In this document: positions 1 to 64,000 of the stretch, piece by piece
How the letters are laid out: every line of letters begins with the position of its first letter
Position numbering within the stretch: position 1 is the first letter of the stretch
From: Thermacetogenium phaeum DSM 12270
GTDB taxonomy: Bacteria > Bacillota > DSM-12270 > Thermacetogeniales > Thermacetogeniaceae
Length of the DNA stretch: 64,000 nucleotides
Direction of reading: 5' to 3'
Assembly: GCF_000305935.1 (NCBI RefSeq)
Contig: NC_018870.1
Span: 1,969,001 to 2,033,000 of the forward strand
Program-made: the position numbers and the translations under genes
The notes under the pieces: generated by a model
The model's database searches: none
The model's input: only the letters and a program-made list of their open reading frames with translations
Told to the model about the DNA's origin: nothing

Positions 1-1
1 C

Positions 2-124
2 CGTAAGTTTAAAGAAAGTACTACTCACCACTATCGCCGTGCTTTGGTTCTTACCGCACGTAAACTCGTGCGGGTGGTTGATGCTCTGCTACGCAGCAAC
101 CAACTATACGTGCCCCAAGAGTAG
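2..124 (+). pseudogene. IS110 transposase C-terminal fragment
   Basis: About 40 codons match the C-terminal region of the intact IS110 transposase at 23821-25065, including the segments HHRRALVLTARKL and LRSNQLYVP (here HYRRALVL). The reading frame ends at TAG (122-124), ten residues short of the intact protein, because the DNA after position 130 is inverted. The 5' part of the gene is outside the window, so whether the whole copy is intact is unknown. Confidence 0.8.
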
Positions 125-130
125 AGAAAG

Positions 131-418
131 CCTTACGGTAATATGTCAAGATCCAAGGGGCAAAATTTCTAAGAAAATTTTCTAATAAAGCGCATACCAA
201 ACTAAGCTTGTTTCCAGAGGTAAATGGAAAAAAGCAATATAAATGGATTATTGGTTGAAAGACAATAGCCAGGTGGTGATATGCATGCTGCTCCACGCAC
301 TGTAGCGTCTTATCCGTTGTGGTCTTTCGGGATAAACCCTACTGGACGGTCGATATGGTATTATGAAGCCGTTGCTATTAGTAGAAGAGCCACCCGACAG
401 ACTAACCCTAAACCACCT
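131..418 (-). repeat. inverted copy of the IS110 3' segment
   Basis: About 288 bp are the reverse complement of 25048-25336 with scattered mismatches. In the second copy the segment holds the last transposase codons plus the 3' non-coding end. Short complementary sequences (AAAG on one side, CTTT on the other) flank the segment in the second copy and could have served as inversion points. Confidence 0.8.
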
Positions 419-747
419 CGTATTTCCGTCTGCCGGCAGCGCCTTAACCCGCACTCTGTAGTCCGGATGATTTTTATACACAATTCAGAAAAACAGCTTA
501 GACGGGTCAATGCATTTCCATCTTCATCTTCGGTCAGGCTGGCTACACCTACACTCTCGGCAAAGTTATCTTGAAAATCCTGCAGAAAATCGAGGTCGAT
601 AAGGTCAAGCAATTTCACGGTACTCTTCCCCACCATCCGTTCAGCCCCCCCTGAACCAAAACGGTTAATATTACCCACCGTGAATCTGAACCTCTGATAT
701 CGGATTTCTACGATAATTTGTAGGTTAGTAACAATTTTATCAATCAT
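361..747 (-). pseudogene. PocR-domain sensor protein, truncated by IS110
   Basis: The product starts by ATGA overlap with the acoR stop codon, so the two were translated together. The part from LLDLIDLDFLQDFQDNF through ASLTEDEDGNALTR to CSELCIK-like and TECGLRRCR resembles the start of a PocR ligand-binding domain, which binds small metabolites in regulators of diol and glycerol use. The frame then runs into the IS110 segment at about position 420 and stops at 361. Only the first ~110 residues are native. A start at the internal ATG (636) is possible, since a G-rich stretch precedes it. Location suggests it once fed a signal into AcoR control, but this is inference. Confidence 0.6.
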
Positions 748-2762
748 TTGTTTATGTTTATATTATAGATCTTCATCTTCCTGTAAATGGTGTTGCGGGA
801 GACCCCCAGCTCCCTGGCAACTCGGCTGATGTTGCCCCCATGTTTGGACAGCAGTTCCAGGATCCTCCTGCGCTCCCTCTCGGCCTGCATCCTTTTCCTC
901 TTCTCCCTCTCCTCCTCTATTCTTGCCACCTGCACAAATGAAGACGCCTCGCAGCTTTCCGAATGCCACGGCCTGTAAATTTCTTCAGGAAGGTATTCCG
1001 CCGTGATCCGACTCCCCTCCGCTATGCTCACCATCCTCTCCACCACATTCTGCAGCTCCCGAACATTCCCCGGCCAGTGGTACCGCTTCAGATGCTCCAC
1101 TACCTCCGGGTCTACGCCATCAAAACTCTTCCCCCATTCCCTGCTGATCCTCTCCAAAAAGTGTTTGAACAGTATCGGTATATCTTCAGGACGCTCCCGA
1201 AGCGGAGGAATATTAATCGTGATTACGTTCACCCGGTAGTAAAGATCTCGCCGAAAGTTCCCCTTCTCCACTTCACCCAGAAGATTCTTATTGGTGGCAC
1301 AGATAACCCGCACATCTACCGGAATCACCTTATCACCACCAAGACGGGTGAGCCTCCTCTCCTGCAATACCCGCAGCAGGGCTACCTGTTGCTCCAGCGG
1401 CATCTCCCCAATCTCATCCAGAAAAAGTGTACCCCCCGACGCCAGCTCAAATTTGCCGGGCCTACCCCCTCGCTTCGCTCCGGTAAATGCCCCTCCCTCG
1501 TATCCAAACAGCTCGCTGGCAATCAGCTCCCTCGGTATAGCCCCGCAGTTTACCGCCACAAAGGGACCCTTCCTGCGAGGACTGCGATTGTGAATGGCCT
1601 GCGCAAAAAGCTCCTTCCCCGTGCCGCTCTCCCCCTGCAGCAGTACGGTGGACATGCTCGATGCCGCCAATGACGCCATCCTGATCGCTTCCCGAATCCC
1701 CGCACTTTCCCCAATTATGTCCCTGAAACGAAATGTGGCCTGCGCCCCACTGAAACGGTTAACCAGCTTCTGCACCCGCTCAATCGGACGGAGGAGTATC
1801 ACGCCGCCCGTAAAGACACCTTGGTCATCTAAAATCGGCTTGCCTGATACCAAACAATGGATCAGCCCGTCTACGGAATCCACCATTACCTCCACTTCGT
1901 TAAAGGTATCACGACCAACGAGTAGCTTATCTATAAAATGAACACGGTTTCCCAGAATATCCCTCACCGGCTTACCTACCAAATCCCGACTTTTCCTACC
2001 GATGATCTGCTCCGACGCAGGGTTGAGCCGTATAATTATACCCCGAGCATCAAAAGCAATAACTCCTTCACACATTGTCTGAATAATGCCTGATAGTTGG
2101 CTGTTGGCAAGGGTAAGTTCCCGGTTCTTCTGCCGGATCCGCATCTGTTCCCGGATGGCTTCTCCCGCCGCCACTACCATACCCAGGGTATGCAGATGCG
2201 CTTCATTCGAGGGACCCGATAGATCTAGAATCCCCAATACGTTTCCGTTATGATCGAATATCGGAGTAGCCGAACAGGTCCAGGCATGGTGTTTGCGGCA
2301 GTAATGTTCCGGGCCTGATACCTGAATGGGCATTTTGAGTAACAGTGCAGTTCCGATAGCGTTGGTCCCAACAGCATCCTCGGTCCAGTTAGCCCCTTTA
2401 ATAAAATTGAGCCCAATCGCATCTTTTAGAGTATCCTCATCACCAAACGCTTCTAGAATATATCCCTGAGCGTCAGTCAGTATCACAATATAGCCGGATC
2501 CCTCAAAAAATTTATAAAGGTTGGTCATAAACGGCCTGGCGATCTCAATCAGATCCCTGTGCTTCTCACGCAGGAATTCCAATTCGGAGGAATCCAAAAC
2601 GTCATAACAGGTGCCGTCGTACGGATCAATTCCCGCCTGATAACACCTCTGCCATGATTCCGCAATTTCGGGCCGCAGCGTCTCAAATTCGAGTTCCCCC
2701 GTAGTCACAAACTTCATCCAAGCCAACGCAATGTCAGACAAAGCTCGGTGAGCTATAGACAT
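744..2762 (-). CDS. acoR: sigma-54-dependent transcriptional activator AcoR
   Basis: The 672-residue protein has the AcoR layout: an N-terminal GAF sensor domain (about 40-200), a PAS domain (about 220-330), an AAA+ domain with Walker A GESGTGKE, the sigma-54 contact motif GAFTGA, Walker [11 protein letters not shown], and a C-terminal Fis-type helix-turn-helix ([22 protein letters not shown]). The start MSIAHR was chosen because GGGAGG lies five bases before it; an upstream ATG (2804) lacks such a site. AcoR proteins activate acetoin catabolic operons from upstream sites. A good sigma-54 promoter lies ahead of the aco operon at 22298-22313, which fits. It is the first gene of a two-gene unit with the truncated PocR gene. 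Confidence 0.9.
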
Positions 2763-2799
2763 CTCCTCCCTCCCCCCTGTTAATAAGTTGCTCTTATTT

Positions 2800-2819
2800 G
2801 ACACTGTTCGACAAACAGC
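2800..2819. promoter_or_regulatory. small palindrome and TGACAC half-site upstream of acoR
   Basis: CTGTT-cgaca-AACAG (2805-2819) is a short dyad directly upstream of acoR, adjoining TGACAC (2800-2805). The same hexamer occurs twice upstream of the sigma-54 promoter near 22.45 kb. This may be an autoregulatory AcoR site; the evidence is only the shared short motif. Confidence 0.3.
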
Positions 2820-2968
2820 CCCTATCCCCTGCCAACCGGATATGGGTTATGTAATACAATAACATATCATAACCAGCAGGTTGTAGTGTGAAGCTGCCGG
2901 CTACACAAATAATACACAAATAACTTAATTAGCAAAATTCATACCGGATTTAAAGCTCCAAAAGATCA

Positions 2969-2999
2969 AATGGGGGCGAACTCCAGGTCCACCCCCATT
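2969..2999 (-). terminator. terminator of the aco/lipoate operon
   Basis: AATGGGGG pairs with CCCCCATT around a 15-base loop, seven bases after the MoaD-like stop codon. On the minus strand the stem is followed by TTGATCTTTT. It is the only clear terminator-like hairpin I saw between the sigma-54 promoter and acoR. Confidence 0.6.
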
Positions 3000-3005
3000 C
3001 GCCTT

Positions 3006-3293
3006 TCAGCCCCCTGCCAGCCTGAAGAAAATCGCCACCTCATCCTCTTCCTTTAAAGGTGTTGCCAGACCTGCCAGATGTTCTATTGCCCTCCCGTTGA
3101 CCAGAATGATCACGTCAGAACTGAGCTGTTTCTCCTGAACGGAATCTGTGGGAGCAAAAAGCCACCGGGTCAGCTCCTTTCCGTAATGCTCGGATAGTTT
3201 TTCCAGCAGTTCTACCAATACAGTCGCCGTAAAATCCGCGGTTTCTTTTACACCTGTAATGTCCCGGAGGAGAGCAAAGAACTTCACTTTCAA
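3006..3293 (-). CDS. MoaD/ThiS-family sulfur carrier-like protein
   Basis: This 95-residue protein has the ubiquitin-like beta-grasp pattern of MoaD (MKVKFFALLRDITG near the start, DVIILVNGR in the middle, DEVAIFF and the terminal GG). The C-terminal Gly-Gly is the site that is adenylated and thiocarboxylated in MoaD. In many anaerobes a moaD-like gene accompanies tungsten aldehyde:ferredoxin oxidoreductase genes and serves pterin cofactor assembly. Here it follows the remnant of such a gene, 23 bases downstream, so it has probably lost its local partner. It is the last gene of the operon. Confidence 0.75.
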   Translation of the reverse strand: MKVKFFALLRDITGVKETADFTATVLVELLEKLSEHYGKELTRWLFAPTDSVQEKQLSSDVIILVNGRAIEHLAGLATPLKEEDEVAIFFRLAGG

Positions 3294-3316
3294 AGGGGAT
3301 CACCCCCATTCATGCG

Positions 3317-3715
3317 TTATTGGAGGCCTAGCTCTTGTAGCTTCTCTGGGGTCGGCCTGCCCTCAGCGTCCCATCCGCGCACCTCGTAGTACTCCGGAAG
3401 CATGACATCCAGTTTGCTGACCGCTCCCTTGCAGGGGCCGACCTTGACCGGCTCCTTCAAAATGCGCGGCGGCAGCGTATCGTCCGCTTTGGTAAAGCCG
3501 TTCGCCAGGAGGAAGAGTCGCTCCATGTTCCAGATCCTCTCGCCGATCTTCATTATTTCTTCAACGGTAAAGTCAATCCCTGTTGCAGCTGTGAGTTGTT
3601 CGGAAAGTTCCGGTGCTCCGATGGCAAATGTCAGGAAGAGGCAGATCCCGGAAGAGTCTACGGCCGCGGTGAGATCCTGGAAGATCTTCGTAACTGAGCT
3701 TTCCCTTCGATTCAT
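3317..3715 (-). pseudogene. aldehyde:ferredoxin oxidoreductase, C-terminal remnant
   Basis: The 132-residue product matches only the extreme C-terminus of tungsten aldehyde:ferredoxin oxidoreductases, recognisable from RIWNMERLFLLANGFTKADD, TLPPRILKEP and the end region LPEYYEVRGWDAEGRPTPEKL. Full enzymes have about 600 residues with a pterin-binding N-terminal domain and a 4Fe-4S cluster, all missing here. A TGA lies in frame shortly before the ATG. An intact enzyme would oxidise the acetaldehyde made when acetoin is cleaved, so its loss matters for the pathway. Another copy may exist elsewhere in the genome. Confidence 0.75.
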
Positions 3716-3930
3716 CCTGGCCCAAACCCAGCACTCTCACATTCTCCCAGGCTGTTTTGAGAAAAATTCATTTCTTTATTCCCACGGTGCTAAAAATCAT
3801 GGTTCACAGAAGGCAGCTGCTTGAGTCACATTTAATTCACTAGTTCAACTAAAATTTTTTCTCTAGGCCCATTTAGGTAATTTCAAGAAGTTCAGCAAAC
3901 GGCGGCGAAAGATAGTACAACACTTCACCA

Positions 3931-4929
3931 TCAAAACTCCCTCGCCCCAAGCCATCCCAGTAAATCCCGAACAAATGACCTCATCCCGGCGCCCTCGATA
4001 CAGCCGACCCTTTCTATGATGACATCTTTGCGGAAGGGAATACCCTGAAGGGATTCCGCAAGGGCTTCGACTAGGCCGCAGTCTATGGCATCCGAGTAGA
4101 TGACAGCTTTTTTAATAAGGCCTTCATCTATGCTGAGACAGAGCTCGATTTCTCCCCAGTCAAACCTGTTGCGCAAGGAAATGTCGAAGTCGGGGGTTTC
4201 GCCGTATCTCCACTCCCAGGACGCATACTTCTGGTACAGCCTGAGTATCTCCTCGGAGTCCCCGTCAAACTGAATTTCACGGGAATATTCCCCGTAGACT
4301 TGGGCAAAGCTCTCTTTTACGCTCTGCCGCACCGCTTCAATGGTGATTTCAGGATTCAAACGGGCCAGGTTGACCACCCTTGACCTTACCGATTTAACGT
4401 CAACACCTTTCGACGCTATTTTCTCCTTGGAGACCCGCAGGTAGCGGGCGAGTCTGTTCATGTCCGTGTCGACGAGAATGGTGCCGTGGTGATAGGCCGA
4501 TCTGGACTTGAAACAAAAGGCATTGCCCGAAAACTTTTTCCCCTCAACGGTGAGATCGTTGCGCCCCGAAAATTCCGCCTCTATTCCGAGGTTTCTTACG
4601 GCCAGCAGGAGAACGTGCAGTTGCCTTTCCAGATCGTACAGCTTCCTGTCCATGACGAATGTGAAATTCAGATTGCCGAGATCGTGATAAACCGCTCCGC
4701 CCCCGGATAGCCTGCGGGCAAGTTTGCCGCCTTCGCTTTCCAGCTCTTTACAGGCACACTCCTTCCAGGCATTTTGATGCTTGCCGATCACAACCGTGTT
4801 GTCGTTCTGCCACAAATACAAAATAATCTCATTCTCCGCCACATGATTCAACAAATACTCTTCAATAGCCAGGTTGTACCATGGGTCATAAGAACTTGAA
4901 CTTGCATACGCTGTTCTCAATGTTCCCAA
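3931..4929 (-). CDS. lplA: lipoate-protein ligase A
   Basis: The 332-residue protein has the standard LplA arrangement: a biotin/lipoate ligase fold with RRLSGGGAVYHD (residues about 92-103), the lysine-containing motif GRNDLTVEGKKFSGNA, HHGTILVD, and a C-terminal accessory domain (about 255-332). LplA activates lipoate with ATP and transfers it to a lysine of lipoyl domains. Of the three ligase homologues in this operon it is the most canonical and the most likely to act on free lipoate and AcoC. It sits ten bases after the isochorismatase-like gene. A 215-bp gap with no recognisable gene follows before the oxidoreductase remnant. Confidence 0.88.
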   Translation of the reverse strand: MGTLRTAYASSSSYDPWYNLAIEEYLLNHVAENEIILYLWQNDNTVVIGKHQNAWKECACKELESEGGKLARRLSGGGAVYHDLGNLNFTFVMDRKLYDLERQLHVLLLAVRNLGIEAEFSGRNDLTVEGKKFSGNAFCFKSRSAYHHGTILVDTDMNRLARYLRVSKEKIASKGVDVKSVRSRVVNLARLNPEITIEAVRQSVKESFAQVYGEYSREIQFDGDSEEILRLYQKYASWEWRYGETPDFDISLRNRFDWGEIELCLSIDEGLIKKAVIYSDAIDCGLVEALAESLQGIPFRKDVIIERVGCIEGAGMRSFVRDLLGWLGAREF

Positions 4930-4939
4930 CCCTCTTTTC

Positions 4940-5488
4940 TTATTTCAACAATGGTGCAATTGCCTTAAACTCGGGGGTTCCCGCCACTTTGAGCAGGTCA
5001 AAAACCACGGTCTCGGCATTTGTTATTACAGCGCCTTCTTCCCTCATTAATTCCAGACCGTTCTTGTGATTGTGCTTGAACCGGGAGCAAACGGCATCCT
5101 GCAATACGAAGACCTGATACCCGGCCATGATCAGATCCCTGACCGTCTGGAAAACACAGATATGGGTCTCGCTCCCCGCAACCAGGATCTGGTTCCGGTT
5201 GTATCCCTTTAGCACCTTTAAAGCATCCACCGAACAGGCCGAGAAACTGATCTTCTCCAGTTTAACGTGTTCTCCCAGGCTGCCCTTCACCTCCGCAACC
5301 GTGTACCCCAAACCTTTCGGATACTGCTCGGTGACAATAACCGGTATGTTCAATTTGTAACATGCCGCAAGCACCAGCTGCGTGTTTTTGTATACCTTCC
5401 CGGCCTGGTCCATCACCTTCATCAGATTTTCCTGCAGATCAATAATCATGAATACCGAATTGTCTGCCTTTAATAAATGTCTTGCCAT
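4940..5488 (-). CDS. isochorismatase-family cysteine hydrolase
   Basis: The 182-residue protein has the family catalytic residues: Asp in MIIDLQE, Lys in LEKISFSA and Cys in ETHICVFQT. Members hydrolyse isochorismate, nicotinamide or other amides, and many are uncharacterised. The ATG at 5488 was preferred over the GTG two codons upstream because of the better distance from AAGGGATGGGG. The neighbours (a metallo-beta-lactamase fold hydrolase upstream, lplA ten bases downstream) raise the chance of a role in freeing lipoyl or octanoyl amides. That is inference; the substrate is unknown. Confidence 0.75.
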   Translation of the reverse strand: MARHLLKADNSVFMIIDLQENLMKVMDQAGKVYKNTQLVLAACYKLNIPVIVTEQYPKGLGYTVAEVKGSLGEHVKLEKISFSACSVDALKVLKGYNRNQILVAGSETHICVFQTVRDLIMAGYQVFVLQDAVCSRFKHNHKNGLELMREEGAVITNAETVVFDLLKVAGTPEFKAIAPLLK

Positions 5489-5536
5489 AAACACCCCATC
5501 CCTTGCAAGCTGTTCCTTTGATATTTCACTCCGAAG

Positions 5537-6295
5537 TCATAAATAAAAAGTGTCTTCCTCCAGATACCGGCGCGAATGATTGTCAAATGCTCGATCGTGA
5601 CCCGGGATGATAATTCCCCGGAAACGGGATATCCGCCGGGCATTGTTCATAAACAGATCGGCGTTATAGTGAAGAATGCCAGCAGAGTTTTTTCTCCACA
5701 GGTCCCGATGGTACAGCGCATCTCCCGCAACCAGAACCGCACGACTCTTATCCTGTAGAATAACGGCGCGGCTGCCAATGGAATGCCCTGGAACAGATAC
5801 GACCGAAAGATTTTTCGGAAGCAGGGGCTGGTCTTCAAAAAACTCTAACTGTTCCGGATCGCCCACCAGTTTATCTGCAGGGTATGCTTCTGTAAGTTTT
5901 TTCAGCTCTCGGGCCAAGAGGATCTCCTGGTCTCGAACATGTCGCCCCATGCTGTGCAAGCCGGCGGCCGGGTCTTTGCTTTCCCGCAGCCTCGCGGCAA
6001 AGTCCCGTTCGTATGCCAGCTCCTGCCGGCTGATCAGAATGCGGGCATTTTTAAAATGACGATTGCCGCCAACGTGGTCCGGGTGGATGTGTGTATTGAT
6101 CACCAGGCTGAAATCCAACGGACTGTAGCCTGCCTCCTCCAGGCTTTCCAACAAGCCCGGATTGCCGTACATCCCAGTGTCGATGATCGCCAGCATCTTG
6201 TCATCCAATTCTACCACTGTAGATGTAACCGGAATATTCCTGATCAGGAGATTGTCGATCTCATGCAGAACGGTGGTTAAAGCAGTGACCTTCAT
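5537..6295 (-). CDS. metallo-beta-lactamase-fold hydrolase
   Basis: The 252-residue protein carries the binuclear metal motifs NTHIHPDHVGG, VPGHSIG, VAGDALYH and IIPGHDRAF of the metallo-beta-lactamase superfamily, in the order seen in glyoxalase II and lactonase-like enzymes. It overlaps the upstream radical SAM gene by ATGA, so the two are coupled. Thioester or ester hydrolysis is typical for this fold. A link to acyl or lipoyl thioesters would suit the context but nothing in the sequence proves it. No signal peptide is visible, so it acts in the cytoplasm. Confidence 0.8.
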   Translation of the reverse strand: MKVTALTTVLHEIDNLLIRNIPVTSTVVELDDKMLAIIDTGMYGNPGLLESLEEAGYSPLDFSLVINTHIHPDHVGGNRHFKNARILISRQELAYERDFAARLRESKDPAAGLHSMGRHVRDQEILLARELKKLTEAYPADKLVGDPEQLEFFEDQPLLPKNLSVVSVPGHSIGSRAVILQDKSRAVLVAGDALYHRDLWRKNSAGILHYNADLFMNNARRISRFRGIIIPGHDRAFDNHSRRYLEEDTFYL

Positions 6296-7293
6296 GCTTT
6301 AACCTCTTTTCCAATCATAGATGCGCCCTTTCCCCCGCCGCGTTTGCCCGCAACTATGCCCATCAGGCTGCAGCACTCTTCGGTGAAAATCACCTGCAGC
6401 CCTTTGTTGCGGGCATGTGTTATGGTTGCCTCATCTGGGTAGGCAATGGCGTTGACACCGCAGTCCACCGCCAGCTTCTCGATTTTCTGTTTGTACCTGC
6501 CGGGCGGCCTGGCGCAACCAAGGGTTAAAGGGATGTCGGGATTCAAGAGGCGGGCTGTGGCAAAGACCCTTGCGGTTTCCTCCACCGGCGGCGGCTCCAC
6601 TCCGGCCATTTCCGTTCCTTTCATCGGGGAGATGATAACGAGCACCACCGCCTGGGGGTCTGCCCGGCTGATCATTTCTAGGGCCTTCATCTCTCCCAGG
6701 AGGCGGCCGTAATGCAACCCGATAACCACATGGGGAGCAATGCTCAACCCCGCTTCCCGGCAGGTCAGCATCGCTTCCAGATAATCACTTGGCTTATGAG
6801 CCAGGTGATACACATCGCGAATCGTGCTTTCCTCACCGATCACATCCAGCAGAACCTGATCGACCCCCACTTCCCGCAGGGCAACTGCCGTTTCCCGCCG
6901 GATCAGCCCGCTGTGCACCAGAACCCGCAACCCCTTCCCTTTGGCGTACCCAATGGCATCGACGAAGGGGAGCAGGGGTACCTCCCCGCGTGAATCCGCC
7001 CCTCCGCTGACCAAGATACCCCGGCAGCCTTTCTCCATCAGGCGGTCCACGACGCGGCACATCTCTTCGGGCGTCGGTGTTGGGATCATGGTTTCCAGCA
7101 GTCTGCCGTTGCAGTGTGCGCAGCGGCAGGCGCACGCCTTACCGGTCACACTGAGGTTGACAAAGGAATTGCGGCGGTTGGCGAAAAACCTGTTCTGGTA
7201 ATGCTTTGCCCCAGGGGCCGAAAAAATGATCTGAGGTGCGTGATCCTTTCTGATCTCCCAGGCCTGCTGCATAAGGTTGCTAAGCCCCGGCAT
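6292..7293 (-). CDS. radical SAM protein, LipS1/LipS2-type lipoyl synthase partner
   Basis: The 333-residue protein has a radical SAM cluster motif in the form CACRCAHC (CX3CX2C) and a following TIM-barrel (ILVSGGADSRGEVPL, VDQVLLDVIGEE, VVIGLHYGR). The start MPGLSNL was chosen because GGGAGGGAG lies just before it; it then overlaps the previous radical SAM gene by 14 bases. Two adjacent radical SAM genes beside lipoate ligase and GcvH-like genes is the signature of the LipS1/LipS2 lipoyl synthase, which inserts two sulfurs into an octanoyl chain and is unrelated in arrangement to LipA. Which of the two subunits this is I cannot say. A BioB/HydE-like enzyme is the alternative. Confidence 0.7.
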   Translation of the reverse strand: MPGLSNLMQQAWEIRKDHAPQIIFSAPGAKHYQNRFFANRRNSFVNLSVTGKACACRCAHCNGRLLETMIPTPTPEEMCRVVDRLMEKGCRGILVSGGADSRGEVPLLPFVDAIGYAKGKGLRVLVHSGLIRRETAVALREVGVDQVLLDVIGEESTIRDVYHLAHKPSDYLEAMLTCREAGLSIAPHVVIGLHYGRLLGEMKALEMISRADPQAVVLVIISPMKGTEMAGVEPPPVEETARVFATARLLNPDIPLTLGCARPPGRYKQKIEKLAVDCGVNAIAYPDEATITHARNKGLQVIFTEECCSLMGIVAGKRGGGKGASMIGKEVKA

Positions 7294-8323
7294 GCGAAAC
7301 TCCCTCCCAGAACTGGGAGCGAATGATTTCGATATCCTCCGGTGTGGGAACAAAGGGATAGTTTCTCATAGGTTCGCCAGCCCTCTCGTTTCCGAAGGGC
7401 CTGTTGCAGGCAAGGAACCCGTCTTCTCCGGGACACCCGGAGGTCATGAACGCCAGGCCGTTATTGACATACGGCTCTATGTCGATACCATAATCGACTA
7501 TCTGTCCTTCCGGAGAAAAGCTGATGGCAGCTTCGGAGAGAATCCCTTCGTTGATCAGGTAACGGGCAAGCTGTACCCGGCGGTATTGCCCGAGGGGGGG
7601 TTGAGGGGAGTCCTCCATCAGGCTGCCGGCTTCTGGGAAAAAGGAGAACAGGTGAGTCAGGGCTCCCATCCGGTATGCTCTCGATATTGTCTTAACCATC
7701 TGTTCTTCCGTTTCACCGAGACCGACGATGAGGTGCACGCCCACTTTATGGGGGCCGAATACCTCTACGGCCTCGGCCACGGTATCCCAGTACCGGCTCC
7801 ACTTATGGGGGCCATTTACGGTGCGCCCGCGGTGCTTTTCGAAAAGCTCTTCGGTAGCAGCATCAATGGCGATATCCACCCGATCCGCCCCGGCATCCCT
7901 GATCATGGCCAGGTCATCCTTACCACGCATGACAGTGGGTGTAAGCAGCCCGCTGATGGGAAGACCCGTAGTTCTGAACCTGTCCGTAACAGTACAGGTA
8001 TCAACCACACTGCGGGGATGGGTAAGCATGGAGACGCACACCCGTTTAAAAGGGTGATTTCTCGTTTTTACCCGCTCAAGGATTTCATCCAGGGCATATG
8101 TCGGCCACTTTACACGGATAAAGGTTTTCCCGGTACTTACCTGCCGGTTGCGGGCAAGGCCGCAGTAGCTGCAAGCACCGCGGCAGCCGTCCTGATAGGT
8201 AAGCAGAATATTGAGGCAGGTGCACTTCGCCCCCCGGAGAAACCGGCCCTGCTCCAGTCCCAGGCAGATCGCTCCTGCCAGGCTGGTTTGTACGTATTCC
8301 GGGCTTTCCTTTATCATCTTCAT
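7280..8323 (-). CDS. radical SAM protein, LipS1/LipS2-type lipoyl synthase partner (BioB-like)
   Basis: The 347-residue protein resembles biotin synthase in layout. It has the cluster motif CRGACSYC (CX3CX2C) at about residues 47-54, then SGLLTPTVM, DRVDIAIDA and VHLIVGLGETEEQM. Additional cysteines (CTCLN before the motif, CPGEDGFLAC near the C-terminus) could bind a second, sacrificial iron-sulfur cluster, as sulfur-inserting radical SAM enzymes do. It lies upstream of and overlaps the other radical SAM gene. No biotin genes are nearby, while three lipoate ligases and two GcvH-like carriers are, so a lipoyl synthase role is favoured. A 290-bp leader with palindromes precedes it. Confidence 0.72.
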   Translation of the reverse strand: MKMIKESPEYVQTSLAGAICLGLEQGRFLRGAKCTCLNILLTYQDGCRGACSYCGLARNRQVSTGKTFIRVKWPTYALDEILERVKTRNHPFKRVCVSMLTHPRSVVDTCTVTDRFRTTGLPISGLLTPTVMRGKDDLAMIRDAGADRVDIAIDAATEELFEKHRGRTVNGPHKWSRYWDTVAEAVEVFGPHKVGVHLIVGLGETEEQMVKTISRAYRMGALTHLFSFFPEAGSLMEDSPQPPLGQYRRVQLARYLINEGILSEAAISFSPEGQIVDYGIDIEPYVNNGLAFMTSGCPGEDGFLACNRPFGNERAGEPMRNYPFVPTPEDIEIIRSQFWEGVSHAGA

Positions 8324-8438
8324 AAGAATTCCCCCCTTTATTTGTAATTACTGCTTATTGGTCTACCGCCTTGAAAATTATGTTCTTGCTGTTCTAAAAC
8401 CCGAGCCAACCGTCTTCTCTGAAGCCGTCCATGGCGCA

Positions 8439-8532
8439 GAGTCGTTCCGACTCCCCCACCCTCAACGACATTTTCAATAACAATCGTTCTGAACGAATGT
8501 TAAAGGGTAGAAGTTACCTTTGGGGAAAGGTC
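8439..8532. promoter_or_regulatory. cluster of palindromes in the leader of the radical SAM genes
   Basis: The 293-bp gap between the second lipoate ligase and the radical SAM pair is the longest gene-free stretch between two genes of the operon apart from the IS256 site. It holds three dyads: ACCTTT-gggg-AAAGGT (8517-8532), a 23-bp near-perfect palindrome AACAATCGTTC-T-GAACGAATGTT (8479-8501, 10 of 11 pairs) and GAGTCG-ttc-CGACTC (8439-8453). The middle one looks like a dimeric repressor site. The regulator is unknown. Confidence 0.45.
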
Positions 8533-8616
8533 ATTTCGGCCAACGTTAACTACTCCCCATCAGAAGAAGATAACAATCCAGCATATTGATCCATGAGCTG
8601 AAGAAGACGATTGTTT

Positions 8617-9723
8617 TCATTCTCTGTTGGTGTCGCAGGAGGCGGCGAGTTTGTCTGCCCTGGAGATAGCCGCATACAGTGCATCATAAAAATCTTCGGG
8701 CATGATACCCGGAATTTTCACTGCACGTTCTGCAAAAAAGGAGCACACATTCTGCCGCAGTTCGGACGGGTCGCTGGAAGAGTTTTTGAGAGACGCCTCA
8801 AGGTCAAGGATGCTCTGCTTCGGGTATGCGAAGAAGTCGCCGGTAATCATCACGCTTTTGATGCGGTGCCTGGTGCGGTCGAGCAGTAGTGACACCCGGA
8901 TCAGACCGCCCGGTGTTTTGTGATCCACCGTGACTAGGCTGCTGTCCTGCAGTTGCGATCTTTGACCGCGGACCCACTCCTCCGACCGAAAATAAGGCAG
9001 CTCCCGATTCAGCATCTCCTTTTCTCGGCCTGTCAAGTCTCCGGCCACCAGCTTAATGCCCAGCACCTCTGAGAAACCCTCCGCCATGGCCTTTTTGATC
9101 ACCGGCAGAGGCGGCAGGCAACCCAGCACCTCCCGCAGGCAGACGACCCTTTCCTTGAAACTCTGCACCTGCTTGTCATCAAGCTTCTTGATCGGTAGTT
9201 TAAGGCACTTGATCATGGTATCCACATCAAAGTCGGTTAAAACGGTGCCGTGAAAGAGGAGGGCATCGCCGATCTCTGTGCCCCCTGTGCCTGATATCTT
9301 CCTTCCGTCTACCTCAATGTCGTTCAGGGGACGGAATCGCGCAGTTACCCCCAGCTTTGCCAGGCCGGCTACGGCACTCTCACACAGCAAGCAGTACATA
9401 TCTTCGAGCTTTTTCGGTATGCCAGGTGTATCCTTGCGAGCAAAGACCTCCCACCCGAGTTGCCCCTCGTCCATATAAATCGCACCTCCACCGGAGATAC
9501 GTCGGTTGATGTCGATCCCGTGGCTGCGGCAGTATTCCTCCTCCACCTCGAGCTCCACCGCCTGGTGGTATCCCACCAGGGCGGCAGGTGGTGAAAACTG
9601 CAGAAAGTGAACAGTGTCCGGCACCAAGTTGCGGCTTCGGGCCGTCAGGATTACTTTCTCCAGCGCCATATTGTGAGCAGCGGACAGCGACCCGGTATCG
9701 AGCAGGCGCCAGACCTCGCTCAC
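8617..9723 (-). CDS. lipoate-protein ligase homologue
   Basis: The 368-residue protein belongs to the biotin/lipoate ligase fold: NRRISGGGAIYMDEGQLG (about 94-111), LNDIEVDGRKISGTGG with the expected lysine, and LLFHGTVLTDFDVD. It continues into a longer C-terminal region than the canonical ligase at 3931. Its start overlaps the stop of the GcvH-like gene by four bases, so carrier and ligase are coupled and may be a dedicated pair. It could attach octanoate or lipoate to that carrier, or be an amidotransferase of the LipM/LipL type. The motif GRKISG favours ligase or octanoyl transfer but cannot decide. Confidence 0.8.
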   Translation of the reverse strand: MSEVWRLLDTGSLSAAHNMALEKVILTARSRNLVPDTVHFLQFSPPAALVGYHQAVELEVEEEYCRSHGIDINRRISGGGAIYMDEGQLGWEVFARKDTPGIPKKLEDMYCLLCESAVAGLAKLGVTARFRPLNDIEVDGRKISGTGGTEIGDALLFHGTVLTDFDVDTMIKCLKLPIKKLDDKQVQSFKERVVCLREVLGCLPPLPVIKKAMAEGFSEVLGIKLVAGDLTGREKEMLNRELPYFRSEEWVRGQRSQLQDSSLVTVDHKTPGGLIRVSLLLDRTRHRIKSVMITGDFFAYPKQSILDLEASLKNSSSDPSELRQNVCSFFAERAVKIPGIMPEDFYDALYAAISRADKLAASCDTNRE

Positions 9724-10148
9724 GGGGTAACCCCTTCTTCCACTTCAAGCCTTTCCTGCTGCCGGATCCACTCCCTGTAGGCCTCCGGGGTCATCAGGCT
9801 CTCAAGCTCCGAAGGATCCTGGAGCCTGACTTTCATAAGCCAGCCGGTGGTATATGGAGCCCTGTTAACTTCCCCCGGGCTGGTAGTGGCCTTGGAGTTG
9901 GTCTCGGTAATTTCACCCGTTACCGGCAGAATCAGCTTGCCCACCCATTTGCCTGATTCGATGGAACCGAAACTTTCTCCCCGCCTGACAATGGTACCCA
10001 CAGGCGGTAGTTCCAGATAAATTACGTCGCCGGTAGTGCTCTGCCCGTAATGGGTCAGCCCGATTACGGCCTCATTACCATTGACTTTTACCCAGTAATT
10101 GTTCTTGTCGTAGAGAAGGTCTTCGGGAACAAGCCACTGTTCACCCAT
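9720..10148 (-). CDS. GcvH-family lipoyl carrier protein (second copy)
   Basis: The 142-residue protein has the GcvH fold pattern (YWVKVNGNEAVIGLTHYGQ, GDVIYLELP, VGTIVRRGESFGSIESGKW, LPVTGEI). The expected lipoylated lysine is K67 in ESGKW; classical glycine cleavage H proteins have ESVKA here. No glycine cleavage P or T genes are nearby. It is flanked on both sides by lipoate ligase homologues, overlapping one by ATGA. It is probably an assembly platform for octanoyl or lipoyl groups, or a mobile electron carrier like the lipoate-binding protein of the sulfur-oxidising Hdr-like system. The latter is inference. Confidence 0.8.
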   Translation of the reverse strand: MGEQWLVPEDLLYDKNNYWVKVNGNEAVIGLTHYGQSTTGDVIYLELPPVGTIVRRGESFGSIESGKWVGKLILPVTGEITETNSKATTSPGEVNRAPYTTGWLMKVRLQDPSELESLMTPEAYREWIRQQERLEVEEGVTP

Positions 10149-10167
10149 ATTGCATCCTCCTAAACAT

Positions 10168-11139
10168 TTAAATATTTACAGGGAACTCTGCCAGCAAATC
10201 CTCACGCCATTCACACCCGATATACGCCTCCCAGAGCCCTTTGTTCAGCTCATTGCGCCCGATAACTTCCAGATCAGCAATCTTGCCGTCCCTGACCACT
10301 GCCAGGAGGCGTTCATCCCCGCCGTAGGGTCGCTCTATCAGATAGACGCCCTCGGCAATCTTGACCTTGCGGTAGGGCAGCTTGCGACCGGGGAGGGACA
10401 GCCAGTCAGAACTGGCAAGGCGGGCACCGATTCTGCTCGCCCTTTCTAGCAATTCGGTGTCGGGCAGGCGGGGGCTCAGTCTGCCAAATTCCCTGGCAAA
10501 CTCCTCGATCAGGGCGGCAGCCAGATCTGCATAGCCGGGCAGATCGTCAAGCCAGTCGGCCAGCACGGTCATGTACTCGCGCATCGCTATTTGTAGGCGC
10601 CGTCTGAAAGTACTACCGGGAACACGCAGCACTCTGCTCATGGTCCTGAAGTCAAAATCGATCAGGATGTTGCCCACGTAGGCCACGCACTGCCCGATGT
10701 CTCCGGCGGCATTGCCCGAGCACTTACGTCCATCCGCCACAATATCCGCCGGTGCTTTCAGTTCGGCCGGCACACCAAAATGCCGGTATAGGCGGATAGC
10801 CGGTTTAAGAAATTTCTTGTAAAAGCGGTCCCGGCGCAGGGGAAGAAGAGGGTTATCCTTATGCAGCACGAGCTGAAAGAAGACCTGGTTGCTGTCTAGG
10901 TAAACCACCCCGCCTCCGGTCTCGCGGCGCAGGAGAGGAATGCCCCGCAGCCGGCAATACTCCTGGTCTATCTCCTGCTGCAGGTCATCGTGGAGGCCCA
11001 GACAGACGTAGGGACTGGTGGGGTAGCAGATGATCAATCCCTCCCGGCCCAGGTAGGCCAGCGCATGGTAAAGGGCCTGGGATTCCCACCAGCTGACTCC
11101 CCCCAGGTTGTAGAGATCCACTGCCCCCCACCTCCCCAA
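10168..11139 (-). CDS. lipoate-protein ligase homologue
   Basis: The 323-residue protein keeps the ligase core: LLRRETGGGVVYLDSNQ (about 95-111; a Thr replaces the usual Ser before the triple glycine), APADIVADGRKCSGNAAG with the expected lysine, and AYVGNILIDFDF. It shares little beyond these motifs with the ligases at 3931 and 8617, so the three are old paralogues and not recent duplicates. It lies 19 bases before the second GcvH-like gene and eight bases after the DUF6506 gene. It may be specific for one of the GcvH-like carriers, since in some bacteria special ligases load only such carriers. Confidence 0.8.
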   Translation of the reverse strand: MGRWGAVDLYNLGGVSWWESQALYHALAYLGREGLIICYPTSPYVCLGLHDDLQQEIDQEYCRLRGIPLLRRETGGGVVYLDSNQVFFQLVLHKDNPLLPLRRDRFYKKFLKPAIRLYRHFGVPAELKAPADIVADGRKCSGNAAGDIGQCVAYVGNILIDFDFRTMSRVLRVPGSTFRRRLQIAMREYMTVLADWLDDLPGYADLAAALIEEFAREFGRLSPRLPDTELLERASRIGARLASSDWLSLPGRKLPYRKVKIAEGVYLIERPYGGDERLLAVVRDGKIADLEVIGRNELNKGLWEAYIGCEWREDLLAEFPVNI

Positions 11140-11147
11140 ATTTCATG

Positions 11148-11453
11148 TTACCGGAAAAGTTCGTCCCCGCTCTTGAAGTCCAGGCCGGGATGGTTGTCGA
11201 AACGAACTACTCCTACTACAGCCTTATTTTTAACCGCTTTCTTCACTGCTGCGGTGCCCTCGATGCCAAAACCTCCGCACAGTTCGATGGCACTCACACC
11301 CTGTGCGACCAGTTCCTCGGCCGCCTTTGCCGCAGTCCGATAGTCCTTGACCCCAACCACGGTCAACTCCACTACAGGAGTCTCCACTACCGCCCGGTGT
11401 TTCCCGGCATCCGCTTCGGGAGCCACGAAAATAAACGCCGCCTTCAATGCCAT
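11148..11453 (-). CDS. DUF6506 family protein
   Basis: The 101-residue protein looks like the DUF6506 family: it has ALKAAFIFVAPEAD, an ELTVVGVKDY segment, then VSAIELCGGFGIEGTA and VGVVRFDNHPG. The function is not known. No signal peptide or membrane segment is visible. It lies between the GlcF-like gene (31 bases away) and a lipoate ligase gene (eight bases away) and is clearly part of the operon. A single cysteine in LCGG is the only obvious reactive residue. Its presence with the lipoyl genes is a hint of a shared role, nothing more. Confidence 0.6.
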   Translation of the reverse strand: MALKAAFIFVAPEADAGKHRAVVETPVVELTVVGVKDYRTAAKAAEELVAQGVSAIELCGGFGIEGTAAVKKAVKNKAVVGVVRFDNHPGLDFKSGDELFR

Positions 11454-11484
11454 TCAACACACCTCCGGTTCTTAATTTCACCAA

Positions 11485-12654
11485 TCAACCTATAGCTTCC
11501 AGAAGTAATTCACTGATATCCATAACCCTTACGGGCAAACCAGCCTTGCGAACGGCAGCACTGAGCATCTGTTCACACTGCTGGCAAGCGGAAACCACGA
11601 TGCTGGCCTTGGTTTCCTTGATCTCCTGTATCCGCAGCTTGGTGATCTCTGCGGCCAGATCGGCATCCACGCTCTGGAGGTTGCCGCCTCCCCCGCAGCA
11701 GAGAGAATCTTCCCTATTGTGATCCAGTTCGACGAATTCAATTCCAGGGATGCTCCGGATAATTTCGCGGGGAGCGTCGTAGACACCGCTGTTACGCCCC
11801 AGGTCACAAGGGTCGTGGTAGGTCACCACCTCATCCATTTCCTGCAGTTCCAGACGACCATCCTTAACAAAACGGGCCAGGTATTCGGTGGTGTGCAGGA
11901 TCTCCAGGTCGTATCCCGCCAGTTCGCTCAGACATTCGTGTTTCCAGACGTGGTAGCAGGAGGCACAGCTTGCCACCAGGGTGTGGATGTCCAGTTCCTT
12001 GATTTTGGATACGTTGTGCTTGATAAACTCCCTGGCGTCATCGGCAAACCCGGTGCTCAACAGGGGAAAACCGCAGCACCATTCCTCCCCGCCCATGGTG
12101 GTAAAGTCAACTCCGGCCTCCATCAGCAACTGAGTGACGGCGAGAGGAATCTGGGCCGCCTGGGGGAAGAAGGAGGATACGCAGCCCACAAAATAGCACA
12201 CCTCCGCGCCCTTCTTGAGTTCCAGGCCTTCGGGTTCCTCATCCAGGTCCTGGGCCCATTCCAGCCGGTCGTCGTTGCTGAAGGTAGAAATGTTCTTGTG
12301 GGCCAGGAGGTTTTCCCGGATGGTGTTATAAGCCTCTGGTCCTTTGCCCAGTCCGGCAATGCGCTTGCGAAGCTCCAACCAGAGGGTTCTCGTATCAATA
12401 GAGGTTGAGCAGGCACGTGCGCAGGCCCCGCACAGGGTGCACTGGGCCACCCGCCGGATAAACTCCTCAGACAGGGCTTTTTCGTTACCCTTGGCAAAGA
12501 TGCCCTTAGCCAGGCTTATCTTCCCCCTGGGACTGGCCGACTCCCAGCCAAGCACCTGGTAGACTGGGCAGGAGCTCCGACAGTAGCCGCAGCGCCCGCA
12601 GATCAGGGCTTCTCTTTCGAGGGTTGTGAAAAGGCTCTTGCCTTCTGATGTCAT
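11485..12654 (-). CDS. GlcF/HdrD-like iron-sulfur oxidoreductase subunit
   Basis: The 389-residue protein has two 4Fe-4S motifs near the N-terminus (CGRCGYCRSSCP and CTLCGACARACS) and two cysteine-rich CCG domains (CYFVGC with EEWCCGFPL and CASCYHVW; then HDPCDLGRNSGVY, SLCCGGGGNL, SACQQCEQM). CCG domains bind special clusters that reduce disulfides in heterodisulfide reductase HdrB/HdrD, and they occur in glycolate and lactate oxidases (GlcF, LutA). It overlaps the flavin subunit gene by four bases, so the two form one complex. In this operon, a disulfide-active subunit next to lipoyl proteins suggests electron exchange with dihydrolipoyl groups. Confidence 0.85.
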   Translation of the reverse strand: MTSEGKSLFTTLEREALICGRCGYCRSSCPVYQVLGWESASPRGKISLAKGIFAKGNEKALSEEFIRRVAQCTLCGACARACSTSIDTRTLWLELRKRIAGLGKGPEAYNTIRENLLAHKNISTFSNDDRLEWAQDLDEEPEGLELKKGAEVCYFVGCVSSFFPQAAQIPLAVTQLLMEAGVDFTTMGGEEWCCGFPLLSTGFADDAREFIKHNVSKIKELDIHTLVASCASCYHVWKHECLSELAGYDLEILHTTEYLARFVKDGRLELQEMDEVVTYHDPCDLGRNSGVYDAPREIIRSIPGIEFVELDHNREDSLCCGGGGNLQSVDADLAAEITKLRIQEIKETKASIVVSACQQCEQMLSAAVRKAGLPVRVMDISELLLEAIG

Positions 12655-14129
12655 CGGCGCACACTCCCTCTCATAAATCTCCTAATCCCGGCCATGACGT
12701 TCATCCCTAAGCTGAAATTAAAGGGGTTCAGCATCGGATGCCATTTATACAGCTTCCCCGGATTCATGATTCCCTTGGGATCCAGCTTCTTTTTCCTGGT
12801 CCGCAACTGCTCGAGCTCCGAGGCCTTGAAGATGCGCCCAAGATAGGGGGTGTTCCACAGCCCTACACCGTAAGGGTAACCACCGTGCCGGTATCCCACG
12901 TCCTGGATCTTTTTCACCAAGCTGAGATCCATGACATACTCGAAGACCCTTGTTTCATCCGCAAAGAACATGGTCATGATGATAATCCTCTCGGGGGTAG
13001 CCACATGCCCGTAGGAGCACATTTCCCGCCCGTACCGCCCGGACAGCCTCTTGATGTCGGAGAGGTAGCTTTCAAGCCTGGAGACCGGCAGGAAGACCTC
13101 TCCTCCCACTTCGGAGGGCCCGCTTCTTTTAAGTTTGAGGGACTTGTATCTCTCTTCCCATTCCATTTCGGCGACATCTCCGGGCAGGAAAGAAACCGCA
13201 GTGTTATCTGCAACAAGACTGGCAATCATTTCCTCTGCCTGGTTGAGTTCGTCCTCTGGGCCTTCATAATCGATTGCTAGCAGGCACCCCGAATCTACGT
13301 TACCCGGTGAAATTCCCTGCCTGAACATGGCTTTCACGCACGCTTCATCGGTAAAATGCAGGTTGTAGGGAGTAATTTTCGCATCCTTGACAGCAGTCAA
13401 TACTCCGGCCATTTCAGACAGTTCGCGGGAGTACAGCAGAAAGTGCTTCATTGGTGTTCGTTTGCGAATTTCGATTTTAAGCTTCGTAATTATCCCTAGA
13501 GTTCCCTCGGAAGCCGCAAACCAGGCCAGTGGCGGATCTGTATCAGCGGTCACCTGCCGGATCTCTCCACCCGGTAAAACTACCTCCGCCCATTTAACCT
13601 GGGACAGCAGTGAGCCGTACTTCAGGCTGCCAATACCGTACCCCATCATGCAGAGCCAGCCGGCAATGCTCGATGCGGGGGCGCTGCTGGGTACGGATTT
13701 CGGAGCATAGCCCTTGGCGTTCAGGTATCGTTCCAGTTCGCTCCAGGTGGTCCCCGCTTTCACCGTGACCGTCATCCCATCCTCGTCCAGTTCCAAAACC
13801 CCTTTGAGCAGGTTCAGGTCGATCACGATGCCTCCCTTGGCGGGCACGGAGTCGAAGTAAACGGTGGAGGCGCCCGACCGGGGGGTTACCGGGATGCCCG
13901 CGGCCCCGGCCAGGCACAGGATCTCCGCAACCTCTTCCGCCCCGGTGGGACGCACCACCAGATCCGGCACGGTTTTAAACAGCGGGTCCACCAGTAGCGC
14001 CGGCACCGGGGCCAGATCACGGCTGTAAAGGACGCACTCAAATCGAGCATCGGTGGCCCGCTCGCCGCATAGCTCTTTTATCTGCCGCAGCGCTTCACTC
14101 TTTTTCACGCCTATCTCCATCCTCTCCAA
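12651..14129 (-). CDS. FAD-linked oxidase, GlcD-like flavin subunit
   Basis: The 492-residue protein has an FAD-binding type 4 domain (about 50-225, with VVRPTGAEEVAEIL, VTPRSGAS, FAASEGTLGIIT) and the C-terminal FAD-linked oxidase domain ending in LDPKGIMNPGKL. Relatives are glycolate oxidase GlcD, D-lactate dehydrogenases and alkyl-DHAP synthase. There is no EtfAB gene next to it, so it is not the electron-confurcating lactate dehydrogenase arrangement. It is co-translated with the GlcF/HdrD-like subunit and lies 35 bases after a GcvH-like gene. The donor could be lactate or glycolate, or the dihydrolipoyl arm of the carrier; the sequence alone cannot tell. Confidence 0.82.
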   Translation of the reverse strand: MERMEIGVKKSEALRQIKELCGERATDARFECVLYSRDLAPVPALLVDPLFKTVPDLVVRPTGAEEVAEILCLAGAAGIPVTPRSGASTVYFDSVPAKGGIVIDLNLLKGVLELDEDGMTVTVKAGTTWSELERYLNAKGYAPKSVPSSAPASSIAGWLCMMGYGIGSLKYGSLLSQVKWAEVVLPGGEIRQVTADTDPPLAWFAASEGTLGIITKLKIEIRKRTPMKHFLLYSRELSEMAGVLTAVKDAKITPYNLHFTDEACVKAMFRQGISPGNVDSGCLLAIDYEGPEDELNQAEEMIASLVADNTAVSFLPGDVAEMEWEERYKSLKLKRSGPSEVGGEVFLPVSRLESYLSDIKRLSGRYGREMCSYGHVATPERIIIMTMFFADETRVFEYVMDLSLVKKIQDVGYRHGGYPYGVGLWNTPYLGRIFKASELEQLRTRKKKLDPKGIMNPGKLYKWHPMLNPFNFSLGMNVMAGIRRFMRGSVRR

Positions 14130-14164
14130 TCCGCGGGCAGACCTGCGGTCATTTTCCTATACTG

Positions 14165-14587
14165 CTATTTGGCATGTTTCTCTATCTCTTCCTTAAGCCA
14201 TGGCTCCACCTGATCGCCGTGCAGCAACCGGTTTAACCCTTCGGACAGGTTATCCGGCTCCATTACGGCAACCCACCCCTGCCCGTAGGGATCGGCGTTC
14301 AAAGGCTTGGGATTGGCAGCCAGATCCTTGTTGACTTCGATTATCTTCCCGCTCATCGGAACCACAACCTTCCCCGCCCATTTGCCAGACTGAAGTGTGA
14401 TGAGGGTCTTTCCTTCTTCCATCACTTTTCCTGTCCGGGGTAAACGAATAAAAGTGATTTCGCCGGCAAGTTGCTGCATGAAATCGGTGATCCCGATACG
14501 GATCCGACTCCCTTCAACTTTAACCCAGGCGTGGTCGGTCGTATAATAAAGTTCATCCGGCATTTCATACTTATCGATCCTGGCCAT
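14165..14587 (-). CDS. GcvH-family lipoyl carrier protein (first copy)
   Basis: The 140-residue protein follows the H-protein pattern: YYTTDHAWVKVEGSRIRIGIT, LAGEITFIRLP, a lipoyl turn QSGKW with K69 as the expected modified residue, VVPMSGKI, and DPYGQGWVAVMEP. As in the second copy, SGKW replaces the ESVKA of classical glycine cleavage H proteins. It lies between the AhpD-like gene (31 bases upstream) and the flavin oxidase gene (35 bases downstream). No GcvP or GcvT is present, so a glycine cleavage role is unlikely. A mobile lipoyl carrier between AcoC and the flavin/iron-sulfur pair is my preferred inference. Confidence 0.82.
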   Translation of the reverse strand: MARIDKYEMPDELYYTTDHAWVKVEGSRIRIGITDFMQQLAGEITFIRLPRTGKVMEEGKTLITLQSGKWAGKVVVPMSGKIIEVNKDLAANPKPLNADPYGQGWVAVMEPDNLSEGLNRLLHGDQVEPWLKEEIEKHAK

Positions 14588-14618
14588 TTAAGTCCCCTCT
14601 CTTTCCGGTTCCTCCGTT

Positions 14619-14963
14619 TTATTCCTCAAAGGCGTCCAAAGCTTTCATAACCACAGCCGCCAGGTGAGCCATGGCTGGGGAACCGCCAAAGGCCACGGCC
14701 ACCGCGGCCGCTTCCAGGATCTCCTCCCGGCTGGCTCCCTCAGCCAGGGCCTGCTTAACGTGGATGTTCATACAGTATTCGCACTTAGCGTAGATGGAGA
14801 TAGCCAGCCCGATGAGCTCCTTGTACTTCCGCTCCAGTTCACCTTCCACGTAGGCTGCCTGATCCATCTGCACAAAAGCAGCCGATAGCTCCGGGGCCTC
14901 GTCCTCCAGCTGCACCATGCGTTCACCCAGTTCGGCCAGTACTTCCTTCGGATCTTTATCCAT
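14619..14963 (-). CDS. AhpD/carboxymuconolactone decarboxylase-family thiol protein
   Basis: The 114-residue protein has the AhpD-like active site KCEYCMNIH (C61, C64, H68) with the helical segment that follows (ASREEILEAAAVAVAFGG). AhpD proteins relay electrons between a lipoyl domain of a 2-oxoacid dehydrogenase E2 and peroxiredoxin. Other family members are decarboxylases, but the CxxC-x3-H site argues for thiol-disulfide chemistry. It follows acoC by 52 bases and precedes a GcvH-like carrier gene by 31, so it is well placed to accept electrons from dihydrolipoyl groups. No peroxiredoxin gene is in the operon. Confidence 0.8.
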   Translation of the reverse strand: MDKDPKEVLAELGERMVQLEDEAPELSAAFVQMDQAAYVEGELERKYKELIGLAISIYAKCEYCMNIHVKQALAEGASREEILEAAAVAVAFGGSPAMAHLAAVVMKALDAFEE

Positions 14964-15015
14964 CGTTGCCTACCTCCATATATTTTAATTTATTCCAGTC
15001 CGTTGCCGCTTCGGT

Positions 15016-16173
15016 CTAAATAAATATGCGGTATGGTTTTTCGATCAGATCGATCAAGACCTTTAAAAACTCGGCAGCAGGGGCGCCGTCAATCACTCGG
15101 TGATCAAAAGCCAGGGAGAGTCCCAGCATAGGCCGGATGGTGATCTCCCCGTTCACCACAACCGGCCGCTCTACCGTACGGCCGACACCCAGTATAGCCG
15201 ACTCCGGCTGGTTGATGATCGGGGTGAACCAGTCCACCGAGCCGTAGGCTCCCAGGTTGGTAACGGTGAAGGTGCCGCCGGTCATCTCGTCCGGTTCTAG
15301 CTTGTTGCGGCGTGCGCGTTTGGCCAGATCCCTGATTTCCTTATTAACCTGGTAGATGTCCTTTTGGTCGGCGTTTCTAACAACCGGGACAATCAGCCCA
15401 TCCGGCAGGGCCACCGCCACCCCGATGTTGATATCCTGAAGCACCTTGATCTCTTCCCCGTCTAGGGTGGCATTCACCGCCGGCTTGAGTTCTAAAGCCT
15501 TTGCAACAGCCTTAACCAAAAAGGCAGTAATAGAAACCTTGTCTTTTTCCTTAACCCCCTCATTGATCTCTCGGCGGAGGGCGATGATGCCTGAAAGGTC
15601 CACACTGGTATGGTGGGTAACCTTGGGCGCTACCGCCCAGCTATGGGCCATGTTATCGCCAATAGCCCGTCTCATGCCTTCGTAAGGAATAACCTCAAGG
15701 GTCGGCCGGTCATCCGCCGCAGGAATCCCCTCGGCGATGGCCCTCTCCACATCTTCTCTGGTGATGCGCCCCTCAGGACCCGTTCCTTTAATACGGGTGT
15801 AATCGATACCGTTTTCTTCTGCCAGCTTCCGGGCAGCCGGGGAGATCTTTATCCTCTCACCTGCTGCCGGTGCGGCCGAAGCAGCAGCTGCCGTCCCGCC
15901 AGGCGCCTCTGCAAGCAGGGCGGATATGTCCTCGCCTTCGGAGCCAATCACCCCAAGCAAAGCCCCAATCGGAAGCTTCGCACCTTTTGAAGCGACAATT
16001 TTAAGCAGTATGCCTTCTTCCGGCGCTTCCACTGTGTTGGTGATCTTTTCGGTCATGATCTCCACGACCGGCTCCCCTTTTTTAACGCGATCCCCTTCGT
16101 TTTTCAGCCATTTGGCGACAGTGCCCGTCTTCATGGACAGTCCTAATTTAGGCATGGTTATCTGTGCTGCCAT
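15016..16173 (-). CDS. acoC: acetoin dehydrogenase E2, dihydrolipoyl acetyltransferase
   Basis: The 385-residue protein has one lipoyl domain (about 3-78, lipoylated lysine K43 in TEKITN), an Ala/Pro-rich linker, a peripheral subunit-binding domain (about 109-146, ISPAARKLAEENGID with GPEGRITREDV) and the catalytic domain ending in LAFDHRVIDGAPAAEFL with the conserved His and Asp. It transfers the acetyl group from lipoate to CoA. The binding domain normally holds E3 (dihydrolipoamide dehydrogenase), which is not encoded in this window. It follows acoX by 15 bases with a strong AGGAGG-type ribosome site. Confidence 0.9.
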   Translation of the reverse strand: MAAQITMPKLGLSMKTGTVAKWLKNEGDRVKKGEPVVEIMTEKITNTVEAPEEGILLKIVASKGAKLPIGALLGVIGSEGEDISALLAEAPGGTAAAASAAPAAGERIKISPAARKLAEENGIDYTRIKGTGPEGRITREDVERAIAEGIPAADDRPTLEVIPYEGMRRAIGDNMAHSWAVAPKVTHHTSVDLSGIIALRREINEGVKEKDKVSITAFLVKAVAKALELKPAVNATLDGEEIKVLQDINIGVAVALPDGLIVPVVRNADQKDIYQVNKEIRDLAKRARRNKLEPDEMTGGTFTVTNLGAYGSVDWFTPIINQPESAILGVGRTVERPVVVNGEITIRPMLGLSLAFDHRVIDGAPAAEFLKVLIDLIEKPYRIFI

Positions 16174-16188
16174 CTTGTTGTCCTCCTT

Positions 16189-17199
16189 TTAAGCCTTGTA
16201 ACCTGTTCTCACACGGGAATAGCCTCTGGTCACCGCTTCGCGCAGGGCTATTTTTATATCCACGACCCGTGGACCGTCAAAGCTCAGCCTGAAGGATGCC
16301 GTGTCACCCTCTTTTACTTCCACTTCCCTTTCCCCGTCGAGGGCTATTACACAGGGAACTTCGGCAACAGACACTTCTTCATCTATTTCAACAGTCCGAT
16401 GATTCCTCACCTTCACGGATTGTATGAGCCCCGGCGCAATTGGCGCCAGCAAGGTGATACCGCCTTCTCCAAATTCAATGGCGAGCCCCCTCTCCTCCTG
16501 AATCCCGACGGGTTCCAGGTTTCCTGCGATGGAAGAGATACCGATATTGTGGGGCTCCCCCCGCGTTACCAGTACCTGACGTATTCTCTCCGCATCCCAC
16601 ACAGCCCGGGAACCGATGAAGCTGTCCCGCAGGACGACGGCATCGATGAGAGCAATGTCCACATGAACACCATTTTTGTAAATATGAATTTTTTTCGTAT
16701 GATGTACTGCCAGAGACCCGCAATACCATCCGCCGGCCACAATCCCGGCCGCCAGACCGGCTATTGTTCCTTCCACCATTTCCGGAAAGACATTGTTGGT
16801 TCCGGTAGAAATGGGAACCAGCGGCACCTCACCGCATCCCTTGGCCACCATGCGGTTGGTGCCATCACCCCCCAGGACGATCATACAGCCAACCCCAAGC
16901 CTGTTCATTTCTACCGCAGCTTTATAGGAATCGATCTGGGTCCCCGTCAACTCCATATCTACCGGGTTTACCTCAAGGGAAAGACGGTGCTGGCTGGAGA
17001 GACCATCAAGAGCTTTTGGGACAATTCCATAATAATCCGGCATATAAACCACTTGCCTGACTCCGGTGGCAGCCAGCCCGAGCAGGGCGCGGCGCACTAT
17101 ATTGACCTTTTCCTGGTTGTCAAAGACTGTGCCGTAGGCCACCAGCCGCCGGATGTCCTTGCCGGAAGCCGGGTTGGCAATGATCCCTACTACAGCCAT
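16189..17199 (-). CDS. acoX: acetoin catabolism protein AcoX, ATP-NAD kinase family
   Basis: The 336-residue protein belongs to the ATP-NAD kinase-like family, with the nucleotide motif VLGGDGTNRMV (about residue 112) and the substrate-side STGTNNVFP. An N-terminal segment GIIANPASGKDIRRLVAYG is typical of AcoX. Its role in acetoin use is unsettled, although it often accompanies acoABC. It lies between acoB and acoC, the classical order in several acetoin clusters. A leading GTP/ATP-dependent kinase role is inferred from family only. Confidence 0.85.
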   Translation of the reverse strand: MAVVGIIANPASGKDIRRLVAYGTVFDNQEKVNIVRRALLGLAATGVRQVVYMPDYYGIVPKALDGLSSQHRLSLEVNPVDMELTGTQIDSYKAAVEMNRLGVGCMIVLGGDGTNRMVAKGCGEVPLVPISTGTNNVFPEMVEGTIAGLAAGIVAGGWYCGSLAVHHTKKIHIYKNGVHVDIALIDAVVLRDSFIGSRAVWDAERIRQVLVTRGEPHNIGISSIAGNLEPVGIQEERGLAIEFGEGGITLLAPIAPGLIQSVKVRNHRTVEIDEEVSVAEVPCVIALDGEREVEVKEGDTASFRLSFDGPRVVDIKIALREAVTRGYSRVRTGYKA

Positions 17200-17271
17200 T
17201 CCTCTTCCCCTCTCTTAAAATAACTTTCAATCGCGGTGAGCAGGTATCACCCTGCCCACCGCTTATCAACC

Positions 17272-18243
17272 TTAGAACAGTTCCTTTACGGCCTTGATGA
17301 TCTTCTCTTCGTTTGGCAGGTAAGCGCTCTCCAGCACCGGGCTGAAAGGAATCGGAGTATCCGGGGCGGTTACCCGTTTGATTGGGGCATCGAGGAGATC
17401 GAATCCCTCCTCTGCAACTAAAGCGGCAATTTCCCCGCCGAACCCGCTTGTCCTGACCGCTTCGTGAACGATGACCAGTTTCCCCGTCTTGCCAACTGAT
17501 TTCAAAATTGCTTCTTTATCAAGCGGCACAAGGGTGCGAGGATCGAGAACCTCGGCGTTGATGCCGTCTTTCGCAAGCTCCTCGGCAGCAGCTAGGGCCT
17601 TTTGCAGCATCCAGGACCAGGCCACGATGGTCACATCGGAACCCTCCCGCTTGATATCGGCCTTGCCGAGCGGAACGACATATTCCCCTTCCGGGACCTC
17701 TCCTGCCACATTGAGGAGTTGCTTGTGCTCGATATAGATAACAGGGTTGTCGTCCCTGATTGCCGCAATCATCAGCCCCTTCGCATCCGCCGGTTCTCCG
17801 GGCATAACCACCTTCAGGCCGGGGATGTGGGTAAACCACGCCTCCAGGGACTGGGAATGCTGGGCAGCCGCCGACATTCCGGCTCCGCACGGTGTCCTCA
17901 CTACCATGGGGAGTCTTGCCTTGCCGCCGAACATGTACCTCATCTTGGCGGCCTGGTTGAGAAGCTCGTCCATGCAGACCCCCATGAAGTCCACGAACAT
18001 GACTTCGGCAATCGGCCTCAGGCCTGCAGCGGCCGCACCTACAGCGCTGCCGACGATGGCGGTTTCGCTGATCGGTGTATCGATTACCCGTTCCGGTCCG
18101 AATTCCTGGTATAATCCGGCGGTTACACCAAAGCAGCCCCCGAAAATACCTACATCTTCGCCATAAAGATAGACGTTGGGGTCCCTTTTCATTTCAACCC
18201 GCATACCGTCCCTGATAGCCTCGGCATAAGTCATCTGTGCCAT
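17272..18243 (-). CDS. acoB: acetoin dehydrogenase E1 component, beta subunit
   Basis: The 323-residue protein matches the transketolase-like pyrimidine-binding beta subunit of 2-oxoacid dehydrogenases. It has LYGEDVGIFGG near the N-terminus, DTPISETAIVGSAVGAA, RTPCGAG and the C-terminal domain with LVIVHEAVRTSGFGGEIAA. Together with AcoA it binds thiamine diphosphate and cleaves acetoin to acetaldehyde and an acetyl group passed to lipoate on AcoC. It starts 22 bases after acoA. Length fits the family (about 325-340). A pyruvate or branched-chain substrate is the alternative; the neighbouring acoX and acoR favour acetoin. Confidence 0.88.
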   Translation of the reverse strand: MAQMTYAEAIRDGMRVEMKRDPNVYLYGEDVGIFGGCFGVTAGLYQEFGPERVIDTPISETAIVGSAVGAAAAGLRPIAEVMFVDFMGVCMDELLNQAAKMRYMFGGKARLPMVVRTPCGAGMSAAAQHSQSLEAWFTHIPGLKVVMPGEPADAKGLMIAAIRDDNPVIYIEHKQLLNVAGEVPEGEYVVPLGKADIKREGSDVTIVAWSWMLQKALAAAEELAKDGINAEVLDPRTLVPLDKEAILKSVGKTGKLVIVHEAVRTSGFGGEIAALVAEEGFDLLDAPIKRVTAPDTPIPFSPVLESAYLPNEEKIIKAVKELF

Positions 18244-18265
18244 GTTCTTTCACCCTTTCTATTAG

Positions 18266-19228
18266 TTACTCTGCATAGACGTCCGTAAGGACATCGTCGG
18301 GGTTCGGAAGAGGACTGCTTTCGGCAAACTTCACTGCAGCTTCGACCTCTGCCTGGACATCGGCCTTGATTGCATCGAGATCGGCCTGGGTGGCATATTT
18401 AAGCTCAATCAACTTCGTTTCAAATCTGGGAATTGGGTCCTTTTTGAGCCATGCTTCCTGTTCTTCCGGTTTCTTGTAAACCTGCGGATCGCCTTCGAAG
18501 TGACCGCGGTGTCTCCAGGTCTTGCACTCGATCAGGCTGGGGCCGTCCCCTTTGCGGGCCCGGGCAACAGCCTCGGCTGCAGCCTCGTAAACGGCTATGA
18601 CGTCATTTCCGTCCACGGCCACACCTGGGATTCCGTAGGCAGCGGCCCGGTCGGCGATATCAGTAACGTTCATGTGGTTCTTCTGGTAGTTAGAAATACC
18701 GTACATGTTATTTTCTGCCACGAAGATTACTGGCAGTTTCCAGATGGAAGCCATGTTTAAAGACTCATGGAAGGTGCCGCGGTTGGATGCTCCGTCGCCA
18801 AAGAAGCAGACCACCACATTGTTGGTCTTTTTGTACTTGCAGGCAAAGCCTGCGCCGGTGGCAATGGGCTGCCCGGCTCCAACGATACCATTGGCCCCGA
18901 GAATACCCAGATCAACATCTGCTATGTGCATGGAGCCGCCCTTCCCCTTGCAGTAACCTGTGGTCCTGCCGAACAACTCGGCCATCATCAGGTCGATCTT
19001 GCCGCCTTTGGCGATCAGGTGGCCATGGCCGCGGTGGGTGCTGGTGATGTAATCTTCGTCCGTCAGGTTCGCACAGACACCGGTTGCCACCGCTTCCTCG
19101 CCGACATAGAGGTGCACGAAGCCGGGAAGCTTGCCAGCAGCAAACAATTCGGCGGCCTTCATCTCGAAGGTCCTGATCCTCACCATGGTTTTATACATTT
19201 CCAGCAGTTTTTCTTTTGTGAGTTCCAT
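18266..19228 (-). CDS. acoA: acetoin dehydrogenase E1 component, alpha subunit
   Basis: The 320-residue protein carries the thiamine diphosphate motif GDGASNRGTFHESLNMA closing on AENNMYGIS, and the conserved STHRGHGHLIAKG and GRTTGYCKGKGGSMHI of E1 alpha subunits. The length is that of single-alpha E1 proteins of the acetoin/pyruvate class. It lies 20 bases after the butanediol dehydrogenase gene and just before acoB, with a good AGGAGG ribosome site. Product acetaldehyde would need an aldehyde-oxidising enzyme; the operon's own such gene is only a remnant (3317-3715). Confidence 0.88.
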   Translation of the reverse strand: MELTKEKLLEMYKTMVRIRTFEMKAAELFAAGKLPGFVHLYVGEEAVATGVCANLTDEDYITSTHRGHGHLIAKGGKIDLMMAELFGRTTGYCKGKGGSMHIADVDLGILGANGIVGAGQPIATGAGFACKYKKTNNVVVCFFGDGASNRGTFHESLNMASIWKLPVIFVAENNMYGISNYQKNHMNVTDIADRAAAYGIPGVAVDGNDVIAVYEAAAEAVARARKGDGPSLIECKTWRHRGHFEGDPQVYKKPEEQEAWLKKDPIPRFETKLIELKYATQADLDAIKADVQAEVEAAVKFAESSPLPNPDDVLTDVYAE

Positions 19229-19248
19229 CCAGGTTACCTCCTTAAAAT

Positions 19249-20307
19249 TTATTTGGGAGATACGATAATCTTGATATTCTCGTCCTTGTTGTTGATTAAT
19301 TCCTCGAACCCCTTTTCGATAATTTCATCCAGCTTGATCCTGCCGGTGATCATCATGTCTGCATTGAGGCGGCCGTCATCAATCATCTTGATCACAGGGG
19401 CAAACTCCCCGTTGTATGCCAGTGAACCCTTGATCTCTTTTTCAGGGAAAACGATTCCGTTGAAGTTTATGCTGCTCTCGCGCTCGAACACTCCAGCCTG
19501 AACAGAAATACCGCGCGGACGGAGGACTGCAAGCGAAAGCGGAGTGGTCTTATCACTACCGACACACTCGATGCTCACATCGGCACCGATGCCGTCCGTA
19601 AGCTTAAAGACTTCCGCCACAACGTCACACTGAGTGGGATCAAGAACAGCAGTAGCACCGAGTTTCTTGGCATATTCCTTGCGGGCTTTGGCCACCTCAA
19701 TCACAATTACCTGGGCCGCTCCGGCAACCCTGGCGCACTGCAGGGCGGACAGTCCGATAGTACCGGCTCCGATAACTACTACGTTATTACCGGCAATAAC
19801 CGGGGCCCGGCGAACGGCATGCATACCAACGGAGATGGGCTCTACCAGTGCTGCCTGTTCAAAGGTCATGGTGTCGGGAATTTTGTAAATGGTATATGCG
19901 GGAACATTGACATAACGTGCAAAAGCACCGTCGGTGTGCAGACCGGTGAATGCCAGCTTCTCACAGCACGGATAATCATATCTCTTGCAAGAGTAGCACT
20001 CCCAGCATACCTGGCAGGCATCGGGAGCTACCCTGTCCCCAACCTTGACATTCTTAACCCCTTCGCCGACTTCCACAACTGTACCGGAGAACTCATGGCC
20101 CAAGATTACGGGAGCAGTACCACCTGTTAAGGGATGAGGCTTGTCAACGGGAATAAAGATGGGACCAGCAATGTATTCGTGTAGATCTGATCCACAAATG
20201 CCACACCATTCCACCTCAACCTTGACCCAACCGGGCTTTGGTGCCGGCGGTTCCGGAACATCCACCACTCTGACATCTTTTTTTCCGTACCATACAGCAG
20301 CTTTCAT
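19249..20307 (-). CDS. bdhA: zinc-dependent 2,3-butanediol/acetoin dehydrogenase
   Basis: The 352-residue protein is a medium-chain zinc dehydrogenase: catalytic zinc site CGICGSDLHEY and GHEFSG, a structural-zinc cysteine group (CQVCWECYSCKRYDYPCC), and a Rossmann NAD site VIGAGTIGLSALQ. It closely follows the (R,R)-2,3-butanediol dehydrogenase pattern; threonine or sorbitol dehydrogenase are alternatives. Oxidation of 2,3-butanediol to acetoin would feed AcoAB directly, and the gene is the first of the aco block. An IS256 element starts 56 bases upstream, separating it from the sigma-54 promoter. Confidence 0.8.
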   Translation of the reverse strand: MKAAVWYGKKDVRVVDVPEPPAPKPGWVKVEVEWCGICGSDLHEYIAGPIFIPVDKPHPLTGGTAPVILGHEFSGTVVEVGEGVKNVKVGDRVAPDACQVCWECYSCKRYDYPCCEKLAFTGLHTDGAFARYVNVPAYTIYKIPDTMTFEQAALVEPISVGMHAVRRAPVIAGNNVVVIGAGTIGLSALQCARVAGAAQVIVIEVAKARKEYAKKLGATAVLDPTQCDVVAEVFKLTDGIGADVSIECVGSDKTTPLSLAVLRPRGISVQAGVFERESSINFNGIVFPEKEIKGSLAYNGEFAPVIKMIDDGRLNADMMITGRIKLDEIIEKGFEELINNKDENIKIIVSPK

Positions 20308-20363
20308 GAAAAATAACCCCCTTTTTAAATCTTTTTAAAATCTGTGTGAATTGTTTAACATGA

Positions 20364-21778
20364 GTTACGTTACGGTCAAGTCCAAATTTGTGTGTAAATT
20401 CCCTCTGGCAGATAAGATCACCCCGTTTTAAGCTACATTTACCTGGGTATCGGCATTATTCACCTCCTTCTGCTGTTTTTCTGTGTTAGCCTTCCACTCC
20501 CAATACTCTGCCATATCAAAGTAGCGCTTTCCTGTGGTCCACACCTCGTCGATCTCTACAAGCACTGCTCCGATCAGTCTCACAGCCGACTCCTCGTTAG
20601 GGAAGATTCGGATCACCCGCTCCCGCCGGCGGATCTCCTGGTTGAGCCGCTCGACTCCATTGGTGGTGCGCAGCCGCTTCCGGTAGCGCCCTGGTAGTGC
20701 CATCACCGCCATTGCGTCCTCGAAACCAGCTTCAAGTCGCTCTACCGCCTTTGGCGCCCGGGCGCCAAAGGCCTCTATCGTTTCGTTCAGCAACCGCCTG
20801 GCCGTCTCCATATCCGGCGCGTCGAAGATCAACCGCAGTCGCCCGTGCAGGTCGCCCTGGAGGCTCTTAGGACAGGCGTCCAGGATGTTCCGGATAAAGT
20901 GGGTCTGGCACCGCTGCCATGTCGCTCCTTGGAAGTGGGTTTCTATCGCATTGATCAAGCCCTTGTGATCATCCGAAACAACCAAGTCCACTCCCTTGAG
21001 ACCGCGCTCCTTGAGCCGGCCGAAGAACTCCGACCAAGCAGCCTCTGATTCGCTATCCCCGAGCATAAGCCCTAAAATCTCCCGGTATCCCTCCCGGTTG
21101 ATCCCTGTAGCGAGAAGTACGCTTGAAAGCCGTACCCGGCCGCCTTTACGCACCCGGATGACAATGGCATCTACCAGGAGAAATGGGTATTCCTGGCTGC
21201 TCAAATCTCGCTCGTTCCACTCCTTTACGATGTCGTCCAGTCTTTTGCACAGGCTGGATACGGTGGATTTGGAGAACTCCGTGCCGCATAGTTCATCAAC
21301 AACCGCCCTTACCTTCCTGGTGGATACGCCGTTCACGACCATCTCGACCATGGCCAGCAAGAGCGCCTGCTCGCTCCGCTGGTACCGCTCGAAAAGCTCC
21401 GTGGAGAAGTGCCCGCTCCGGAGACGGGGAACCATAAGCGTAAGTTCTCCTACGCGAGACTTGAGCAGCTTATCCCGATACCCGTTGCGGTACCCCTGCC
21501 GCTCTTCGGTACGTTCGTATGGCTTGGCCCTGAGTTGTTCGGTAGCCTGAGCATCGAGTATCTGATTCACGATGTTCTCCACCAACCGAGCCAATCCATC
21601 ATCCCGAATAAATAATCCTTGCAAGAGATCACAGTCTACGGTAACCTGGTAGTGAGCCATCTTTTCTCCCTCCTGATGATTAAGATTAAGCCACTTCTTA
21701 TCTACCAGAGGGAGGGGTGGCTCTCCTGCTTCAAGCCATCAATTTTACACCATCATAATGGACACTACTTTACGTTAC
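20364..21778 (-). mobile_element. IS256-family insertion sequence
   Basis: The element is about 1415 bp. Its ends are imperfect inverted repeats: GTTACGTTACGGTCAAGTCC at 20364 and, in reverse complement, GTAACGTAAAGTAGTGTCC from 21778, with further matches inward (TGTAAATT against TGTAAAATT). No clear target duplication was visible. It sits inside the aco operon between the Lin0512 gene and bdhA, with its transposase in the same direction as the operon. Confidence 0.85.
20428..21660 (-). CDS. IS256-family transposase
   Basis: The 410-residue protein is a full-length Mutator/IS256 transposase. Recognisable parts are RQGYRNGYRDKLLKSRVGELTL near the N-terminus, LLVDAIVIRVR with the first catalytic Asp, VVSDDHKGL with the second, the RCQTHFIRNIL block and TTNGVERLNQEIRRRERVIRIFP carrying the catalytic Glu. 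It appears intact, so the element may still move. It lies within inverted repeats at 20364 and 21778. Confidence 0.93.
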   Translation of the reverse strand: MAHYQVTVDCDLLQGLFIRDDGLARLVENIVNQILDAQATEQLRAKPYERTEERQGYRNGYRDKLLKSRVGELTLMVPRLRSGHFSTELFERYQRSEQALLLAMVEMVVNGVSTRKVRAVVDELCGTEFSKSTVSSLCKRLDDIVKEWNERDLSSQEYPFLLVDAIVIRVRKGGRVRLSSVLLATGINREGYREILGLMLGDSESEAAWSEFFGRLKERGLKGVDLVVSDDHKGLINAIETHFQGATWQRCQTHFIRNILDACPKSLQGDLHGRLRLIFDAPDMETARRLLNETIEAFGARAPKAVERLEAGFEDAMAVMALPGRYRKRLRTTNGVERLNQEIRRRERVIRIFPNEESAVRLIGAVLVEIDEVWTTGKRYFDMAEYWEWKANTEKQQKEVNNADTQVNVA

Positions 21779-21863
21779 CCCCCCCTTTCATTTGATATCG
21801 CACTCCCACAAATCAGTAACTCATACCGTAATATCATCAGGCAAAGCCGCCATGATGCCGGAA

Positions 21864-22229
21864 TCAGTCCTTAACGTCAACATAAACGGTGAGTGCTGCC
21901 ACCGCCACAACGATGGTGTCACCTTCTCCCAGTTCGAGAAGCTCCAGCCCCCGTACTGCCAGACCACCCGGCACCACCTCCAGACAGGTGGAACCGAAGG
22001 GCACCGCCTTCAACACTTCCTCCCTGTTGATCCTTTCCGGGTTAGGGCAGGCCACCTTGACCTCAATATACATCTCATTGGGATCTGTTATTCCAATGAT
22101 GTCAAACAGCCCGCACAGGCAGCTTCGTGATACGGCATCTCTGATCGCCCTCTGGGCGGCTTTTGAAACGTCACCGCCGTGCAGGTCGGCTCCTGTCCCG
22201 ATTTCAACAATAAAACGCTTGCGGGCCAC
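21864..22229 (-). CDS. Lin0512 family protein of unknown function
   Basis: The 121-residue product from a GTG start matches the Lin0512 family: KRFIVEIGTGADLHGGDV at the N-terminus, AAQRAIRDAVSRSCLCGL in the middle and repeated acidic turns later. The longer frame upstream (to 22331) includes promoter sequence and is not native. GAGG lies six bases before the GTG. It is the first gene after the sigma-54 promoter. The biochemical role is unknown to me; the position suggests it belongs to butanediol/acetoin use. The IS256 element begins 86 bases after its stop codon. Confidence 0.7.
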   Translation of the reverse strand: MARKRFIVEIGTGADLHGGDVSKAAQRAIRDAVSRSCLCGLFDIIGITDPNEMYIEVKVACPNPERINREEVLKAVPFGSTCLEVVPGGLAVRGLELLELGEGDTIVVAVAALTVYVDVKD

Positions 22230-22297
22230 GGAATCCCTCACTTCCTTCCGTCCTGTGTTCCTTGAAACAATCAACGAATATTCTGTTATCCTAATAA

Positions 22298-22313
22298 AGC
22301 AAGTACCATGCCA
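22298..22313 (-). promoter_or_regulatory. sigma-54 promoter of the aco/lipoate operon
   Basis: On the minus strand TGGCAT-GGTAC-TTGCT fits the sigma-54 consensus TGGCAC-N5-TTGCW at all but one position, with correct -24/-12 spacing. It lies 69 bases before the GTG of the Lin0512 gene. A GAFTGA-containing activator, AcoR, is encoded at 744-2762. This is the only strong sigma-54 site I found in the window. Confidence 0.75.
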
Positions 22314-22339
22314 CAAAGCCAAATCGAACAATGAAAAAA

Positions 22340-22376
22340 GCCGTCAAGCCTAGCGGCTAGCGACTTTTAACGGTAG
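22340..22376 (-). terminator. imperfect hairpin with T-run upstream of the sigma-54 promoter
   Basis: On the minus strand GCTAGCC-GCT-AGGCTTGACGGC can fold imperfectly and is followed by TTTTTT. It lies just upstream of the sigma-54 promoter and may insulate it from read-through. The stem is poor. Confidence 0.35.
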
Positions 22377-22413
22377 AGTAGCCCAACCAAAAATGGGACA
22401 GAAATATAACATT

Positions 22414-22466
22414 TGTGTCACATCAGTGATCGAATCCGATATCTCTATGACACACAAGGCTGACAC
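22414..22466. promoter_or_regulatory. candidate upstream activator sites for AcoR
   Basis: TGTGTCA (22414-22420) and TGACACA (22448-22454) form an inverted pair, and a further TGACAC lies at 22461-22466. They sit 100-150 bases upstream of the sigma-54 -24 element, the usual place for enhancer sites. TGACAC also occurs just upstream of acoR. Binding is inferred. Confidence 0.4.
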
Positions 22467-22479
22467 CGCTGGGTAAAAA

Positions 22480-23190
22480 AGATCTGGAAGTACAATCACA
22501 GATTCAAGTAGAAATAAAAAACGAGATTATCCCATAATCATTGGTTTTATACGGCAGGAACAATAAAGTATGCTAGAAAAAAACCGTAAGAAGGGTGCCT
22601 AAGAATTTGGGGGAAGCCACGTTGACAATTCTATTCCACCTATGAGAAGGGGAACTGTTTCCCTCGCAAGAGCACTTCTGTGCTACTGCCTTCCCTTCAC
22701 CGAATTACCCGGTTTCCTCAGTACTATGTCGTAATCCTACTCCCTGGCCGCCTTTTGGCTTTCTTGCTTTGTATCGCTTGTCGGCCATACTTCCTGTGAC
22801 CTGAAGAGGGGGCAGGACCTCCTGGGTTACCATGAGATAACAACGTACAGCGTGCCGAGGTCAACGACCCTGGGGGGTGACGGTAGTCTTGCCTTTAGTG
22901 ATTAGCGTCATGTTGCATCCCAACAGCCGCAAGGCTTCCAGCTCCAGCTCCTGGTAAAGAGTGTAAAGAATCCTTCTCCCCTAAAATAACTTTTTTGAGG
23001 AACGTTTCGAAAGCTCTTTATTTGCCATGGTGCCTGCTCATTCGTGTTCGGTTAAGCCCGAAATATACCATAACCACCAAAGATAGTGTATTATCCCTGG
23101 TAAAATAACTGAATTATTGTTTAAAAAAAGAGGAAAGGGTCCCTCCCTGTGTGGAATTCTCCTCCAAACTAATAATTTAGAGGAGGTTCA
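22480..23190. other. gene-free stretch with no assigned feature
   Basis: About 700 bases hold no convincing gene. The part 22640-22940 is G+C-richer and looks like decayed mobile-element sequence (on the minus strand a short frame MADKRYKARKPKGGQG is visible), but I cannot assign it. A and T-rich sequence follows up to the IS4-like remnant. Confidence 0.4.
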
Positions 23191-23193
23191 GCA

Positions 23194-23432
23194 TTGATTC
23201 CACTTCCCGGTAAGAGCGAACCGTATGAGATTGAAAAAGTAATGAACAAAATGTTCCCTCCGGAGTGGCTGAGGGCTACGGCAGCCAAAGTCGGCTGCGT
23301 GAAGCGCAACCGGAAGATCGACCCGGTGATCCTGTTCTGGTCCTGGTGCCCGGCTTTGGAGTTGGAGCGCAGCGCACCCTCGACTCGCTGAGGCGGGCTT
23401 ACGAGACGGCATCAGCCGAAAAACCCTCGTTC
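23194..23432 (+). pseudogene. IS4-like transposase, 5' fragment
   Basis: The frame starts MIPLPGKSEPYEIEKVMNKM, with a GAGGAGG ribosome site, and goes on with EWLRATAAKVGCVKR and KIDPVILFW. A frameshift at about 23340 moves it to the frame reading VPGFGVGAQRTLDSLRRAYE. The sequence ends at SF (23430-23432), where the IS110 element begins. The rest of the gene resumes at 25341. No family-level search was possible; IS4-like is my reading of the pattern. Confidence 0.65.
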
Positions 23433-23499
23433 CGTCCTCCTCGTAAGATAGTTTTTGTAACACCAATTGATCCAGCCCTTAAAAGAAGCCCGGCTTGGA

Positions 23500-23815
23500 T
23501 CAAAAATGCTCCTTGACAACTGGAAATTGGGTATTCACTTTTGGCGGTGTTCCAGGCAAAATGTAGTCGTGAGATTATGTTCTGGGTAGGTGTTGTCCTC
23601 CTTGAGGTCCGACCTCTTAGAAAGCCTGACCCCCAGCCCATAACCTGTACCCCTGACACGTAAGTTGCGCAACTTGTCAAGATCCTGTCCAATGGTAGCA
23701 GGTTGGATAGAACAAGGTCCTGACAGGAAAGCGTTGTTTCCGGCGAGGCTGTTGACCGGTTATGGTGCCTGGGACCCCGCATAATCTTGCACAATTCCTC
23801 CCTGGGAGGGGGTGA
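23500..23815 (+). ncRNA. candidate bridge-RNA region of the IS110 element
   Basis: IS110-group recombinases use a structured RNA encoded in the non-coding end upstream of the transposase to pair with donor and target DNA. This stretch upstream of the gene is long and contains pairing segments such as GATCCTGTCC with a later GGTCCTGACAGG-like arm and inverted elements around GTTGCGCAAC. No structure was computed, so the boundaries are guesses. Confidence 0.35.
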
Positions 23816-23820
23816 AACTG

Positions 23821-25065
23821 ATGAAACTGTTTGTCGGTATCGATGTCAGCATGAAAGATTTCAAGGCCCGGATGTTCGACGCAGAGGGCGAGGAGATCGC
23901 CAAGCGTATGCGTTACAAGAACGACGATCCGGGAGCCGAGTCCTTTGTTAAGTACCTGGTGGAGATCTGCGGCGCCAACGAAGTTGATTCCCTGCGGATC
24001 GGCATGGAGTCCACCTCTGTCTATGGCTGGCACCTGCAGATGCGCCTGGCCGGTGAGCCTTTGCTGGCTTCCTTCCACCCCCAGGTGTACGTCTTCAATC
24101 CCAAGGTGATCGCCAACTTCAGAAAACAGTACGTCGATATTCCAAAGGATGACTGGTTCGACTGCCTGGTGATCGCCGACCGGCTAAGGTTCGGGCGGCT
24201 GCCCGAGAGCTGCCAGGTGGACTTCCGCTACCTGCCCCTCCAGCGGCTGACCAGGTTCCGTTACCACCTGATCCAGACCATCACCCGGGAGAAGAACTAC
24301 TTCCTGACCAACCTGTTCCTGAAGTTCAATACCATCTGCCAGGACAAGGTGCTGAGCGACATCTTCGGGGCCACCTCGGAGGCGATCCTGACCGAGTTCC
24401 TTTCTCCGGAAGAGATTGCGGCACGACCGCTTGATGAGTTGATTGACTTCCTGATGGAGAAGGGGAAGAGTCATTTCTCCAACCCCGAAGCTACGGCCAA
24501 GGCCTTAAAGCATGCCGCAGCCTGCGCTTACAGGCTGCACGGAAGCCTCCTGGAGCCGGTGAACCTGATCCTGGCCACCAGTTTGCAGACCATCCGCACC
24601 CTGGAACAGCAGGTCAAGAGTATTGACAAGGCGATTGAGAAAGAACTGTCACACTTTCCGAACACTCTGCAGTCGATGCCGGGCATGGGGCCTGTCTGTA
24701 CCGCCGGAATAATCGCCGAGATCGGCGACATCCACCGGTTCGACAACGAGAAGGCAGTCGCCAAGTTTGCCGGCCTCACCTGGCGGAAACACCAGTCAGG
24801 CGAGTTTGAAGCCGATGACACACCGCTTACGAAAACCGGCAACGTGTACCTGCGCTATTACTTTGTAATGGCCGCCGACAGCGTGCGTAAATGGGACCCC
24901 AGGTTTGCCGAGTTCTATGCCCGTAAGTTTAAAGAGAGTTCCACTCACCACCATCGCCGTGCTTTGGTTCTTACCGCACGTAAACTCGTGCGGGTGGTTG
25001 ATGCTCTGCTACGCAGCAACCAACTATACGTGCCCCAGGGGCAGAGAAAGGTGGTTAAGGTTTAG
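23821..25065 (+). CDS. IS110-family transposase (DEDD recombinase)
   Basis: The 414-residue protein begins MKLFVGIDVSMKDF, the first catalytic Asp of the RuvC-like DEDD domain, with the later acid in IGMESTSVYGW. The C-terminal Tnp20 domain is marked by LQSMPGMGPVCTAGIIAEIG and ends in RRALVLTARKL. The ATG at 23821 was chosen over the GTG at 23812 for its distance from GGGAGGG. The gene looks intact. Its last 130 bases recur at positions 2-130. Confidence 0.9.
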   Translation: MKLFVGIDVSMKDFKARMFDAEGEEIAKRMRYKNDDPGAESFVKYLVEICGANEVDSLRIGMESTSVYGWHLQMRLAGEPLLASFHPQVYVFNPKVIANFRKQYVDIPKDDWFDCLVIADRLRFGRLPESCQVDFRYLPLQRLTRFRYHLIQTITREKNYFLTNLFLKFNTICQDKVLSDIFGATSEAILTEFLSPEEIAARPLDELIDFLMEKGKSHFSNPEATAKALKHAAACAYRLHGSLLEPVNLILATSLQTIRTLEQQVKSIDKAIEKELSHFPNTLQSMPGMGPVCTAGIIAEIGDIHRFDNEKAVAKFAGLTWRKHQSGEFEADDTPLTKTGNVYLRYYFVMAADSVRKWDPRFAEFYARKFKESSTHHHRRALVLTARKLVRVVDALLRSNQLYVPQGQRKVVKV

Positions 25066-25336
25066 TCTGTCGGGTGGCTCTTCTGCTAATAGCAACGCTT
25101 CATAATACCGTATCGACCGTCCAGTAGGGTTTATCCCGAAAGACCACAACGGATAAGACGCTACAGTGCGTGGAGCATCATTCATATCACCCACCTGACC
25201 ATTGTCTCTCAACCGATGAACCATTTATGTTGCTTTTTTCCATTTACCTCTGGAAACAAGCTTAGTTTGGTATGCGCTTTTTTAGAAAATTTTCTTAGAA
25301 ATTTTGGTCCTTGGATCTTGACATATTACCGTAAGG
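25048..25336 (+). repeat. IS110 3' segment, direct orientation
   Basis: This stretch includes the last five transposase codons and the 3' non-coding end. Its reverse complement occurs at 131-418 downstream of the same transposase sequence. Conserved blocks in both copies include GGGATAAACCCTACTGGACGG (seen on one strand) and the stretch around GGAAACAAGCTTAG. Confidence 0.8.
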
Positions 25337-25340
25337 CTTT

Positions 25341-25760
25341 TACGAGCGCTTCAACAGGCGGTTGGTTGCCTTTTTGAAGGAGTGCCTGGCGAACCAAGAG
25401 CGGAACTTGTCAGTCACGCCAGCCTCGTGCTCTCGGAAAAACTGAAAGGGTTCAAGGATTTGGTGATAGCATGGCACAATCGTAAGGTTGCACGAGAAGC
25501 TGGCCAAACAGTTCCCCGGGGCAAGGGGCAAAGCCGAGCTTAAGATACACAACGCCAAAACGATCAGGCCCAGAAGAGAGGTCACTGCCGCATCCAACAG
25601 ATTCAGGCTGCAGTAGCAGGCCGTTAAGACGACCAGCACAGGCAGCTGGAGGAAAACATTGATTCCGGGTGGCAGCAGCAAGCTGCAGACTAAGAATGAT
25701 GCCAGCGATTTAAGGAAAGCAACGATCAGGACGCTTTTCAGCTTTGCTTGAATCAAACCA
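25341..25760 (+). pseudogene. IS4-like transposase, 3' fragment with frameshifts
   Basis: Coding remnants follow one another in different frames: YERFNRRLVAFLKECL, then LVSHASLVLSEKLKGFKDLVIA, then HEKLAKQFPGARGKAELKIH. They continue the fragment that ends at 23432. Several frameshifts and a deletion after KIH show an old pseudogene. The minus-strand reading of this stretch gives a 138-residue hydrophobic frame that is a by-product. Confidence 0.6.
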
Positions 25761-25775
25761 AAGTCAAACCCAGAG

Positions 25776-25880
25776 AGATAAGAAGGTGGAATCCTTTTCC
25801 CGAGAACCTTAGAACTATTTTTGCCAACTTAGGTAGGTATTCCTGGTATCTAAGTTGAGTTTAACAGATAAGAAGGTGGA
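25776..25880 (+). repeat. 15-bp direct repeat pair
   Basis: AGATAAGAAGGTGGA occurs at 25776-25790 and at 25866-25880, ninety bases apart, between the IS4-like remnant and the hairpin downstream of glmS. The pair could be the footprint of an insertion or its excision. Confidence 0.5.
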
Positions 25881-25909
25881 TCGAAGTGCAGGATCATGGT
25901 TCAAGTAGA

Positions 25910-25964
25910 AAAGGGATAAGTGGCGTCGTGCCTGAATTTTTCCAGGCTTTGCACTTATCCCTTT
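25910..25964. terminator. long hairpin downstream of glmS
   Basis: AAAGGGATAAGTG (25910-25922) pairs perfectly with CACTTATCCCTTT (25952-25964), and an inner stem GCCTG/CAGGC adds to it. On the minus strand the arm runs into TTTTC. It is about 130 bases past the glmS stop and probably ends the cda-glm transcript. CTTATCCCTT occurs again near 26001. Confidence 0.55.
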
Positions 25965-26091
25965 CTCATTCTGTATGGTCTTGGTCCTTAAACCTTTTCC
26001 CTTATCCCTTCCCAATCGAGAACCACTTTTTTTCGCACGGGGAAAAGGTATAAATGGAATATACACAGGTCTCTTGAAATGATGTGCTCCC

Positions 26092-27918
26092 CTACTCCAC
26101 CGTCACGCTTTTGGCCAAGTTGCGGGGTTTGTCGACATCACAGCCCCGGGCAACGGCCGTGTAGTAGGCGAAGAGCTGCAGGGGCACAACAGCCAGGAGC
26201 GGAGCCACAATTGAGGGTGCCTCGGGTAGGGCGATCACGTGGTCGACACTCCCGGCGACATCCTCGTTTTCTCCCAGGCAAACGGCGATAACCGTGCCGT
26301 GCCGCGCCTTAACCTCCTTTACATTGCTGAGGAGCTTCTCCAGGAGATCGTCCTGAGTGGCCAGGGCGATGACCGGCACGCCTTCGACGATCAGGGCAAG
26401 GGTGCCGTGCTTCAGCTCCCCGGCGGCATAGGCTTCTGCGTGGATGTAGGAGATCTCCTTGAGCTTGAGGGCGCCCTCCATGGCCACGGCGTAATCCAGC
26501 CCTCGTCCCAGGAAGAAGGCATCCTCACGGTCGCTGTACCGCTCTGCCAGGCCCCTGATGAGATCTTTTTGTTCCAGGATCTCCTCCACTTTGGCGGGAA
26601 TCTCCTGTAGGGTGGTGGTGATCTCAGCAGCCTCCTCTATACTCATGAGCCCTTGCGCCCTGGCAAAGAGCAGCCCCAGCAGATACATGACCAGCACCTG
26701 GGTGGTATAGGCCTTGGTAGAAGCAACGGCGATCTCCGGCCCCGCCCACGTGTAAATAACCTCGTCGGCCTCCCGGGTGATGCTGCTCCCCACCACATTG
26801 GTCACGGCCAACACCCGGCAACCCCGCTCCTTGGCCTCCCGCAGAGCGGCCAGAGTATCCGCCGTTTCCCCGGACTGGCTGATGACGATCGCCAGGGTTC
26901 CTGGTTCGAGCAGAGGGTCACGGTAGCGGAACTCCGAAGCCAGGTCGACCTCCACCGGAATCCGGGCCAACTTCTCCAGGATGTACCTACCGACCAGCCC
27001 GGCATGGTAGGCGGTTCCGCAGGCCACGATAACCACCTTGCGAAAGCCGCGCAGCTCCTCCGGGGTCATCTTCAGCTCCTCGAAAACGACATCCCCTGCG
27101 GCGGTGATCCGGCTCCCCATGGTGTCACGCAGCGCCCGCGGCTGCTCGTGAATCTCCTTGAGCATGAAGTGGGGATAGCCCTCGCATTCAGCGGCACGGG
27201 CATCCCAGCCTACATGAAAAACCTCTTTGGAGACGGGGTTTCCGGCGCCGTCCAAGATCCGCACGCCGTCAGGCGTGAGCTCAGCCATCTCCCCCTGATC
27301 CAAAAAATAGACGTTCCTGGTGTAAGGCAGAAGAGCCGGGATATCGGAGGCCAGGAAGTATTCCCCATCTCCGATCCCGACTATCAAAGGATTGTTTCTC
27401 CTCGCCGCCACCAGCAGGTCGGGGTGATGTTCGCTGATCAGCACGACGGCATAAGATCCCCGCACCTCCTCCAGGGCCAGCCGGAGGGCAGCGGAGAGGT
27501 CGCCACAGTACTTTTCCTCTACCAGATGGGCAATGACCTCCGTGTCCGTATCGGAGTTGAAACGATGCCCCCTCTCTTTCAGCTGCTCCTGAAGTTCATG
27601 AAAATTCTCAATGATCCCGTTGTGCACCACCGCGAACTTCCCGGTGCAGTCGTAGTGAGGATGGGCGTTGGCATCTGTAGGAGCACCGTGGGTTGCCCAG
27701 CGGGTATGCCCGATCCCGATCCCGGCGCGATATTTCCGGGAACTGAGCTCTTCCTCTAAAACGGCGATCCTCCCAGCTTTTTTGCACACCTTAAGGGAGC
27801 CGTCGTTCAAAAAGGCCACTCCCACTGAGTCATAACCCCGGTACTCCAGGGTTTTCAAACCCTTCATTAAGACTGAAACCGCGTCGCGATCACCAAGGTA
27901 TCCCATAATACCGCACAT
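26092..27918 (-). CDS. glmS: glutamine-fructose-6-phosphate aminotransferase
   Basis: The 608-residue protein starts MCGIMGYLGDRD, where Cys2 is the glutaminase nucleophile. It continues with the Ntn domain (IGHTRWATHGAPT) and two SIS sugar-isomerase domains (VACGTAYHAG, ISQSGETADTLAALREA), ending DKPRNLAKSVTVE as usual for GlmS. It makes glucosamine-6-phosphate, the first committed step to cell-wall amino sugars. A glmS ribozyme precedes it. It is the last gene of cdaA-ybbR-glmM-glmS. Confidence 0.97.
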   Translation of the reverse strand: MCGIMGYLGDRDAVSVLMKGLKTLEYRGYDSVGVAFLNDGSLKVCKKAGRIAVLEEELSSRKYRAGIGIGHTRWATHGAPTDANAHPHYDCTGKFAVVHNGIIENFHELQEQLKERGHRFNSDTDTEVIAHLVEEKYCGDLSAALRLALEEVRGSYAVVLISEHHPDLLVAARRNNPLIVGIGDGEYFLASDIPALLPYTRNVYFLDQGEMAELTPDGVRILDGAGNPVSKEVFHVGWDARAAECEGYPHFMLKEIHEQPRALRDTMGSRITAAGDVVFEELKMTPEELRGFRKVVIVACGTAYHAGLVGRYILEKLARIPVEVDLASEFRYRDPLLEPGTLAIVISQSGETADTLAALREAKERGCRVLAVTNVVGSSITREADEVIYTWAGPEIAVASTKAYTTQVLVMYLLGLLFARAQGLMSIEEAAEITTTLQEIPAKVEEILEQKDLIRGLAERYSDREDAFFLGRGLDYAVAMEGALKLKEISYIHAEAYAAGELKHGTLALIVEGVPVIALATQDDLLEKLLSNVKEVKARHGTVIAVCLGENEDVAGSVDHVIALPEAPSIVAPLLAVVPLQLFAYYTAVARGCDVDKPRNLAKSVTVE

Positions 27919-27929
27919 ACCTCAGTTCT

Positions 27930-28100
27930 CCTCCTTTTTGCCTCCCACGCGGTTTCACCCACCGGATACCCCTTTGTCACGGGGATTGCTCTCCGCTTTT
28001 CAAGGCATCCTCACGGTGGTGGGCCACCGAGGGGCACCCGCCGAAAAACTCGATAAACCCCTTCCTCGTCAACCGGCCGAAGGCCGGTCCAGGCGCTTGA
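27930..28100 (-). ncRNA. glmS ribozyme riboswitch
   Basis: On the minus strand the core reads AAGCGCCTGGACC, then GTTGACGAGGAAGGGGTTTA, TCGAGTTTTCGGCGGGTGCC and CCTCGGTGG, closely matching the catalytic core of the Bacillus glmS ribozyme. The predicted self-cleavage site is between 28097 and 28096. Glucosamine-6-phosphate is the cofactor, giving feedback control of glmS. It lies between glmM and glmS, so cleavage separates the two messages. Confidence 0.92.
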
Positions 28101-28240
28101 GATTCTGTTCTGTCACCTGCGCGGGAAGCCAGTTTTTCATTTTAATAATTGCTTCCGGCTGGAACCGGCAGCCATCCGGGACTTTAAACTGCGTGCTGAA
28201 CCAATTCTTTTCTCCTCACAAACTGCCGCTCCGCACCGCA

Positions 28241-29617
28241 TCACCGGCCAGCTTCTCTACCATCAGCAACAAGCTGGCGATTCAGCTGCACCGCCACAAC
28301 TTCGGCCAGTTCATCAACCACCTCCCGCAGCAAATTTTCATCCAAAGCCTCCCCCATCACCCTTATCAGCGGCTCGGTTCCCGAGGGGCGCACCAGAATT
28401 CGGCCTTGCTCTCCCAGGCGCTCTTCGGCCCGGCGAATGGCCTCCGCCACTTCGGGATTGTCCTTAAGCCCCTCCTTGTCCCTGACCCTTACGTTGACCA
28501 GTAGTTGGGGGAAGCGCCTCATCTGAGAAGCCAGCTGTGAAAGCGTCTTCCCTTCTTCCCTGATTACCCTCAACAGCTCCAGTGCAGTCACCAGACCGTC
28601 ACCGGTCGTGGTGCGGTCGAGGAAGATGATGTGGCCGGACTGCTCACCGCCCATGACGCCTCCGTTTTGAAGGAGGGCTTCCAGAATGTAGCGATCCCCG
28701 ACCCTGGTTTCCTCCACTGTGACGCCCACCTTCTGAAAGGCCTCCTTGAGGCCGAGGTTGCTCATGACGGAAACGGTCACCCTGTTCCCCTTCAATTCTC
28801 CCTTCCTGTGCCGGTGCAGGCCGCAGATAACCATGATCTGGTCGCCGTCCACCAGATTGCCCTCTTCGTCAACGGCAATCAGTCTGTCAGCATCCCCGTC
28901 AAAGGCCAGCCCGAGGTGCGCCTTACGCTCCCTTACCTCCCTCTGCAGCGCCTTCGGATTGGTTGAACCGCACTCTTCATTGATGTTGGTCCCGTCCGGT
29001 TCCCCGGCGATCACCACCACCTCTGCCCCCAGGTCTCGAAACAGCTGTGGGGCAACACAGGAGGCGGCTCCATTAGCGCAGTCGACGACGATCTTCAGAC
29101 CCTGCAAATCGACGGCAAGCACTTCTTCTAAAAAGGAGAGGTAACGCCCCACCGCCTCCTTCTCCTCATAGACCCTGCCGATGTCCACACCGGTAGGTCG
29201 AGGATAGGGAAATCCGTCCTTGAGCACCAGCCGCTCGATCTCCTCCTCCACCGGGTCGGGGAGCTTAAACCCATCACCTGCAAAGAATTTGATCCCGTTG
29301 TCGGCCACTGGGTTATGTGAAGCCGAAATGACAATCCCGGCACAGCAGTCATAGACCCTAGTGAGATAAGCCAGACCCGGCGTCGGTACAACACCCGCCC
29401 GCAGGCAGTCACCGCCTACGGACAGAATCCCCGCCATCAGAGCGGCCTCCAGCATGTCGCCGGAAATCCTCGTATCCTTCCCCAGGATGATGCGGGGCCG
29501 CCTGCCGCCCCGGCCCAGCACATAGGCACCCGCCTTTCCCAGCTTATACGCCAGCTCTGGGGTCAGGCCCTCGTTGGCAACACCCCTGACACCATCCGTG
29601 CCAAACAGCATACCCAT
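28241..29617 (-). CDS. glmM: phosphoglucosamine mutase
   Basis: The 458-residue protein has the N-terminal LFGTDGVRGVAN of GlmM, the phosphoserine loop ISASHNPVADNGIKFF, the metal-binding DGDADR, and the C-terminal phosphate-binding RPSGTEPLIRVM. It converts glucosamine-6-phosphate to the 1-phosphate. The product of GlmS is its substrate, and CdaA is known to interact with GlmM in related bacteria. It lies 48 bases after ybbR. Confidence 0.96.
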   Translation of the reverse strand: MGMLFGTDGVRGVANEGLTPELAYKLGKAGAYVLGRGGRRPRIILGKDTRISGDMLEAALMAGILSVGGDCLRAGVVPTPGLAYLTRVYDCCAGIVISASHNPVADNGIKFFAGDGFKLPDPVEEEIERLVLKDGFPYPRPTGVDIGRVYEEKEAVGRYLSFLEEVLAVDLQGLKIVVDCANGAASCVAPQLFRDLGAEVVVIAGEPDGTNINEECGSTNPKALQREVRERKAHLGLAFDGDADRLIAVDEEGNLVDGDQIMVICGLHRHRKGELKGNRVTVSVMSNLGLKEAFQKVGVTVEETRVGDRYILEALLQNGGVMGGEQSGHIIFLDRTTTGDGLVTALELLRVIREEGKTLSQLASQMRRFPQLLVNVRVRDKEGLKDNPEVAEAIRRAEERLGEQGRILVRPSGTEPLIRVMGEALDENLLREVVDELAEVVAVQLNRQLVADGREAGR

Positions 29618-29665
29618 TCTCCCTCATCCTCCCCACGAGAATAACACGCATATTATATCATTATT

Positions 29666-30619
29666 CTACTCCTCTGGCAGTTGCTCTTCTCCAACAGCCC
29701 CGATGTTAACGGTCACTTTCACCCTCGCCTGGCCCAAATTGATAACCCCGTCGGGAAGAGCCAGACCCACCTCTCTGGTGACGTTACCTTCAGCACCGGT
29801 AATGTCCACCGGCAGGGTAGCGACCTCCCGCAAATTCGCCAGCAGCTCCGCCGGCCCCGTAACCCGGATCTGGTTCGGCTCCACCCGGGTTTCCTTGACG
29901 GCAAATCCTTCCTTGGGCTCCCCCTGCAGGGCGGGGAGAACGGCTACGGTTTTAACGGGTCCGCTCGGCACAACCGGAAGCCTAACCTGAACAAAACCCG
30001 GCTGGACGACGACCTTACCCTCTACTTCCTCAGGTACAGTGACGGAAACCCTTCGGCTAATGCTGCTTTTTCCTCCGTTAACCTCGAGGACGGCCCGGAC
30101 ATCCTGCACCTTCGCCAGCAGCTTGCTGGGGCCCCTTAAGGTTACTGCATCGGGCTCGGCAACAGGGGTTTGGTATGTAAAACCGAGGTCTACTTCGCCA
30201 AGCACCTGCACCCTTACGGGCACCCTCTTCTCGTCATAGAAATCCAGAGCAACCCGAATGCGTTCCGGCTCGACCTTCAACACCTGGATACCCAAAGGGG
30301 CATCAACGCGGACGGGAAGAAGTACCTCCCCCACCTCCTGCCGGGAAACGTCGACGTAAGCCAAGATGTCTTCCTGCCTGAGGTTTTGGATGATGCTCCT
30401 CATCCCCCTGACGGTCACCCTGACCTCAGGGAGCGGTGAAGTAAGCACTATTTCGGAGGAGAGGCCTCGCGCTTCCACAGGAAGCGGAAAGGTGCGCTCG
30501 ACGAGAGGATCTCGCTGCCCGGCAACATAATACCAGAGCATCAGCGCCAGCATGATGGCCAGCAGTTTATAACCGATATTATTGCGGATGAACCAGTTCC
30601 CGATCCTGCTGTCGCCCAC
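29666..30619 (-). CDS. ybbR: YbbR-domain protein, CdaA regulator
   Basis: The 317-residue protein has an N-terminal membrane anchor (LLAIMLALMLWYYVAG at about residues 19-34) followed by extracytoplasmic YbbR repeats, each containing the pattern PEVRVTVRG or DAVTLRGPS and a beta-rich tail. YbbR (CdaR) modulates the diadenylate cyclase CdaA. Its start follows the cdaA stop by one base, so the two are tightly coupled. The order cdaA-ybbR-glmM-glmS is the conserved Firmicutes arrangement. Confidence 0.9.
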   Translation of the reverse strand: MGDSRIGNWFIRNNIGYKLLAIMLALMLWYYVAGQRDPLVERTFPLPVEARGLSSEIVLTSPLPEVRVTVRGMRSIIQNLRQEDILAYVDVSRQEVGEVLLPVRVDAPLGIQVLKVEPERIRVALDFYDEKRVPVRVQVLGEVDLGFTYQTPVAEPDAVTLRGPSKLLAKVQDVRAVLEVNGGKSSISRRVSVTVPEEVEGKVVVQPGFVQVRLPVVPSGPVKTVAVLPALQGEPKEGFAVKETRVEPNQIRVTGPAELLANLREVATLPVDITGAEGNVTREVGLALPDGVINLGQARVKVTVNIGAVGEEQLPEE

Positions 30620-30620
30620 C

Positions 30621-31412
30621 TCAGGAGATCACCGCCTTTCCTCCCTGACTCAAAAAGTCCCCCAGCATCTTCTCCAGATCCGTCCTGCCAAACCCCTGCA
30701 GAATCTTCCCGCCCTGCACCAGGGAGATAACTCCCCGCTCCTCGCTGACCACCACAGCCACTGCATCGCTCTGTTCTGTAATCCCCAGGGCGGCTCTATG
30801 TCTGGTGCCGAAATCTCGGCTAAGGAAGGGATTTTCGGTAAGGGGGAGGTAACAGGCTGCCGCCGCAATACGGTTCCCTTTAATGATCGCCGCACCGTCG
30901 TGGAGGGGGGTGTTCGGCTCAAAGATGCTCCCGATGATCTCAGCCGACACCAGAGCGTCGAGCTTCACCCCTTTTTCCACATATTCCTGGAGACCGGTTT
31001 CCCGCGCAAAGACCAGGAGCGCCCCAACCCGCCGCCGGGCAAGGGAATCCGCCGCCAAAGCCACCTGATGGGCCAAATGGCGCACTTCCTCATCAGCACG
31101 GCGGGAGTATTTTCCGAAAAAGCCTCCCCTACCTATCTGCTCCAGGGCGCGCCGCAGCTCCGGCTGAAAAACGACGGGTAGAGCTACGGCCAGGGCCGTC
31201 CAGGTCTTGTCCAGAAGCCAGTTAATCGTCGAGAGGTGAAACCAGGAACTGACCGAGGAGGCGATCACCAGCACCGCCAGCCCTTTAAGGAGCTGCACCG
31301 CCCGCGTCCCCTTGATCAGCAGCAGGAACTTATAAATCACAAAAGCGACGATCAGGATATCGACGAATGTCAGCAAATCGAGATAATTGAAGTATGTTAA
31401 GTAACCAGACAT
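30621..31412 (-). CDS. cdaA: diadenylate cyclase CdaA
   Basis: The 263-residue protein has three N-terminal hydrophobic segments (about 12-80) and a DAC domain with the catalytic LHDGAAII and GTRHRAALG (DGA and RHR motifs). It makes c-di-AMP, which controls osmotic and cell-wall homeostasis. The first gene of the cda-glm operon, it is divergent from the MFS gene. Confidence 0.95.
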   Translation of the reverse strand: MSGYLTYFNYLDLLTFVDILIVAFVIYKFLLLIKGTRAVQLLKGLAVLVIASSVSSWFHLSTINWLLDKTWTALAVALPVVFQPELRRALEQIGRGGFFGKYSRRADEEVRHLAHQVALAADSLARRRVGALLVFARETGLQEYVEKGVKLDALVSAEIIGSIFEPNTPLHDGAAIIKGNRIAAAACYLPLTENPFLSRDFGTRHRAALGITEQSDAVAVVVSEERGVISLVQGGKILQGFGRTDLEKMLGDFLSQGGKAVIS

Positions 31413-31547
31413 TTAATCACACCCGTAATCGGCCGGCAGCTTTCTTCACAAAAATATACATCAAATAAAGCCTTAATACCAGTTGGAAATTCCCCCCGCT
31501 CCAACATGTTCAGCGCCCATTATACGTACTCTGAACGAAGCCATCCG

Positions 31548-31576
31548 CTGACAATTGTCGCTAAAAGGATTAATAT
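31548..31576 (+). promoter_or_regulatory. promoter of the MFS transporter gene
   Basis: CTGACA (31548-31553), a 17-base spacer and TAATAT (31571-31576) resemble a sigma-A promoter. If real, the long N-terminal extension of the MFS frame (from 31506) is not transcribed. Confidence 0.4.
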
Positions 31577-31658
31577 TATGTTAATGATCTTTTTCCCTCG
31601 AGGCAAGAAAAGTTTCGGACAGGATAGAAGCATTTGTAGTAGGAAAGCGGGGCTGGAA

Positions 31659-32906
31659 GTGGTTATAAGAAATCTCAGCTTGGCGCAGTCCGTAGCAGCG
31701 CTTGGACACCGCAACTACCGTTTGTTCTGGTTTGGACAGCTGATCTCCCTGCAGGGGACCTGGATGCAAAATCTCGCCCAGGGCTGGCTGGTGCTGCAGA
31801 TGACAAACTCCCCATTTTTGCTAGGGGTGGTGACTGCCGTTCAATTCGCACCGCTGCTCTTATTCTCCCTAGTAGCCGGAGTTGCGGCCGACCGGGTACC
31901 TAAAAGAAAGCTGCTGCTTGCTACCCAGAGCGGCTCCGCCTTAACGGCCTTCACCTTGGGAATTCTCACCCTGACGGGGAAGGTACAGTACTGGCACGTT
32001 TTAACCCTGGCCGCTCTATTGGGAACCATCAATTCATTCGATACCCCGACCCGGCAGTCCTTCATCGTGGAGCTGGTCGGTAAGAAGGACCTGATGAACG
32101 CCATCGCTCTCAACTCAACGGCATTTAACGCCGCCAGGGTTATCGGACCTGCCATCGCCGGGCTGGCCATCGGCAAACTGGGAATAGCGCCCTGTTTCCT
32201 TTTAAATGCAGCCAGCTTTCTCGCCGTGATCGCCTGCCTGGCGGTAATTCGGGTGGACGATAACGCCAGGGACCTTTCCCAGGAAGAAGCCGTCTGGAAA
32301 AAGATCGGGGAGGGCTTACGGTTCATCAGGAAAACTCCGGTGATAAAGCGGACGATTACTCTAACTGGCATTCTCAGCGTCTTTGTGATGAATTTCAACG
32401 TGCTGGTTCCCATCCTGGCCAGAGACACTTTGGGGCAGCAGGCGGAAGGATACGGCTACTTGATGTCTGCTACAGGTATCGGGTCCTTCATCGGAGCAGT
32501 CTCCTTAGCGTTTATCAGCAGCAGGGGGCCGCGGCGCAAACTGCTCACCGCCGGAGCCCTCAGCCTCTGCCTCTTCCAGCTGCTTTTAGCGGTTAACCGT
32601 TCCTATTCCCTGGCCCTTGTGCTGCTGGCCTTTACAGGCTGGTCAATGATCACCTACGTGGCTTCAGCCAACACGACTCTACAGTTGAACTCACCGGACC
32701 ACCTGCGCGGCCGGGTGATGAGCGTTTACACTATGGTTTTTCTCGGAATGACACCCCTGGGAAGCCTTTTCAGCGGCGCCCTTTCTCAAGTCGGCGGTGC
32801 TCCGTTAGGATTTGCCGCCGGGTCTCTGATCGGCCTCGCCAGCACCGCCACAGTGTTAATGCGAATCCGAAGAGGCCGGTCCGTAGCATCGGATGCTAAA
32901 ATCTGA
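31659..32906 (+). CDS. MFS transporter, EntS-like family
   Basis: From the GTG at 31659 the protein has 415 residues with about 12 hydrophobic segments. It begins with a short cytoplasmic stretch and LGHRNYRLFWFGQLISLQG, contains GVAADRVPKRKLL (the A-motif loop between helices 2 and 3) and TPTRQSFI, and resembles the MFS_3 exporters related to EntS. Substrate unknown. The frame is open up to 31506, but that part looks non-native and a promoter lies within it. It may export a drug or siderophore. It is monocistronic as far as can be seen. Confidence 0.8.
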   Translation: MVIRNLSLAQSVAALGHRNYRLFWFGQLISLQGTWMQNLAQGWLVLQMTNSPFLLGVVTAVQFAPLLLFSLVAGVAADRVPKRKLLLATQSGSALTAFTLGILTLTGKVQYWHVLTLAALLGTINSFDTPTRQSFIVELVGKKDLMNAIALNSTAFNAARVIGPAIAGLAIGKLGIAPCFLLNAASFLAVIACLAVIRVDDNARDLSQEEAVWKKIGEGLRFIRKTPVIKRTITLTGILSVFVMNFNVLVPILARDTLGQQAEGYGYLMSATGIGSFIGAVSLAFISSRGPRRKLLTAGALSLCLFQLLLAVNRSYSLALVLLAFTGWSMITYVASANTTLQLNSPDHLRGRVMSVYTMVFLGMTPLGSLFSGALSQVGGAPLGFAAGSLIGLASTATVLMRIRRGRSVASDAKI

Positions 32907-32977
32907 CAGCAGGAGTTTCGTACCGGGATCACGAATACTTAAGTTGTCTCTTAAGGTTTACGAGGAGGATTGCGGTA

Positions 32978-33715
32978 ATGAAATTCTATAAATGGCAGCT
33001 TCCCCTGGCGGTTGTTCTCTTTATAACCGGCATTCTTTTGGTATCAACCCTGAGGGCGCTGGCCAGCACGGAAGATACCTCCTGGCGGAATAAGGATAAA
33101 AAACTGATAGCCTTAATTGAAGCGCAGGAGAAGAGCATTGAAGAACTGGAAAAGAACATCGCCGACAGGAGGAAGTCTCTTGAAGAATACCAGAAGACCC
33201 TGGCGGCGGGAAAAGCAGAAGCAGAAGAGCTGCAGGCGCAACTGGAGCAGCTGAGGGTTCTGTCTGGGATGACCGACGTCGTTGGGAAGGGGATAATCAT
33301 CCACCTCGACGACAACAGGAAAGGAGCCAAAGCCGCTGAAACTAAAAACCCGGAGCAGTTCAAAGAGGAAGACTTCCTGATCCACGACAAGCACCTACTC
33401 TACATTGTCAACGAACTTCGGGTCGGCGGCGCAGAAGCCATCTCCATCAACGGCCAGCGAATCATCGCTTCTTCGGATATCAGGTGCGTTGGCCCCATGA
33501 TCCTGGTGAACACCACCCGCCTGGCACCGCCCTACATCATTAAAGCGATCGGCGACCCCGAACGAATGACCAGGATCCTTGAGGCACCGGAGAGCGAATA
33601 TAATATCCTTAAAATGGCAGGCTATCCGGTAAGCATCGAAAAACACGATCAGGTCGTCGTCGAAGCATATAAAGGAAGCTATCAATTCATCTATGCACAG
33701 CCAAAGGAGGAATAA
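32978..33715 (+). CDS. DUF881 family protein (first copy)
   Basis: The 245-residue protein has an N-terminal membrane segment (about 8-27, LAVVLFITGILLVSTLRAL), a coiled coil (about 40-95, EEKSIEELEKNI-like heptads) and the DUF881 domain (GIIIHLDDN, LLYIVNELRVGGAEAISINGQR, PPYIIKAIGDPERM). Such proteins flank small basic protein genes near division genes in Firmicutes; the function is unknown but thought linked to the cell envelope. The GAGGAGG site nine bases upstream sets the start. Confidence 0.88.
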   Translation: MKFYKWQLPLAVVLFITGILLVSTLRALASTEDTSWRNKDKKLIALIEAQEKSIEELEKNIADRRKSLEEYQKTLAAGKAEAEELQAQLEQLRVLSGMTDVVGKGIIIHLDDNRKGAKAAETKNPEQFKEEDFLIHDKHLLYIVNELRVGGAEAISINGQRIIASSDIRCVGPMILVNTTRLAPPYIIKAIGDPERMTRILEAPESEYNILKMAGYPVSIEKHDQVVVEAYKGSYQFIYAQPKEE

Positions 33716-33718
33716 TAA

Positions 33719-34102
33719 GTGTGGTTGCCGCTGCTGGGGCTATTAATCGGCATCTTCATCGGTTCAGCGCTTTACATCCCTATCCCCGGCGTTTTTGCCA
33801 AGTATTTATCGGTCGCAGTGCTGGCCGCTTTGGACTCAACTTTCGGAGGAGTCAAATCCATTTTCGACGACAGGTTCGACGCCGCAATTTTGTTGACAGG
33901 ATTTTTTACCAACACTCTGCTGGCTGCCCTTCTCGCTTATTTGGGGGATCAGCTGGGGGTCGATCTCTACCTGGCCGCCGTCTTCGCCTTTGGGGTCAGA
34001 ATCTTCCAGAACATAGCCTTTATCAGACGACAGCTCCTGGCCAGGTGGATACAAAAACGTCACCTCCACGCCGCAAAGGAGAATGGCAATGAAGAGGCTT
34101 AA
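33719..34102 (+). CDS. sbp: small basic protein (DUF1290)
   Basis: The 127-residue membrane protein starts at GTG with AAAGGAGG eight bases before it. Hydrophobic segments LPLLGLLIGIFIGSALYIPI, YLSVAVLAALDSTFGG and FFTNTLLAALLAYLG match the family seen between DUF881 genes in Bacillus and Clostridia. The C-terminus is basic (FIRRQLLARWIQKRHLH). It overlaps the next gene by 14 bases. Its function is not established. Confidence 0.88.
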   Translation: MWLPLLGLLIGIFIGSALYIPIPGVFAKYLSVAVLAALDSTFGGVKSIFDDRFDAAILLTGFFTNTLLAALLAYLGDQLGVDLYLAAVFAFGVRIFQNIAFIRRQLLARWIQKRHLHAAKENGNEEA

Positions 34103-34778
34103 AAACTGGCAAGTGCCTGTTTTCATCACCTTTCTTCTGCTGGGGCTGCTTCTCACCGTCCAGTTCCGGACGCAGCAGAGCTACCTCAGCGACCTCTCCC
34201 AACAGAAAACAGAGGATCTGGTAACAATGCTCAACAAGCTTTATGAGAAGAAAAACAGCCTCGAAAGGGAGATATTTACGCTGGACGAACAACAGCGGTC
34301 CTTCAGCGCCGACGTCTTTGCGGGGGAGGCGCTGACCAGAGATCTGCGTCAGGAATTGCTGAGGCAGCAAATGGCTCTGGGCCTGGTACCCGTTAAGGGG
34401 CCGGGGATCACCGTTACCTTCGAGGCGACCCCGCCTATCGTTTATCTGGACATCATCGATGTCATCAACGAACTGTGGGCATCTCAGGCCGAGGCTATTG
34501 CCATTAACGACATTCGCGTAACAACGTGGACAAAAATATACTGGAACAAGCAGAATCTGGCCTTAACCGTCGACGGTCAAATCGTCCCCTTCCCCTGCAC
34601 CATCAAGGCCATCGGAGATCCCGAACAGCTGGAATCCGGCCTGCGCCTGCTCGGTGGAGTGCTGGACGATCTGGCCATCTACGACATCCACCCTGTGGTC
34701 AGGAAGGCCGAGATGCTGGAGCTGCCCGCGGCGGATCGGCCTGAGATCAAGTACTTGAAAGCAAAGGAAAGCCAGTAA
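34089..34778 (+). CDS. DUF881 family protein (second copy)
   Basis: The 229-residue protein has an N-terminal membrane segment (PVFITFLLLGLLLTV), a short coiled coil with LVTMLNKLYEKKNSLEREI, and the DUF881 domain (VKGPGITVTFEA, VINELWASQAEAIAIND, PCTIKAIGDPEQLESGL). The ATG at 34089 is preferred to 34083 because of ribosome-site distance. It is a divergent paralogue of the gene at 32978 and overlaps the small basic protein gene, so the three form one unit. Confidence 0.87.
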   Translation: MKRLKNWQVPVFITFLLLGLLLTVQFRTQQSYLSDLSQQKTEDLVTMLNKLYEKKNSLEREIFTLDEQQRSFSADVFAGEALTRDLRQELLRQQMALGLVPVKGPGITVTFEATPPIVYLDIIDVINELWASQAEAIAINDIRVTTWTKIYWNKQNLALTVDGQIVPFPCTIKAIGDPEQLESGLRLLGGVLDDLAIYDIHPVVRKAEMLELPAADRPEIKYLKAKESQ

Positions 34779-34810
34779 GTTGCAACCTGTCAACTTACTG
34801 GCTTTCCTTT
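34763..34810. terminator. perfect 20-bp hairpin between convergent genes
   Basis: AAAGGAAAGCCAGTAAGTTG (34763-34782) and its exact complement at 34791-34810 flank an 8-base loop. The left arm includes the last codons and stop of the DUF881 gene. Convergent cimA ends 48 bases on. It is probably a bidirectional terminator. Confidence 0.8.
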
Positions 34811-34857
34811 AAAGCAAGCCCCCGCCTCTTTCGAAAACCGGCAGGGGCTTGCCCCCG

Positions 34858-36456
34858 TCAGTCTTTTTTCCTGCAACGCCTCAGGAGAAAGTAGTTCATG
34901 CTGTCCGTCAAGGCCTGCCAGCTGGCCTCGATGATGTTCTCGGAAACCCCCACCGTGCTCCAGGTTCCCGTGGAATCGGCGGATTCGATGAGAACCCGCA
35001 CATTCGCCCTGGTGCCGTCCTTTCCGTCCAGCACGCGCACCTTATAGTCCACAAGGTGCATCTCCTTGAGACAGGGATAGAATTCTTCCAGAGCCTTCCT
35101 CAGGGCGTTATCAACGGCATTGACCGGGCCGTCCCCTTCGGCCGCCGTGTGAATGATCTGATCCCCTACGCGCAGCTTGATCATCGCCTCGGAGTTGATC
35201 CCGCCCCCGTTGCCGTTCTCCGGGCGTTTCTCCACCAGGATCTTCAGGCTCTCCAGGGTGAAAAACTCCTCGTATTGACCGCACCCCCTGCGCAGCAGGA
35301 GCTCCAGGGAGGCTTCTGCCCCCTCAAACTGGTAGCCGCGGTACTCCAGTTCCTTGATCTCCGCAATCAACTCGCGGGTGCGGTCGCCGTCCTGCGAGAT
35401 GTCAATACCCAACTCCTGCGCCTTGTAGTTGATGTTGCTCGCCCCCGCCAGCTCTGACACCAGGACGCGCCTGCTGTTGCCGACCAGCTCCGGATCGAGG
35501 TGCTCGTAGGTGCGGGGATTCTTCAGGATGGCGCTTACATGAATGCCTCCTTTATGGGCAAATGCGCTGGTACCCACAAAAGGCTGGCTGTTCAAAGGGG
35601 TCATGTTGGCAATCTCGCTGACGTACCGGGAAACCTCGGTGAGGTGCCGCAGGGAGCTCTCCTCCAAACAGCGATACCCCATTTTAAACTGCAGGTTGGG
35701 TATCACCGAGCAGAGGTTGGCATTGCCACAGCGCTCCCCAAACCCGTTGATCGTCCCCTGTACCATGCGCACTCCGCAGGAAACGGCAGTAATGCTGTTG
35801 GCGACCGCCAGATCCCCATCATTGTGGGTATGAATCCCCAGCGGTTTTCTGATGAAGCGCCTGATCCGGTTGGTGATCTCCCTTACTTCATCGGGAAGGG
35901 CACCTCCATTGGTGTCGCAGAGCACAATCCAGTCGGCTCCCGCACCTTCGGCAGCGCGGAGGGTCTCCAGGGCATAGGCCGGGTTGGCCTTATAACCGTC
36001 GAAAAAGTGCTCGGCATCGTAGACCACCTCACGCCCGTGCTCCTTGAGCAGCCCCACGCTCTCCCTGATCATGGAAAGATTCTCCTCAAGGGTCGTCTTC
36101 AAGGCGGTGGTGACGTGAAGATCCCAGCTTTTTCCAACAACGGCGACGACCGGAGTCTCCGCTTCCAGCAGCGCCCTGATATTGGGGTCATCCCCTGCTT
36201 TCATCCCCGCCTTTCTGGTGGCTCCAAAAGCGGAAATCCTGGCTTGCTTCCACGAGAACTTCCGCGCCCTTTCAAAAAACTCCATATCCTTTGGGTTGGA
36301 GCCGGGCCAGCCGCCCTCAATGTAGTGAATACCGAGCTCATCCAGCTTTCTGGCTATCTTCAGCTTATCCTCGACCGTCAGGCTTATTCCTTCCGCCTGA
36401 GTTCCATCACGCAGTGTCGTGTCATAGATAAGGACGTAATCCCCAAAAAACCTCAC
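34858..36456 (-). CDS. cimA: (R)-citramalate synthase
   Basis: The 532-residue protein begins with the HMGL-like barrel signature [16 protein letters not shown], followed by [27 protein letters not shown] and the C-terminal LeuA dimer domain with [11 protein letters not shown]. The presence of [14 protein letters not shown] and 530-residue length match the CimA class. With leuBCD it makes 2-oxobutyrate from pyruvate for isoleucine, so isoleucine does not depend on threonine deaminase; no ilvA is in this operon. It is the last gene of the ilv-leu operon, 118 bases after leuB. Confidence 0.92.
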
Positions 36457-36574
36457 CTCTTCCTCGCAAAATTAGTATTTCCTTTAAATCCCCATCTTCG
36501 ATCAGGTCGAGAAGACAATTCACGCTTTCCATCCGGCGGCGACTGGACAGCCCCTCAACTCTGCTTGAAAAGCC

Positions 36575-37648
36575 TTAGGCCAGGATCCGGTCGGCCACCA
36601 GGTCCCCCATCGCCGCGGTCGTTACCTGCCTCTTTCCGGGCTGCATGATGTCCGCAGTTCGGTAGCCTTCGTCCAGGACCTGCCGCACAGCCGCCTCGAT
36701 AGCCTGAGCCCCCTCTTCCATTCCAAAGGAAAGGCGCAGCATCAAGGCAGCCGAGAGGATGGTGGCGAGGGGGTTTGCCTTCTGCTGCCCGGCGATATCG
36801 GGAGCGGATCCGTGAGCCGGTTCGTAAAGGGCCACCTTCCCCCCGATGCTTGCCGATGCCAGCATCCCGATCGACCCGGTGAGGATGCTGGCCTCATCGG
36901 TCAGAATATCCCCGAAGGTGTTCTCGGTCACAATCACATCGAATTGGGTTGGCCTGCGGACGAGCTGCATAGAGCAGTTGTCGACGTACATATGTTCCAG
37001 CTGCACGTCAGGGTACTCCCTCCCGAGCCCGGTGATCACATCCCTCCAGAGCCGGCTGCTCTCCAGGACGTTGGCCTTATCCACCGAGGTCACCTTTTTC
37101 CGCCTCTTCCGCGCCATCTGAAAGGCCAGGCGGCCGATGCGCTCGATCTCACCGGTCCTGTAAACAAGGGTATCGATGGCCTGCTCATCCCCGTTGTCGA
37201 CGAACTCCCTCTTTTTCGTCCCGAAGTAAAGCCCACCGGTAAGCTCTCTCACCACCACCAGATCCATTCCGGAGACTATCTCCGGCTTCAAAGGAGAGGC
37301 TTCGATGAGCGCAGGGAAGAGCAGCGCCGGCCGGATATTGGCATAGAGACCGAGTTTCTTGCGCAGGGGGAGCAGGGCTCCCATCTCCGGGCGCAGTTCA
37401 ACGGGGAGGTTATCCCACTTGGGCCCCCCGATCGCCCCCAACAAAATGGCGTCGCTCTCCTCGCAGAGGCGCAGGGTCTCTTCCGGCAGAGGATGGCCGC
37501 AGGCATCATAAGCCGCCCCCCCGATTAAAGCCTCCCGAAACCGGAACCGGATCTGGTAGCGCTTTCCAACGGCTTTCAGGGCCTTAACAGCCTCTGGCAC
37601 GATTTCTGCTCCGATACCGTCCCCGGGTAAGAGCAAGACATCAGGCAC
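36575..37648 (-). CDS. leuB: 3-isopropylmalate dehydrogenase
   Basis: The 357-residue protein shows the family layout: [27 protein letters not shown], the substrate loop [27 protein letters not shown], and [13 protein letters not shown] near the C-terminus. It oxidises and decarboxylates 3-isopropylmalate with NAD. Its start overlaps the leuD stop by eight bases. It may also serve the citramalate branch with cimA. Confidence 0.96.
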
Positions 37649-38141
37649 GTTTCTTCATCCTTTCCTGTACGTAATTGATCAGGCCTCCCGCTTTGATGAT
37701 CTCCTGCATAAAAGGCGGGAAGGGTGCCGCCTGGTGCTCACCGGGCCGCGAAAGATTTTTGATAATGCCGGTAGATAAATCGACCTCCACAACATCTCCC
37801 TGCTGCAGGGCGGCAGCTGCCTCCGGACACTCCAAAATCGGCAGCCCGATGTTGACTGCATTGCGGTAGAAGATCCGGGCGAAGGTAGCGGCGATAACGC
37901 AGGACACGCCGGCGGCCTTGATGGCGATAGGAGCATGCTCCCGGGAAGACCCGCAGCCGAAATTCTTCCCGGCTACAAGGATGTCCCCCTTCTGCACCAC
38001 CTTGGCGAAACCCGGATCGGCATCCTCCATGCAGTGGGCGGCCAGTTCCTGGGGATCGGTGGTATTGAGGTAGCGCGCCGGGATGATCAGGTCGGTATCC
38101 ACGTCATTCCCGAATTTCCAGACACGCCCTTTAATTTGCAT
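37641..38141 (-). CDS. leuD: 3-isopropylmalate dehydratase small subunit
   Basis: From the start [10 protein letters not shown] the protein has 166 residues with [17 protein letters not shown] and the [10 protein letters not shown] swivel motif, typical of the short LeuD of the thermophile/archaeal type. The longer upstream frame lies in leuC. The start overlaps the leuC stop by 11 bases. With LeuC it isomerises isopropylmalate and, in the citramalate branch, methylmalate. Confidence 0.95.
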
Positions 38142-39405
38142 CACCGGCCACCTCCTTCGGATGAACGATGCATCCCGCCACTGCAGAAGCCGCCGCCACC
38201 GCAGGTCCCGCCAGATAGACCTCGCTCTCTGGATGTCCCATCCGCCCGACAAAGTTGCGGTTCGTCGTGGAGAGGGCGCGCTCCCCCCTGGCCAGAATCC
38301 CCATATGACCTCCCAGGCAGGGCCCGCAGGTGGGCGTGCTTACCGCCGCTCCTGCTTCTACAAAGACCTCCAAAAGCCCCTCCCGCAGTGCCTGCAGATA
38401 AATCTCCTGGGTTCCGGGGATGATCACCACCCGCAGGCGTTGATGCACCTTTTTCCCGGCCAGGATCTTCGCCGCCACCCGCAGGTCCTCAATCCTACCG
38501 TTTGTGCAGGAACCGATGACCACCTGATCGATCTCAATTCCCTGGGCTTCGCTCACCGGCCGGGCGTTTTCCGGCAGGTGGGGAAAGGCCACCTGCGGTT
38601 CGATAGAAGAAGCGTCATATTCCCGAACTTCCACATACCGGGCATCGGGATCGCTGTCATAAAGCCGGTACTCCCGCTTCGCCCTCTTTTCCACATAAGC
38701 AACCGTTTTCTCATCGGGGGGAACGATCCCGTTCTTGGCCCCCGCTTCGATAGCCATGTTGCACATGGTCAGCCTCCCCTCAACGGAGAGAGAGGAGATC
38801 GCTTCACCGGTGAACTCCATCGCCCGATAGCGGGCTCCGTCAACGCCGATATCGCCGATGGTGTATAGGATTAGGTCCTTCCCCCCTACCCAGGGTTGCA
38901 GCCTGCCGTGATAAATGAACTTCATGCTCTCCGGGACCTTAAACCAGCACTCCCCCAGAGCCATCCCCGCCGCCAGGTCGGTGCTCCCCACCCCTGTGGC
39001 AAAGGCACCCAGGGCACCGTAGGTGCAGGTATGGGAATCGGCTCCGATCACCAGATCTCCGGGGAGCACCAGTCCCTGCTCGGGGAGCAAGCAGTGTTCG
39101 ATGCCCATCCTTCCAACTTCAAAATAGTTCGTTATACCGAATTCCCGGGCGAACTCCCTGATCAACCGGCACTGCTCCGCAGACTTGATGTCCTTGTTGG
39201 GTGTGAAGTGGTCGGGAACCAGAACCACCCGTTCCGGGTCAAAAACCCTGTCCAGGCCGAGCCTGGCGAACTCTTTGATGGCCACCGGAGCTGTGATGTC
39301 GTTAGCTAGCGTCAGATCGAGCCGGCAGTTGACCAGCTCTCCCGGCTCCACCCTCTCCTCCCCGGCATGGGCAGCCAGGATCTTTTCTGTGATCGTCATG
39401 CTCAC
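38131..39405 (-). CDS. leuC: 3-isopropylmalate dehydratase large subunit
   Basis: The 424-residue protein is an aconitase-family iron-sulfur enzyme of the shorter LeuC type. It has the cluster cysteines in VIGSCTNGR and [11 protein letters not shown] and substrate-site motifs such as [18 protein letters not shown]. Its start overlaps leuA by four bases. The length and the separate small subunit match the archaeal-type enzyme common in Clostridia. Confidence 0.96.
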
Positions 39406-40928
39406 AGGGCATCCTCTCCAACTTCAAGAATTATCTTGTTGACTGCGTTCAAATAAGCCTTGACACTCGCTTCGATGACATCGGTGCTGACACCCCTGCC
39501 GATATAGGTTTTACCCTTATAGGTGGCCCGCACAACCACTTCGCCCAGCGCATCCTTTCCTCCGGTAATGGCGCTCAGGTTGTATTCCGCAAGGGTCACC
39601 TTATTGGCTCCCAGGATTTTATCGACTGCCTTGAAGGCGGCGTCCACCGGGCCGTCCCCGCAGGCCGCCTCCTCCCGCATCGTTCCATTCCTCTTGAGCC
39701 CAACGGTAGCAGTGGGCACAACACTGGTCCCGCTGGAAATATGGAGGTAACAAAGCTGGTAGAGGTCGGCGGACAACCGGATCTCACTCTTCACCAGCGC
39801 CTCCAGATCGAGATCGGTGATCTCCTTCTTCCGGTCGGCCAGCTCCTTAAACCTGGCAAAGGCCTTATCCAGTTCGGCATCGGTCAGGGTATATCCCAGC
39901 TCCGCCAGGCGCTCCCTGAGAGCATGGCGCCCGGAGTGTTTCCCTAAAACGATGTTGGTTTGAGGGATCCCGATCAGCTCCGGGTTCATGATCTCATAGG
40001 TGGTGCGCTCCTTCAAGACGCCGTCCTGGTGGATGCCGGATTCGTGCAGGAAGGCATTTTTGCCCACAATTGCCTTGTTCGGCTGGACGCTCATCCCCGT
40101 TAAGGTGCTGACCAGCCTGCTGGTGCGGTAGATCTCATCATACTTGATCCCCGTCTCCCGCCCGAAGTAACCGCTCTTCGTATAGAGGGCCATCACGATC
40201 TCTTCGAGAGCAGCATTGCCAGCACGCTCACCCAGGCCGTTGATGGCGCACTCCACCTGGTTCGCTCCCGCCTGGATGGCGGCCAGAGAATTGGCCACCG
40301 CCAGCCCCAGGTCGTTGTGACAGTGGACGCTCAATACCACCCGGCCGATATTCTTCACCCGCCGGCGGATGGAAGCGATAAACTCGCCGAACTCGGCAGG
40401 AACCGCATAACCCACGGTATCGGGAATATTCACCACAGTGGCACCCGCCTCGATCGCCGCCTCCAGCACCTCGCAGAGAAAGGAAAGATCGCTGCGGGAG
40501 GCGTCCTCCGCGGAAAACTCCACGTCTTCGGTGTACTGCTTGGCGTGCTGCACCGCCTCGACGGCCAGCCGCAGCACCTCCTCCCGGGTCTTCCGCAGTT
40601 TGTATTTCAGGTGAATGTCAGATGTGGCTATAAAGGTGTGGATCCGCGGTTTCTCGGCGCCTTTAAGAGCATCCCAGGCCCTGTCGATATCATTGAAATT
40701 CGCCCGCGCCAGCCCGCAGATGACGGAGCCGCGCACCTCTTCGGCAATGGCCTGCACTGCAGCGAAGTCGCCGGGAGAAGCGACGGGAAAACCCGCCTCG
40801 ATGACATCGACGTTGAGCTTCGCCAGCTGCCTGGCGATCTCCAGCTTCTCCTCTTTATTTAAACTGACTCCGGGAGACTGCTCACCATCCCGGAGTGTAG
40901 TATCGAAGATGTACACCCGATCCGCCAT
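39402..40928 (-). CDS. leuA: 2-isopropylmalate synthase
   Basis: From [20 protein letters not shown] the protein has 508 residues: the catalytic HMGL barrel (about 5-275, with [15 protein letters not shown]), and a C-terminal LeuA allosteric domain (about 380-500, with [13 protein letters not shown]), which usually mediates leucine inhibition. The longer upstream frame (to 41063) lies in ilvC. It starts two bases after the ilvC stop codon. Confidence 0.96.
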
Positions 40929-40930
40929 CC

Positions 40931-41929
40931 CTAGATCACCTTTTTCTTCAGCCAGGGCATCATTCCCCGCAGCCTGGCCCCCACCGTCTCGATGAGGTGG
41001 TTCTGCTCCTTCCTCCGCAGGGCATTGTAAACAGGGCGCCCCACCTGATTTTCCAGGAGCCACTCCCGAGCGAAGACACCGTCCTGGATCTCCTTGAGGA
41101 TCTTCTTCATCTCCTCACGGGTGGCCTCCGTAATGATCCGCTTTCCTCTGGTCAGGTCTCCGTACTCGGCGGTATCGCTGATGGAGTAGCGCATGGTGCT
41201 GATCCCGCCCTCATAAATCAGGTCGACGATCAGTTTCATCTCATGAAGGCACTCAAAGTAGGCGATCTCCGGCTGGTAACCAGCATCTACAAGAGTGTCG
41301 AAGCCCGCCCGGATCAGTTCGGTGATGCCGCCGCAGAGTACAGCCTGCTCCCCGAAGAGATCGGTTTCGGTTTCCTCTTTGAAGGTGGTTTGAATCACTC
41401 CGGCTCTGGTGGCGCCGATTCCTTTGGCATAGGCCAGAGCGAGGTTAAGAGCCTGGCCGCTGTAATCCTGCTCCACCGCCACCAGGGAAGGTACCCCCGC
41501 CCCCTCTTCGTACATCCTTCTGACCAGATGCCCCGGGCCCTTGGGAGCCACCATGAAAACGTCCACATCCGGAGGGGGAACGATCTGTTTGAAGTGGATG
41601 TTGAACCCATGGGAAAAAACCAAAGCCTTCCCCGGACGAAGATTCGGGGCAATGCTCTCACGGTAAAGGGCGGCCTGCTTTTCATCTGGCACCAGGATCT
41701 GAATGATGTCTGCCTCCCTGGCGGCTTCATCCGCCGTTAAGGGCTGAAACTGCGCTTCTTCGGCCTTTTTCCAGTTCTCGGAACTGGGAATATCGGCCAC
41801 TACAACCTTCACACCGCTGTCCCGCAGGTTCTGCGACTGGGCATGCCCCTGGCTCCCGTAGCCGATGACGGCCACCGTTTTGCCGTCAAGGTACTGAAGA
41901 TCTGCGTCCTGATCATAGTAAATCTTCAA
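40931..41929 (-). CDS. ilvC: ketol-acid reductoisomerase
   Basis: The 332-residue protein is a class I enzyme: NADP-binding [19 protein letters not shown], then [29 protein letters not shown] and the metal-binding C-terminal knotted domain. It converts acetolactate and acetohydroxybutyrate to dihydroxy acids. It lies three bases after ilvN and is co-translated. Confidence 0.97.
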
Positions 41930-41932
41930 CTT

Positions 41933-42436
41933 TCATCGCTCCTTTTTATCATCTTCGTATTTGGGCCCCCGCACCATGGCGATCTTGCCGGTACGGACCA
42001 GCTCCAGGATGCCGAAGGGTTTAAGCGACTTTTCAATCGCCCTGATCTTCCCTTCGTCACCGGTACATTCAATAATCAGTGTATTCTGGCCGATGTCGAC
42101 TATACGTGCCCGGAAGATCTCGACGATCTGCATGATCTCCCCCCGCACGGCCGGCTCGGCCTTAACCTTGATCAGCACCAGCTCCCGGTCGACGTGCTCT
42201 TCCTCGGTGATATCCCGGACGCTGATGACATCAACAAGCTTATTAAGCTGCTTCACTACCTGCTCAATCACCCGGTCGTCACCGTCAACAACGATAGTCA
42301 TGCGGGAGATGCTTTTCTCATGAGTCTCCCCCACCGCCAGACTCTCAATGTTGTAGCCGCGCCTGCTGAAAAGTCCGGCCACACGGGTCAGGACACCGGG
42401 CTGGTTTTCTACTAACACTGTAAGGGTATGCCGCAT
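41933..42436 (-). CDS. ilvN: acetolactate synthase small (regulatory) subunit
   Basis: The 167-residue protein starts MRHTLTVLVENQPGVLTRVAGLFSR-like with the ACT domain (ENQPGVLTRVAGLF), ESLAVGETH, and a C-terminal ALS_ss domain. It gives valine feedback and activates IlvB. It begins five bases after ilvB. Confidence 0.96.
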   Translation of the reverse strand: MRHTLTVLVENQPGVLTRVAGLFSRRGYNIESLAVGETHEKSISRMTIVVDGDDRVIEQVVKQLNKLVDVISVRDITEEEHVDRELVLIKVKAEPAVRGEIMQIVEIFRARIVDIGQNTLIIECTGDEGKIRAIEKSLKPFGILELVRTGKIAMVRGPKYEDDKKER

Positions 42437-42441
42437 CGCTA

Positions 42442-44109
42442 TTACCCCCCAACCATCTTCGTTATCGACTCCCCGGGCGGCACCATGGGGTAAACGTTTT
42501 CCTCCCGGTCGACGACGAAATCCATCAGCACCGGCCCCGGGTGGGCCAGCCCCCGTTCCAGAACCGGCACTACATCCTCCGGCCTGCGGGCACGGAACCC
42601 GGCAATCCCGTAGGCTTCGGCCAGCTTGACGAAATCGGGAACGGGAATTAGTTCGGTCTGCGAGTACCTTTTATTGTGGAACAGCTCCTGCCACTGCCGC
42701 ACCATTCCCAAATAGCCGTTGTTGAGGATGGCTATTTTCACCGGGAGCCGACACTGGACGATGGTGGCCAGCTCCTGAAGATTCATCTGAAAGCTGCCGT
42801 CCCCGGAAATATTGATAACAAGTGCATCAGGGCAACCGATCTGGGCACCCACCGCTGCGGGCAAACCGTAGCCCATCGTCCCCAGGCCGCCGGAGGTGAT
42901 AAAGCGGCGGGGTCGGGTAACCCGATAGTATTGGGCGGCCCACATCTGGTTTTGCCCTACCTCCGTGGTGACTATAGCCTCCTCACCCACCAGCTCGCAG
43001 ATCTTTTCAATTACGTACTGGGGCTTGATCACTTCCCCCTCCTGCCTGTAAGAAAGTGGATGCTCCTTCTTCCACCTCGCAATCTGCTCGATCCATTCTT
43101 CTGTCTGCGGCAGCTCGATGCGCGGAATCAGCTCCCTTAAGATCGTTTTGACGTCCCCATTCAAGGGATAGTGCACCCGCACGTTCTTTCCGATCTCCGC
43201 GGGATCGATGTCGATGTGGATGATCTTGGCCTGAGGGGCGAAGGTATCGAGCCTCCCGGTGACCCTGTCATCGAAACGCGCTCCGCAGGCGATAATGAGA
43301 TCGCAATGGGAAATGGCGTAGTTGGCATATACAGTACCGTGCATACCGAGCATCCCCAACGAAAGTGGGTGTTCTTCCGGAAAAACACCCTTACCCATCA
43401 AGGTCGTAGTCACAGGGATGCGAGCGGTCTCCGCCAGTTCCCGCAGTTCCTCAGCAGCTTCCGAAGCAACAACCCCACCTCCGGCATAGATAACCGGCTT
43501 CCGGGACATCCCAATGGCCTTCGCCGCTTTATAGATCTGGGAAGTATTGCAGTCACCGGAAGGGCGGTACCCCCGAAAGGATACCTGCGGGGGGTAGGAA
43601 AACTCCGCCTGAGCAAGGGTGACGTCCTTGGGCAGGTCGATGAGAACGGGGCCGCGCCTTCCCGTTCCCGCCAGGTGAAAGGCGGCGCGTATTGTGGCGG
43701 CCAGCTGATCGACATCCCTGACGAGATAGCTGTGTTTGACAATTGGCAAGGTGATCCCGGTGATATCCGCCTCCTGAAAGGAGTCTCGGCCGATAGACGA
43801 CAAGACAACCTGGCCGGTAAAGGCTACCAGCGGAACGGAGTCCATATAGGCCGTAGCGATGCCGGTCACCAGGTTGGTCGCTCCGGGGCCCGATGTGGCA
43901 AAAACCACACCTGTTTTCCCGGTAGCTCGGGCATAGCCGTCCGCGGCATGGGCAGCCCCCTGTTCGTGCCGCACCAGGACGTGCCTCAGGGATGAATCAT
44001 AAAGCTTATCATAAAGGGGGATCACCGCCCCGCCGGGGTAGCCGAAAACCACCTCTACCCCCTCATATTCCAGGGCCTTAATGACGATCTCCGCTCCCGT
44101 CAGTTTCAT
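42442..44109 (-). CDS. ilvB: acetolactate synthase large subunit
   Basis: From [18 protein letters not shown] the protein has 555 residues with three thiamine-enzyme domains: the N-terminal [13 protein letters not shown] with catalytic Glu in [13 protein letters not shown], a central FAD-binding type domain, and the C-terminal GDGSFQMN and [19 protein letters not shown] precedes the start. The gene overlaps ilvD by 32 bases. It makes acetolactate, which can also decay to acetoin. Confidence 0.96.
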
Positions 44110-45811
44110 CTGCTCCACCTCCTCTCCCGGGTCCCGTCTGAAGTACAGCTCCTCTGCTCGCCGGTGCCACAAGCCGGGCGTAGCGGGCCAGGTACCCGGT
44201 TTTTACCTTGGGTTCGGGAGACTGCCAGGCAACGCGCCTCCTCTCCAATTCATTTTCATCGACAAGAATTTCCAGCTTCCGTGCGGGGATATCGATGCTG
44301 ATCCTATCCCCTTCCTGCACCAGGGCAAGAGGTCCTCCCTCCGCCGCCTCCGGGGAGATATGGCCGATCGAGGCTCCCCTGGTGGCTCCGGAGAAGCGCC
44401 CGTCCGTGATCAGAGCGACATCCTTATCCAACCCCATTCCGGCTACAGCAGATGTTGGGGTAAGCATCTCCCGCATTCCCGGACCACCTTTGGGGCCTTC
44501 ATAGCGGATAACGATCACATCCCCGGGCCTGATTCTGCCGCCCAGTATAGCGGCCACCGCATCCTCCTCGCTCTCGAAAACACGGGCAGGGCCTTGATGC
44601 ACAAGCATCTCCGGAGCAACCGCCCCCTGCTTCACAACCGCGCCTTCAGGGGCCAGGTTCCCTTTCAGCACGGCCAGGCCCCCAGTCGGGCTGTAGGGAT
44701 CGGCAACGCTCCTGATGACCTCAGGGCGCCTGACGGTGCACCCCCTGACGTTTTCGGCCAGCGTCCGTCCGGTGACAGTCAAAGCGTCACCCTCAATCAG
44801 GCCGTGCTCCAGGAGCTCCGCAAGCACTGCCGAGACGCCGCCGGCCTCGTCCAGTTCCTGAATGTGCACATTGCTGGCAGGGCTCAATTTGCAGAGGTGG
44901 GGAACCCTTCTGCTTATTTCATCGACAACGTCGAGGTCGATGGTCAGCCCCGCCTCCCAGGCAATGGCCGGAAGGTGCAGCACCGTATTGGTGGAACCTC
45001 CCAAGGCCATATCCAGCGCCAGGGCGTTCCTGAAGGCCTTTTCCGTGAGGATCTGCCGGGGGCGGATGTCCTTCCTGAAAAGTTCCATAATCTGCCATCC
45101 AGCCTCCTTGGCAAGCCGTATCCTGGCCGCCGAAACCGCGGGGATCGTCCCGTTCCCCGGCAGGGCTATCCCCAGGGCCTCGGAGAGGCAGTTCATGGTA
45201 TTGGCGGTGAACATCCCGGAACAGGACCCGCAGCCAGGGCAGGCTGCCTCCTCCAGTTCGTCCAGCTCCTCCCGGCTCATCCTGCCGGACTGAACGGCTC
45301 CTACACCCTCGAATATAGTGCTCAGACTCACATTTTCCCCTCGGAAGCGGCCCGCCATCATCGGCCCGCCGCTGACAATCAGAGCGGGGAGATTAAGTCG
45401 AGCAGCCGCCATCAGCATCCCCGGAACGATCTTGTCGCAGTTGGTGATCAGCACCAGGGCATCCAGGGCATGGGCTACGGCCATAACCTCGATGGAATCG
45501 GCGATCAGCTCCCTGCTCGCCAGAGAATAGCGCATCCCGGCGTGGTTCATGGCAATGCCGTCACATACGGCTATGGACGGGAATTCGAAAGGCGTTCCCC
45601 CATTCGCCCGCACGCCCGCCTTGACGGCTTCGGCAATCGTATCCAGGTGCAGGTGGCCGGGAACGAGATCGTTTTGTGAATTGACAATTCCCACAAACGG
45701 CCGCTCTTTCTCCCAGCGCGTCAGCCCTAGAGCATTGAGAAGCGACCTGTGGGGAGCCTTTTCGATACCGTTTTTGATGCTGTCACTGTTGATAACAATC
45801 ACCCCTCCCAT
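44078..45811 (-). CDS. ilvD: dihydroxy-acid dehydratase
   Basis: The protein has about 577 residues from MGGVIVIN; related enzymes begin near [17 protein letters not shown], so the exact start is unsettled (the frame is open to 45934). Motifs are [29 protein letters not shown] with cluster cysteines, [12 protein letters not shown] and [10 protein letters not shown]. It dehydrates dihydroxy acids to the 2-oxo acids. The C-terminus runs 32 bases into ilvB. Confidence 0.95.
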
Positions 45812-45974
45812 AAACTTAATAAAAACTCTTCCGCCTTCAAAGGCGCTCACCCAGAGGCTTGGCTCGCCCCTCTTGCCGGTGATTTCGGTTCCGACAACAC
45901 CGGTTCTCGGTTCGGGCAGCCTCGGGGGCCTCACCGCGTTCGCATACCCCTCTTAAGGAGGGCTTCCGGCCGCC

Positions 45975-46862
45975 TCAGCGGTTAGGATAAATCTCGGTGC
46001 CGTCAACCGCCGTTAACTTCCGAAACTCCCTGATCAGAGTCGCGGTTATCTTCCCCGGCTTACCGTCTTCACCGATAACGCGCCCATCCACCTTGACTAC
46101 AGGAACCACCTCCGCCGCCGTACCGGTCAGGAAGCACTCATCGGCCACGTAAAGATCATGGCGCGTGAAGACCTTTTCGGCGGTGCGGTAACCCAGTTTT
46201 TCAGCGATTTCCAGAATGGAGTTCCTGGTGACCCCCTCCAGGATGCCGAGAAAGGGAGGTGGTGTAATGACTTCCCCGTTCTTAACGATAAAGATGTTAT
46301 CCCCCGTACACTCGGTCACATACCCCTCATTGTTGAGGAGGATCGCCTCGGACACCCCGGCCAGGTTGGCCTCAATCTTGGCCAAAATGTTGTTCAGATA
46401 GTTCAAGGATTTAATGCGCGGGTTGACCCCCTCCACTATGTTGCGGCGGGTGGGAACGGTAACAACCTCGAGACCTTTCTCATAGAGCTCCTCCGGGTAG
46501 AGCTGAATCTGAGCGGCAATGATAAAAACCGTAGGCTTTGAGCACATGCGCGGGTCGAGCCCCAGATCCCCCTTGCCCCTGGTAACCACAAGCCTAATAT
46601 AGGCATCGCGGAGGTTGTTCCGGCGAAGCGTCTCCAGCAGGGCCTCGGACATCTCCTCTTTGGTCATCCCGATGTCGAGCAGTATCGATTTTGCCGATTC
46701 ATAGAGCCTGTCGATATGCTGACTCAGCCGGAAGACCCTGCCGTTGTAGGCCCGAATACCTTCGAAAACCCCATCTCCATAGAGCACCCCGTGATCAAAA
46801 ACCGAAATCTTAGCCTCTTCCTCGTCAACGAATTCCCCATTGAGATAAATAACCAACCCCAT
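45975..46862 (-). CDS. ilvE: branched-chain amino acid aminotransferase
   Basis: From [15 protein letters not shown] the protein has 295 residues. The class IV fold is marked by [19 protein letters not shown], the PLP lysine in [10 protein letters not shown], and [14 protein letters not shown]. It performs the last step of Val, Leu and Ile synthesis. AAGGGGG lies ten bases before the start. It is the first gene after the T-box leader. Confidence 0.95.
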
Positions 46863-46929
46863 AGGATAAAGCCCCCTTAATAAACTTAAATTCCCGTTCG
46901 GCACCGGGCAGGGGTTAATTTACCCCGGT

Positions 46930-47215
46930 AATAAAAGGCCCCACCTCATCCCAGACAGTTACATCCAGGGACGAGAGGGGCCCGCGGTACCACCCTGTTT
47001 GCTGCCCAGGAAAACTGGACAACCGCTTTCACCCTTTTCGCTAACGGACAAGGGGTATGCCGGCACCACCTACTAGGCTTGAAGCCGTTCAGATAGCAGT
47101 ACTCAGGGATGAGCAACCATCGCCGCTACCGGTGCTGGATTTCAGCCACCCCAGCTCTCTGGAACCGGCACCTCGGCAATAGCATATTCCCTTCATGACC
47201 TTTTCCCTTATTGAT
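46930..47215 (-). promoter_or_regulatory. T-box leader of the ilv-leu operon
   Basis: The minus strand carries the T-box sequence AACAGGGTGGTACCGCG (46983-46999), followed by a GGGCCCC...GGGGCC terminator with TTTTATT (46931-46983). Upstream, the Stem I features AGAGAGCTGGGGTGGCTGAAA are visible. The likely specifier codon is CTC (Leu) at 47111-47113, in GCTCATCCCTGAG; ATC (Ile) is the alternative. Uncharged tRNA is expected to turn on the operon. Confidence 0.92.
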
Positions 47216-47261
47216 TTGACATAATAAAACGGAACCGATGCGGGAAATATAATTTCTAACT

Positions 47262-47290
47262 AGTATAGGTAATTGCCAGATTCCTGTCAA
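47262..47290 (-). promoter_or_regulatory. sigma-A promoter of the ilv-leu operon
   Basis: On the minus strand TTGACA (47290-47285), a 17-base spacer and TATACT (47267-47262) form a near-perfect promoter 50 bases before the T-box stem I. Confidence 0.85.
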
Positions 47291-47381
47291 CCGGTTATTG
47301 ACCGTATTATAAAAATATCCGCCAACTTCTACACATTATCAAGGTTTTTTGCGGAGCCGGGCGTTTTTTTGCACATCTAAT

Positions 47382-47409
47382 GCCGATAAATCCTATCGGC
47401 GTGGTTTTT
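47382..47409 (+). terminator. hairpin with T-run upstream of the Rrf2 promoter
   Basis: GCCGATA-aatcc-TATCGGC is followed after four bases by TTTTT. No plus-strand gene ends here, so it may insulate the Rrf2 promoter or end a small transcript. Confidence 0.4.
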
Positions 47410-47441
47410 CTGTTTGGATGCCAGCGCCGGCACGTGGTCTC

Positions 47442-47470
47442 TTGACACATCCTCTACAGGGCGATATAAT
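47442..47470 (+). promoter_or_regulatory. consensus sigma-A promoter of the Rrf2 gene
   Basis: TTGACA (47442-47447), exactly 17 bases, then TATAAT (47465-47470): a perfect consensus promoter. Such strength usually requires repression, and a palindrome lies just after the -10 element. Confidence 0.85.
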
Positions 47471-47474
47471 TATT

Positions 47475-47496
47475 GATAAATTAGGCCGTATTTATC
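47475..47496. promoter_or_regulatory. palindromic operator for Rrf2
   Basis: GATAAAT-N8-ATTTATC (47475-47496) directly overlaps the expected transcription start. This is where an autorepressor would block the consensus promoter. The 7-8-7 spacing is compatible with a winged-helix dimer. Confidence 0.6.
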
Positions 47497-47505
47497 TATA
47501 ATTTA

Positions 47506-47934
47506 ATGTTGATTCCCAGAATTGGCTTGTGGGGGGTGAACGCCATCCGGCTCACCAGGCAGGGGGAGTATGCCGTCAGATGTGTTCTGGAACTGGCCAG
47601 AAACTACGGAAAACGCCTCAGCACCAAAGATGTGGCCAACAGGCAGGAAATACCGGCTATGTTTCTGACAAAGATCCTCGGACGCCTAATCAGCAGCGGT
47701 CTGGTCACCAGTCAAAGGGGCCCTGGAGGGGGGATTATGCTCGCCAAACCCCCTGATGCCATCACCCTCAGGGAAGTCATCGAGAGCATCGAAGGCCCCT
47801 TCGCCCTCAATGAATGCCTCGGTGAGGCCGGGCAATGCGGAAGGAAAGAGCACTGCAAGGTTCATCAGGTCTGGTGGAGGGCTCAACAGGCTCTGTTAAA
47901 GGAACTCGACGTAACCCTAGACAGACTGATCTAA
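47506..47934 (+). CDS. Rrf2-family transcriptional regulator
   Basis: The 142-residue frame carries the Rrf2 winged helix ([47 protein letters not shown]) and three cysteines in [16 protein letters not shown], the pattern that ligates an iron-sulfur cluster in IscR/NsrR relatives. The native start is uncertain: the GTG at codon 11 preceded by G-rich sequence is as likely as the ATG. It probably senses iron-sulfur status or oxidative stress and controls itself and the rubrerythrin gene 64 bases downstream. Confidence 0.87.
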
Positions 47935-47998
47935 GGGCAAACCGATTTGTCGGCACCCCGGGTGCCAGATAATAAAAAATGAAAAGGAGGCACGAAAA

Positions 47999-48412
47999 AT
48001 GGATCTGATTAACGAGAACAAACTGGGTGTTACCAAAGGAACCGCACTGGAGGAGGACGTCAAGAAGGAGTTTCGAGGGGAAACCTACGAGGTCGGGGTG
48101 TATCTGGCCATGGCCCGTCAGGCCCAGCGCGAAGGTCTCCCGGAGGTAGCGGAGGTGCTGAAAGCCATCGCCTGGGAGGAAGCAGGCCATGCCGCCAGGT
48201 TCGCCGAATTGAACGGGATGATCTCCGATACCAAATCCAACCTGGAAAAGATGCTCAACGGAGAGATCGAGGCCAACAACGGCAAGAAGGAAGCGGCCAA
48301 GAAGGCCAAAGAGGCGGGTCTTGACGAGGCCCATGACATTCTGGACGAATCCTCAAGGGATGAGGCCCGCCATGCCAGGGCTCTGCAGGGACTCCTGAAA
48401 AGGTATTTCTAA
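47999..48412 (+). CDS. rubrerythrin-like diiron protein without rubredoxin domain
   Basis: The 137-residue four-helix protein has diiron ligands in [25 protein letters not shown] and [12 protein letters not shown]. Rubrerythrins reduce hydrogen peroxide in anaerobes. The usual C-terminal rubredoxin domain is missing, and an insertion between helices ([20 protein letters not shown]) replaces part of the loop. AAAGGAGG sets the start. With the Rrf2 gene it forms a likely stress-response unit. Confidence 0.88.
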
Positions 48413-48433
48413 AGTTTCAAAAATAAGTGCAGC

Positions 48434-48467
48434 GGAAAGGTACTGCCGGAAAAGGCGGTACCTTTCC
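48434..48467. terminator. terminator between rubrerythrin and ATPase genes
   Basis: GGAAAGGTACTGCC pairs with GGCGGTACCTTTCC (one mismatch region) around loop GGAAAA, followed by TGTTT. It lies 22 bases past the rubrerythrin stop and can serve both convergent genes. Confidence 0.7.
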
Positions 48468-48501
48468 TGTTTATCAAGCCGATCCCAGAATTTACAAGGC
48501 A

Positions 48502-49353
48502 TTACTTCCTGGCATAAGCCAGGATGCGAGCGAGCACCTCCTGTCGCTTCCTTTCCACCCTCTCAAAATCCATGGCCTCCAGGTAATGCCGCTCCATCTC
48601 CTTATAAAACCGGCTTTCTTCCCGGAGATAACGCATCGCCCTGTCAAAACAGGCGTCGAACAGCTCCCGCGCCTCTTGCATTTCCCTCTCGTAATCCTTA
48701 AGAACGCCGGCATCAAGGCAGGTATTGCAGTCTACGCTCCCCAGATTTTTTAAGCCCGGTAAGGAAGTGGGGTCGAAGGACAGCCCCGGAAACGGGCTGA
48801 GCACTGCAGTGCGGCGCTCCGGAAGCACGATGAGGTCGATCCCTTGGGGATCGAAGGCGCAGTGGTAGACCTCTACCGCCTCCCCCAAACGGTAGGCGAA
48901 AGCGGCCAGCTCCGTCAAGACGATCTCCTTCCCAGACCCCGGGTCCCCCTCGACCACATACAAAAAGGCGACATCGCGCAGAACGGTGGGAAGATGGTGA
49001 ACGATCCCCTGGGGGGTCAATGCCCAGGCAAAAAGATGGCGCTCCCTCGGAAATCCCTTCCCCCAGGCGATCTCCGGCCCGAAGATCTGTCGGAAGAGGC
49101 CGCCTATGAGGCGGTGAAACTCCTGCAATTTCAATCCTTTTTCCCTGAAGCTTGCTTCATCCTCCCTGGCCATCCTGGCCATCCGCAGGCTTCGGTAGAC
49201 CGCAGCAAATTGCCGTTTCACCCTCTTGCTCAGGAGGATGATCTCTTCTCTGCGGCTTTTCAACTCGGCAACGTCCCAGTACTCCCCCAGGTTGACGATC
49301 TCATCAACAGCCCCCGGATAACGGGGGTCTACCACATGCAGCGTCGTGTCTAC
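48502..49353 (-). pseudogene. conserved two-P-loop ATPase, split by integration (C-terminal part)
   Basis: The 277 residues from MVDPRYPGAVDEIVNLGEYW match the C-terminal two thirds of a conserved Firmicutes ATPase with two P-loop domains. The second P-loop VEGDPGSGKEIV is present, and the later HCAFDPQGIDLIVLPE repeats the family pattern. The frame extends upstream to D-T-T-L-H (about 49353), where the recombinase gene begins. The missing N-terminal part with the first P-loop was not found in the window. An intact partner half is probably beyond 64 kb. Confidence 0.7.
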
Positions 49354-50923
49354 CGTAGAAACTATTAGCAGTTTCGAGAATGCCTATGTTTTCGGGTATA
49401 GTCTCGGGAATTTTGGCTTTGATGTCAATACGCTTCCCGGTAACAGTAATCTCTTCAATCAAGAGATTAACCAGGCGCTTTTTCTCTTCAAGAGAAAGAG
49501 CCTCGAGAATGTCTCCAACCTGGGCGGCAAGCTCTTCTAACCGTTCCATTTCCTGCGCCGCCAGGTCGTGCCGGGAAAGTTCCATTAAAATCTGCTCCCT
49601 GCGGCGCGAGAGGTACTCCCAGCGCTCCTTTATTTCCCTGAGCCGCTGTTCCATTTCATCTTCCGGTATCAAACCTTTTTGGAACACAGTCGCTACCCGT
49701 GACCGTTCTTTGGAGACTTGAACTAATTCTTTTTCGATGGTGATAAGCTCAATTTCCAAAGCTTTGGCAGTCTCGTCAGGGAAAGCGGCATGGAGTTCTT
49801 CGCGAAGCCTTTCCGGATTCGTCAGCCAACCGGAGACTCTTTCCCAAACGACTTCTTCTAATTCCGGAGCATTAAGATATTGGGATTTACAGCGTTCCCG
49901 CCCCGGTATACCCGGCGATTTCGCAGTGCAGACGTAATAAGCCCTCTTCTTTCCTTTTGACGTAACGAGATTCCCGTGCATAGTCGTGCCGCATTTCCCG
50001 CAGCGCATAAGGCCCGAAAGAAGATAAGGGTAAGTGCTGCAGCTGCGCCAGCGCCTTCGCGAGTTCTCAAAACGCTTTTGGGCTGCCTCCCATGTTTGTT
50101 TATCAACAATGGCGGGGACAGAAATAGGGATCCACTCTTCGGCGGGCCTTTCCTTTCGGCTTACCCTTTCTGCAGGCGGCTTATATTTATTGAACTTGAC
50201 GTCCTTAGTATCATAGCGGCGGATATACAGGGTGCCCGCATAAGCGCTATTGGCTAAAATACGTTTAACCGTTTGTTTGGCCCATCGTTTGCCTTTGGGA
50301 CTAGGGATGCCCATGGCATTCAATCGCCGCGCTATTTCATAAGGACTGGCGTCTTCTTCAGAAGTGAACCATTGATACATAAGCCTGATGATTTTAGCCT
50401 CTTCTTCGAAAATATGGAGGGTATCTGTTTCTTTATCAAATTCATAGCCGTAAAGTCCAGGACTGTGAGTAAGTTTCCCTGATTTTGCCTTGGCTCTTTT
50501 GCCAATTAAGGAGCGGAGCCTGGTCCTGGCGCGTTCGTATTCGTCAACGGCGCTAAGCACGGTTAAATGGAAACGGTCTTCAGGGCTGTCGGTAAACTTG
50601 GAGTTGACAAAAATCAACTCCGCTCCTGCTTTTTTTATCTCGTCGATCAATAAAAGCTGGTGGGCTACGCTGCGTGACAAACGGCTGGTATCTAAACAAA
50701 TAAACCAGCGGATGCCGCCGGCTTTAAGCTTTTCCAGCGCCGCCACCAGGGCGGGGCGCTCTAAGATTGAGCCCGAGACCCCTTCGTCTACAAATTCTGT
50801 TATTTCAGTTGCGCCTAATTCCTGGGCCTTGGCCCTGCATTCCTCCCGCTGCGCCGCAATTGAATAGCCGCGTTCGGCCTGTTCCTCAGTGGACACTCGT
50901 AAATATATCAGTGCAGCGCTCAC
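49304..50923 (-). CDS. large serine recombinase (site-specific integrase)
   Basis: The 539-residue protein starts with the resolvase domain (YLRVSTEEQAERGYSIAAQ; catalytic Ser11), then TSRLSRSVAHQL, a recombinase domain with NAMGIPSPKGKRWAKQTVKRIL, a zinc ribbon (CGKCG with later cysteines), and a coiled coil (about 395-480). The last residues are read from the host gene beyond the attachment junction. It catalyses integration and, with a directionality factor, excision. A 57-residue gene overlaps its start. Confidence 0.93.
   Translation of the reverse strand: MSAALIYLRVSTEEQAERGYSIAAQREECRAKAQELGATEITEFVDEGVSGSILERPALVAALEKLKAGGIRWFICLDTSRLSRSVAHQLLLIDEIKKAGAELIFVNSKFTDSPEDRFHLTVLSAVDEYERARTRLRSLIGKRAKAKSGKLTHSPGLYGYEFDKETDTLHIFEEEAKIIRLMYQWFTSEEDASPYEIARRLNAMGIPSPKGKRWAKQTVKRILANSAYAGTLYIRRYDTKDVKFNKYKPPAERVSRKERPAEEWIPISVPAIVDKQTWEAAQKRFENSRRRWRSCSTYPYLLSGLMRCGKCGTTMHGNLVTSKGKKRAYYVCTAKSPGIPGRERCKSQYLNAPELEEVVWERVSGWLTNPERLREELHAAFPDETAKALEIELITIEKELVQVSKERSRVATVFQKGLIPEDEMEQRLREIKERWEYLSRRREQILMELSRHDLAAQEMERLEELAAQVGDILEALSLEEKKRLVNLLIEEITVTGKRIDIKAKIPETIPENIGILETANSFYGRHDAACGRPPLSGGC
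49330..49365. other. attachment junction of the serine recombinase element
   Basis: At about 49345-49360 the reading frame of the split ATPase meets the 3' end of the recombinase gene, which reads through the junction and stops at 49304. This is a left or right attachment site. The partner site was not found in the window. Confidence 0.55.
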
Positions 50924-51093
50924 CCTCCCTGACCCTCCTTCAGCTTGACTTTGCTTTGACGCATTTGTGAGAATTTTCTACTCTGGTCAGGAAGGCGGGA
51001 CAGAAGAAAGCGAATCGCTTTTCGGTAGGCTTGTTCACGTTCATCCTGGGAGCCGCTGCGGGTTATGATCACCTCAAATTCCCGCTTTGCCAT
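50920..51093 (-). CDS. small recombinase-linked protein
   Basis: From MAKREFEVIITRSGSQDERE the protein has 57 residues, is highly charged and overlaps the recombinase start by ATGA. GGAGG lies eight bases before the ATG; a GTG three codons earlier is less likely. It has no family I recognise. Position and size resemble accessory or directionality proteins of serine integrases, an untested guess. A GCCCGG-tgg-CCGGGC hairpin (51114-51128) precedes its ribosome site. Confidence 0.55.
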   Translation of the reverse strand: MAKREFEVIITRSGSQDEREQAYRKAIRFLLSRLPDQSRKFSQMRQSKVKLKEGQGG

Positions 51094-51113
51094 GGCCCCC
51101 ACCTCCTATTAAG

Positions 51114-51128
51114 GCCCGGTGGCCGGGC
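51114..51128. promoter_or_regulatory. hairpin upstream of the small recombinase-linked gene
   Basis: GCCCGG-tgg-CCGGGC forms a tight stem about seven bases upstream of the GGAGG site of the small gene. It may affect translation; the evidence is only the structure. Confidence 0.35.
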
Positions 51129-51261
51129 AAAAACCCTTCCACCTCTAAGCCTACCGGTACCTCGAAGCAGACTCCAATTATCAAGCAAATAACTGCACTT
51201 TTTTCATTAATTCAGTTTATGCTGGAGGCGTCTAGGGACGACCCGGGGAGAAATAATTACC

Positions 51262-51516
51262 ATTTCTAAGAAAACGAAGGAACTGCGCGAAGCTGGTGCG
51301 GATGTTGTGGAAGAACTGCTGCGAAAATCCAATCATCAGGAGCCCAATTTGTTCCTGCACCGGCTAAACCTCCTGGAGGTTTACTACGGTATCTATCGCT
51401 AAGCAGGCCCGGAGATAAGCGAACAGGTATTGGCAAAGATACAGGCACTACCTGTTACCGAAGTCACTGAGATTACCCAGGAGGTTTTTCTGGAGTCCGG
51501 CAGCCTTAGACCGTAG
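51262..51516 (+). pseudogene. PIN-domain (VapC-like) protein remnant
   Basis: The frame reads ISKKTKELREAGADVVEELL, FLHRLNLLEVYYGIYR, then TAA at 51400-51402, and continues AGPEISEQVLAKIQALP and ITQEVFLESG up to TAG at 51514. The block LNLLEVYYGIYR with the following helix is typical of PIN toxins. The N-terminal catalytic Asp region and the C-terminus are missing, so it is a decayed toxin gene. Confidence 0.6.
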
Positions 51517-51557
51517 ACAAAAGAACCGTCCCCTTGTCTCAGACCTTGCCAAAGATT

Positions 51558-52469
51558 TTATTCGTCCTCTTCACATAAGTCCGCCAGTAAAACCGCCGTT
51601 CCACGGGCTAGCCAGAGCAGGGAGTCCGGTTTTCTGTACCAGCCCCCGTAAAAAGAGGCAACATAAAGTATGGCCTCTTCGTGACTGCCAAAGGCGTAGA
51701 ACTCAGGCAGTTCTTTGGGGAGTGCCCTCCCTTCCAAGAGATAAGCGGGAACAAAGGGATTTTTTTCAAGGGCTCGCCGGAGCTCCCGGTTTGCCTTCTT
51801 GTTTTCACCGCTCTGGTAATAAGCCAGCAGAGCGCGGCTGTACTGCCAAAAGGCAGAGCTGTCGCCGGTATATTTTTTAATCAGCCTGCTCAGCCTGTCC
51901 AGGTCATTTGTCTCGAAGAGGTAGGCCGCCAGGTCGTAACGCACGCCCTGGTTGTCGTTGGGATTTAGACTGAGCATTTCCTCGCAGTGGGCTATAGCTT
52001 CCTCCTTTTGCCCGAGGCTCCAGAGGCACCGGTAAAGCCCCTGCCGCGCCCTCATATAACCTCTGGTCTTAAGAATTCCCCAGAAGCTGCCCTTATTTTC
52101 CCTAAAAAACTTTTCCCCCAAAGCCCTTTCCCCGGCTGCAACCCCCAGAGCATAGAACTCTTTTGCCTCTTCAAGGGTACGCGCCTTATCCTCTGCCAAA
52201 ATAACATAGGCATCGGCGCATTCGGGATAAAGCGCCAATGCCTGCTCGGCGAGCTTCAGCCGCTCCTCCCGCCGCTTCGCTTCCCAGGCATCGTAGATAA
52301 GTTCCTGTGCCCTTTTGTCGGGAGACATGTCGTCGACTTCCGGCTCCTCACCAGCATTCAATTTCGCCGTTATCCCCTCCAGAAAAGCGTTGGCCTCATC
52401 CATGCTCTCAAAATCCCGATCTTCCAAAAAATTTTGAATTTTTTGCAGCATCCTTTCACTTTGTCCCAT
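51558..52469 (-). CDS. TPR-repeat protein (ST7-like)
   Basis: The 303-residue protein is helical throughout. Repeats recognisable as TPR are LKLAEQALALYPECADAYVILA, GLYRCLWSLGQKEEAIAHCEEML and ALLAYYQSGENKKANRELRRALEKNP. The N-terminal part is charged (EEPEVDDMSPDKRAQ). No catalytic motif is visible. Similar proteins occur beside SWIM zinc-finger genes, as here (53102). Its cellular role is unknown to me. About 570 bases separate the two genes, holding an HTH remnant. Confidence 0.65.
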   Translation of the reverse strand: MGQSERMLQKIQNFLEDRDFESMDEANAFLEGITAKLNAGEEPEVDDMSPDKRAQELIYDAWEAKRREERLKLAEQALALYPECADAYVILAEDKARTLEEAKEFYALGVAAGERALGEKFFRENKGSFWGILKTRGYMRARQGLYRCLWSLGQKEEAIAHCEEMLSLNPNDNQGVRYDLAAYLFETNDLDRLSRLIKKYTGDSSAFWQYSRALLAYYQSGENKKANRELRRALEKNPFVPAYLLEGRALPKELPEFYAFGSHEEAILYVASFYGGWYRKPDSLLWLARGTAVLLADLCEEDE

Positions 52470-52790
52470 CCCGGGGACGGGAAATCTGTCGGACAGGACG
52501 ACGGCTCGCTTCGGGACAGCTCTGGGATGCTGCGTAACAAGTTGCGAACTGCTTCTGCCAATCGCAGCGTTTGGCCTCGCTACAAATCCATTCCATCGAA
52601 ACTCTTAAGGTGTCTGTACTCGCATCCCGACCTGTCATCCTCGCTTCGCCTGTCCTGTTACCCGGCCTTCCATAGGTCGCTCGCCGGTAGACCCGTCGGG
52701 TATTTTTATACTCTGTTGGTGCTGCCGCTGGCGGCATGGTGGTCTGCCCTGCAACAAATGCCCAATCCCGGCAAGCAGCCATCCTGCTCT

Positions 52791-52980
52791 TCAATAAATC
52801 AACCACCCATTAACCTCTTCTGCCAGCAGCGCTTTCAGATCCTCAGGCGCACCTGCACTCCCTTTCCCCCAGCTTCTAGATGGAAAACCTCTCCTGCCGC
52901 GACCACTTGCAGATAGGGCTACGGGCAACGCCCAGATGGTCGGCGGCCTGCCGGACGCTCAACCACTTTCTTTCATAATG
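52791..52980 (-). pseudogene. excisionase-type HTH protein remnant
   Basis: The minus strand reads LSVRQAADHLGVARSPICKWSRQ, typical of the MerR-like HTH_17 of excisionase-family proteins, then a TAG. A later stretch in another frame reads PEDLKALLAEEVNG, the normal C-terminus of such a protein. The rest of the 52470-53040 gap has no other gene. Confidence 0.55.
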
Positions 52981-53101
52981 ATCGTCTCTTTCAACACCAC
53001 AGGCCGGACGCCCCGGCCAAGGCCTACCTCCCCCTGTCACCCTTATAAGCCGGCTTTTCTTAATTCCCCATGCAGAGCGGAGAAACGGGCATACTTATTC
53101 T

Positions 53102-54163
53102 TTAGGGCGGTGATGTAGTTTTTCCAGTCCGCCTGTTCACCCAGGCGTTCATAGAGGTTTCTCGCTGTTCTGCGGTTCCCATTTCCTGGATTAACCGCCT
53201 GGCCTGCTCATGGCGGCCGTTCCTTTCCTCCCAGGCTACCAGTATCCCTACCAGCTTCTTCCGCTCCCATTCGCCGCTTTTCGGGATATGTTCACATAGG
53301 CATTCCCGAAGCAGCTCCCAATCCTGCTCGCCGGCATGCTCGAATATGGCATCCAGGGCATCACCGGCAAAATCGACACCACCCATTTCTATGTCAGCTA
53401 GTTCGGCCTTCATAAGGGACATCAACCAGGCTTGCCGCGTCTCGCGGTCGCAATCACCTCGATTAAGGCACTCGCTCAATCCCTCCACACATTCACAGGC
53501 AATGGCGGCGATAGCTCCATCATCGTCCATGCTCAACAACTCATTGCCATAAATCTCCGTCAGAGCGTCAAGCACCGTCTGGTAGACCGCGCCTGCCTCC
53601 GGCCAGTCTTCTTTCTGTTCCAGGCGCTCGGCCGTTCGCAAGATGTTCCGCAGGCCAGTCTCTATTTCAAAGGGGTCGTCCAGGCTCAACGCCCTCTTCA
53701 CTTCTCGGTTCAATGCCGCCATATCCGGAGACCGCCCGCCGGCCGTAGCCACAGCCAAATCGACGACAGCCGACAAAGACGGCTCCCGCTGAACCATATC
53801 GCCGATCAGAGAAATGAGTTCTTCCCTGCTGAGCCGGGCAAGCATGGCGTCCAGTGACGTTAAAACCTTAAAAGAATCCGGTTCATGAACATAGGTCAGC
53901 AAGAGAGCAACGATATGTTTGCAAAACCCTCCCCGGGGACAGGTACAGAATGCCTCCCGGATGCCGTTATTACTCAAAACAACCCTGACCCTGTACGGCT
54001 TCGACTGTGACCCATAGCACTCACCGCTCAGTTCCATCCCCTGCCGGAGGGGATAGCGAACGTTTCCGCCGGCGTAGTAATTCATCCCGCGCTCAAAACT
54101 TTGCCCGTCCGCCAGTTGACGAATGTATTCCTCCGTTAACCATGAGAAATTGCTGCCGTCCAT
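53102..54163 (-). CDS. SWIM zinc-finger protein, 3' end frameshifted
   Basis: From MDGSNFSWLTEEYIRQL the frame has 353 residues. It has the SWIM motif AFCTCPRGGFCKHIVALLL (CxC-xn-CxH) at about residues 56-74 and helical, TPR-like sequence afterwards (VYQTVLDALTEIYGNE). Near 53190 the frame should shift: the other frame continues ARNLYERLGEQADWKNYITAL and KNKYARFSALHGELRKAGL to a stop at 53043, while the present frame ends early at 53102. SWIM domains bind DNA or proteins; no role is established. A sequencing error is possible. Confidence 0.65.
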   Translation of the reverse strand: MDGSNFSWLTEEYIRQLADGQSFERGMNYYAGGNVRYPLRQGMELSGECYGSQSKPYRVRVVLSNNGIREAFCTCPRGGFCKHIVALLLTYVHEPDSFKVLTSLDAMLARLSREELISLIGDMVQREPSLSAVVDLAVATAGGRSPDMAALNREVKRALSLDDPFEIETGLRNILRTAERLEQKEDWPEAGAVYQTVLDALTEIYGNELLSMDDDGAIAAIACECVEGLSECLNRGDCDRETRQAWLMSLMKAELADIEMGGVDFAGDALDAIFEHAGEQDWELLRECLCEHIPKSGEWERKKLVGILVAWEERNGRHEQARRLIQEMGTAEQRETSMNAWVNRRTGKTTSPP

Positions 54164-54630
54164 AAACTCACCTTTCTCCTGCCCCCGTTTTATCCTCAAA
54201 CAACGCCAAGCAATACCTTGCTTTTCTTCCCGTCCAAGCCGGCGAGAACCGGCACCTCTGCCCGGTATCATTCTACCAGGAAAAAAGAAACCGGCAAGGA
54301 AACCGGTACTGCCTCCGCAGGGTTGCTCTTCTATTCGTGCCGGAGAAGTGCTAGGCGCTCCCACAGTCCCCCGCAGTTTCACTGCTTCCCTCCCATGGGT
54401 AGCTCCCTCTCGGGATTTTCGGCTGTCGTCGCCCTTCTCTCGAACTCATATGGAGCCCCCCTGTCCTTATGTTCAGTCCTTCCCCCTCTTTGACGTCTGA
54501 AAGGGGTACCATGACCTCTGCTGACTCCTGCCAGTTCAGCCGCACCTTCCAGTGCGGGTTGCCAGATTACCCGGCAAAAAACCCCTTCACCTTCCTGGCG
54601 AAGGGTCTGGTATAAGTTTTCGCCGTCAGT

Positions 54631-55113
54631 TTATTTCCAAATTTCTTCCTTGACTTTTGTTCTTACCCTTTCGCTAAAGCGGAAACCATTCTGTTCCAGG
54701 CTATCGAGGATTGGGTCAATAGCAGGCAATAACCCCTTTTTCACACCAAGCGCCACAACACCTAAGGTACCCATAACCCTTAAGCCCGAGTTTCTGGCGA
54801 TACGTCGGGCTTTTTTCTCGTCAACTAAAAGATAATCCGCCTTAACTTCCTTGGCTAAAACGATGGCTTCCGCTTCTCCTCGATCAAGGTCGGTTCTAAG
54901 TAAGGAAACCGCCAGAGCGTTTTGTACTTGGAGGGTCTCGATCCAGGTAGCTTCTCTGATTTCTTTCACACCGGGAAGTTCAGTTCCCTGTAGTACCACT
55001 TCATTATATACACCTTGAGGAATAATAATTCGTCCAAATACGGCATGCAGGAGGTTTACTTGCTTAATCCGAGCTAAAGCAATAAGTGGTGTCGAGTTAG
55101 AGACCACTTTCAT
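54631..55113 (-). CDS. DUF3368 PIN-fold toxin
   Basis: The 160-residue protein starts VVSNSTPLIALARI and continues LHAVFGRIIIPQGVYNEV, LDRGEAEAIVLAKE, KADYLLVDEKKARRIA and MGTLGVVALGVKKG. These are the motifs of the DUF3368 group of PIN-like proteins, with Asp/Glu residues in the metal site. It pairs with the UPF0175 gene, which overlaps its start by 17 bases. It is likely an RNase toxin. Confidence 0.85.
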   Translation of the reverse strand: MKVVSNSTPLIALARIKQVNLLHAVFGRIIIPQGVYNEVVLQGTELPGVKEIREATWIETLQVQNALAVSLLRTDLDRGEAEAIVLAKEVKADYLLVDEKKARRIARNSGLRVMGTLGVVALGVKKGLLPAIDPILDSLEQNGFRFSERVRTKVKEEIWK

Positions 55114-55387
55114 TTTGCAAAAACTCCTTAATGGTCGCCAGGTCTTCCTCTAGCTCGTCGAGATCATAGTTGAGAGGAATGTTATGTGCGGCCAAGAAAC
55201 CGAGGAATTCCTGTTTGGAAACGTTGGCCAGTTCCGCCGCCTTGCCCAGGGATAAACTCCCATCTGCGTAAAAGGTTGCCGCCAGCCTCTTCAATGCCTC
55301 CATTTTTACCCGTTGAGCCGATTCCCGGCCTTTGATGAACAGTTCTTTTGGCAACTCGAGATCAATCCTTATAGTTTGGTCCGGCAT
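55097..55387 (-). CDS. UPF0175 antitoxin
   Basis: The 96-residue protein has the UPF0175 pattern: MPDQTIRIDLELPKEL, then a helix-turn-helix with LSLGKAAELANVSKQEFLGFLAAH and PLNYDLDELEEDL. It is the antitoxin of UPF0175/DUF3368 modules. GGAGGCGATAAA precedes the ATG; the longer upstream frame is not native. The operon order antitoxin-toxin is as usual. Confidence 0.85.
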   Translation of the reverse strand: MPDQTIRIDLELPKELFIKGRESAQRVKMEALKRLAATFYADGSLSLGKAAELANVSKQEFLGFLAAHNIPLNYDLDELEEDLATIKEFLQNESGL

Positions 55388-55696
55388 TTTATCGCCTCCC
55401 GGTAATACCAATTTTAGTAAAATCATACCATAAGAGATACACGTCCTCAACTTTATATTTATTATAATCCATCTGTGATATTGTCACCTTGAAAAAATCT
55501 GTAACAGCTTATAAGGCTTGCTTGTGGCTGGCAGGAAGTCAATAGTGAGGAAAGAAAAGGGAAAATACAGTATTATACAGTATTATAATGATAACGATGA
55601 TGGTGGCAGCCATAGACATCAGCCGAGTAGAAAGACCGCTTAAGCCAAAAACAGCTGCCCGGGTAACAGTGACTAATAAAGGAGATGAAGTGAGTA

Positions 55697-56386
55697 ATGG
55701 CTAAAAAACCGGCCGTTCCTCTCCAGCGCCGGCAGATGGAAGCTGCCCTGCAGTTGTACCAGAAATGCAAGGGGTAGCAGGCGACGGATGAGGCGCTGGA
55801 TTCCCTTGCCCGGTCTTTTCCGGGCTTCGATTTTAAATCGACCCTGCTCAAAGCGGCAGCCGTCAACGCCCTCTACGGAACCCAGGTTTACGCCGTAGCA
55901 GAGGTGGCCGAACACTTATGCAGCGTCTTGGGAAATACCACGGTACCGGCTACTCCCGCCCTCGTAGAGGAGCTGGCAAAGGTGAAATTTGTCAGGGGGT
56001 CAAAGCACATAACATGGACGTTTCGGAGTTTTGCGTCCAAATTCGCCCACTTTTTTATTGATCCGAATCAATTCCCGATTTACGACTCGTATGCGGTTAA
56101 GATGCTCACATACCATTTGAATGGGAAGGGCAGGGAAGGGCTCTCGTATGAGCAGTTTGCGGCGGGCTTTTCAGCGTTGAAGGATGCCCTGGATTTTCCC
56201 GTGACCACCCGGGAACTCGACCGGTACCTGTGGTTGGCAGGCCAATTGAGGGCATGGAAGGGCTTATCGCCCTGGAGAAGACCTTATACTGGAATTAATT
56301 CCGAATTGCGGCGTCTCTTCGAATCCCTTGCGGGGGAAGTCCAGGAGCTTACGAGAGCTGTCCTTGGAAGGGGTGAAAATCCGTGA
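55697..56386 (+). pseudogene. hypothetical protein gene with in-frame amber stop
   Basis: The frame starts MAKKPAVPLQRRQMEAAL with GGAGATGAAG upstream, meets TAG at 55775-55777 (codon 27) and remains open with protein-like sequence for about 200 more codons to TGA at 56386. Recognisable pieces are FRSFASKFAHFFIDPNQFPIYDSYAVKM and ELDRYLWLAGQL. I do not recognise the family. Either a nonsense mutation or readthrough; nothing here supports pyrrolysine insertion. Confidence 0.5.
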
Positions 56387-56402
56387 GAAATACTGGACGT
56401 GA

Positions 56403-56552
56403 AGGCCGCATTTTTCGCAGTACTGCTTCTTTCGGCAAACTGTAGGAAAACGCGGAACGGTACACTATCAACGCAACGTCAGGGCAGACGGCACGGTGGC
56501 GCTACGTCCGAAGTTTGACCGGTATAGAAATAATTTCAGCCTATTGGAGTAG
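56403..56552 (+). pseudogene. short coding-like tail
   Basis: Fifty codons without a start read RPHFSQYCFFRQTVGKRGTV and LRPKFDRYRNNFSLLE before TAG. It looks like the tail of a lost gene, not part of the preceding frame. Weak evidence. Confidence 0.3.
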
Positions 56553-56600
56553 TACACAAAAAATTTTGTTTGCCCGTATTAAAGGGAAATTTTTCCCCTT

Positions 56601-58283
56601 AAGAGACCTCGACGTTCAAAACCTTAAGCTTCAAAGCAATGGCTTTGACCTTGAATTTAACTGAAGATTGTTGAGATAAACTTGACAACCAGGTAGCTAG
56701 GAGGAACAGACAACAATAACACGTTACCCCCTCGCAAAACATTTAACACATGCAGAGGCCAAGCTATCAGTGCTTCTCGGAAAACCGGTTAGCAAATAAG
56801 AGCAGCAAATTCCGGCCGGGTCAGTTCCCGTAAAACATGTTTTATCCAGGGACGATCCGCAAAAGGCCCTTTTAATGCCGGTATTGTCGCCTGCAGCCAT
56901 TCCCCTATTTCTCCGGCTTTTTGTTTTTCTACCGACTTTTCTACCGGTTTTATCTGCGCTATTTCCTTCAGCTTTCCATGTTCCACTGGCCAGCGCGAAG
57001 CATAATTGCTAAGCTCTCCGTTTGCTTTGGCAGCCAGAAGCCGGGCCATCCGGTCTCCTCCGGTTGTGGTCCACTTGGCCCCCAGGCGTTTCATCCGCCG
57101 TGCTACGTTGTGCTGAATCTGCCCTTCGATGGTTCCTAAACGTTTTGCTCCTGCCGAGTTAATAATCCCCGTCCAGTTCTCTTCAAGATAATGCAATAGC
57201 TTGATGAGCCTCTTTTTCCGGTTGCCTCTGGTTTTTTTGATTGCTTCTGTGAGTATTGCTTGGGTTTCCTGCCAGTTGCTATGAGAGATGGCTGCGCCTA
57301 CTTTCTGAAAGGTTTCTTCGTCATACCAGAGGGCTTCGGTTAAATGCCTGTTTAGATGGTATGGGTCTAAGCAGTATACAGCACCGGGGAAGTATTCCAG
57401 CCCCTCTTTGATCCATTTTGCTCCATCGCCACCTATGTAGATCTCTTTGATCTGTTCTAAATCCCATTTCCCCCCAGCCCGAGCATAGCTCTCTTCCCAG
57501 GCCACTTGTCCTTCACTTAGGGTGCTTACAACAAGCTTGTTTTGCAGAGCAAAGCGGTTCCGGCTAACTTGTTTCTTCCCTTCGTAGGTTACTATGTGTT
57601 TGATTTCTCCTCGCTTCTCTTTTTCCCGTTGCAGATTGACTATCACTCCATCACCTTCAATATGCAACTCCCCAACCACTTCTTTCCCACCTGGTGCTCC
57701 TCCGTCTTCAAATACCGCCGCTCTCTTCTCTTCCCCTTCTCGCTGCAGTATTTCGCCTGCTTCTTGGGTGATATGCCAGATGGTCATGGTGCTTAATTTA
57801 GGTACAAGATAACTCAATATCTCCGCTGCCCGGCCAAAGGAAAGTTCGGTGCTTAGTTTGATTGCCAACTCTTTGAGGTAAGGAGTAACCCTGGCCCGCT
57901 CCGGCCAGCCCAGCAGTTCGTCTAAAAAGAATTTGGTTTCCCCGGTTTCTTTGTTCCTGTACAGGCGCCTTTTTAAGGGAAATTCCCCAAAGGTGCTGAT
58001 GGCTGTTTTTGTCCGAAAACCGACAACCTCCCAGATGCTCCGGTCTCGTTCATTCATCAGACGGGTATCGATCTTTTCTAATGCCCAGGTGAAAATCTGG
58101 TTACACACGTCCTGGCAGAGTTCGTGAACCCCTTTCTCAAGCTCAGAGAAGTCTTCGCACTCTCCAATTAATTTGACTAAACCTTTGACAAAAAGAAGGA
58201 CTGCCCCCACTATGTGGCGAATATCTAACATGAGACCTCACACTCCTTTTTGGGGTGATAGATTTTGGGTGCCGAGGTCTCTT
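56601..58283 (-). mobile_element. ISLre2-family insertion sequence
   Basis: The element of about 1683 bp has inverted ends: AAGAGACCTCGACGTTC at 56601 and, in reverse complement, AAGAGACCTCGGCACC ending at 58283. The transposase gene fills most of the length. Confidence 0.8.
56789..58231 (-). CDS. ISLre2-family transposase (UPF0236)
   Basis: The 480-residue protein has the UPF0236 features: an N-terminal RLYRNKETGETKFFLDELLG, IEGDGVIVNLQ with a catalytic Asp, IYIGGDGAKWIKEGLEYFPGA with another, YCLDPYHLNRHL, and a C-terminal IEGQIQHNVARRMKRLGAKWT. It looks intact. Inverted repeats flank it. Confidence 0.9.
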   Translation of the reverse strand: MLDIRHIVGAVLLFVKGLVKLIGECEDFSELEKGVHELCQDVCNQIFTWALEKIDTRLMNERDRSIWEVVGFRTKTAISTFGEFPLKRRLYRNKETGETKFFLDELLGWPERARVTPYLKELAIKLSTELSFGRAAEILSYLVPKLSTMTIWHITQEAGEILQREGEEKRAAVFEDGGAPGGKEVVGELHIEGDGVIVNLQREKEKRGEIKHIVTYEGKKQVSRNRFALQNKLVVSTLSEGQVAWEESYARAGGKWDLEQIKEIYIGGDGAKWIKEGLEYFPGAVYCLDPYHLNRHLTEALWYDEETFQKVGAAISHSNWQETQAILTEAIKKTRGNRKKRLIKLLHYLEENWTGIINSAGAKRLGTIEGQIQHNVARRMKRLGAKWTTTGGDRMARLLAAKANGELSNYASRWPVEHGKLKEIAQIKPVEKSVEKQKAGEIGEWLQATIPALKGPFADRPWIKHVLRELTRPEFAALIC

Positions 58284-58315
58284 TTCTTTTTAAGAAGCCG
58301 ATCCCCTTCTTTTAC

Positions 58316-58633
58316 CTACTGAAATTTTACATGGCCACTACTCTGCCGCACCCCCGGCTGATTTAAAATCCACCTGGCGGTCCGGTACCCCAGCAACCGG
58401 GCCTCGGTCTCGCTCATGCCGAGTTCCTCGACAAAACCAACGGCGAGCATGCTCTCATGGTCTTCTTGCGGGCTGATGCCACCTGGTATTTCAGGCGCTG
58501 ACGGTATTCCTTGGCTCGTCCCACCAGTGCACCTCCTTAACCCTTTCTGGCCCCCGGCCAGACTAAACCTACGGCAGGATCCCATACCCGGGAGTATCGG
58601 AGGATTCTTGATCTCGCCTATTACTTCCTGCAT
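58316..58633 (-). pseudogene. unassigned gene remnant
   Basis: Only the last 55 residues look natural: DHESMLAVGFVEELGMSETE followed by ARLLGYRTARWILNQPG. The upstream part of the frame is unlike protein, and another frame there reads RAKEYRQRLKYQVASARKK. It appears to be a frameshifted fragment of an unrecognised gene. Confidence 0.35.
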
Positions 58634-58806
58634 CGTTTCAGTTTCTGCATGTCCCGGAGGATATCTTGGATCTGCCGGTAATGGTCTTCATCATGGCGTC
58701 CCAGCGATGAAATTACTTGTTGTCTGGGGTACTCTCCGCTAACATAATAGTTGTGTACCACCTGCATGTATGGGAGATCCCTAACTTTAACAATGCGTCT
58801 GTACAT
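58621..58806 (-). pseudogene. IS1634-like transposase N-terminal remnant
   Basis: The 61 residues MYRRIVKVRDLPYMQVVHNY, PRQQVISSLGRHDED resemble the N-terminus of IS1634-family transposases (a basic, tyrosine-rich start then VISLGR). No catalytic part follows. The assignment is by pattern only. Confidence 0.45.
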
Positions 58807-59046
58807 GGATCTTTTAATCCATCATATATCGGTTGAAGAAGTTTTATCATAAACCAGATAAAAGAAAATATGGAATAATCAGACACGCGGAGTATCGGAA
58901 TTAATATAAAAAATTCCCCACCGGTGCCTGGGGAAAAATCTTTGCAAAAATTTCGCTCTGAATGCCTCGGTAGTGTCGAACTCCGGCTTAACATCCTTAC
59001 CCATTAGACGCATCACCCCTGCCGGCACCAGGGTTCCCCCCCCGAA

Positions 59047-60768
59047 CTAAATCTTCAGATACATCTGCAACACCGCCATAATACGCCTCTCCCGCGCTTT
59101 TAAAAAGCCTTCGTAATCGTCCCTTTCCATCGCCGCCAGCGCCGCCTCGTCAATCAGATGGGTTGCCATAATTTCTTGCTTCCTTTCCGGCGGGACCAGC
59201 TTGGCCAGGTACTCGCTCGGCTTCATTCGGCTGATCCGGCGGTTTGCCGCCTGGGAAATCAGCGTCCGGTTAAGCACCGTATTGATATCCGGGTTTTTGT
59301 ACTTACTGTTACCTTCTACATCTTTCACCGATGCTAAGAAGGCCCGCGGGAAAATGTGGTGGTCGTCCAGCGCGTGAAATTCGATCGCATCGTCGGCCCG
59401 AAAGTCTTTCGCCCCTTGAATGGCAACCAGATCAATTACGCCCCGGTAAACAGCATTAACCCGCGCCGTATCACGCAGCGAAAAATTAGGATTGTGAAGG
59501 ATATTGCGTTCTATTTGTTCAAAAACAAGCGGTTGACGGTTAGGGTCGCCGAACCATTCGGTCAGATCCCGGTAATCAGCAAGCGTAATGCTCTCCACGG
59601 CCCCGGCGTACCGCTCAAGAAAAACCGAACCCCAGTACCACTTTTTCACCCCGCGGTAAGCCCGATTATCCAGTTTATCCCGGTCGATCCGGTAGAGAAG
59701 AGCAGCCAGCACCGGCATCATTGTCGAATACGGGAGCCACTTTTGCGCAAAAGCGCCGAACCCGTCCTGACTCGTCGAAGTGGTGCGCTTGAGGGCTTTT
59801 TCCATGTAAAGTACGGCGGTGTGCCAATCTTTTTCGAAGCCTTCCGGCCGCAGGTTAATTAGGGACTTACTTTTAACCTCCTGTTCCCGAATAAGCGCTA
59901 ATGCACGCAACACCAGAACCCCGTAAATATCCGGATCTCCGCCCGAGAACTGGCGGAGCAATTCATTATCTTCCATCGCCTGCTGCCAGAGCCGGTGCAG
60001 GTCAACACCGAAACTGTATAACCGGGCAGTCAAAAGGTCATATACCGAAAGAGCCACCCCGGTACTGTTGAGCTTCTCGAATATGGCGCATATTTCGGCA
60101 ATACCGTCAGCATCGTCAGGCTTTACCTTCGGAATTTCAATCGTCGGTACATAGAACTGCCGGATGACCCCAACGGCGCGGTTCCACACCGGCTTATGCA
60201 CCTTAAAGTACTCGTTAAAGTACCGCTCCTGGTCGCGCTCAATCAGCCAGCGTTCGTAATCGTTGAGCCAGTTTTCCCATTGCGACAGTTCCGTGAACGG
60301 AACAATCAGGTTTTCAAACTGGTAGTCTTTGTCCAGGTAACGCCCGCTCAGGTCGGCTCGTTCGCTGAAGATGGCCGCATCCAGGTCACCAGCACTGATC
60401 TTGCTTAAGTCTAAGAAAAAACGGTAGGGATACTTGGTCCATTTTAAAGGAAGCGGTGGCGCTGCAAAAGCGTAATGCAGGGAGGTTAACCGCTGTTGCC
60501 CATCGAGAATCAGCCAGTCTGGCTTGAGCTGCTCCGCCAGCTTCTCTACACCGGCCACGGCCCGGAAAGCGAAGGGACTGCTCTCCGCATCCACTTTCAA
60601 AAGAAGAAACGAACCGATGAAGTAACCCTTCAGTACCGAGGTCAGGATGTCCCTCACATCATCCCGGGTCCAGACAAAGTTGCGCTGAAACTCGGGCAGG
60701 GCGATATCCCCACTTCTCGCCCGCTCCACCAGGTCAAGCAACCTTTTCTTGTCAGGCGTGATATCCAA
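59047..60768 (-). CDS. GmrSD-like type IV restriction enzyme (DUF262 and HNH)
   Basis: The 573-residue protein starts with a DUF262 domain (LPEFQRNFVWTRDDVRDIL, LILDGQQRLTSLHYAF with the DGQQR motif) and ends with a DUF1524-type HNH domain (ALDDHHIFPRAFLAS, NPDINTVLNRTLIS). Such proteins hydrolyse nucleotides and cleave modified phage DNA. It is intact. Restriction remnants upstream (60807) suggest a former defence cluster. Confidence 0.83.
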   Translation of the reverse strand: MDITPDKKRLLDLVERARSGDIALPEFQRNFVWTRDDVRDILTSVLKGYFIGSFLLLKVDAESSPFAFRAVAGVEKLAEQLKPDWLILDGQQRLTSLHYAFAAPPLPLKWTKYPYRFFLDLSKISAGDLDAAIFSERADLSGRYLDKDYQFENLIVPFTELSQWENWLNDYERWLIERDQERYFNEYFKVHKPVWNRAVGVIRQFYVPTIEIPKVKPDDADGIAEICAIFEKLNSTGVALSVYDLLTARLYSFGVDLHRLWQQAMEDNELLRQFSGGDPDIYGVLVLRALALIREQEVKSKSLINLRPEGFEKDWHTAVLYMEKALKRTTSTSQDGFGAFAQKWLPYSTMMPVLAALLYRIDRDKLDNRAYRGVKKWYWGSVFLERYAGAVESITLADYRDLTEWFGDPNRQPLVFEQIERNILHNPNFSLRDTARVNAVYRGVIDLVAIQGAKDFRADDAIEFHALDDHHIFPRAFLASVKDVEGNSKYKNPDINTVLNRTLISQAANRRISRMKPSEYLAKLVPPERKQEIMATHLIDEAALAAMERDDYEGFLKARERRIMAVLQMYLKI

Positions 60769-60806
60769 GATGCTTCACCATCCCTTATCTCCGGCCTTCC
60801 GAAACC

Positions 60807-61019
60807 CTACGTCACTTCCGGCCAGTCGCGGTAGAGGCTTTCCGCCTGCTCCATAATCACGACCATCAGCGTCTCGCACGTCGCTGGCTTGTACCCGTAG
60901 CGGCGCAGCAACCGCTTCACCGTCGCCCGGATCTCCGCCTTCACATTCTCGTGGTTGGTTCAGTCGATGCTAAGGTTCTTCTTGATCGCCGCCACCAGTT
61001 CGCGGGCGATCGCATAGAA
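60807..61019 (-). pseudogene. type I restriction enzyme HsdR, C-terminal remnant
   Basis: The minus strand reads FYAIARELVAAIKKNLSID, TGA, then NVKAEIRATVKRLLRRYGYKP and LMVVIMEQAESLYRDW before a stop. This is the tail of HsdR (DUF3387). In functional proteins the TGA position (60960-60962) is a Trp in IDW. Only 70 codons survive. Confidence 0.6.
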
Positions 61020-61024
61020 GATAC

Positions 61025-61657
61025 TTGAATGGGCTCCCGAGGTTTAAAAAATCAAGGAAAAGATTACTTATCTCCTTACCCGCCACCTACGGCCACTCCG
61101 AAATGGTGGCCCATTACGCCACCGCTTTGGCTCAGGCGGCGGGACTGGCGCAGGAGGAGGTAAAAAAAATCAGATTGGCCGCCTTCCTCCACGATCTTGG
61201 GAAAGTGGATATCCCGGAAGAAATTCTGAACAAACCCGGGCCGCTGAGCGACGCGGAGAAGAAGGTGTGCCAGCGCCACCCGGTTACCGGCGCCGACATC
61301 GTGCGGCAGATCAAATCCTTAGAAGAGATAGTGCCCCTGATCCGGCACCACCATGAGCGCTACGACGGGCAAGGATACCCCGACGGCCTGGCAGGCGAGG
61401 AAATCCCTTTGGGCGCCCGCATTATTGCCCTTGCCGACAGTTTTGACGCCATGATCACCAACCGCCCCTACCGCCGGGCCAGGACGTACCAGGAAGCCAT
61501 AGAAATAGTCAAAAAAGAAGCGGGTCGACAGTTCGACCCACACCTGGCCGAGCTTTTTGTTACCAAATGTGTTGACGTTAAAGCAATCGGCACAGAGTGG
61601 GAGACGGAGTCCGTTCAAGAGGAGCCCGCCCCACCGGCCGGGCAGCAACCTTCATGA
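61025..61657 (+). CDS. HD-GYP domain protein, N-terminally truncated
   Basis: The 210 residues carry YGHSEMVAHYATALA, FLHDLGKVDIPEEI, HHHERYDGQGYPDGL and LADSFDAMITNRPYRR, a complete HD-GYP phosphodiesterase domain able to hydrolyse c-di-GMP. Sensor domains are missing. The sequence before TYGHSE (MNGLPRFKKSRKRLLIS) is not family-like, so the start arose at a deletion junction with the HsdR remnant. Expression is doubtful. Confidence 0.65.
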   Translation: MNGLPRFKKSRKRLLISLPATYGHSEMVAHYATALAQAAGLAQEEVKKIRLAAFLHDLGKVDIPEEILNKPGPLSDAEKKVCQRHPVTGADIVRQIKSLEEIVPLIRHHHERYDGQGYPDGLAGEEIPLGARIIALADSFDAMITNRPYRRARTYQEAIEIVKKEAGRQFDPHLAELFVTKCVDVKAIGTEWETESVQEEPAPPAGQQPS

Positions 61658-61722
61658 CCATGCCGCCTTTCCAATCCCGGCAGTTCGACTGCCCACGAAA
61701 GAGCTGCCTTTCCAGAGCAAAT

Positions 61723-61880
61723 TTACAGACTGCGATTTATAAAAATGGAATAGTAAAGTCTATTTACGGTTGCCGGATACTTTTCGCCCTTGAAACACCA
61801 CAGTGCTTCCTCCCCCATGCTTCCCGCGCTTTTTCCATCTTTGCTCTGGCGAGGTCCTGTTTCAATTGTATATCACTCAC
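61723..61880 (-). pseudogene. HEPN-domain protein remnant
   Basis: A GTG overlapping the nucleotidyltransferase stop codon begins DIQLKQDLARAKMEKAREA; a frameshift then leads to WCFKGEKYPATVNRLYYSIFI before TAA. EKYPATVNRLYYS is the HEPN helix that normally holds the catalytic Arg. It is the partner of the next gene in a broken nucleotidyltransferase-HEPN toxin-antitoxin pair. Confidence 0.55.
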
Positions 61881-62150
61881 CTGATAACCACCCCGTCATT
61901 TTGCACGTTTCTGTAAAAAGCATCTGCCTGAAATAAAGGAGAAGTAAATTCTTGAATGTCGCAGGGAAGCGCGATCAAATCTACATCTTCTTCCAAACCC
62001 ACGTTATAAGCTTCGTCAATAATAGTTTCACGAATGTTTCTATCCAGCTTTTCTACGACGACCAAAAGGTCAATATCGGATCAATATCGGATTCTTCTCC
62101 TGCGGTACCCCTGGCCTGAGAGCCAAAAAAAGTGACATTATATCATAGAT
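61877..62150 (-). pseudogene. MNT-type nucleotidyltransferase remnant
   Basis: The pieces VTFFGSQARGTAGEESDID and LLVVVEKLDRNIRETIIDEA, with ALPCDIQEFTSPLFQ, belong to one minimal nucleotidyltransferase. They are thrown out of frame by an 11-bp tandem duplication (62071-62092). A stop also lies before VTFFGS. It is the antitoxin-side gene of the HEPN pair. Confidence 0.6.
62071..62092. repeat. 11-bp tandem duplication
   Basis: CAATATCGGAT is present twice in tandem (62071-62081 and 62082-62092). One copy restores the normal frame ESDIDLLVVVE of the nucleotidyltransferase. Confidence 0.85.
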
Positions 62151-62360
62151 ACGGGAGCTGGGAAAGGGCTGCTCCTTTAAAGCTATTTGCGCTGTAAACA
62201 TTTTTTAACTTCGGTGTAAACAGCAAACACCAACACTGCGGTTTTTTGAGCAAAAATGCAGCACTTTCAAACCGATATTAAACATTATTTCCACGAAAAG
62301 GGCATACTTACCCCTTGGTGCATCATCCATTTGTTTTTTTGTTTTTCTAGAGTGCCGGCG

Positions 62361-63692
62361 TCAGGCCGCCTTCACCAGGCTCCTCATATTCATTCCTTGT
62401 TTTTCCTGTATCCGGCCCACCGCCATGGCCAGCATTATGGTTAGCGCTAACGCACAGCGCAGCTTCATTTTTTGCAGGCCCCGGATGAAGTGTTTTTCAA
62501 ATCCAAAGGCCTCGTCCAGGCGGGCGTTCACTCTTTCCACGGCTGTACGCTTCTTGTAGGTTCTCTTCCACTTGTAGCTGGACCGCGCCAAGGGGGTGAA
62601 GATCCGCCGGTCTTCAGCAAGAGGAACGCGTACACCGCAAGCTGCGGGGCATCGCTCCATCCCCTGACATTCCACCCCGTAGTGCCGGGCCGGACAGCGA
62701 TACTTCAGAGTTTCCCTGCCCTTTTCAAAACCCCCAAAGGCCATCTCCCGGCGCTTGTTGGTTTCGGGACAGTAGCAATAGACCGTTCCCCTGCAGTCGT
62801 AAACGATATTGTCTTTCCCTGTTAAAAGCCGTGTGTCTTCACCGTCCCGCCACATGTCGCGGATGTCAATCACCGGCTTGATCTGGTGTTCGTCCCACAG
62901 GTTCACGATTAGTTTCGTGTCGTCGTACCCTTTATCCGCTGTTAGCACTTCACAACGTTCTATAATCTCCGGCTGTTGTTCTTCTAGTCGCGCAATCAGT
63001 TGATGCCCCTCTTGGATATCGCTGGCAGATGCTTTCGTTACTGAAAAGCTTACGGGTAATTCATAGACAGCATCAACTATAAGATGAAGCTTATAGCCAA
63101 ACCATGAAACTACTTTCTCCCACAGTGTTCCGTCTTTTCTTCGCCCCCGGTACGTTTTCTTGCCAAAGTCGGCATCGGTGTCGCGGCGCCCATCGGGCTT
63201 TCGGGGCTTTTCTTCTTCGTCCTTTTTTCTGCCCCGGGCCAGACTATTTATGGGTTTGCTGTCCATTGCCAAAACCCGCCCGAAATCCGGTAGCAGTGTG
63301 CTCACTTTTTCCACCAGCCGGTCAAACATTCTTTCTATTTCGCCGGAGTACCACATAAGTTTCCCCAGAAAGCGGCTGTATACGTAAGCCGGTGGAACTG
63401 CCCGCTCTCCCAAACACGGGTCGAAGCCACAAATGTCCCGCAGTTGGGCGTTGCGGGCCAGTTCCCGCCGCAGGCTCTCAATGGATGGATGTTGGAAGAC
63501 TACCCCCGCCACTACCGAGTTCCAGACCGCACGAATCGGGTAATCATTTCGGCCTTTTGCCCGTTCCCGCTCCAGTTTGCGCATCAGCTCTTCATCAGGC
63601 AGATGACGGAGTACCAATGCCAGGCGCTCCAGATCGCCCAGTTCATCTATTTCTCGCCACCCAAAGAGGCGTTGTTGTGGTATAATAGCCAT
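62361..63692 (-). CDS. DDE transposase, IS1182/IS5-like
   Basis: The 443-residue protein has an N-terminal DUF772-type helical domain (YPIRAVWNSVVAGVVFQHPS), a first catalytic Asp in VLAMDSKPIN, the second in EVLTADKGYDDTKL, a cysteine-rich insert (YRCPARHYGVECQGMERCPAACG) and the C-terminal YKKRTAVERVNARLDEAFG with the Glu. It appears intact. The start is preceded by AAAGGAGG, which is part of a hairpin. Confidence 0.88.
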   Translation of the reverse strand: MAIIPQQRLFGWREIDELGDLERLALVLRHLPDEELMRKLERERAKGRNDYPIRAVWNSVVAGVVFQHPSIESLRRELARNAQLRDICGFDPCLGERAVPPAYVYSRFLGKLMWYSGEIERMFDRLVEKVSTLLPDFGRVLAMDSKPINSLARGRKKDEEEKPRKPDGRRDTDADFGKKTYRGRRKDGTLWEKVVSWFGYKLHLIVDAVYELPVSFSVTKASASDIQEGHQLIARLEEQQPEIIERCEVLTADKGYDDTKLIVNLWDEHQIKPVIDIRDMWRDGEDTRLLTGKDNIVYDCRGTVYCYCPETNKRREMAFGGFEKGRETLKYRCPARHYGVECQGMERCPAACGVRVPLAEDRRIFTPLARSSYKWKRTYKKRTAVERVNARLDEAFGFEKHFIRGLQKMKLRCALALTIMLAMAVGRIQEKQGMNMRSLVKAA

Positions 63693-63758
63693 AAGGGAAA
63701 CCTCCTTTGGTTTTTTGGGTGTTTAAAAAAGAATTCGCTATAAAGAGAGGTTTCCCTT
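63693..63758 (-). promoter_or_regulatory. hairpin able to hide the transposase ribosome site
   Basis: AAGGGAAACCTC (63693-63704) and GAGGTTTCCCTT (63747-63758) are perfectly complementary 12-base arms. The first arm, on the minus strand, holds the GGAGG ribosome site and the bases up to the ATG. A message started outside the element would fold and be translated poorly. Confidence 0.6.
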
Positions 63759-64000
63759 TTTATTTCCCGTTGTTTCTCTCCATTCCTTCGTTTTTCTTCT
63801 GTGGGGTCAATTTTGCCAAAAGACCGTTTGCCCATACCCACAACCAGCATAAAACCTGGATCGCACCGGGGTAAATTTTTTTCGCCATTGCCCTCAAACG
63901 TCCTATTCATCTTTACTTCCGGTCATCGCAATTGGCTCCTTTAAGGTGTGGTAGTTATTACAGATGTGGTTTTAATAGCGCCTGCCAGGTTAACTGGAAA

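Follow-up and report, generated by a model that had tools for sequence, protein, structure and literature searches.

The window analysed here, a stretch of 64,000 nucleotides of Thermacetogenium phaeum DSM 12270, carries three lipoate ligase-like genes (ligA, ligB and ligC) in a single putative operon, together with acetoin dehydrogenase genes and two genes for GcvH-like proteins. Why would one operon need three enzymes for the attachment of lipoate, and are they divided by the chemistry that they perform or by the protein that they load? The three open reading frames were confirmed on the minus strand, and the genes considered are the following.

744 to 2804, minus strand: AcoR-like sigma-54 activator, downstream (AcoR is a name given by reading)
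3931 to 4929, minus strand: LigA, canonical LplA-type lipoate-protein ligase (RRLSGGG, YHD, HHG)
4940 to 5494, minus strand: isochorismatase-family hydrolase, by sequence match
5537 to 6295, minus strand: metallo-beta-lactamase-fold hydrolase, by sequence match; present in locus G015 too
6292 to 7353, minus strand: LipS1, putative half of a two-part lipoyl synthase, by NCBIfam score
7280 to 8323, minus strand: LipS2, putative other half of the lipoyl synthase, by NCBIfam score and LipS1 pairing in relatives
8617 to 9723, minus strand: LigB, Lpl(AB)-type ligase, sLpl(AB) by context (families, clade, LipS1/LipS2 neighbours)
9720 to 10148, minus strand: carrier b, GcvH-like lipoyl protein (ESGKWVG), gcvH2 in print (assigned from gene order)
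10168 to 11139, minus strand: LigC, member of a divergent ligase clade (RRETGGG, YLD, YVG)
11148 to 11453, minus strand: DUF6506 protein, found in 10 of the 80 LigC loci returned
11485 to 12654, minus strand: CCG-domain iron-sulfur protein (TfrB and GlcF models both matched below cut-off)
12651 to 14129, minus strand: GlcD-like FAD protein (135.5 bits, below cut-off)
14165 to 14587, minus strand: carrier a, GcvH-like lipoyl protein (QSGKWAG), gcvH3 in print (assigned from gene order)
14619 to 14963, minus strand: AhpD-like protein, by sequence match
15016 to 16173, minus strand: AcoC, E2 acyltransferase with lipoyl domain (several E2 models matched, none over cut-off)
16189 to 17199, minus strand: AcoX-like protein, by match to an ATP-NAD kinase N-terminal domain
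17272 to 18243, minus strand: AcoB, E1 beta, named by reading and context
18266 to 19228, minus strand: AcoA, E1 alpha, named by reading and context
19249 to 20307, minus strand: zinc alcohol-dehydrogenase-like protein, possible 2,3-butanediol dehydrogenase, by sequence match

From the alcohol dehydrogenase-like gene through ligA all genes lie on the same strand, with overlaps or gaps of at most 72 bases except between lipS2 and ligB, which are 293 bases apart. The sequence-only reading had placed three ligases with the core motifs RRLSGGG (LigA), RRISGGG (LigB) and RRETGGG (LigC) in one such run, one overlapping and one adjoining the second GcvH-like gene, and this layout was confirmed, as the gene of carrier b overlaps ligB by 4 bases and its other end lies 19 bases from ligC. 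Scans for promoters and terminators gave counts close to those in shuffled sequence. That reading had overlooked the radical-SAM gene pair between ligB and ligA, which corresponds to LipS1 and LipS2 (6292 to 8323).

All three ligases exceed the cut-off (27 bits) of the Pfam family PF21948, with 219.6 bits for LigA, 166.4 for LigB and 113.3 for LigC, and they fall into separate clades in the tree (quick-method support of 100 for LigC, 95 for LigB and 100 for LigA together with the LplA of the gcv operon). The last of these, a fourth PF21948 protein encoded inside the glycine-cleavage operon, clusters with LigA. The paralogues are old, as the sequence-only reading held, but they have more in common than the core motifs, with pairwise identities of 25% (289 columns), 27% (233 columns) and 31% (179 columns).

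LigA is the most conventional of the three. It scores 364.2 bits against TIGR00545, the LplA equivalog (cut-off 280), and 260 bits against the E. coli LplA structure, and by these scores it resembles a salvage-type LplA. Its match to NF053589, the model of octanoyl-[GcvH] transferases, is weak (22.2 bits against a cut-off of 400). From its gene context we propose that LigA serves AcoC in addition to general salvage. In eight related loci its position is occupied by LipB. Where an aco locus also has GlcD, GlcF and a carrier, the third attachment enzyme is LigA in G000, G011, G015 and G203 and LipB in G056, G097, L206, L208, L209, L211, L214 and L233, with none seen in G141; LipB was also found in L269 and L283, both with E3.

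LigB has the architecture of an Lpl(AB)-type ligase, with PF21948 and PF10437 (26.0 bits, cut-off 24) both over their Pfam cut-offs and matches to both chains of the two-part ligase 3r07. It reaches 56.3 bits against the NCBIfam LplB model, below the cut-off of 65, and matches neither NF053589 nor the LipL-type models at E 0.001. Its gene adjoins lipS2, followed by lipS1, and is therefore genomically coupled to the synthase pair. LipS1 lies at the NCBIfam cut-off of 230 (229.8 bits alone, 230.5 in the genome search) and LipS2 below its own (221 bits, cut-off 270), so that LipS2 is assigned as a working synthase half from its pairing with LipS1 and LigB here and from the LipS1/LipS2 pairs of relatives. 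No LipA was matched over cut-off in the genome. The arrangement resembles the sLpl(AB)-LipS1/S2 pathway of Tanabe et al. 2023 (PMC10332631, in excerpt) in the adjacency of LigB with LipS2 and LipS1, in the Lpl(AB) architecture and in the LipT gene found in several relatives, although LipT was not found in the loci of G000, G011 and G015. It differs in that the window adds LigC as a second ligase, its two carriers lack the cysteines of LbpA, and acetoin genes replace shdr. The LipS1/S2-coupled ligase set of that study, as described in the same excerpt, was built on single-ligase clusters, so two-ligase clusters would fall outside it. We propose, on sequence grounds, that LigB serves carrier b.

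LigC is more divergent. The window copy scores below every NCBIfam cut-off and matches neither NF053589 nor the LipL-type models at E 0.001; in its clade, 24 of 44 members match the LplB model, the window copy not among them, and none of the 44 matches a LipL-type model. The best Foldseek match of its predicted structure was a lipoate ligase (E 2.9e-20, 336 columns), ahead of 2p5i (7e-13), another family member, and of LipB (5.5e-12). The model thus suggests a two-domain lipoate ligase fold, with a domain arrangement that would differ from that of the best match, considering the rmsd of 11.6 over both domains. The absence of the HHG and YHD histidines might suggest that LigC is dead or of the LipL/LipM type, but this was rejected given that LigB rows mostly lack them too and that the predicted fold is that of a ligase. 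Most of the lysine loop that its relatives show is gone from the window copy, and its C-terminal part is unmatched by the Pfam small-domain model, therefore it may be weak or inactive. Taken further, the same two features could mean that LigC is a degenerating copy whose work is done by LigB or LigA; we find such partial redundancy unlikely, considering that in G000, G011 and G015 LigC is in frame at the same operon position with 58-87% identity, that its model is predicted with a pLDDT of 94.1, and that the catalytic lysine column is kept in 76 of 77 LigC rows. Among the matches listed in titles and abstract openings of open-licence papers, none dealt with this clade.

We also looked at the neighbourhoods of LigC, for which 80 of 126 relatives' loci were returned. 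In 51 of these 80, a GcvH-like gene and a CCG iron-sulfur gene lie at most 10 kb from ligC, with acetoin dehydrogenase, NiFe hydrogenase or multihaem cytochromes as examples of neighbours. Transfer from carrier to E2 is not evident as a general role of LigC, as a search for aco genes showed none in view in 60 of the 80 loci. The sequence-only reading had predicted a division of labour into free-lipoate salvage, octanoyl loading and carrier-to-E2 transfer, which would mean salvage by LigA, octanoate loading by LigB and LipL-like transfer of octanoyl or lipoyl groups from a carrier to AcoC by LigC. Some division is supported by the comparative evidence, but this split by chemistry is not favoured and we consider it improbable: the LplA-like character of LigA, the carrier gene between ligB and ligC, the proximity of ligC to acoA in G056, G097 and G141, and the partial loss in the window LigC of a lysine loop that a transferase might need less would all fit with it, whereas the unmatched LipL-type and NF053589 models, the closer likeness of the LigC model to ligases than to LipB, and the many loci without an aco gene argue against an octanoyl transferase or LipL-type role.

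Both window carriers match PF01597, and carrier b exceeds the TIGR00527 cut-off of 115.85 (120.2) while carrier a stays below it (102.5), so they might be glycine-cleavage proteins, in keeping with their names in print, gcvH2 and gcvH3. We judge this very improbable, as the gcv operon elsewhere in the genome has its own GcvH, and lysine motif and tree set the carriers apart. The lysine lies in QSGKWAG in carrier a and ESGKWVG in carrier b, and neither has the S[VM]K motif, which is present in 66 of 66 GcvH-like proteins from other loci and absent from all 22 from loci of the window's kind, as well as from all 73 such proteins encoded in the 80 LigC loci returned; this motif rule (S[VM]K versus SGKW) was derived in the present analysis. 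One branch of the tree, with quick-method support of 99, splits 23 gcv rows from 54 carriers, both being samples. By motif and tree, then, carriers a and b are not typical glycine-cleavage H proteins. In the excerpt of PMC12674515, gcvH2 and gcvH3 were not abundant in proteomics under the conditions tested, nor was gcvH1, which counts against the reading proposed below.

The carriers might instead bind sulfur, the operon being a variant of the sHdr sulfur-oxidation system, since in L101, L102 and L103 the same set of LigB, LipT, LipS2 and LipS1 neighbours HdrCBA and a carrier, with DsrE/TusA-like genes (named by reading) near L102 and L103. However, two cysteines are conserved in LbpA proteins apart from some archaeal ones (PMC6067878, in excerpt), and carriers a and b contain none, for which reason their identification as LbpA failed; those of L101 to L103 likewise lack cysteine, and where those loci have Hdr genes the window carries a GlcD-CCG pair and aco genes, with no HdrABC. 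We therefore give the sHdr variant little probability. The sHdr-LbpA loci of Cao et al. 2018 (same excerpt) are alike in joining a GcvH-like carrier, a CCG protein and a dedicated ligase, and they differ in their Hdr-like complex, replaced here by GlcD and a TfrB-like CCG protein, and in that the window module is linked to acetoin dehydrogenase genes.

We then asked which ligase goes with which carrier. Gene order alone leaves the pairing undecidable, as carrier b lies between LigC and LigB and adjacency would allow either. Across loci, at least two carriers were observed in 13 of 15 loci with both LigB and LigC, against 1 of 36 loci that have a single one of these ligases (Fisher P 2.9e-9, the rows not being independent). 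This count excludes L239, L263 and L270, whose LipS-linked ligase falls outside the LigB clade of support 95; including them, 16 of 18 loci with both ligases have two carriers, and alternative tables adding loci first left out gave P from 1.6e-9 to 5.3e-9. The kind of carrier follows as well: in LigB-only genomes the carriers score closer to the b profile in 9 of 9, and LigC-only rows are closer to the a profile in 27 of 37, with 10 leaning to b (Mann-Whitney P 5e-6). There are counter-cases, namely G015 and G335, with both ligases and one carrier in view (also L271, a 14 kb locus left uncounted), and L280, with two carriers and a single ligase of the LigC clade. No carrier is seen in 7 of 27 LigC-only loci of at least 15 kb, and none is in view in five LigB-only loci (L077, L078, L081, L086, L096). 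Since the carriers vary in number and type along with the ligases, acceptor specificity is suggested, and a division of the three ligases by acceptor rather than by chemistry looks real on this comparative evidence. LigC, by the same sequence comparisons, is proposed to serve carrier a.

We thus arrive at one ligase per acceptor, a reading to which we give about even chances. An acetoin dehydrogenase (AcoA, AcoB, AcoX, AcoC) without an adjoining E3 gene would be joined to a lipoyl-carrier redox module made of the two GcvH-like carriers, the CCG protein and the GlcD-like flavoprotein, so that three local lipoyl acceptors occur in one operon. LigB, acting with LipS1/S2, would load carrier b, LigC carrier a, and LigA, besides salvage, AcoC, substituting for the LipB of relatives. 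Sulfur would be inserted by LipS1/S2 at every octanoate-bearing site, considering that no LipA passes its cut-off in the genome, and the carriers would probably exchange electrons with the CCG protein by dithiol/disulfide chemistry. What was observed is the gene content, the families and clades, the difference in lysine motif and the joint occurrence of ligases and carriers; from these the activities, the pairing of ligase with acceptor and the sense of the electron flow are inferred. In favour of dedicated ligases we count the hdr-lbpA-encoded ligases, described as specific for LbpA (PMC6067878, in excerpt).

No Lpd (E3) match was found inside the operon, and the sole genomic E3 over cut-off is encoded within the gcv operon. 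In a phylum sample of 25 aco loci, 9 have E3, 8 have carriers and 8 neither, E3 and carrier/CCG never occurring together (two-sided Fisher 0.022, with related rows and some loci cut by contig ends). In other groups they do co-occur (L243, L246, L248, L258, L259, L269, L283), and replacement of E3 was dropped as a main claim on account of these seven loci. The CCG protein scores best against TfrB, a thiol:fumarate reductase subunit (180.9 bits, cut-off 385 not reached), and then against LdhH (157.9); GlcF, at 76.9 bits, was rejected as its identity. Among 10 further CCG proteins, 9 are best to TfrB (one about tied with LdhH) and that of L239 to DsrK. The window protein differs from TfrB in staying under the cut-off and in its GlcD-like partner. 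Growth of T. phaeum on acetoin has been published (PMC3551663, in excerpt), and in print the window genes acoA and acoB are annotated as pyruvate dehydrogenase E1 alpha and E1 beta (PMC12674515, in excerpt). The acetoin cluster of Pelobacter carbinolicus (PMC3543383, in excerpt) likewise combines aco genes, including acoX, with lipoylation genes; its acoABCSL has acoL (E3, by name), acoS and lipB, whereas the window operon lacks E3, LipA and LipB and has ligases, LipS1/S2, carriers and a CCG protein. For LarG, a lipoyl carrier near the Act complex, the same excerpt proposes that its disulfide carries electrons; the idea of a GcvH-like electron carrier is common to both, but LarG is proposed with E3 and the Act complex and, in that excerpt, with no ligase or CCG module.

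These data suggest a little-described use of lipoate, on small carriers beside an iron-sulfur enzyme; none of the matches listed in titles and abstract openings of open-licence papers treated the combination of a lipoyl carrier, GlcD and a CCG protein. We tentatively extend this to a general module, possible though the less probable outcome, in which an SGKW-type GcvH-like carrier, a ligase dedicated to it (LigC or LigB) and a CCG protein would form a dithiol/disulfide relay serving different enzymes, here presumably running from dihydrolipoyl-AcoC through the carriers and the TfrB-like protein to the flavoprotein. If true, lipoate would extend beyond 2-oxoacid and glycine enzymes and sulfur oxidation to a wider set of disulfide carriers bound to protein, every one loaded by a dedicated enzyme; the multiple ligases of some genomes would be explained, the LigC clade would gain a function, T. 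phaeum gcvH2 and gcvH3 would need new names, and there would be a testable route for an acetoin dehydrogenase running without its own E3. As for the enzymes that such a module could serve, these would be acetoin dehydrogenase in the window, where it may stand in for E3, a NiFe hydrogenase in Anaerolinea (L239), and multihaem cytochrome or membrane proteins in Desulfobacterota (L222, L243).

All genes from the adh-like gene to LigA lie on the minus strand, in the following order.

19249-20307 (-): Adh
then AcoA, AcoB, AcoX and AcoC (-): acetoin dehydrogenase (aco) genes
14619-14963 (-): AhpD-like
14165-14587 (-): carrier a, GcvH-like
then GlcD-like, CCG protein and DUF6506 (-)
10168-11139 (-): LigC
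9720-10148 (-): carrier b, GcvH-like
8617-9723 (-): LigB
then LipS2 and LipS1 (-)
then metallo-hydrolase and isochorismatase-like (-)
3931-4929 (-): LigA

This order agrees with the operon around Tph_c19540-19650 in the part of the published description consulted (PMC12674515). The presence of three ligase paralogues in one operon, claimed in the sequence-only reading, was borne out: LigA, LigB and LigC scored 219.6, 166.4 and 113.3 bits with PF21948, and their pairwise identity is 25-31%.

We compared motifs in 174 ligase-family rows and built a 91-row tree by a quick method, with 10 gcv-operon (glycine cleavage) and 26 LigC rows chosen at random. LigA-type proteins carry RR[LT]SGGG/HHG, LigB-type proteins RR[ILVM][TS]GGG, combined with YWD or FWD in most rows and with YMD in two, LigC-type proteins mostly RRE[VT]GGG/YLD/xVG, and the gcv-operon proteins, which we take to be LipM-like, mostly RR[PL]TGGR/QHG. 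The clades were supported in this quick tree at 100 (LigC), 95 (LigB), 99 (gcv-operon) and 100 (LplA). Five rows labelled LigB by phmmer sit in the LigC clade (L269, L273, L280, L282, L283), and the LipS-linked ligases of L239, L263 and L270, each beside a carrier gene, form their own clade outside both (100, three rows). The AlphaFold model of LigC (pLDDT 94.1) has lipoate ligases as best structural matches; the LplB model matched 24 of 44 LigC members and LipL-type models none of the 44. Judged from the motif comparison, the window copy of LigC is more worn than its relatives, since their lysine-rich loop is largely altered in it.

Between LigB and LigA lies a two-part lipoyl synthase absent from the sequence-only reading, LipS1 (229.8 bits, cut-off 230) and LipS2 (221 bits, cut-off 270). 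A search of the T. phaeum genome for LipA gave only a match of 25.8 bits, far below cut-off, so LipS1/S2 is apparently the sole lipoyl synthase; the matched protein (L029, 2793860-2795107 of the chromosome) reads as a radical-SAM protein similar to BioB/PylB-type enzymes. The genome holds four PF21948 proteins, the fourth clustering with LigA in the tree. As LipB from a relative gets 156 bits with PF21948, any LipB in T. phaeum would have shown in this search. We also found three GcvH-like proteins, with one borderline match (22.3 bits), and one E3 above cut-off, located in the glycine-cleavage operon.

The number of carriers follows the number of ligases. Two or more carriers occur in 13 of the 15 loci with LigB and LigC (G000, G011, G056, G097, G141, G015, G335, L206, L209, L211, L212, L214, L233, L253, L267; the exceptions are G015 and G335) and two in 1 of 36 single-ligase loci, namely 27 LigC-only loci of at least 15 kb (one carrier in 19, two in 1, none in 7) and 9 LigB-only genomes in which a single carrier is in view (G124 is a 3.6 kb contig). 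These counts exclude duplicates (L204, L210, L217, L219), short loci (L205, L207, L213, L268, L271) and the five re-assigned loci, among which L280 has a pair of carriers. Also excluded are L239, L263 and L270, where two carriers go with a second ligase from another clade, and five LigB-only loci in which no carrier is in view; restoring the re-assigned and carrier-less loci left the picture unchanged. Related genomes are not independent samples, and P values on this association are thus only a guide. With profiles made of 17 carriers of type a and 15 of type b, the carriers of LigB-only loci scored nearer b in 9/9 and those of LigC-only loci nearer a in 27/37 rows, which include overlapping ORFs of L273. 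Likewise, in L239 and L263 the carrier adjoining the LipS-linked ligase is b-like and that upstream of LigC a-like. In aco loci of the window's type, LipB occupies the place that LigA has in T. phaeum and its kin, which suggests that LigA serves AcoC. The earlier interpretation, a division of labour (free lipoate salvage, octanoyl loading, carrier-to-E2 transfer), is supported in part; the likeliest reading, to which we give about an even chance, is one attachment enzyme per acceptor.

The carriers themselves differ from typical glycine-cleavage H proteins. The lysine context S[VM]K was present in 66/66 GcvH-like proteins of other loci and 0/22 of window-kind loci (n = 88), which have [ST]GKW, SAKW or ASKW, and in 0/73 GcvH-like proteins of LigC loci (best 80 of 126). 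In a 77-row tree (22 of the 66 drawn at random, T. phaeum's own GcvH, every one of the 22 window-kind proteins and 32 of the 73), a single branch (99, from few columns) sets the 23 gcv rows apart. LbpA has two conserved cysteines, with archaeal exceptions, in the part of the source seen (PMC6067878); neither window carrier has a cysteine. By sequence, the window carriers fit neither the usual H protein nor the usual LbpA. They were published, by our gene-order mapping, as gcvH2 (9720-10148) and gcvH3 (14165-14587), names that motif and tree speak against; in that paper's proteomics of T. phaeum, gcvH1, gcvH2 and gcvH3 were not abundant in the conditions studied (PMC12674515), and the word acetoin is absent from its main text.

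Scanning genome contigs for LigC gave 126 relatives, whose best 80 loci come from Bacillota, Desulfobacterota, Chloroflexota, Planctomycetota, Armatimonadota, Asgard archaea and others. Within 10 kb of LigC in these 80 of 126 we found GcvH-like proteins in 56, GlcF- or HdrB-like proteins in 59, both in 51, aco in 20, LipS in 14 and LipA in 16, as raw counts without a random control region and with many loci ending at contig ends. L239 (Anaerolinea sp., 2930-11053) encodes a carrier, both subunits (small and large) of a NiFe hydrogenase, a CCG protein and LigC; in L222 and L243 a carrier, a CCG protein and LigC accompany a multihaem cytochrome that has a NarI-like part. Carriers with ESSKFVG or ESSKYVG recur in Anaerolineae/Chloroflexi together with a CCG-type protein and LigC (L239, L223, L227, L228, L232, L236, L241, L244, L255, L257, L263); the intervening hydrogenase was observed in L239, the one locus examined for it. 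TfrB, the dithiol-oxidising subunit of thiol:fumarate reductase, was the best-scoring model for the window CCG protein and 9 of 10 others, all below cut-off; that of L239 is nearest DsrK. Among the titles and abstracts listed by the literature searches we saw no mention of the LigC clade or its tie to lipoyl-carrier/CCG loci, and this link across phyla may surprise specialists.

No aco locus among the 25 of the phylum sample combines E3 with carriers and a CCG protein; each shows one of the two or lacks both. However, 7 of 20 aco-bearing LigC loci (best 80 of 126), in Desulfobacterota and Chloroflexota, have both, so carriers as a simple E3 substitute were rejected. In the window itself substitution may apply, because the only E3 above cut-off lies elsewhere; that gcv-operon E3 could also act in trans. 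A lipoyl carrier, LarG of Pelobacter carbinolicus, was proposed as disulfide electron carrier (PMC3543383), and electron transfer from dihydrolipoyl groups to NAD was discussed for sHdr (PMC6067878), in the parts of both sources seen. The window's AhpD-like gene adjoins AcoC, and such a gene is present in 9/80 LigC loci (best 80 of 126). Mycobacterial AhpD accepts electrons from a lipoyl E2, a role that would suit a thiol relay here.

LipS1 exceeded cut-off in 73 of 398 genomes sampled from the phylum, and 100 LipS1 places were fetched and sorted by phmmer neighbours. Twenty were of the window's kind, with gcvT/gcvP in view in 0/20; a gcvT or gcvP match was found in 72 of the other 80. Window-kind loci have a GcvH-like protein in 13/20, with GlcD and GlcF-like CCG proteins or HdrCBA (as L101, L102, L103), and sometimes aco genes. 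L101, L102, L103 and L168 read HdrC-HdrB-HdrA, carrier, LigB, LipT, LipS2, LipS1. As L101 taken together with L168 places this Hdr set beside acoABXC, DUF6506 and AhpD, the Hdr and GlcD-CCG modules look interchangeable. In some genomes a window-kind LipS1/S2 set coexists with a second one, which lies in a gcv operon together with an RR[PL]TGGR/QHG-type protein: G056 (L115, L074), G097 (L113, L089) and G311 (L126, L081).

The operon flanks carry two further features.

20428-21660 (-): transposase-like ORF, by reading, flanked by the adh-like and Lin0512-family (21864-22331) genes
3317-3715 (-): C-terminal end of aldehyde:ferredoxin oxidoreductase (profile positions 257-385 of 385)

The first was probably inserted in T. 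phaeum, because the adh-like and Lin0512-family genes adjoin in G011 (L026). The second has the appearance of a gene remnant, with a ThiS/MoaD-like gene (3006-3293) after it; in the relative G011 the aldehyde:ferredoxin oxidoreductase is complete (600 aa) and lies near LigA (L080, 5744-7546).

Follow-up and report, generated by a model that had tools for sequence, protein, structure and literature searches.

A probable AcoR-activated sigma-54 promoter and enhancer of an acetoin operon in Thermacetogenium phaeum, split by a recent IS256-family insertion

The region in front of the acetoin (2,3-butanediol) gene cluster of Thermacetogenium phaeum DSM 12270 very probably holds both the sigma-54 promoter and the enhancer of an AcoR-activated operon, which a recent IS256-family insertion has since split. 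The stretch of DNA that we analyzed, called the window here, is 64,000 nt long and corresponds to positions 1,969,001-2,033,000 of NC_018870.1 (GCF_000305935.1). Coordinates are those of the window unless they are given as genome positions. Genome-wide searches covered the T. phaeum genome, which is one contig of 2.94 Mb. For comparison we retrieved 39 loci via AcoX and 23 via Lin0512, and conservation of the promoter was scored in 45 upstream regions, the window counted among them.

A conserved sigma-54 promoter

The -24/-12 element TGGCATGGTACTTGCT is found on the minus strand at 22313-22298 (genome 1991298-1991313), 69 bp before the GTG start codon (22229) of the first gene, which belongs to the Lin0512 family (PF09585; 21864-22229, minus strand). 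We used a strict sigma-54 pattern, TGGCAY-N5-TTGCW, with the GG and GC dinucleotides at -24 and -12 and a fixed 10-nt spacing, all of which are present in TGGCATGGTACTTGCT. A first-pass annotation of this DNA had noted TGGCAT-N5-TTGCT 69 bases before the first gene, and it is indeed there, as the sole strict match in the window (1 versus 0.26 expected) and the top-scoring sigma-54 match on either strand. Across the genome there are 27 strict sites versus 2 for a reversed control pattern, and there is one sigma-54 gene (PF04552 at genome 703787, E 2e-62). No Rfam family matched at the promoter.

Comparing the regions upstream of aco operons in relatives, a check that the first-pass annotation had proposed, shows that the promoter is kept. 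A sigma-54 promoter was identified in 30 of the 45 upstream regions of Lin0512-aco loci, at a distance of 45-250 bp from the first gene, and the same promoter type precedes Lin0512 and acoAB across many Bacillota. When five divergent genomes (the window, L023, L024, L033, and L066) are aligned, TGGCA[TC]GGTACTTGC, spacer included, is the main invariant block (TGGCAYGGTACTTGC). The sequence also fits the Clostridiales sigma-54 consensus TTGGCATNNNNNTTGCT (Nie et al. 2019, PMC6615313), and it has the same GGTACTTGC -24/-12 core as the aco promoter of B. thuringiensis, TTGGCACGGTACTTGCA, whose activity in reporter tests depended on AcoR and sigma-54 (PMC4428206). Judging from its sequence and conservation, we regard the element at 22313-22298 as a real promoter of the sigma-54 type, of a well-known regulatory kind, with a transcript start predicted near 22286. 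In a Syntrophomonadaceae relative (L024), we also noted a second perfect sigma-54-like site, TGGCACGAAACTTGCT, at positions 433-448 of that locus, about 520 bp upstream of the conserved promoter.

A predicted upstream activating site for AcoR

The first-pass annotation had reported a paired TGTGTCA/TGACACA plus a TGACAC 100-150 bases upstream of the promoter, and we confirmed these, with TGACAC words at 22415, 22448, and 22461, which is 101-150 bp upstream of the -24 element. Its proposal of enhancer control by TGACAC sites holds as far as the upstream enhancer and the spacing are concerned, but the unit is better described as an 18-bp element, TGTGAC-N6-GTTACA, than as half-sites. The predicted AcoR upstream activating site (UAS) is TGTGACACAAATGTTATA at 22405-22422 on the minus strand, which agrees with 11 of the 12 specified positions. 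We derived the consensus from L024 (TGTGACAACATTGGTACA), L033 (TGTGACAACTGCATTACA), L031 (TGTGACGGTTATGTTACA), and L032 (TGTTGCAAAAGTGTTACA), leaving out the window and its nearest relative, L023, whose version is TGTGACACACCTGTAACA; in all five relatives the element sits 100-190 bp upstream of the promoter. Few independent lineages underlie the motif, L031 and L059 being nearly duplicates of each other, and the form of the motif was chosen by eye before testing.

With at most one mismatch allowed, the motif has two matches in 2.94 Mb, one of them at 22405-22422. This count is no higher than chance (2 versus 4 for a control pattern), so the evidence is the location near the promoter: by our own arithmetic, the probability that one of two random matches falls within 300 bp of the promoter is about 2 in 10,000. 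De novo searches for words shared among the upstream regions gave weak results (p = 0.015-0.9 across word lengths), so it is on palindromic form and location that the UAS claim rests. On these grounds the 18-bp element is well supported as a putative AcoR site, although the motif is not proven. A further block at 22448-22466 (minus strand) is made up of GGTGTCAGC and TGTGTCATAGAGATAT, 9 and 16 nt long, which are identical in L023 despite differing flanks; these would be additional half-sites.

In Clostridiales, UAS are reported 100-250 bp upstream and many of the motifs have the form TGT-N10-12-ACA, so the window UAS fits both in position and in its TGT-N12-ACA form; the AcoR group of Clostridium, which regulates acoABCL, has a distinct motif (PMC6615313). 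The window UAS also differs in sequence from reported aco/AcoR sites, as far as these are quoted in PMC12648084. More distant relatives do not retain every TGACAC word, and the UAS motif was not found in the L116 upstream region. We rejected a single AcoR motif for all Bacillota, given that the repeat found upstream in Sporomusa is a different one, GTGTAG...CTACAC. Other repeats (TGTTCGA..TCGAACA; TGAGAC; ATGAGAATTCTCAT) are found before the same operon in L117, L122, L127, L130-L133, and L135. That the repeats differ among groups suggests that AcoR and its site have changed together.

AcoR as the likely activator

The acoR gene has the same orientation as the rest of the cluster and is located at its distal end (744-2762, minus; the mechanical ORF extends to 2804). 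Its product carries GAF and PAS domains, an AAA+ domain with the GAFTGA motif, and a Fis-type helix-turn-helix. It matched no NCBIfam equivalog above cut-off, and the name AcoR is given by gene context. Homologues align to it only from residue 17 on, so the ATG at 2762 is a likelier start than the mechanically chosen GTG. The TGACAC word that had been noticed near the start of AcoR does occur, at 2799-2804, but it covers the mechanical GTG, is at chance level, lies about 40 bp upstream of the likelier ATG, and counts as no evidence. The end of acoR is overlapped by a short, apparently truncated ORF (361-747) that encodes the beginning of a PocR sensory domain.

The first-pass annotation had relied on AcoR being the only GAFTGA activator in the window. 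A genome-wide PF00158 search revealed no second one there, but there are about 11 strong sigma-54-type activators in the genome, so this argument alone is weak. The link between AcoR and the promoter finds better support in comparison. AcoR homologues are encoded directly upstream of Lin0512/aco in eight loci (L027, L028, L031-L033, L038, L059, and L141). In a phylogenetic tree, the window AcoR pairs with that of a relative, G001 (support 100/96), in which this acoR and the Lin0512-aco genes share a contig, and the pair sits within a broader group with members in Sporomusa, DTU018, and others that are directly upstream of Lin0512-aco. In its recognition helix, the window AcoR is almost identical to the protein of L033 (GVSRNTLYRKMK), a locus whose UAS is close in form to that of the window. 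Genome-wide, the strict sigma-54 promoter nearest to AcoR is the one described here, and the activator nearest to this promoter is AcoR. No close acoR was found in the assembly of the nearest relative (G014), in which the contig ends before the expected place of the gene. Because acoR is directly upstream of Lin0512-acoAB in several relatives, we consider control of this promoter by AcoR to be well supported and the best explanation of the sequence evidence.

If the TGACAC words were there by chance and the sigma-54 core alone were functional, single-word counts in the window should look as they do, at expectation (18 TGACAC versus 18.6 expected, and 4 TGTGTCA versus 4.1). The arrangement of the words is harder to reconcile with chance, since three TGACAC within 46 bp have P = 0.0012 when 18 words are placed at random, L023 retains the 9- and 16-nt blocks together with the 12-nt block TGATGTGACACA although the intervening and flanking sequence has diverged, and the window site matches a motif derived from relatives, all of which makes this reading highly improbable. 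It is also very unlikely that the promoter is activated by another enhancer-binding protein. The number of strong activators in the genome leaves room for one, and a candidate is the paralogue of AcoR at genome 2187921-2189900, which is 57% identical over most of its length. However, the paralogue comes with a divergent sigma-54 promoter of its own, located ahead of an aldehyde dehydrogenase operon. The recognition helix of the paralogue (SRSSLYRKLRKLDI) differs from that of AcoR, and there is no TGTGAC-N6-GTTACA with one mismatch or fewer near the paralogue, whereas it is AcoR homologues that adjoin the equivalent promoter in relatives.

A terminator-like hairpin and the ancestral layout

Between the UAS and the -24 element there is a terminator-like hairpin with a T tract (22337-22367, minus strand), which recurs in homologous regions: 16 of 30 loci have such a hairpin and T tract within 75 bp before the -24 element, versus 1.5 in shuffled sequence. 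In several relatives with acoR directly upstream, a terminator often separates the gene from the promoter, and in such loci the hairpin would terminate acoR. The window keeps the UAS, hairpin, and promoter in the same order as its relatives, although its acoR is 20 kb off at the other end. Retention of the hairpin with acoR so distant suggests that acoR once lay upstream of the promoter in T. phaeum.

An IS256-family element interrupts the cluster

The genes for a 2,3-butanediol dehydrogenase-like protein, acoA, acoB, acoX, and acoC (E2) occupy 15016-20307 on the minus strand and were assigned by Pfam and NCBIfam matches and by conserved order. The order Lin0512 - (butanediol dehydrogenase) - acoA - acoB - acoX - acoC is widely retained among the comparative loci, and the genes are uninterrupted in L023, L024, and L033. 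In the window, an intact IS256-family insertion sequence (20374-21769, minus strand) is interposed between the Lin0512 gene, which ends at 21864, and the butanediol dehydrogenase gene, which starts at 20307. It has a DDE Mutator-type transposase (20428-21660; PF00872 E 2e-129, NF033543 above cut-off), terminal inverted repeats, and a 9-bp target duplication, TTACGTTAC, at 20365-20373 and 21770-21778. Transposase family, inverted ends, 8-9 bp duplications, and an outward -35-like hexamer at one end are all common to this element and the IS256 family. The genome contains five essentially identical copies, all of them flanked by target duplications of 8-9 bp. In L023, the Lin0512 gene is 92% identical and in the same location, and the same two genes adjoin, 160 bp apart, with no element between them, from which the insertion in T. 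phaeum can be judged recent.

The first-pass annotation had overlooked this element and treated the region as a single 19-kb operon. With an insertion between the promoter-proximal gene and all of the aco genes, a single operon cannot be taken for granted in the present genome. It is possible, though we think it doubtful, that the insertion has uncoupled the aco genes, which would then depend on a hybrid promoter formed at the IS end or on some other promoter, or would be silent. A complete element with its target duplication, absent from the nearest relative, separates genes 1 and 2, and at the IS end an outward -35-like TTGACC, with AACAAT 18 nt on, faces the butanediol dehydrogenase gene and might form a hybrid promoter (20350-20379, minus strand), of a sort that is documented for IS256 (PMC9330008). 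On the other hand, promoter-like matches in this region are at chance level (3 versus 2), the element reads in the operon direction, no terminator-like site above chance was found within it (2 versus 2.4 expected), and all of the aco genes downstream are intact open frames. The more specific idea that the insertion has rewired the operon, such that the ancestral AcoR/sigma-54 switch has kept control of nothing but the Lin0512 gene and the element, and the butanediol and acetoin genes use the IS-end hybrid promoter, strikes us as unlikely. We also looked for a separate sigma-54 promoter for the butanediol dehydrogenase gene and rejected it: there is no other strict match in the window, and the gap at 20307-20450 contains none of the 12 top-scoring relaxed matches.

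Accessory genes and other features of the window

Compared with the SigL- and AcoR-dependent aco systems of B. subtilis and B. thuringiensis, the T. phaeum cluster is alike in its GAF-AAA+ activator and acetoin dehydrogenase genes, and it differs in the extra first gene (Lin0512), the lipoate-making genes that the cluster contains, the distal position of acoR, and the IS256 insertion. The accessory genes lie within 3931-14587 on the minus strand and also include those for a metallo-hydrolase and an isochorismatase-like protein. LipS1/LipS2-like radical SAM lipoyl synthase genes and three lipoate-ligase-like genes are found at 6292-8323, 3931-4929, and 8617-11139, where LipS1 scored 229.8 bits against a cut-off of 230 and LipS2 fell under its cut-off. 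Given these genes in an aco cluster, the acetoin dehydrogenase complex may bring its own lipoylation machinery. Two GcvH-like lipoyl carriers, a GlcD-like FAD oxidase, and a CCG iron-sulfur protein are encoded at 11485-14587, and this set is kept near acoC in L023, L024, L027-L029, L033, L041, L042, and L141. Among the cluster genes scanned there was no dihydrolipoamide dehydrogenase (E3) gene; an E3-like gene is located elsewhere, at genome 1739735. The GcvH-like, GlcD-like, and CCG proteins are possibly an alternative route for dihydrolipoamide reoxidation.

A partial aldehyde ferredoxin oxidoreductase is encoded at 3317-3715; it retains only the end of domains 2 and 3 and is probably a gene remnant. 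Elsewhere in the window we noted a glmS ribozyme upstream of a glucosamine-6-phosphate synthase-like gene (27954-28108) and a match to group II intron D1-D4 (54476-54561).

Proposed mechanism and its implications

In the mechanism that we favor, AcoR most likely binds the 18-bp element at 22405-22422, and perhaps also the neighboring half-sites at 22448-22466, and senses an inducer that is probably acetoin. Once induced, its AAA+ domain would open the sigma-54 RNA polymerase at 22313-22298, and transcription would start near 22286 into the Lin0512-family gene. Originally, transcription would have run on into butanediol dehydrogenase, acoA, acoB, acoX, and acoC. To be expressed at present, the aco genes would need either read-through of the IS element, which reads the same way, or a promoter located at its end or past it.

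The 18-bp element provides a candidate AcoR binding motif for a Bacillota lineage for which we found none in the literature searched. The retention of the UAS, terminator, and promoter suggests that a fixed layout of acoR, UAS, terminator, and promoter may survive the relocation of acoR itself. If the operon has indeed been rewired by the IS element, this would be a case in nature of a catabolic operon escaping its enhancer. An operon that looks like a textbook example can mislead anyone who reads only its promoter, and a single mobile element is enough to bring this about.
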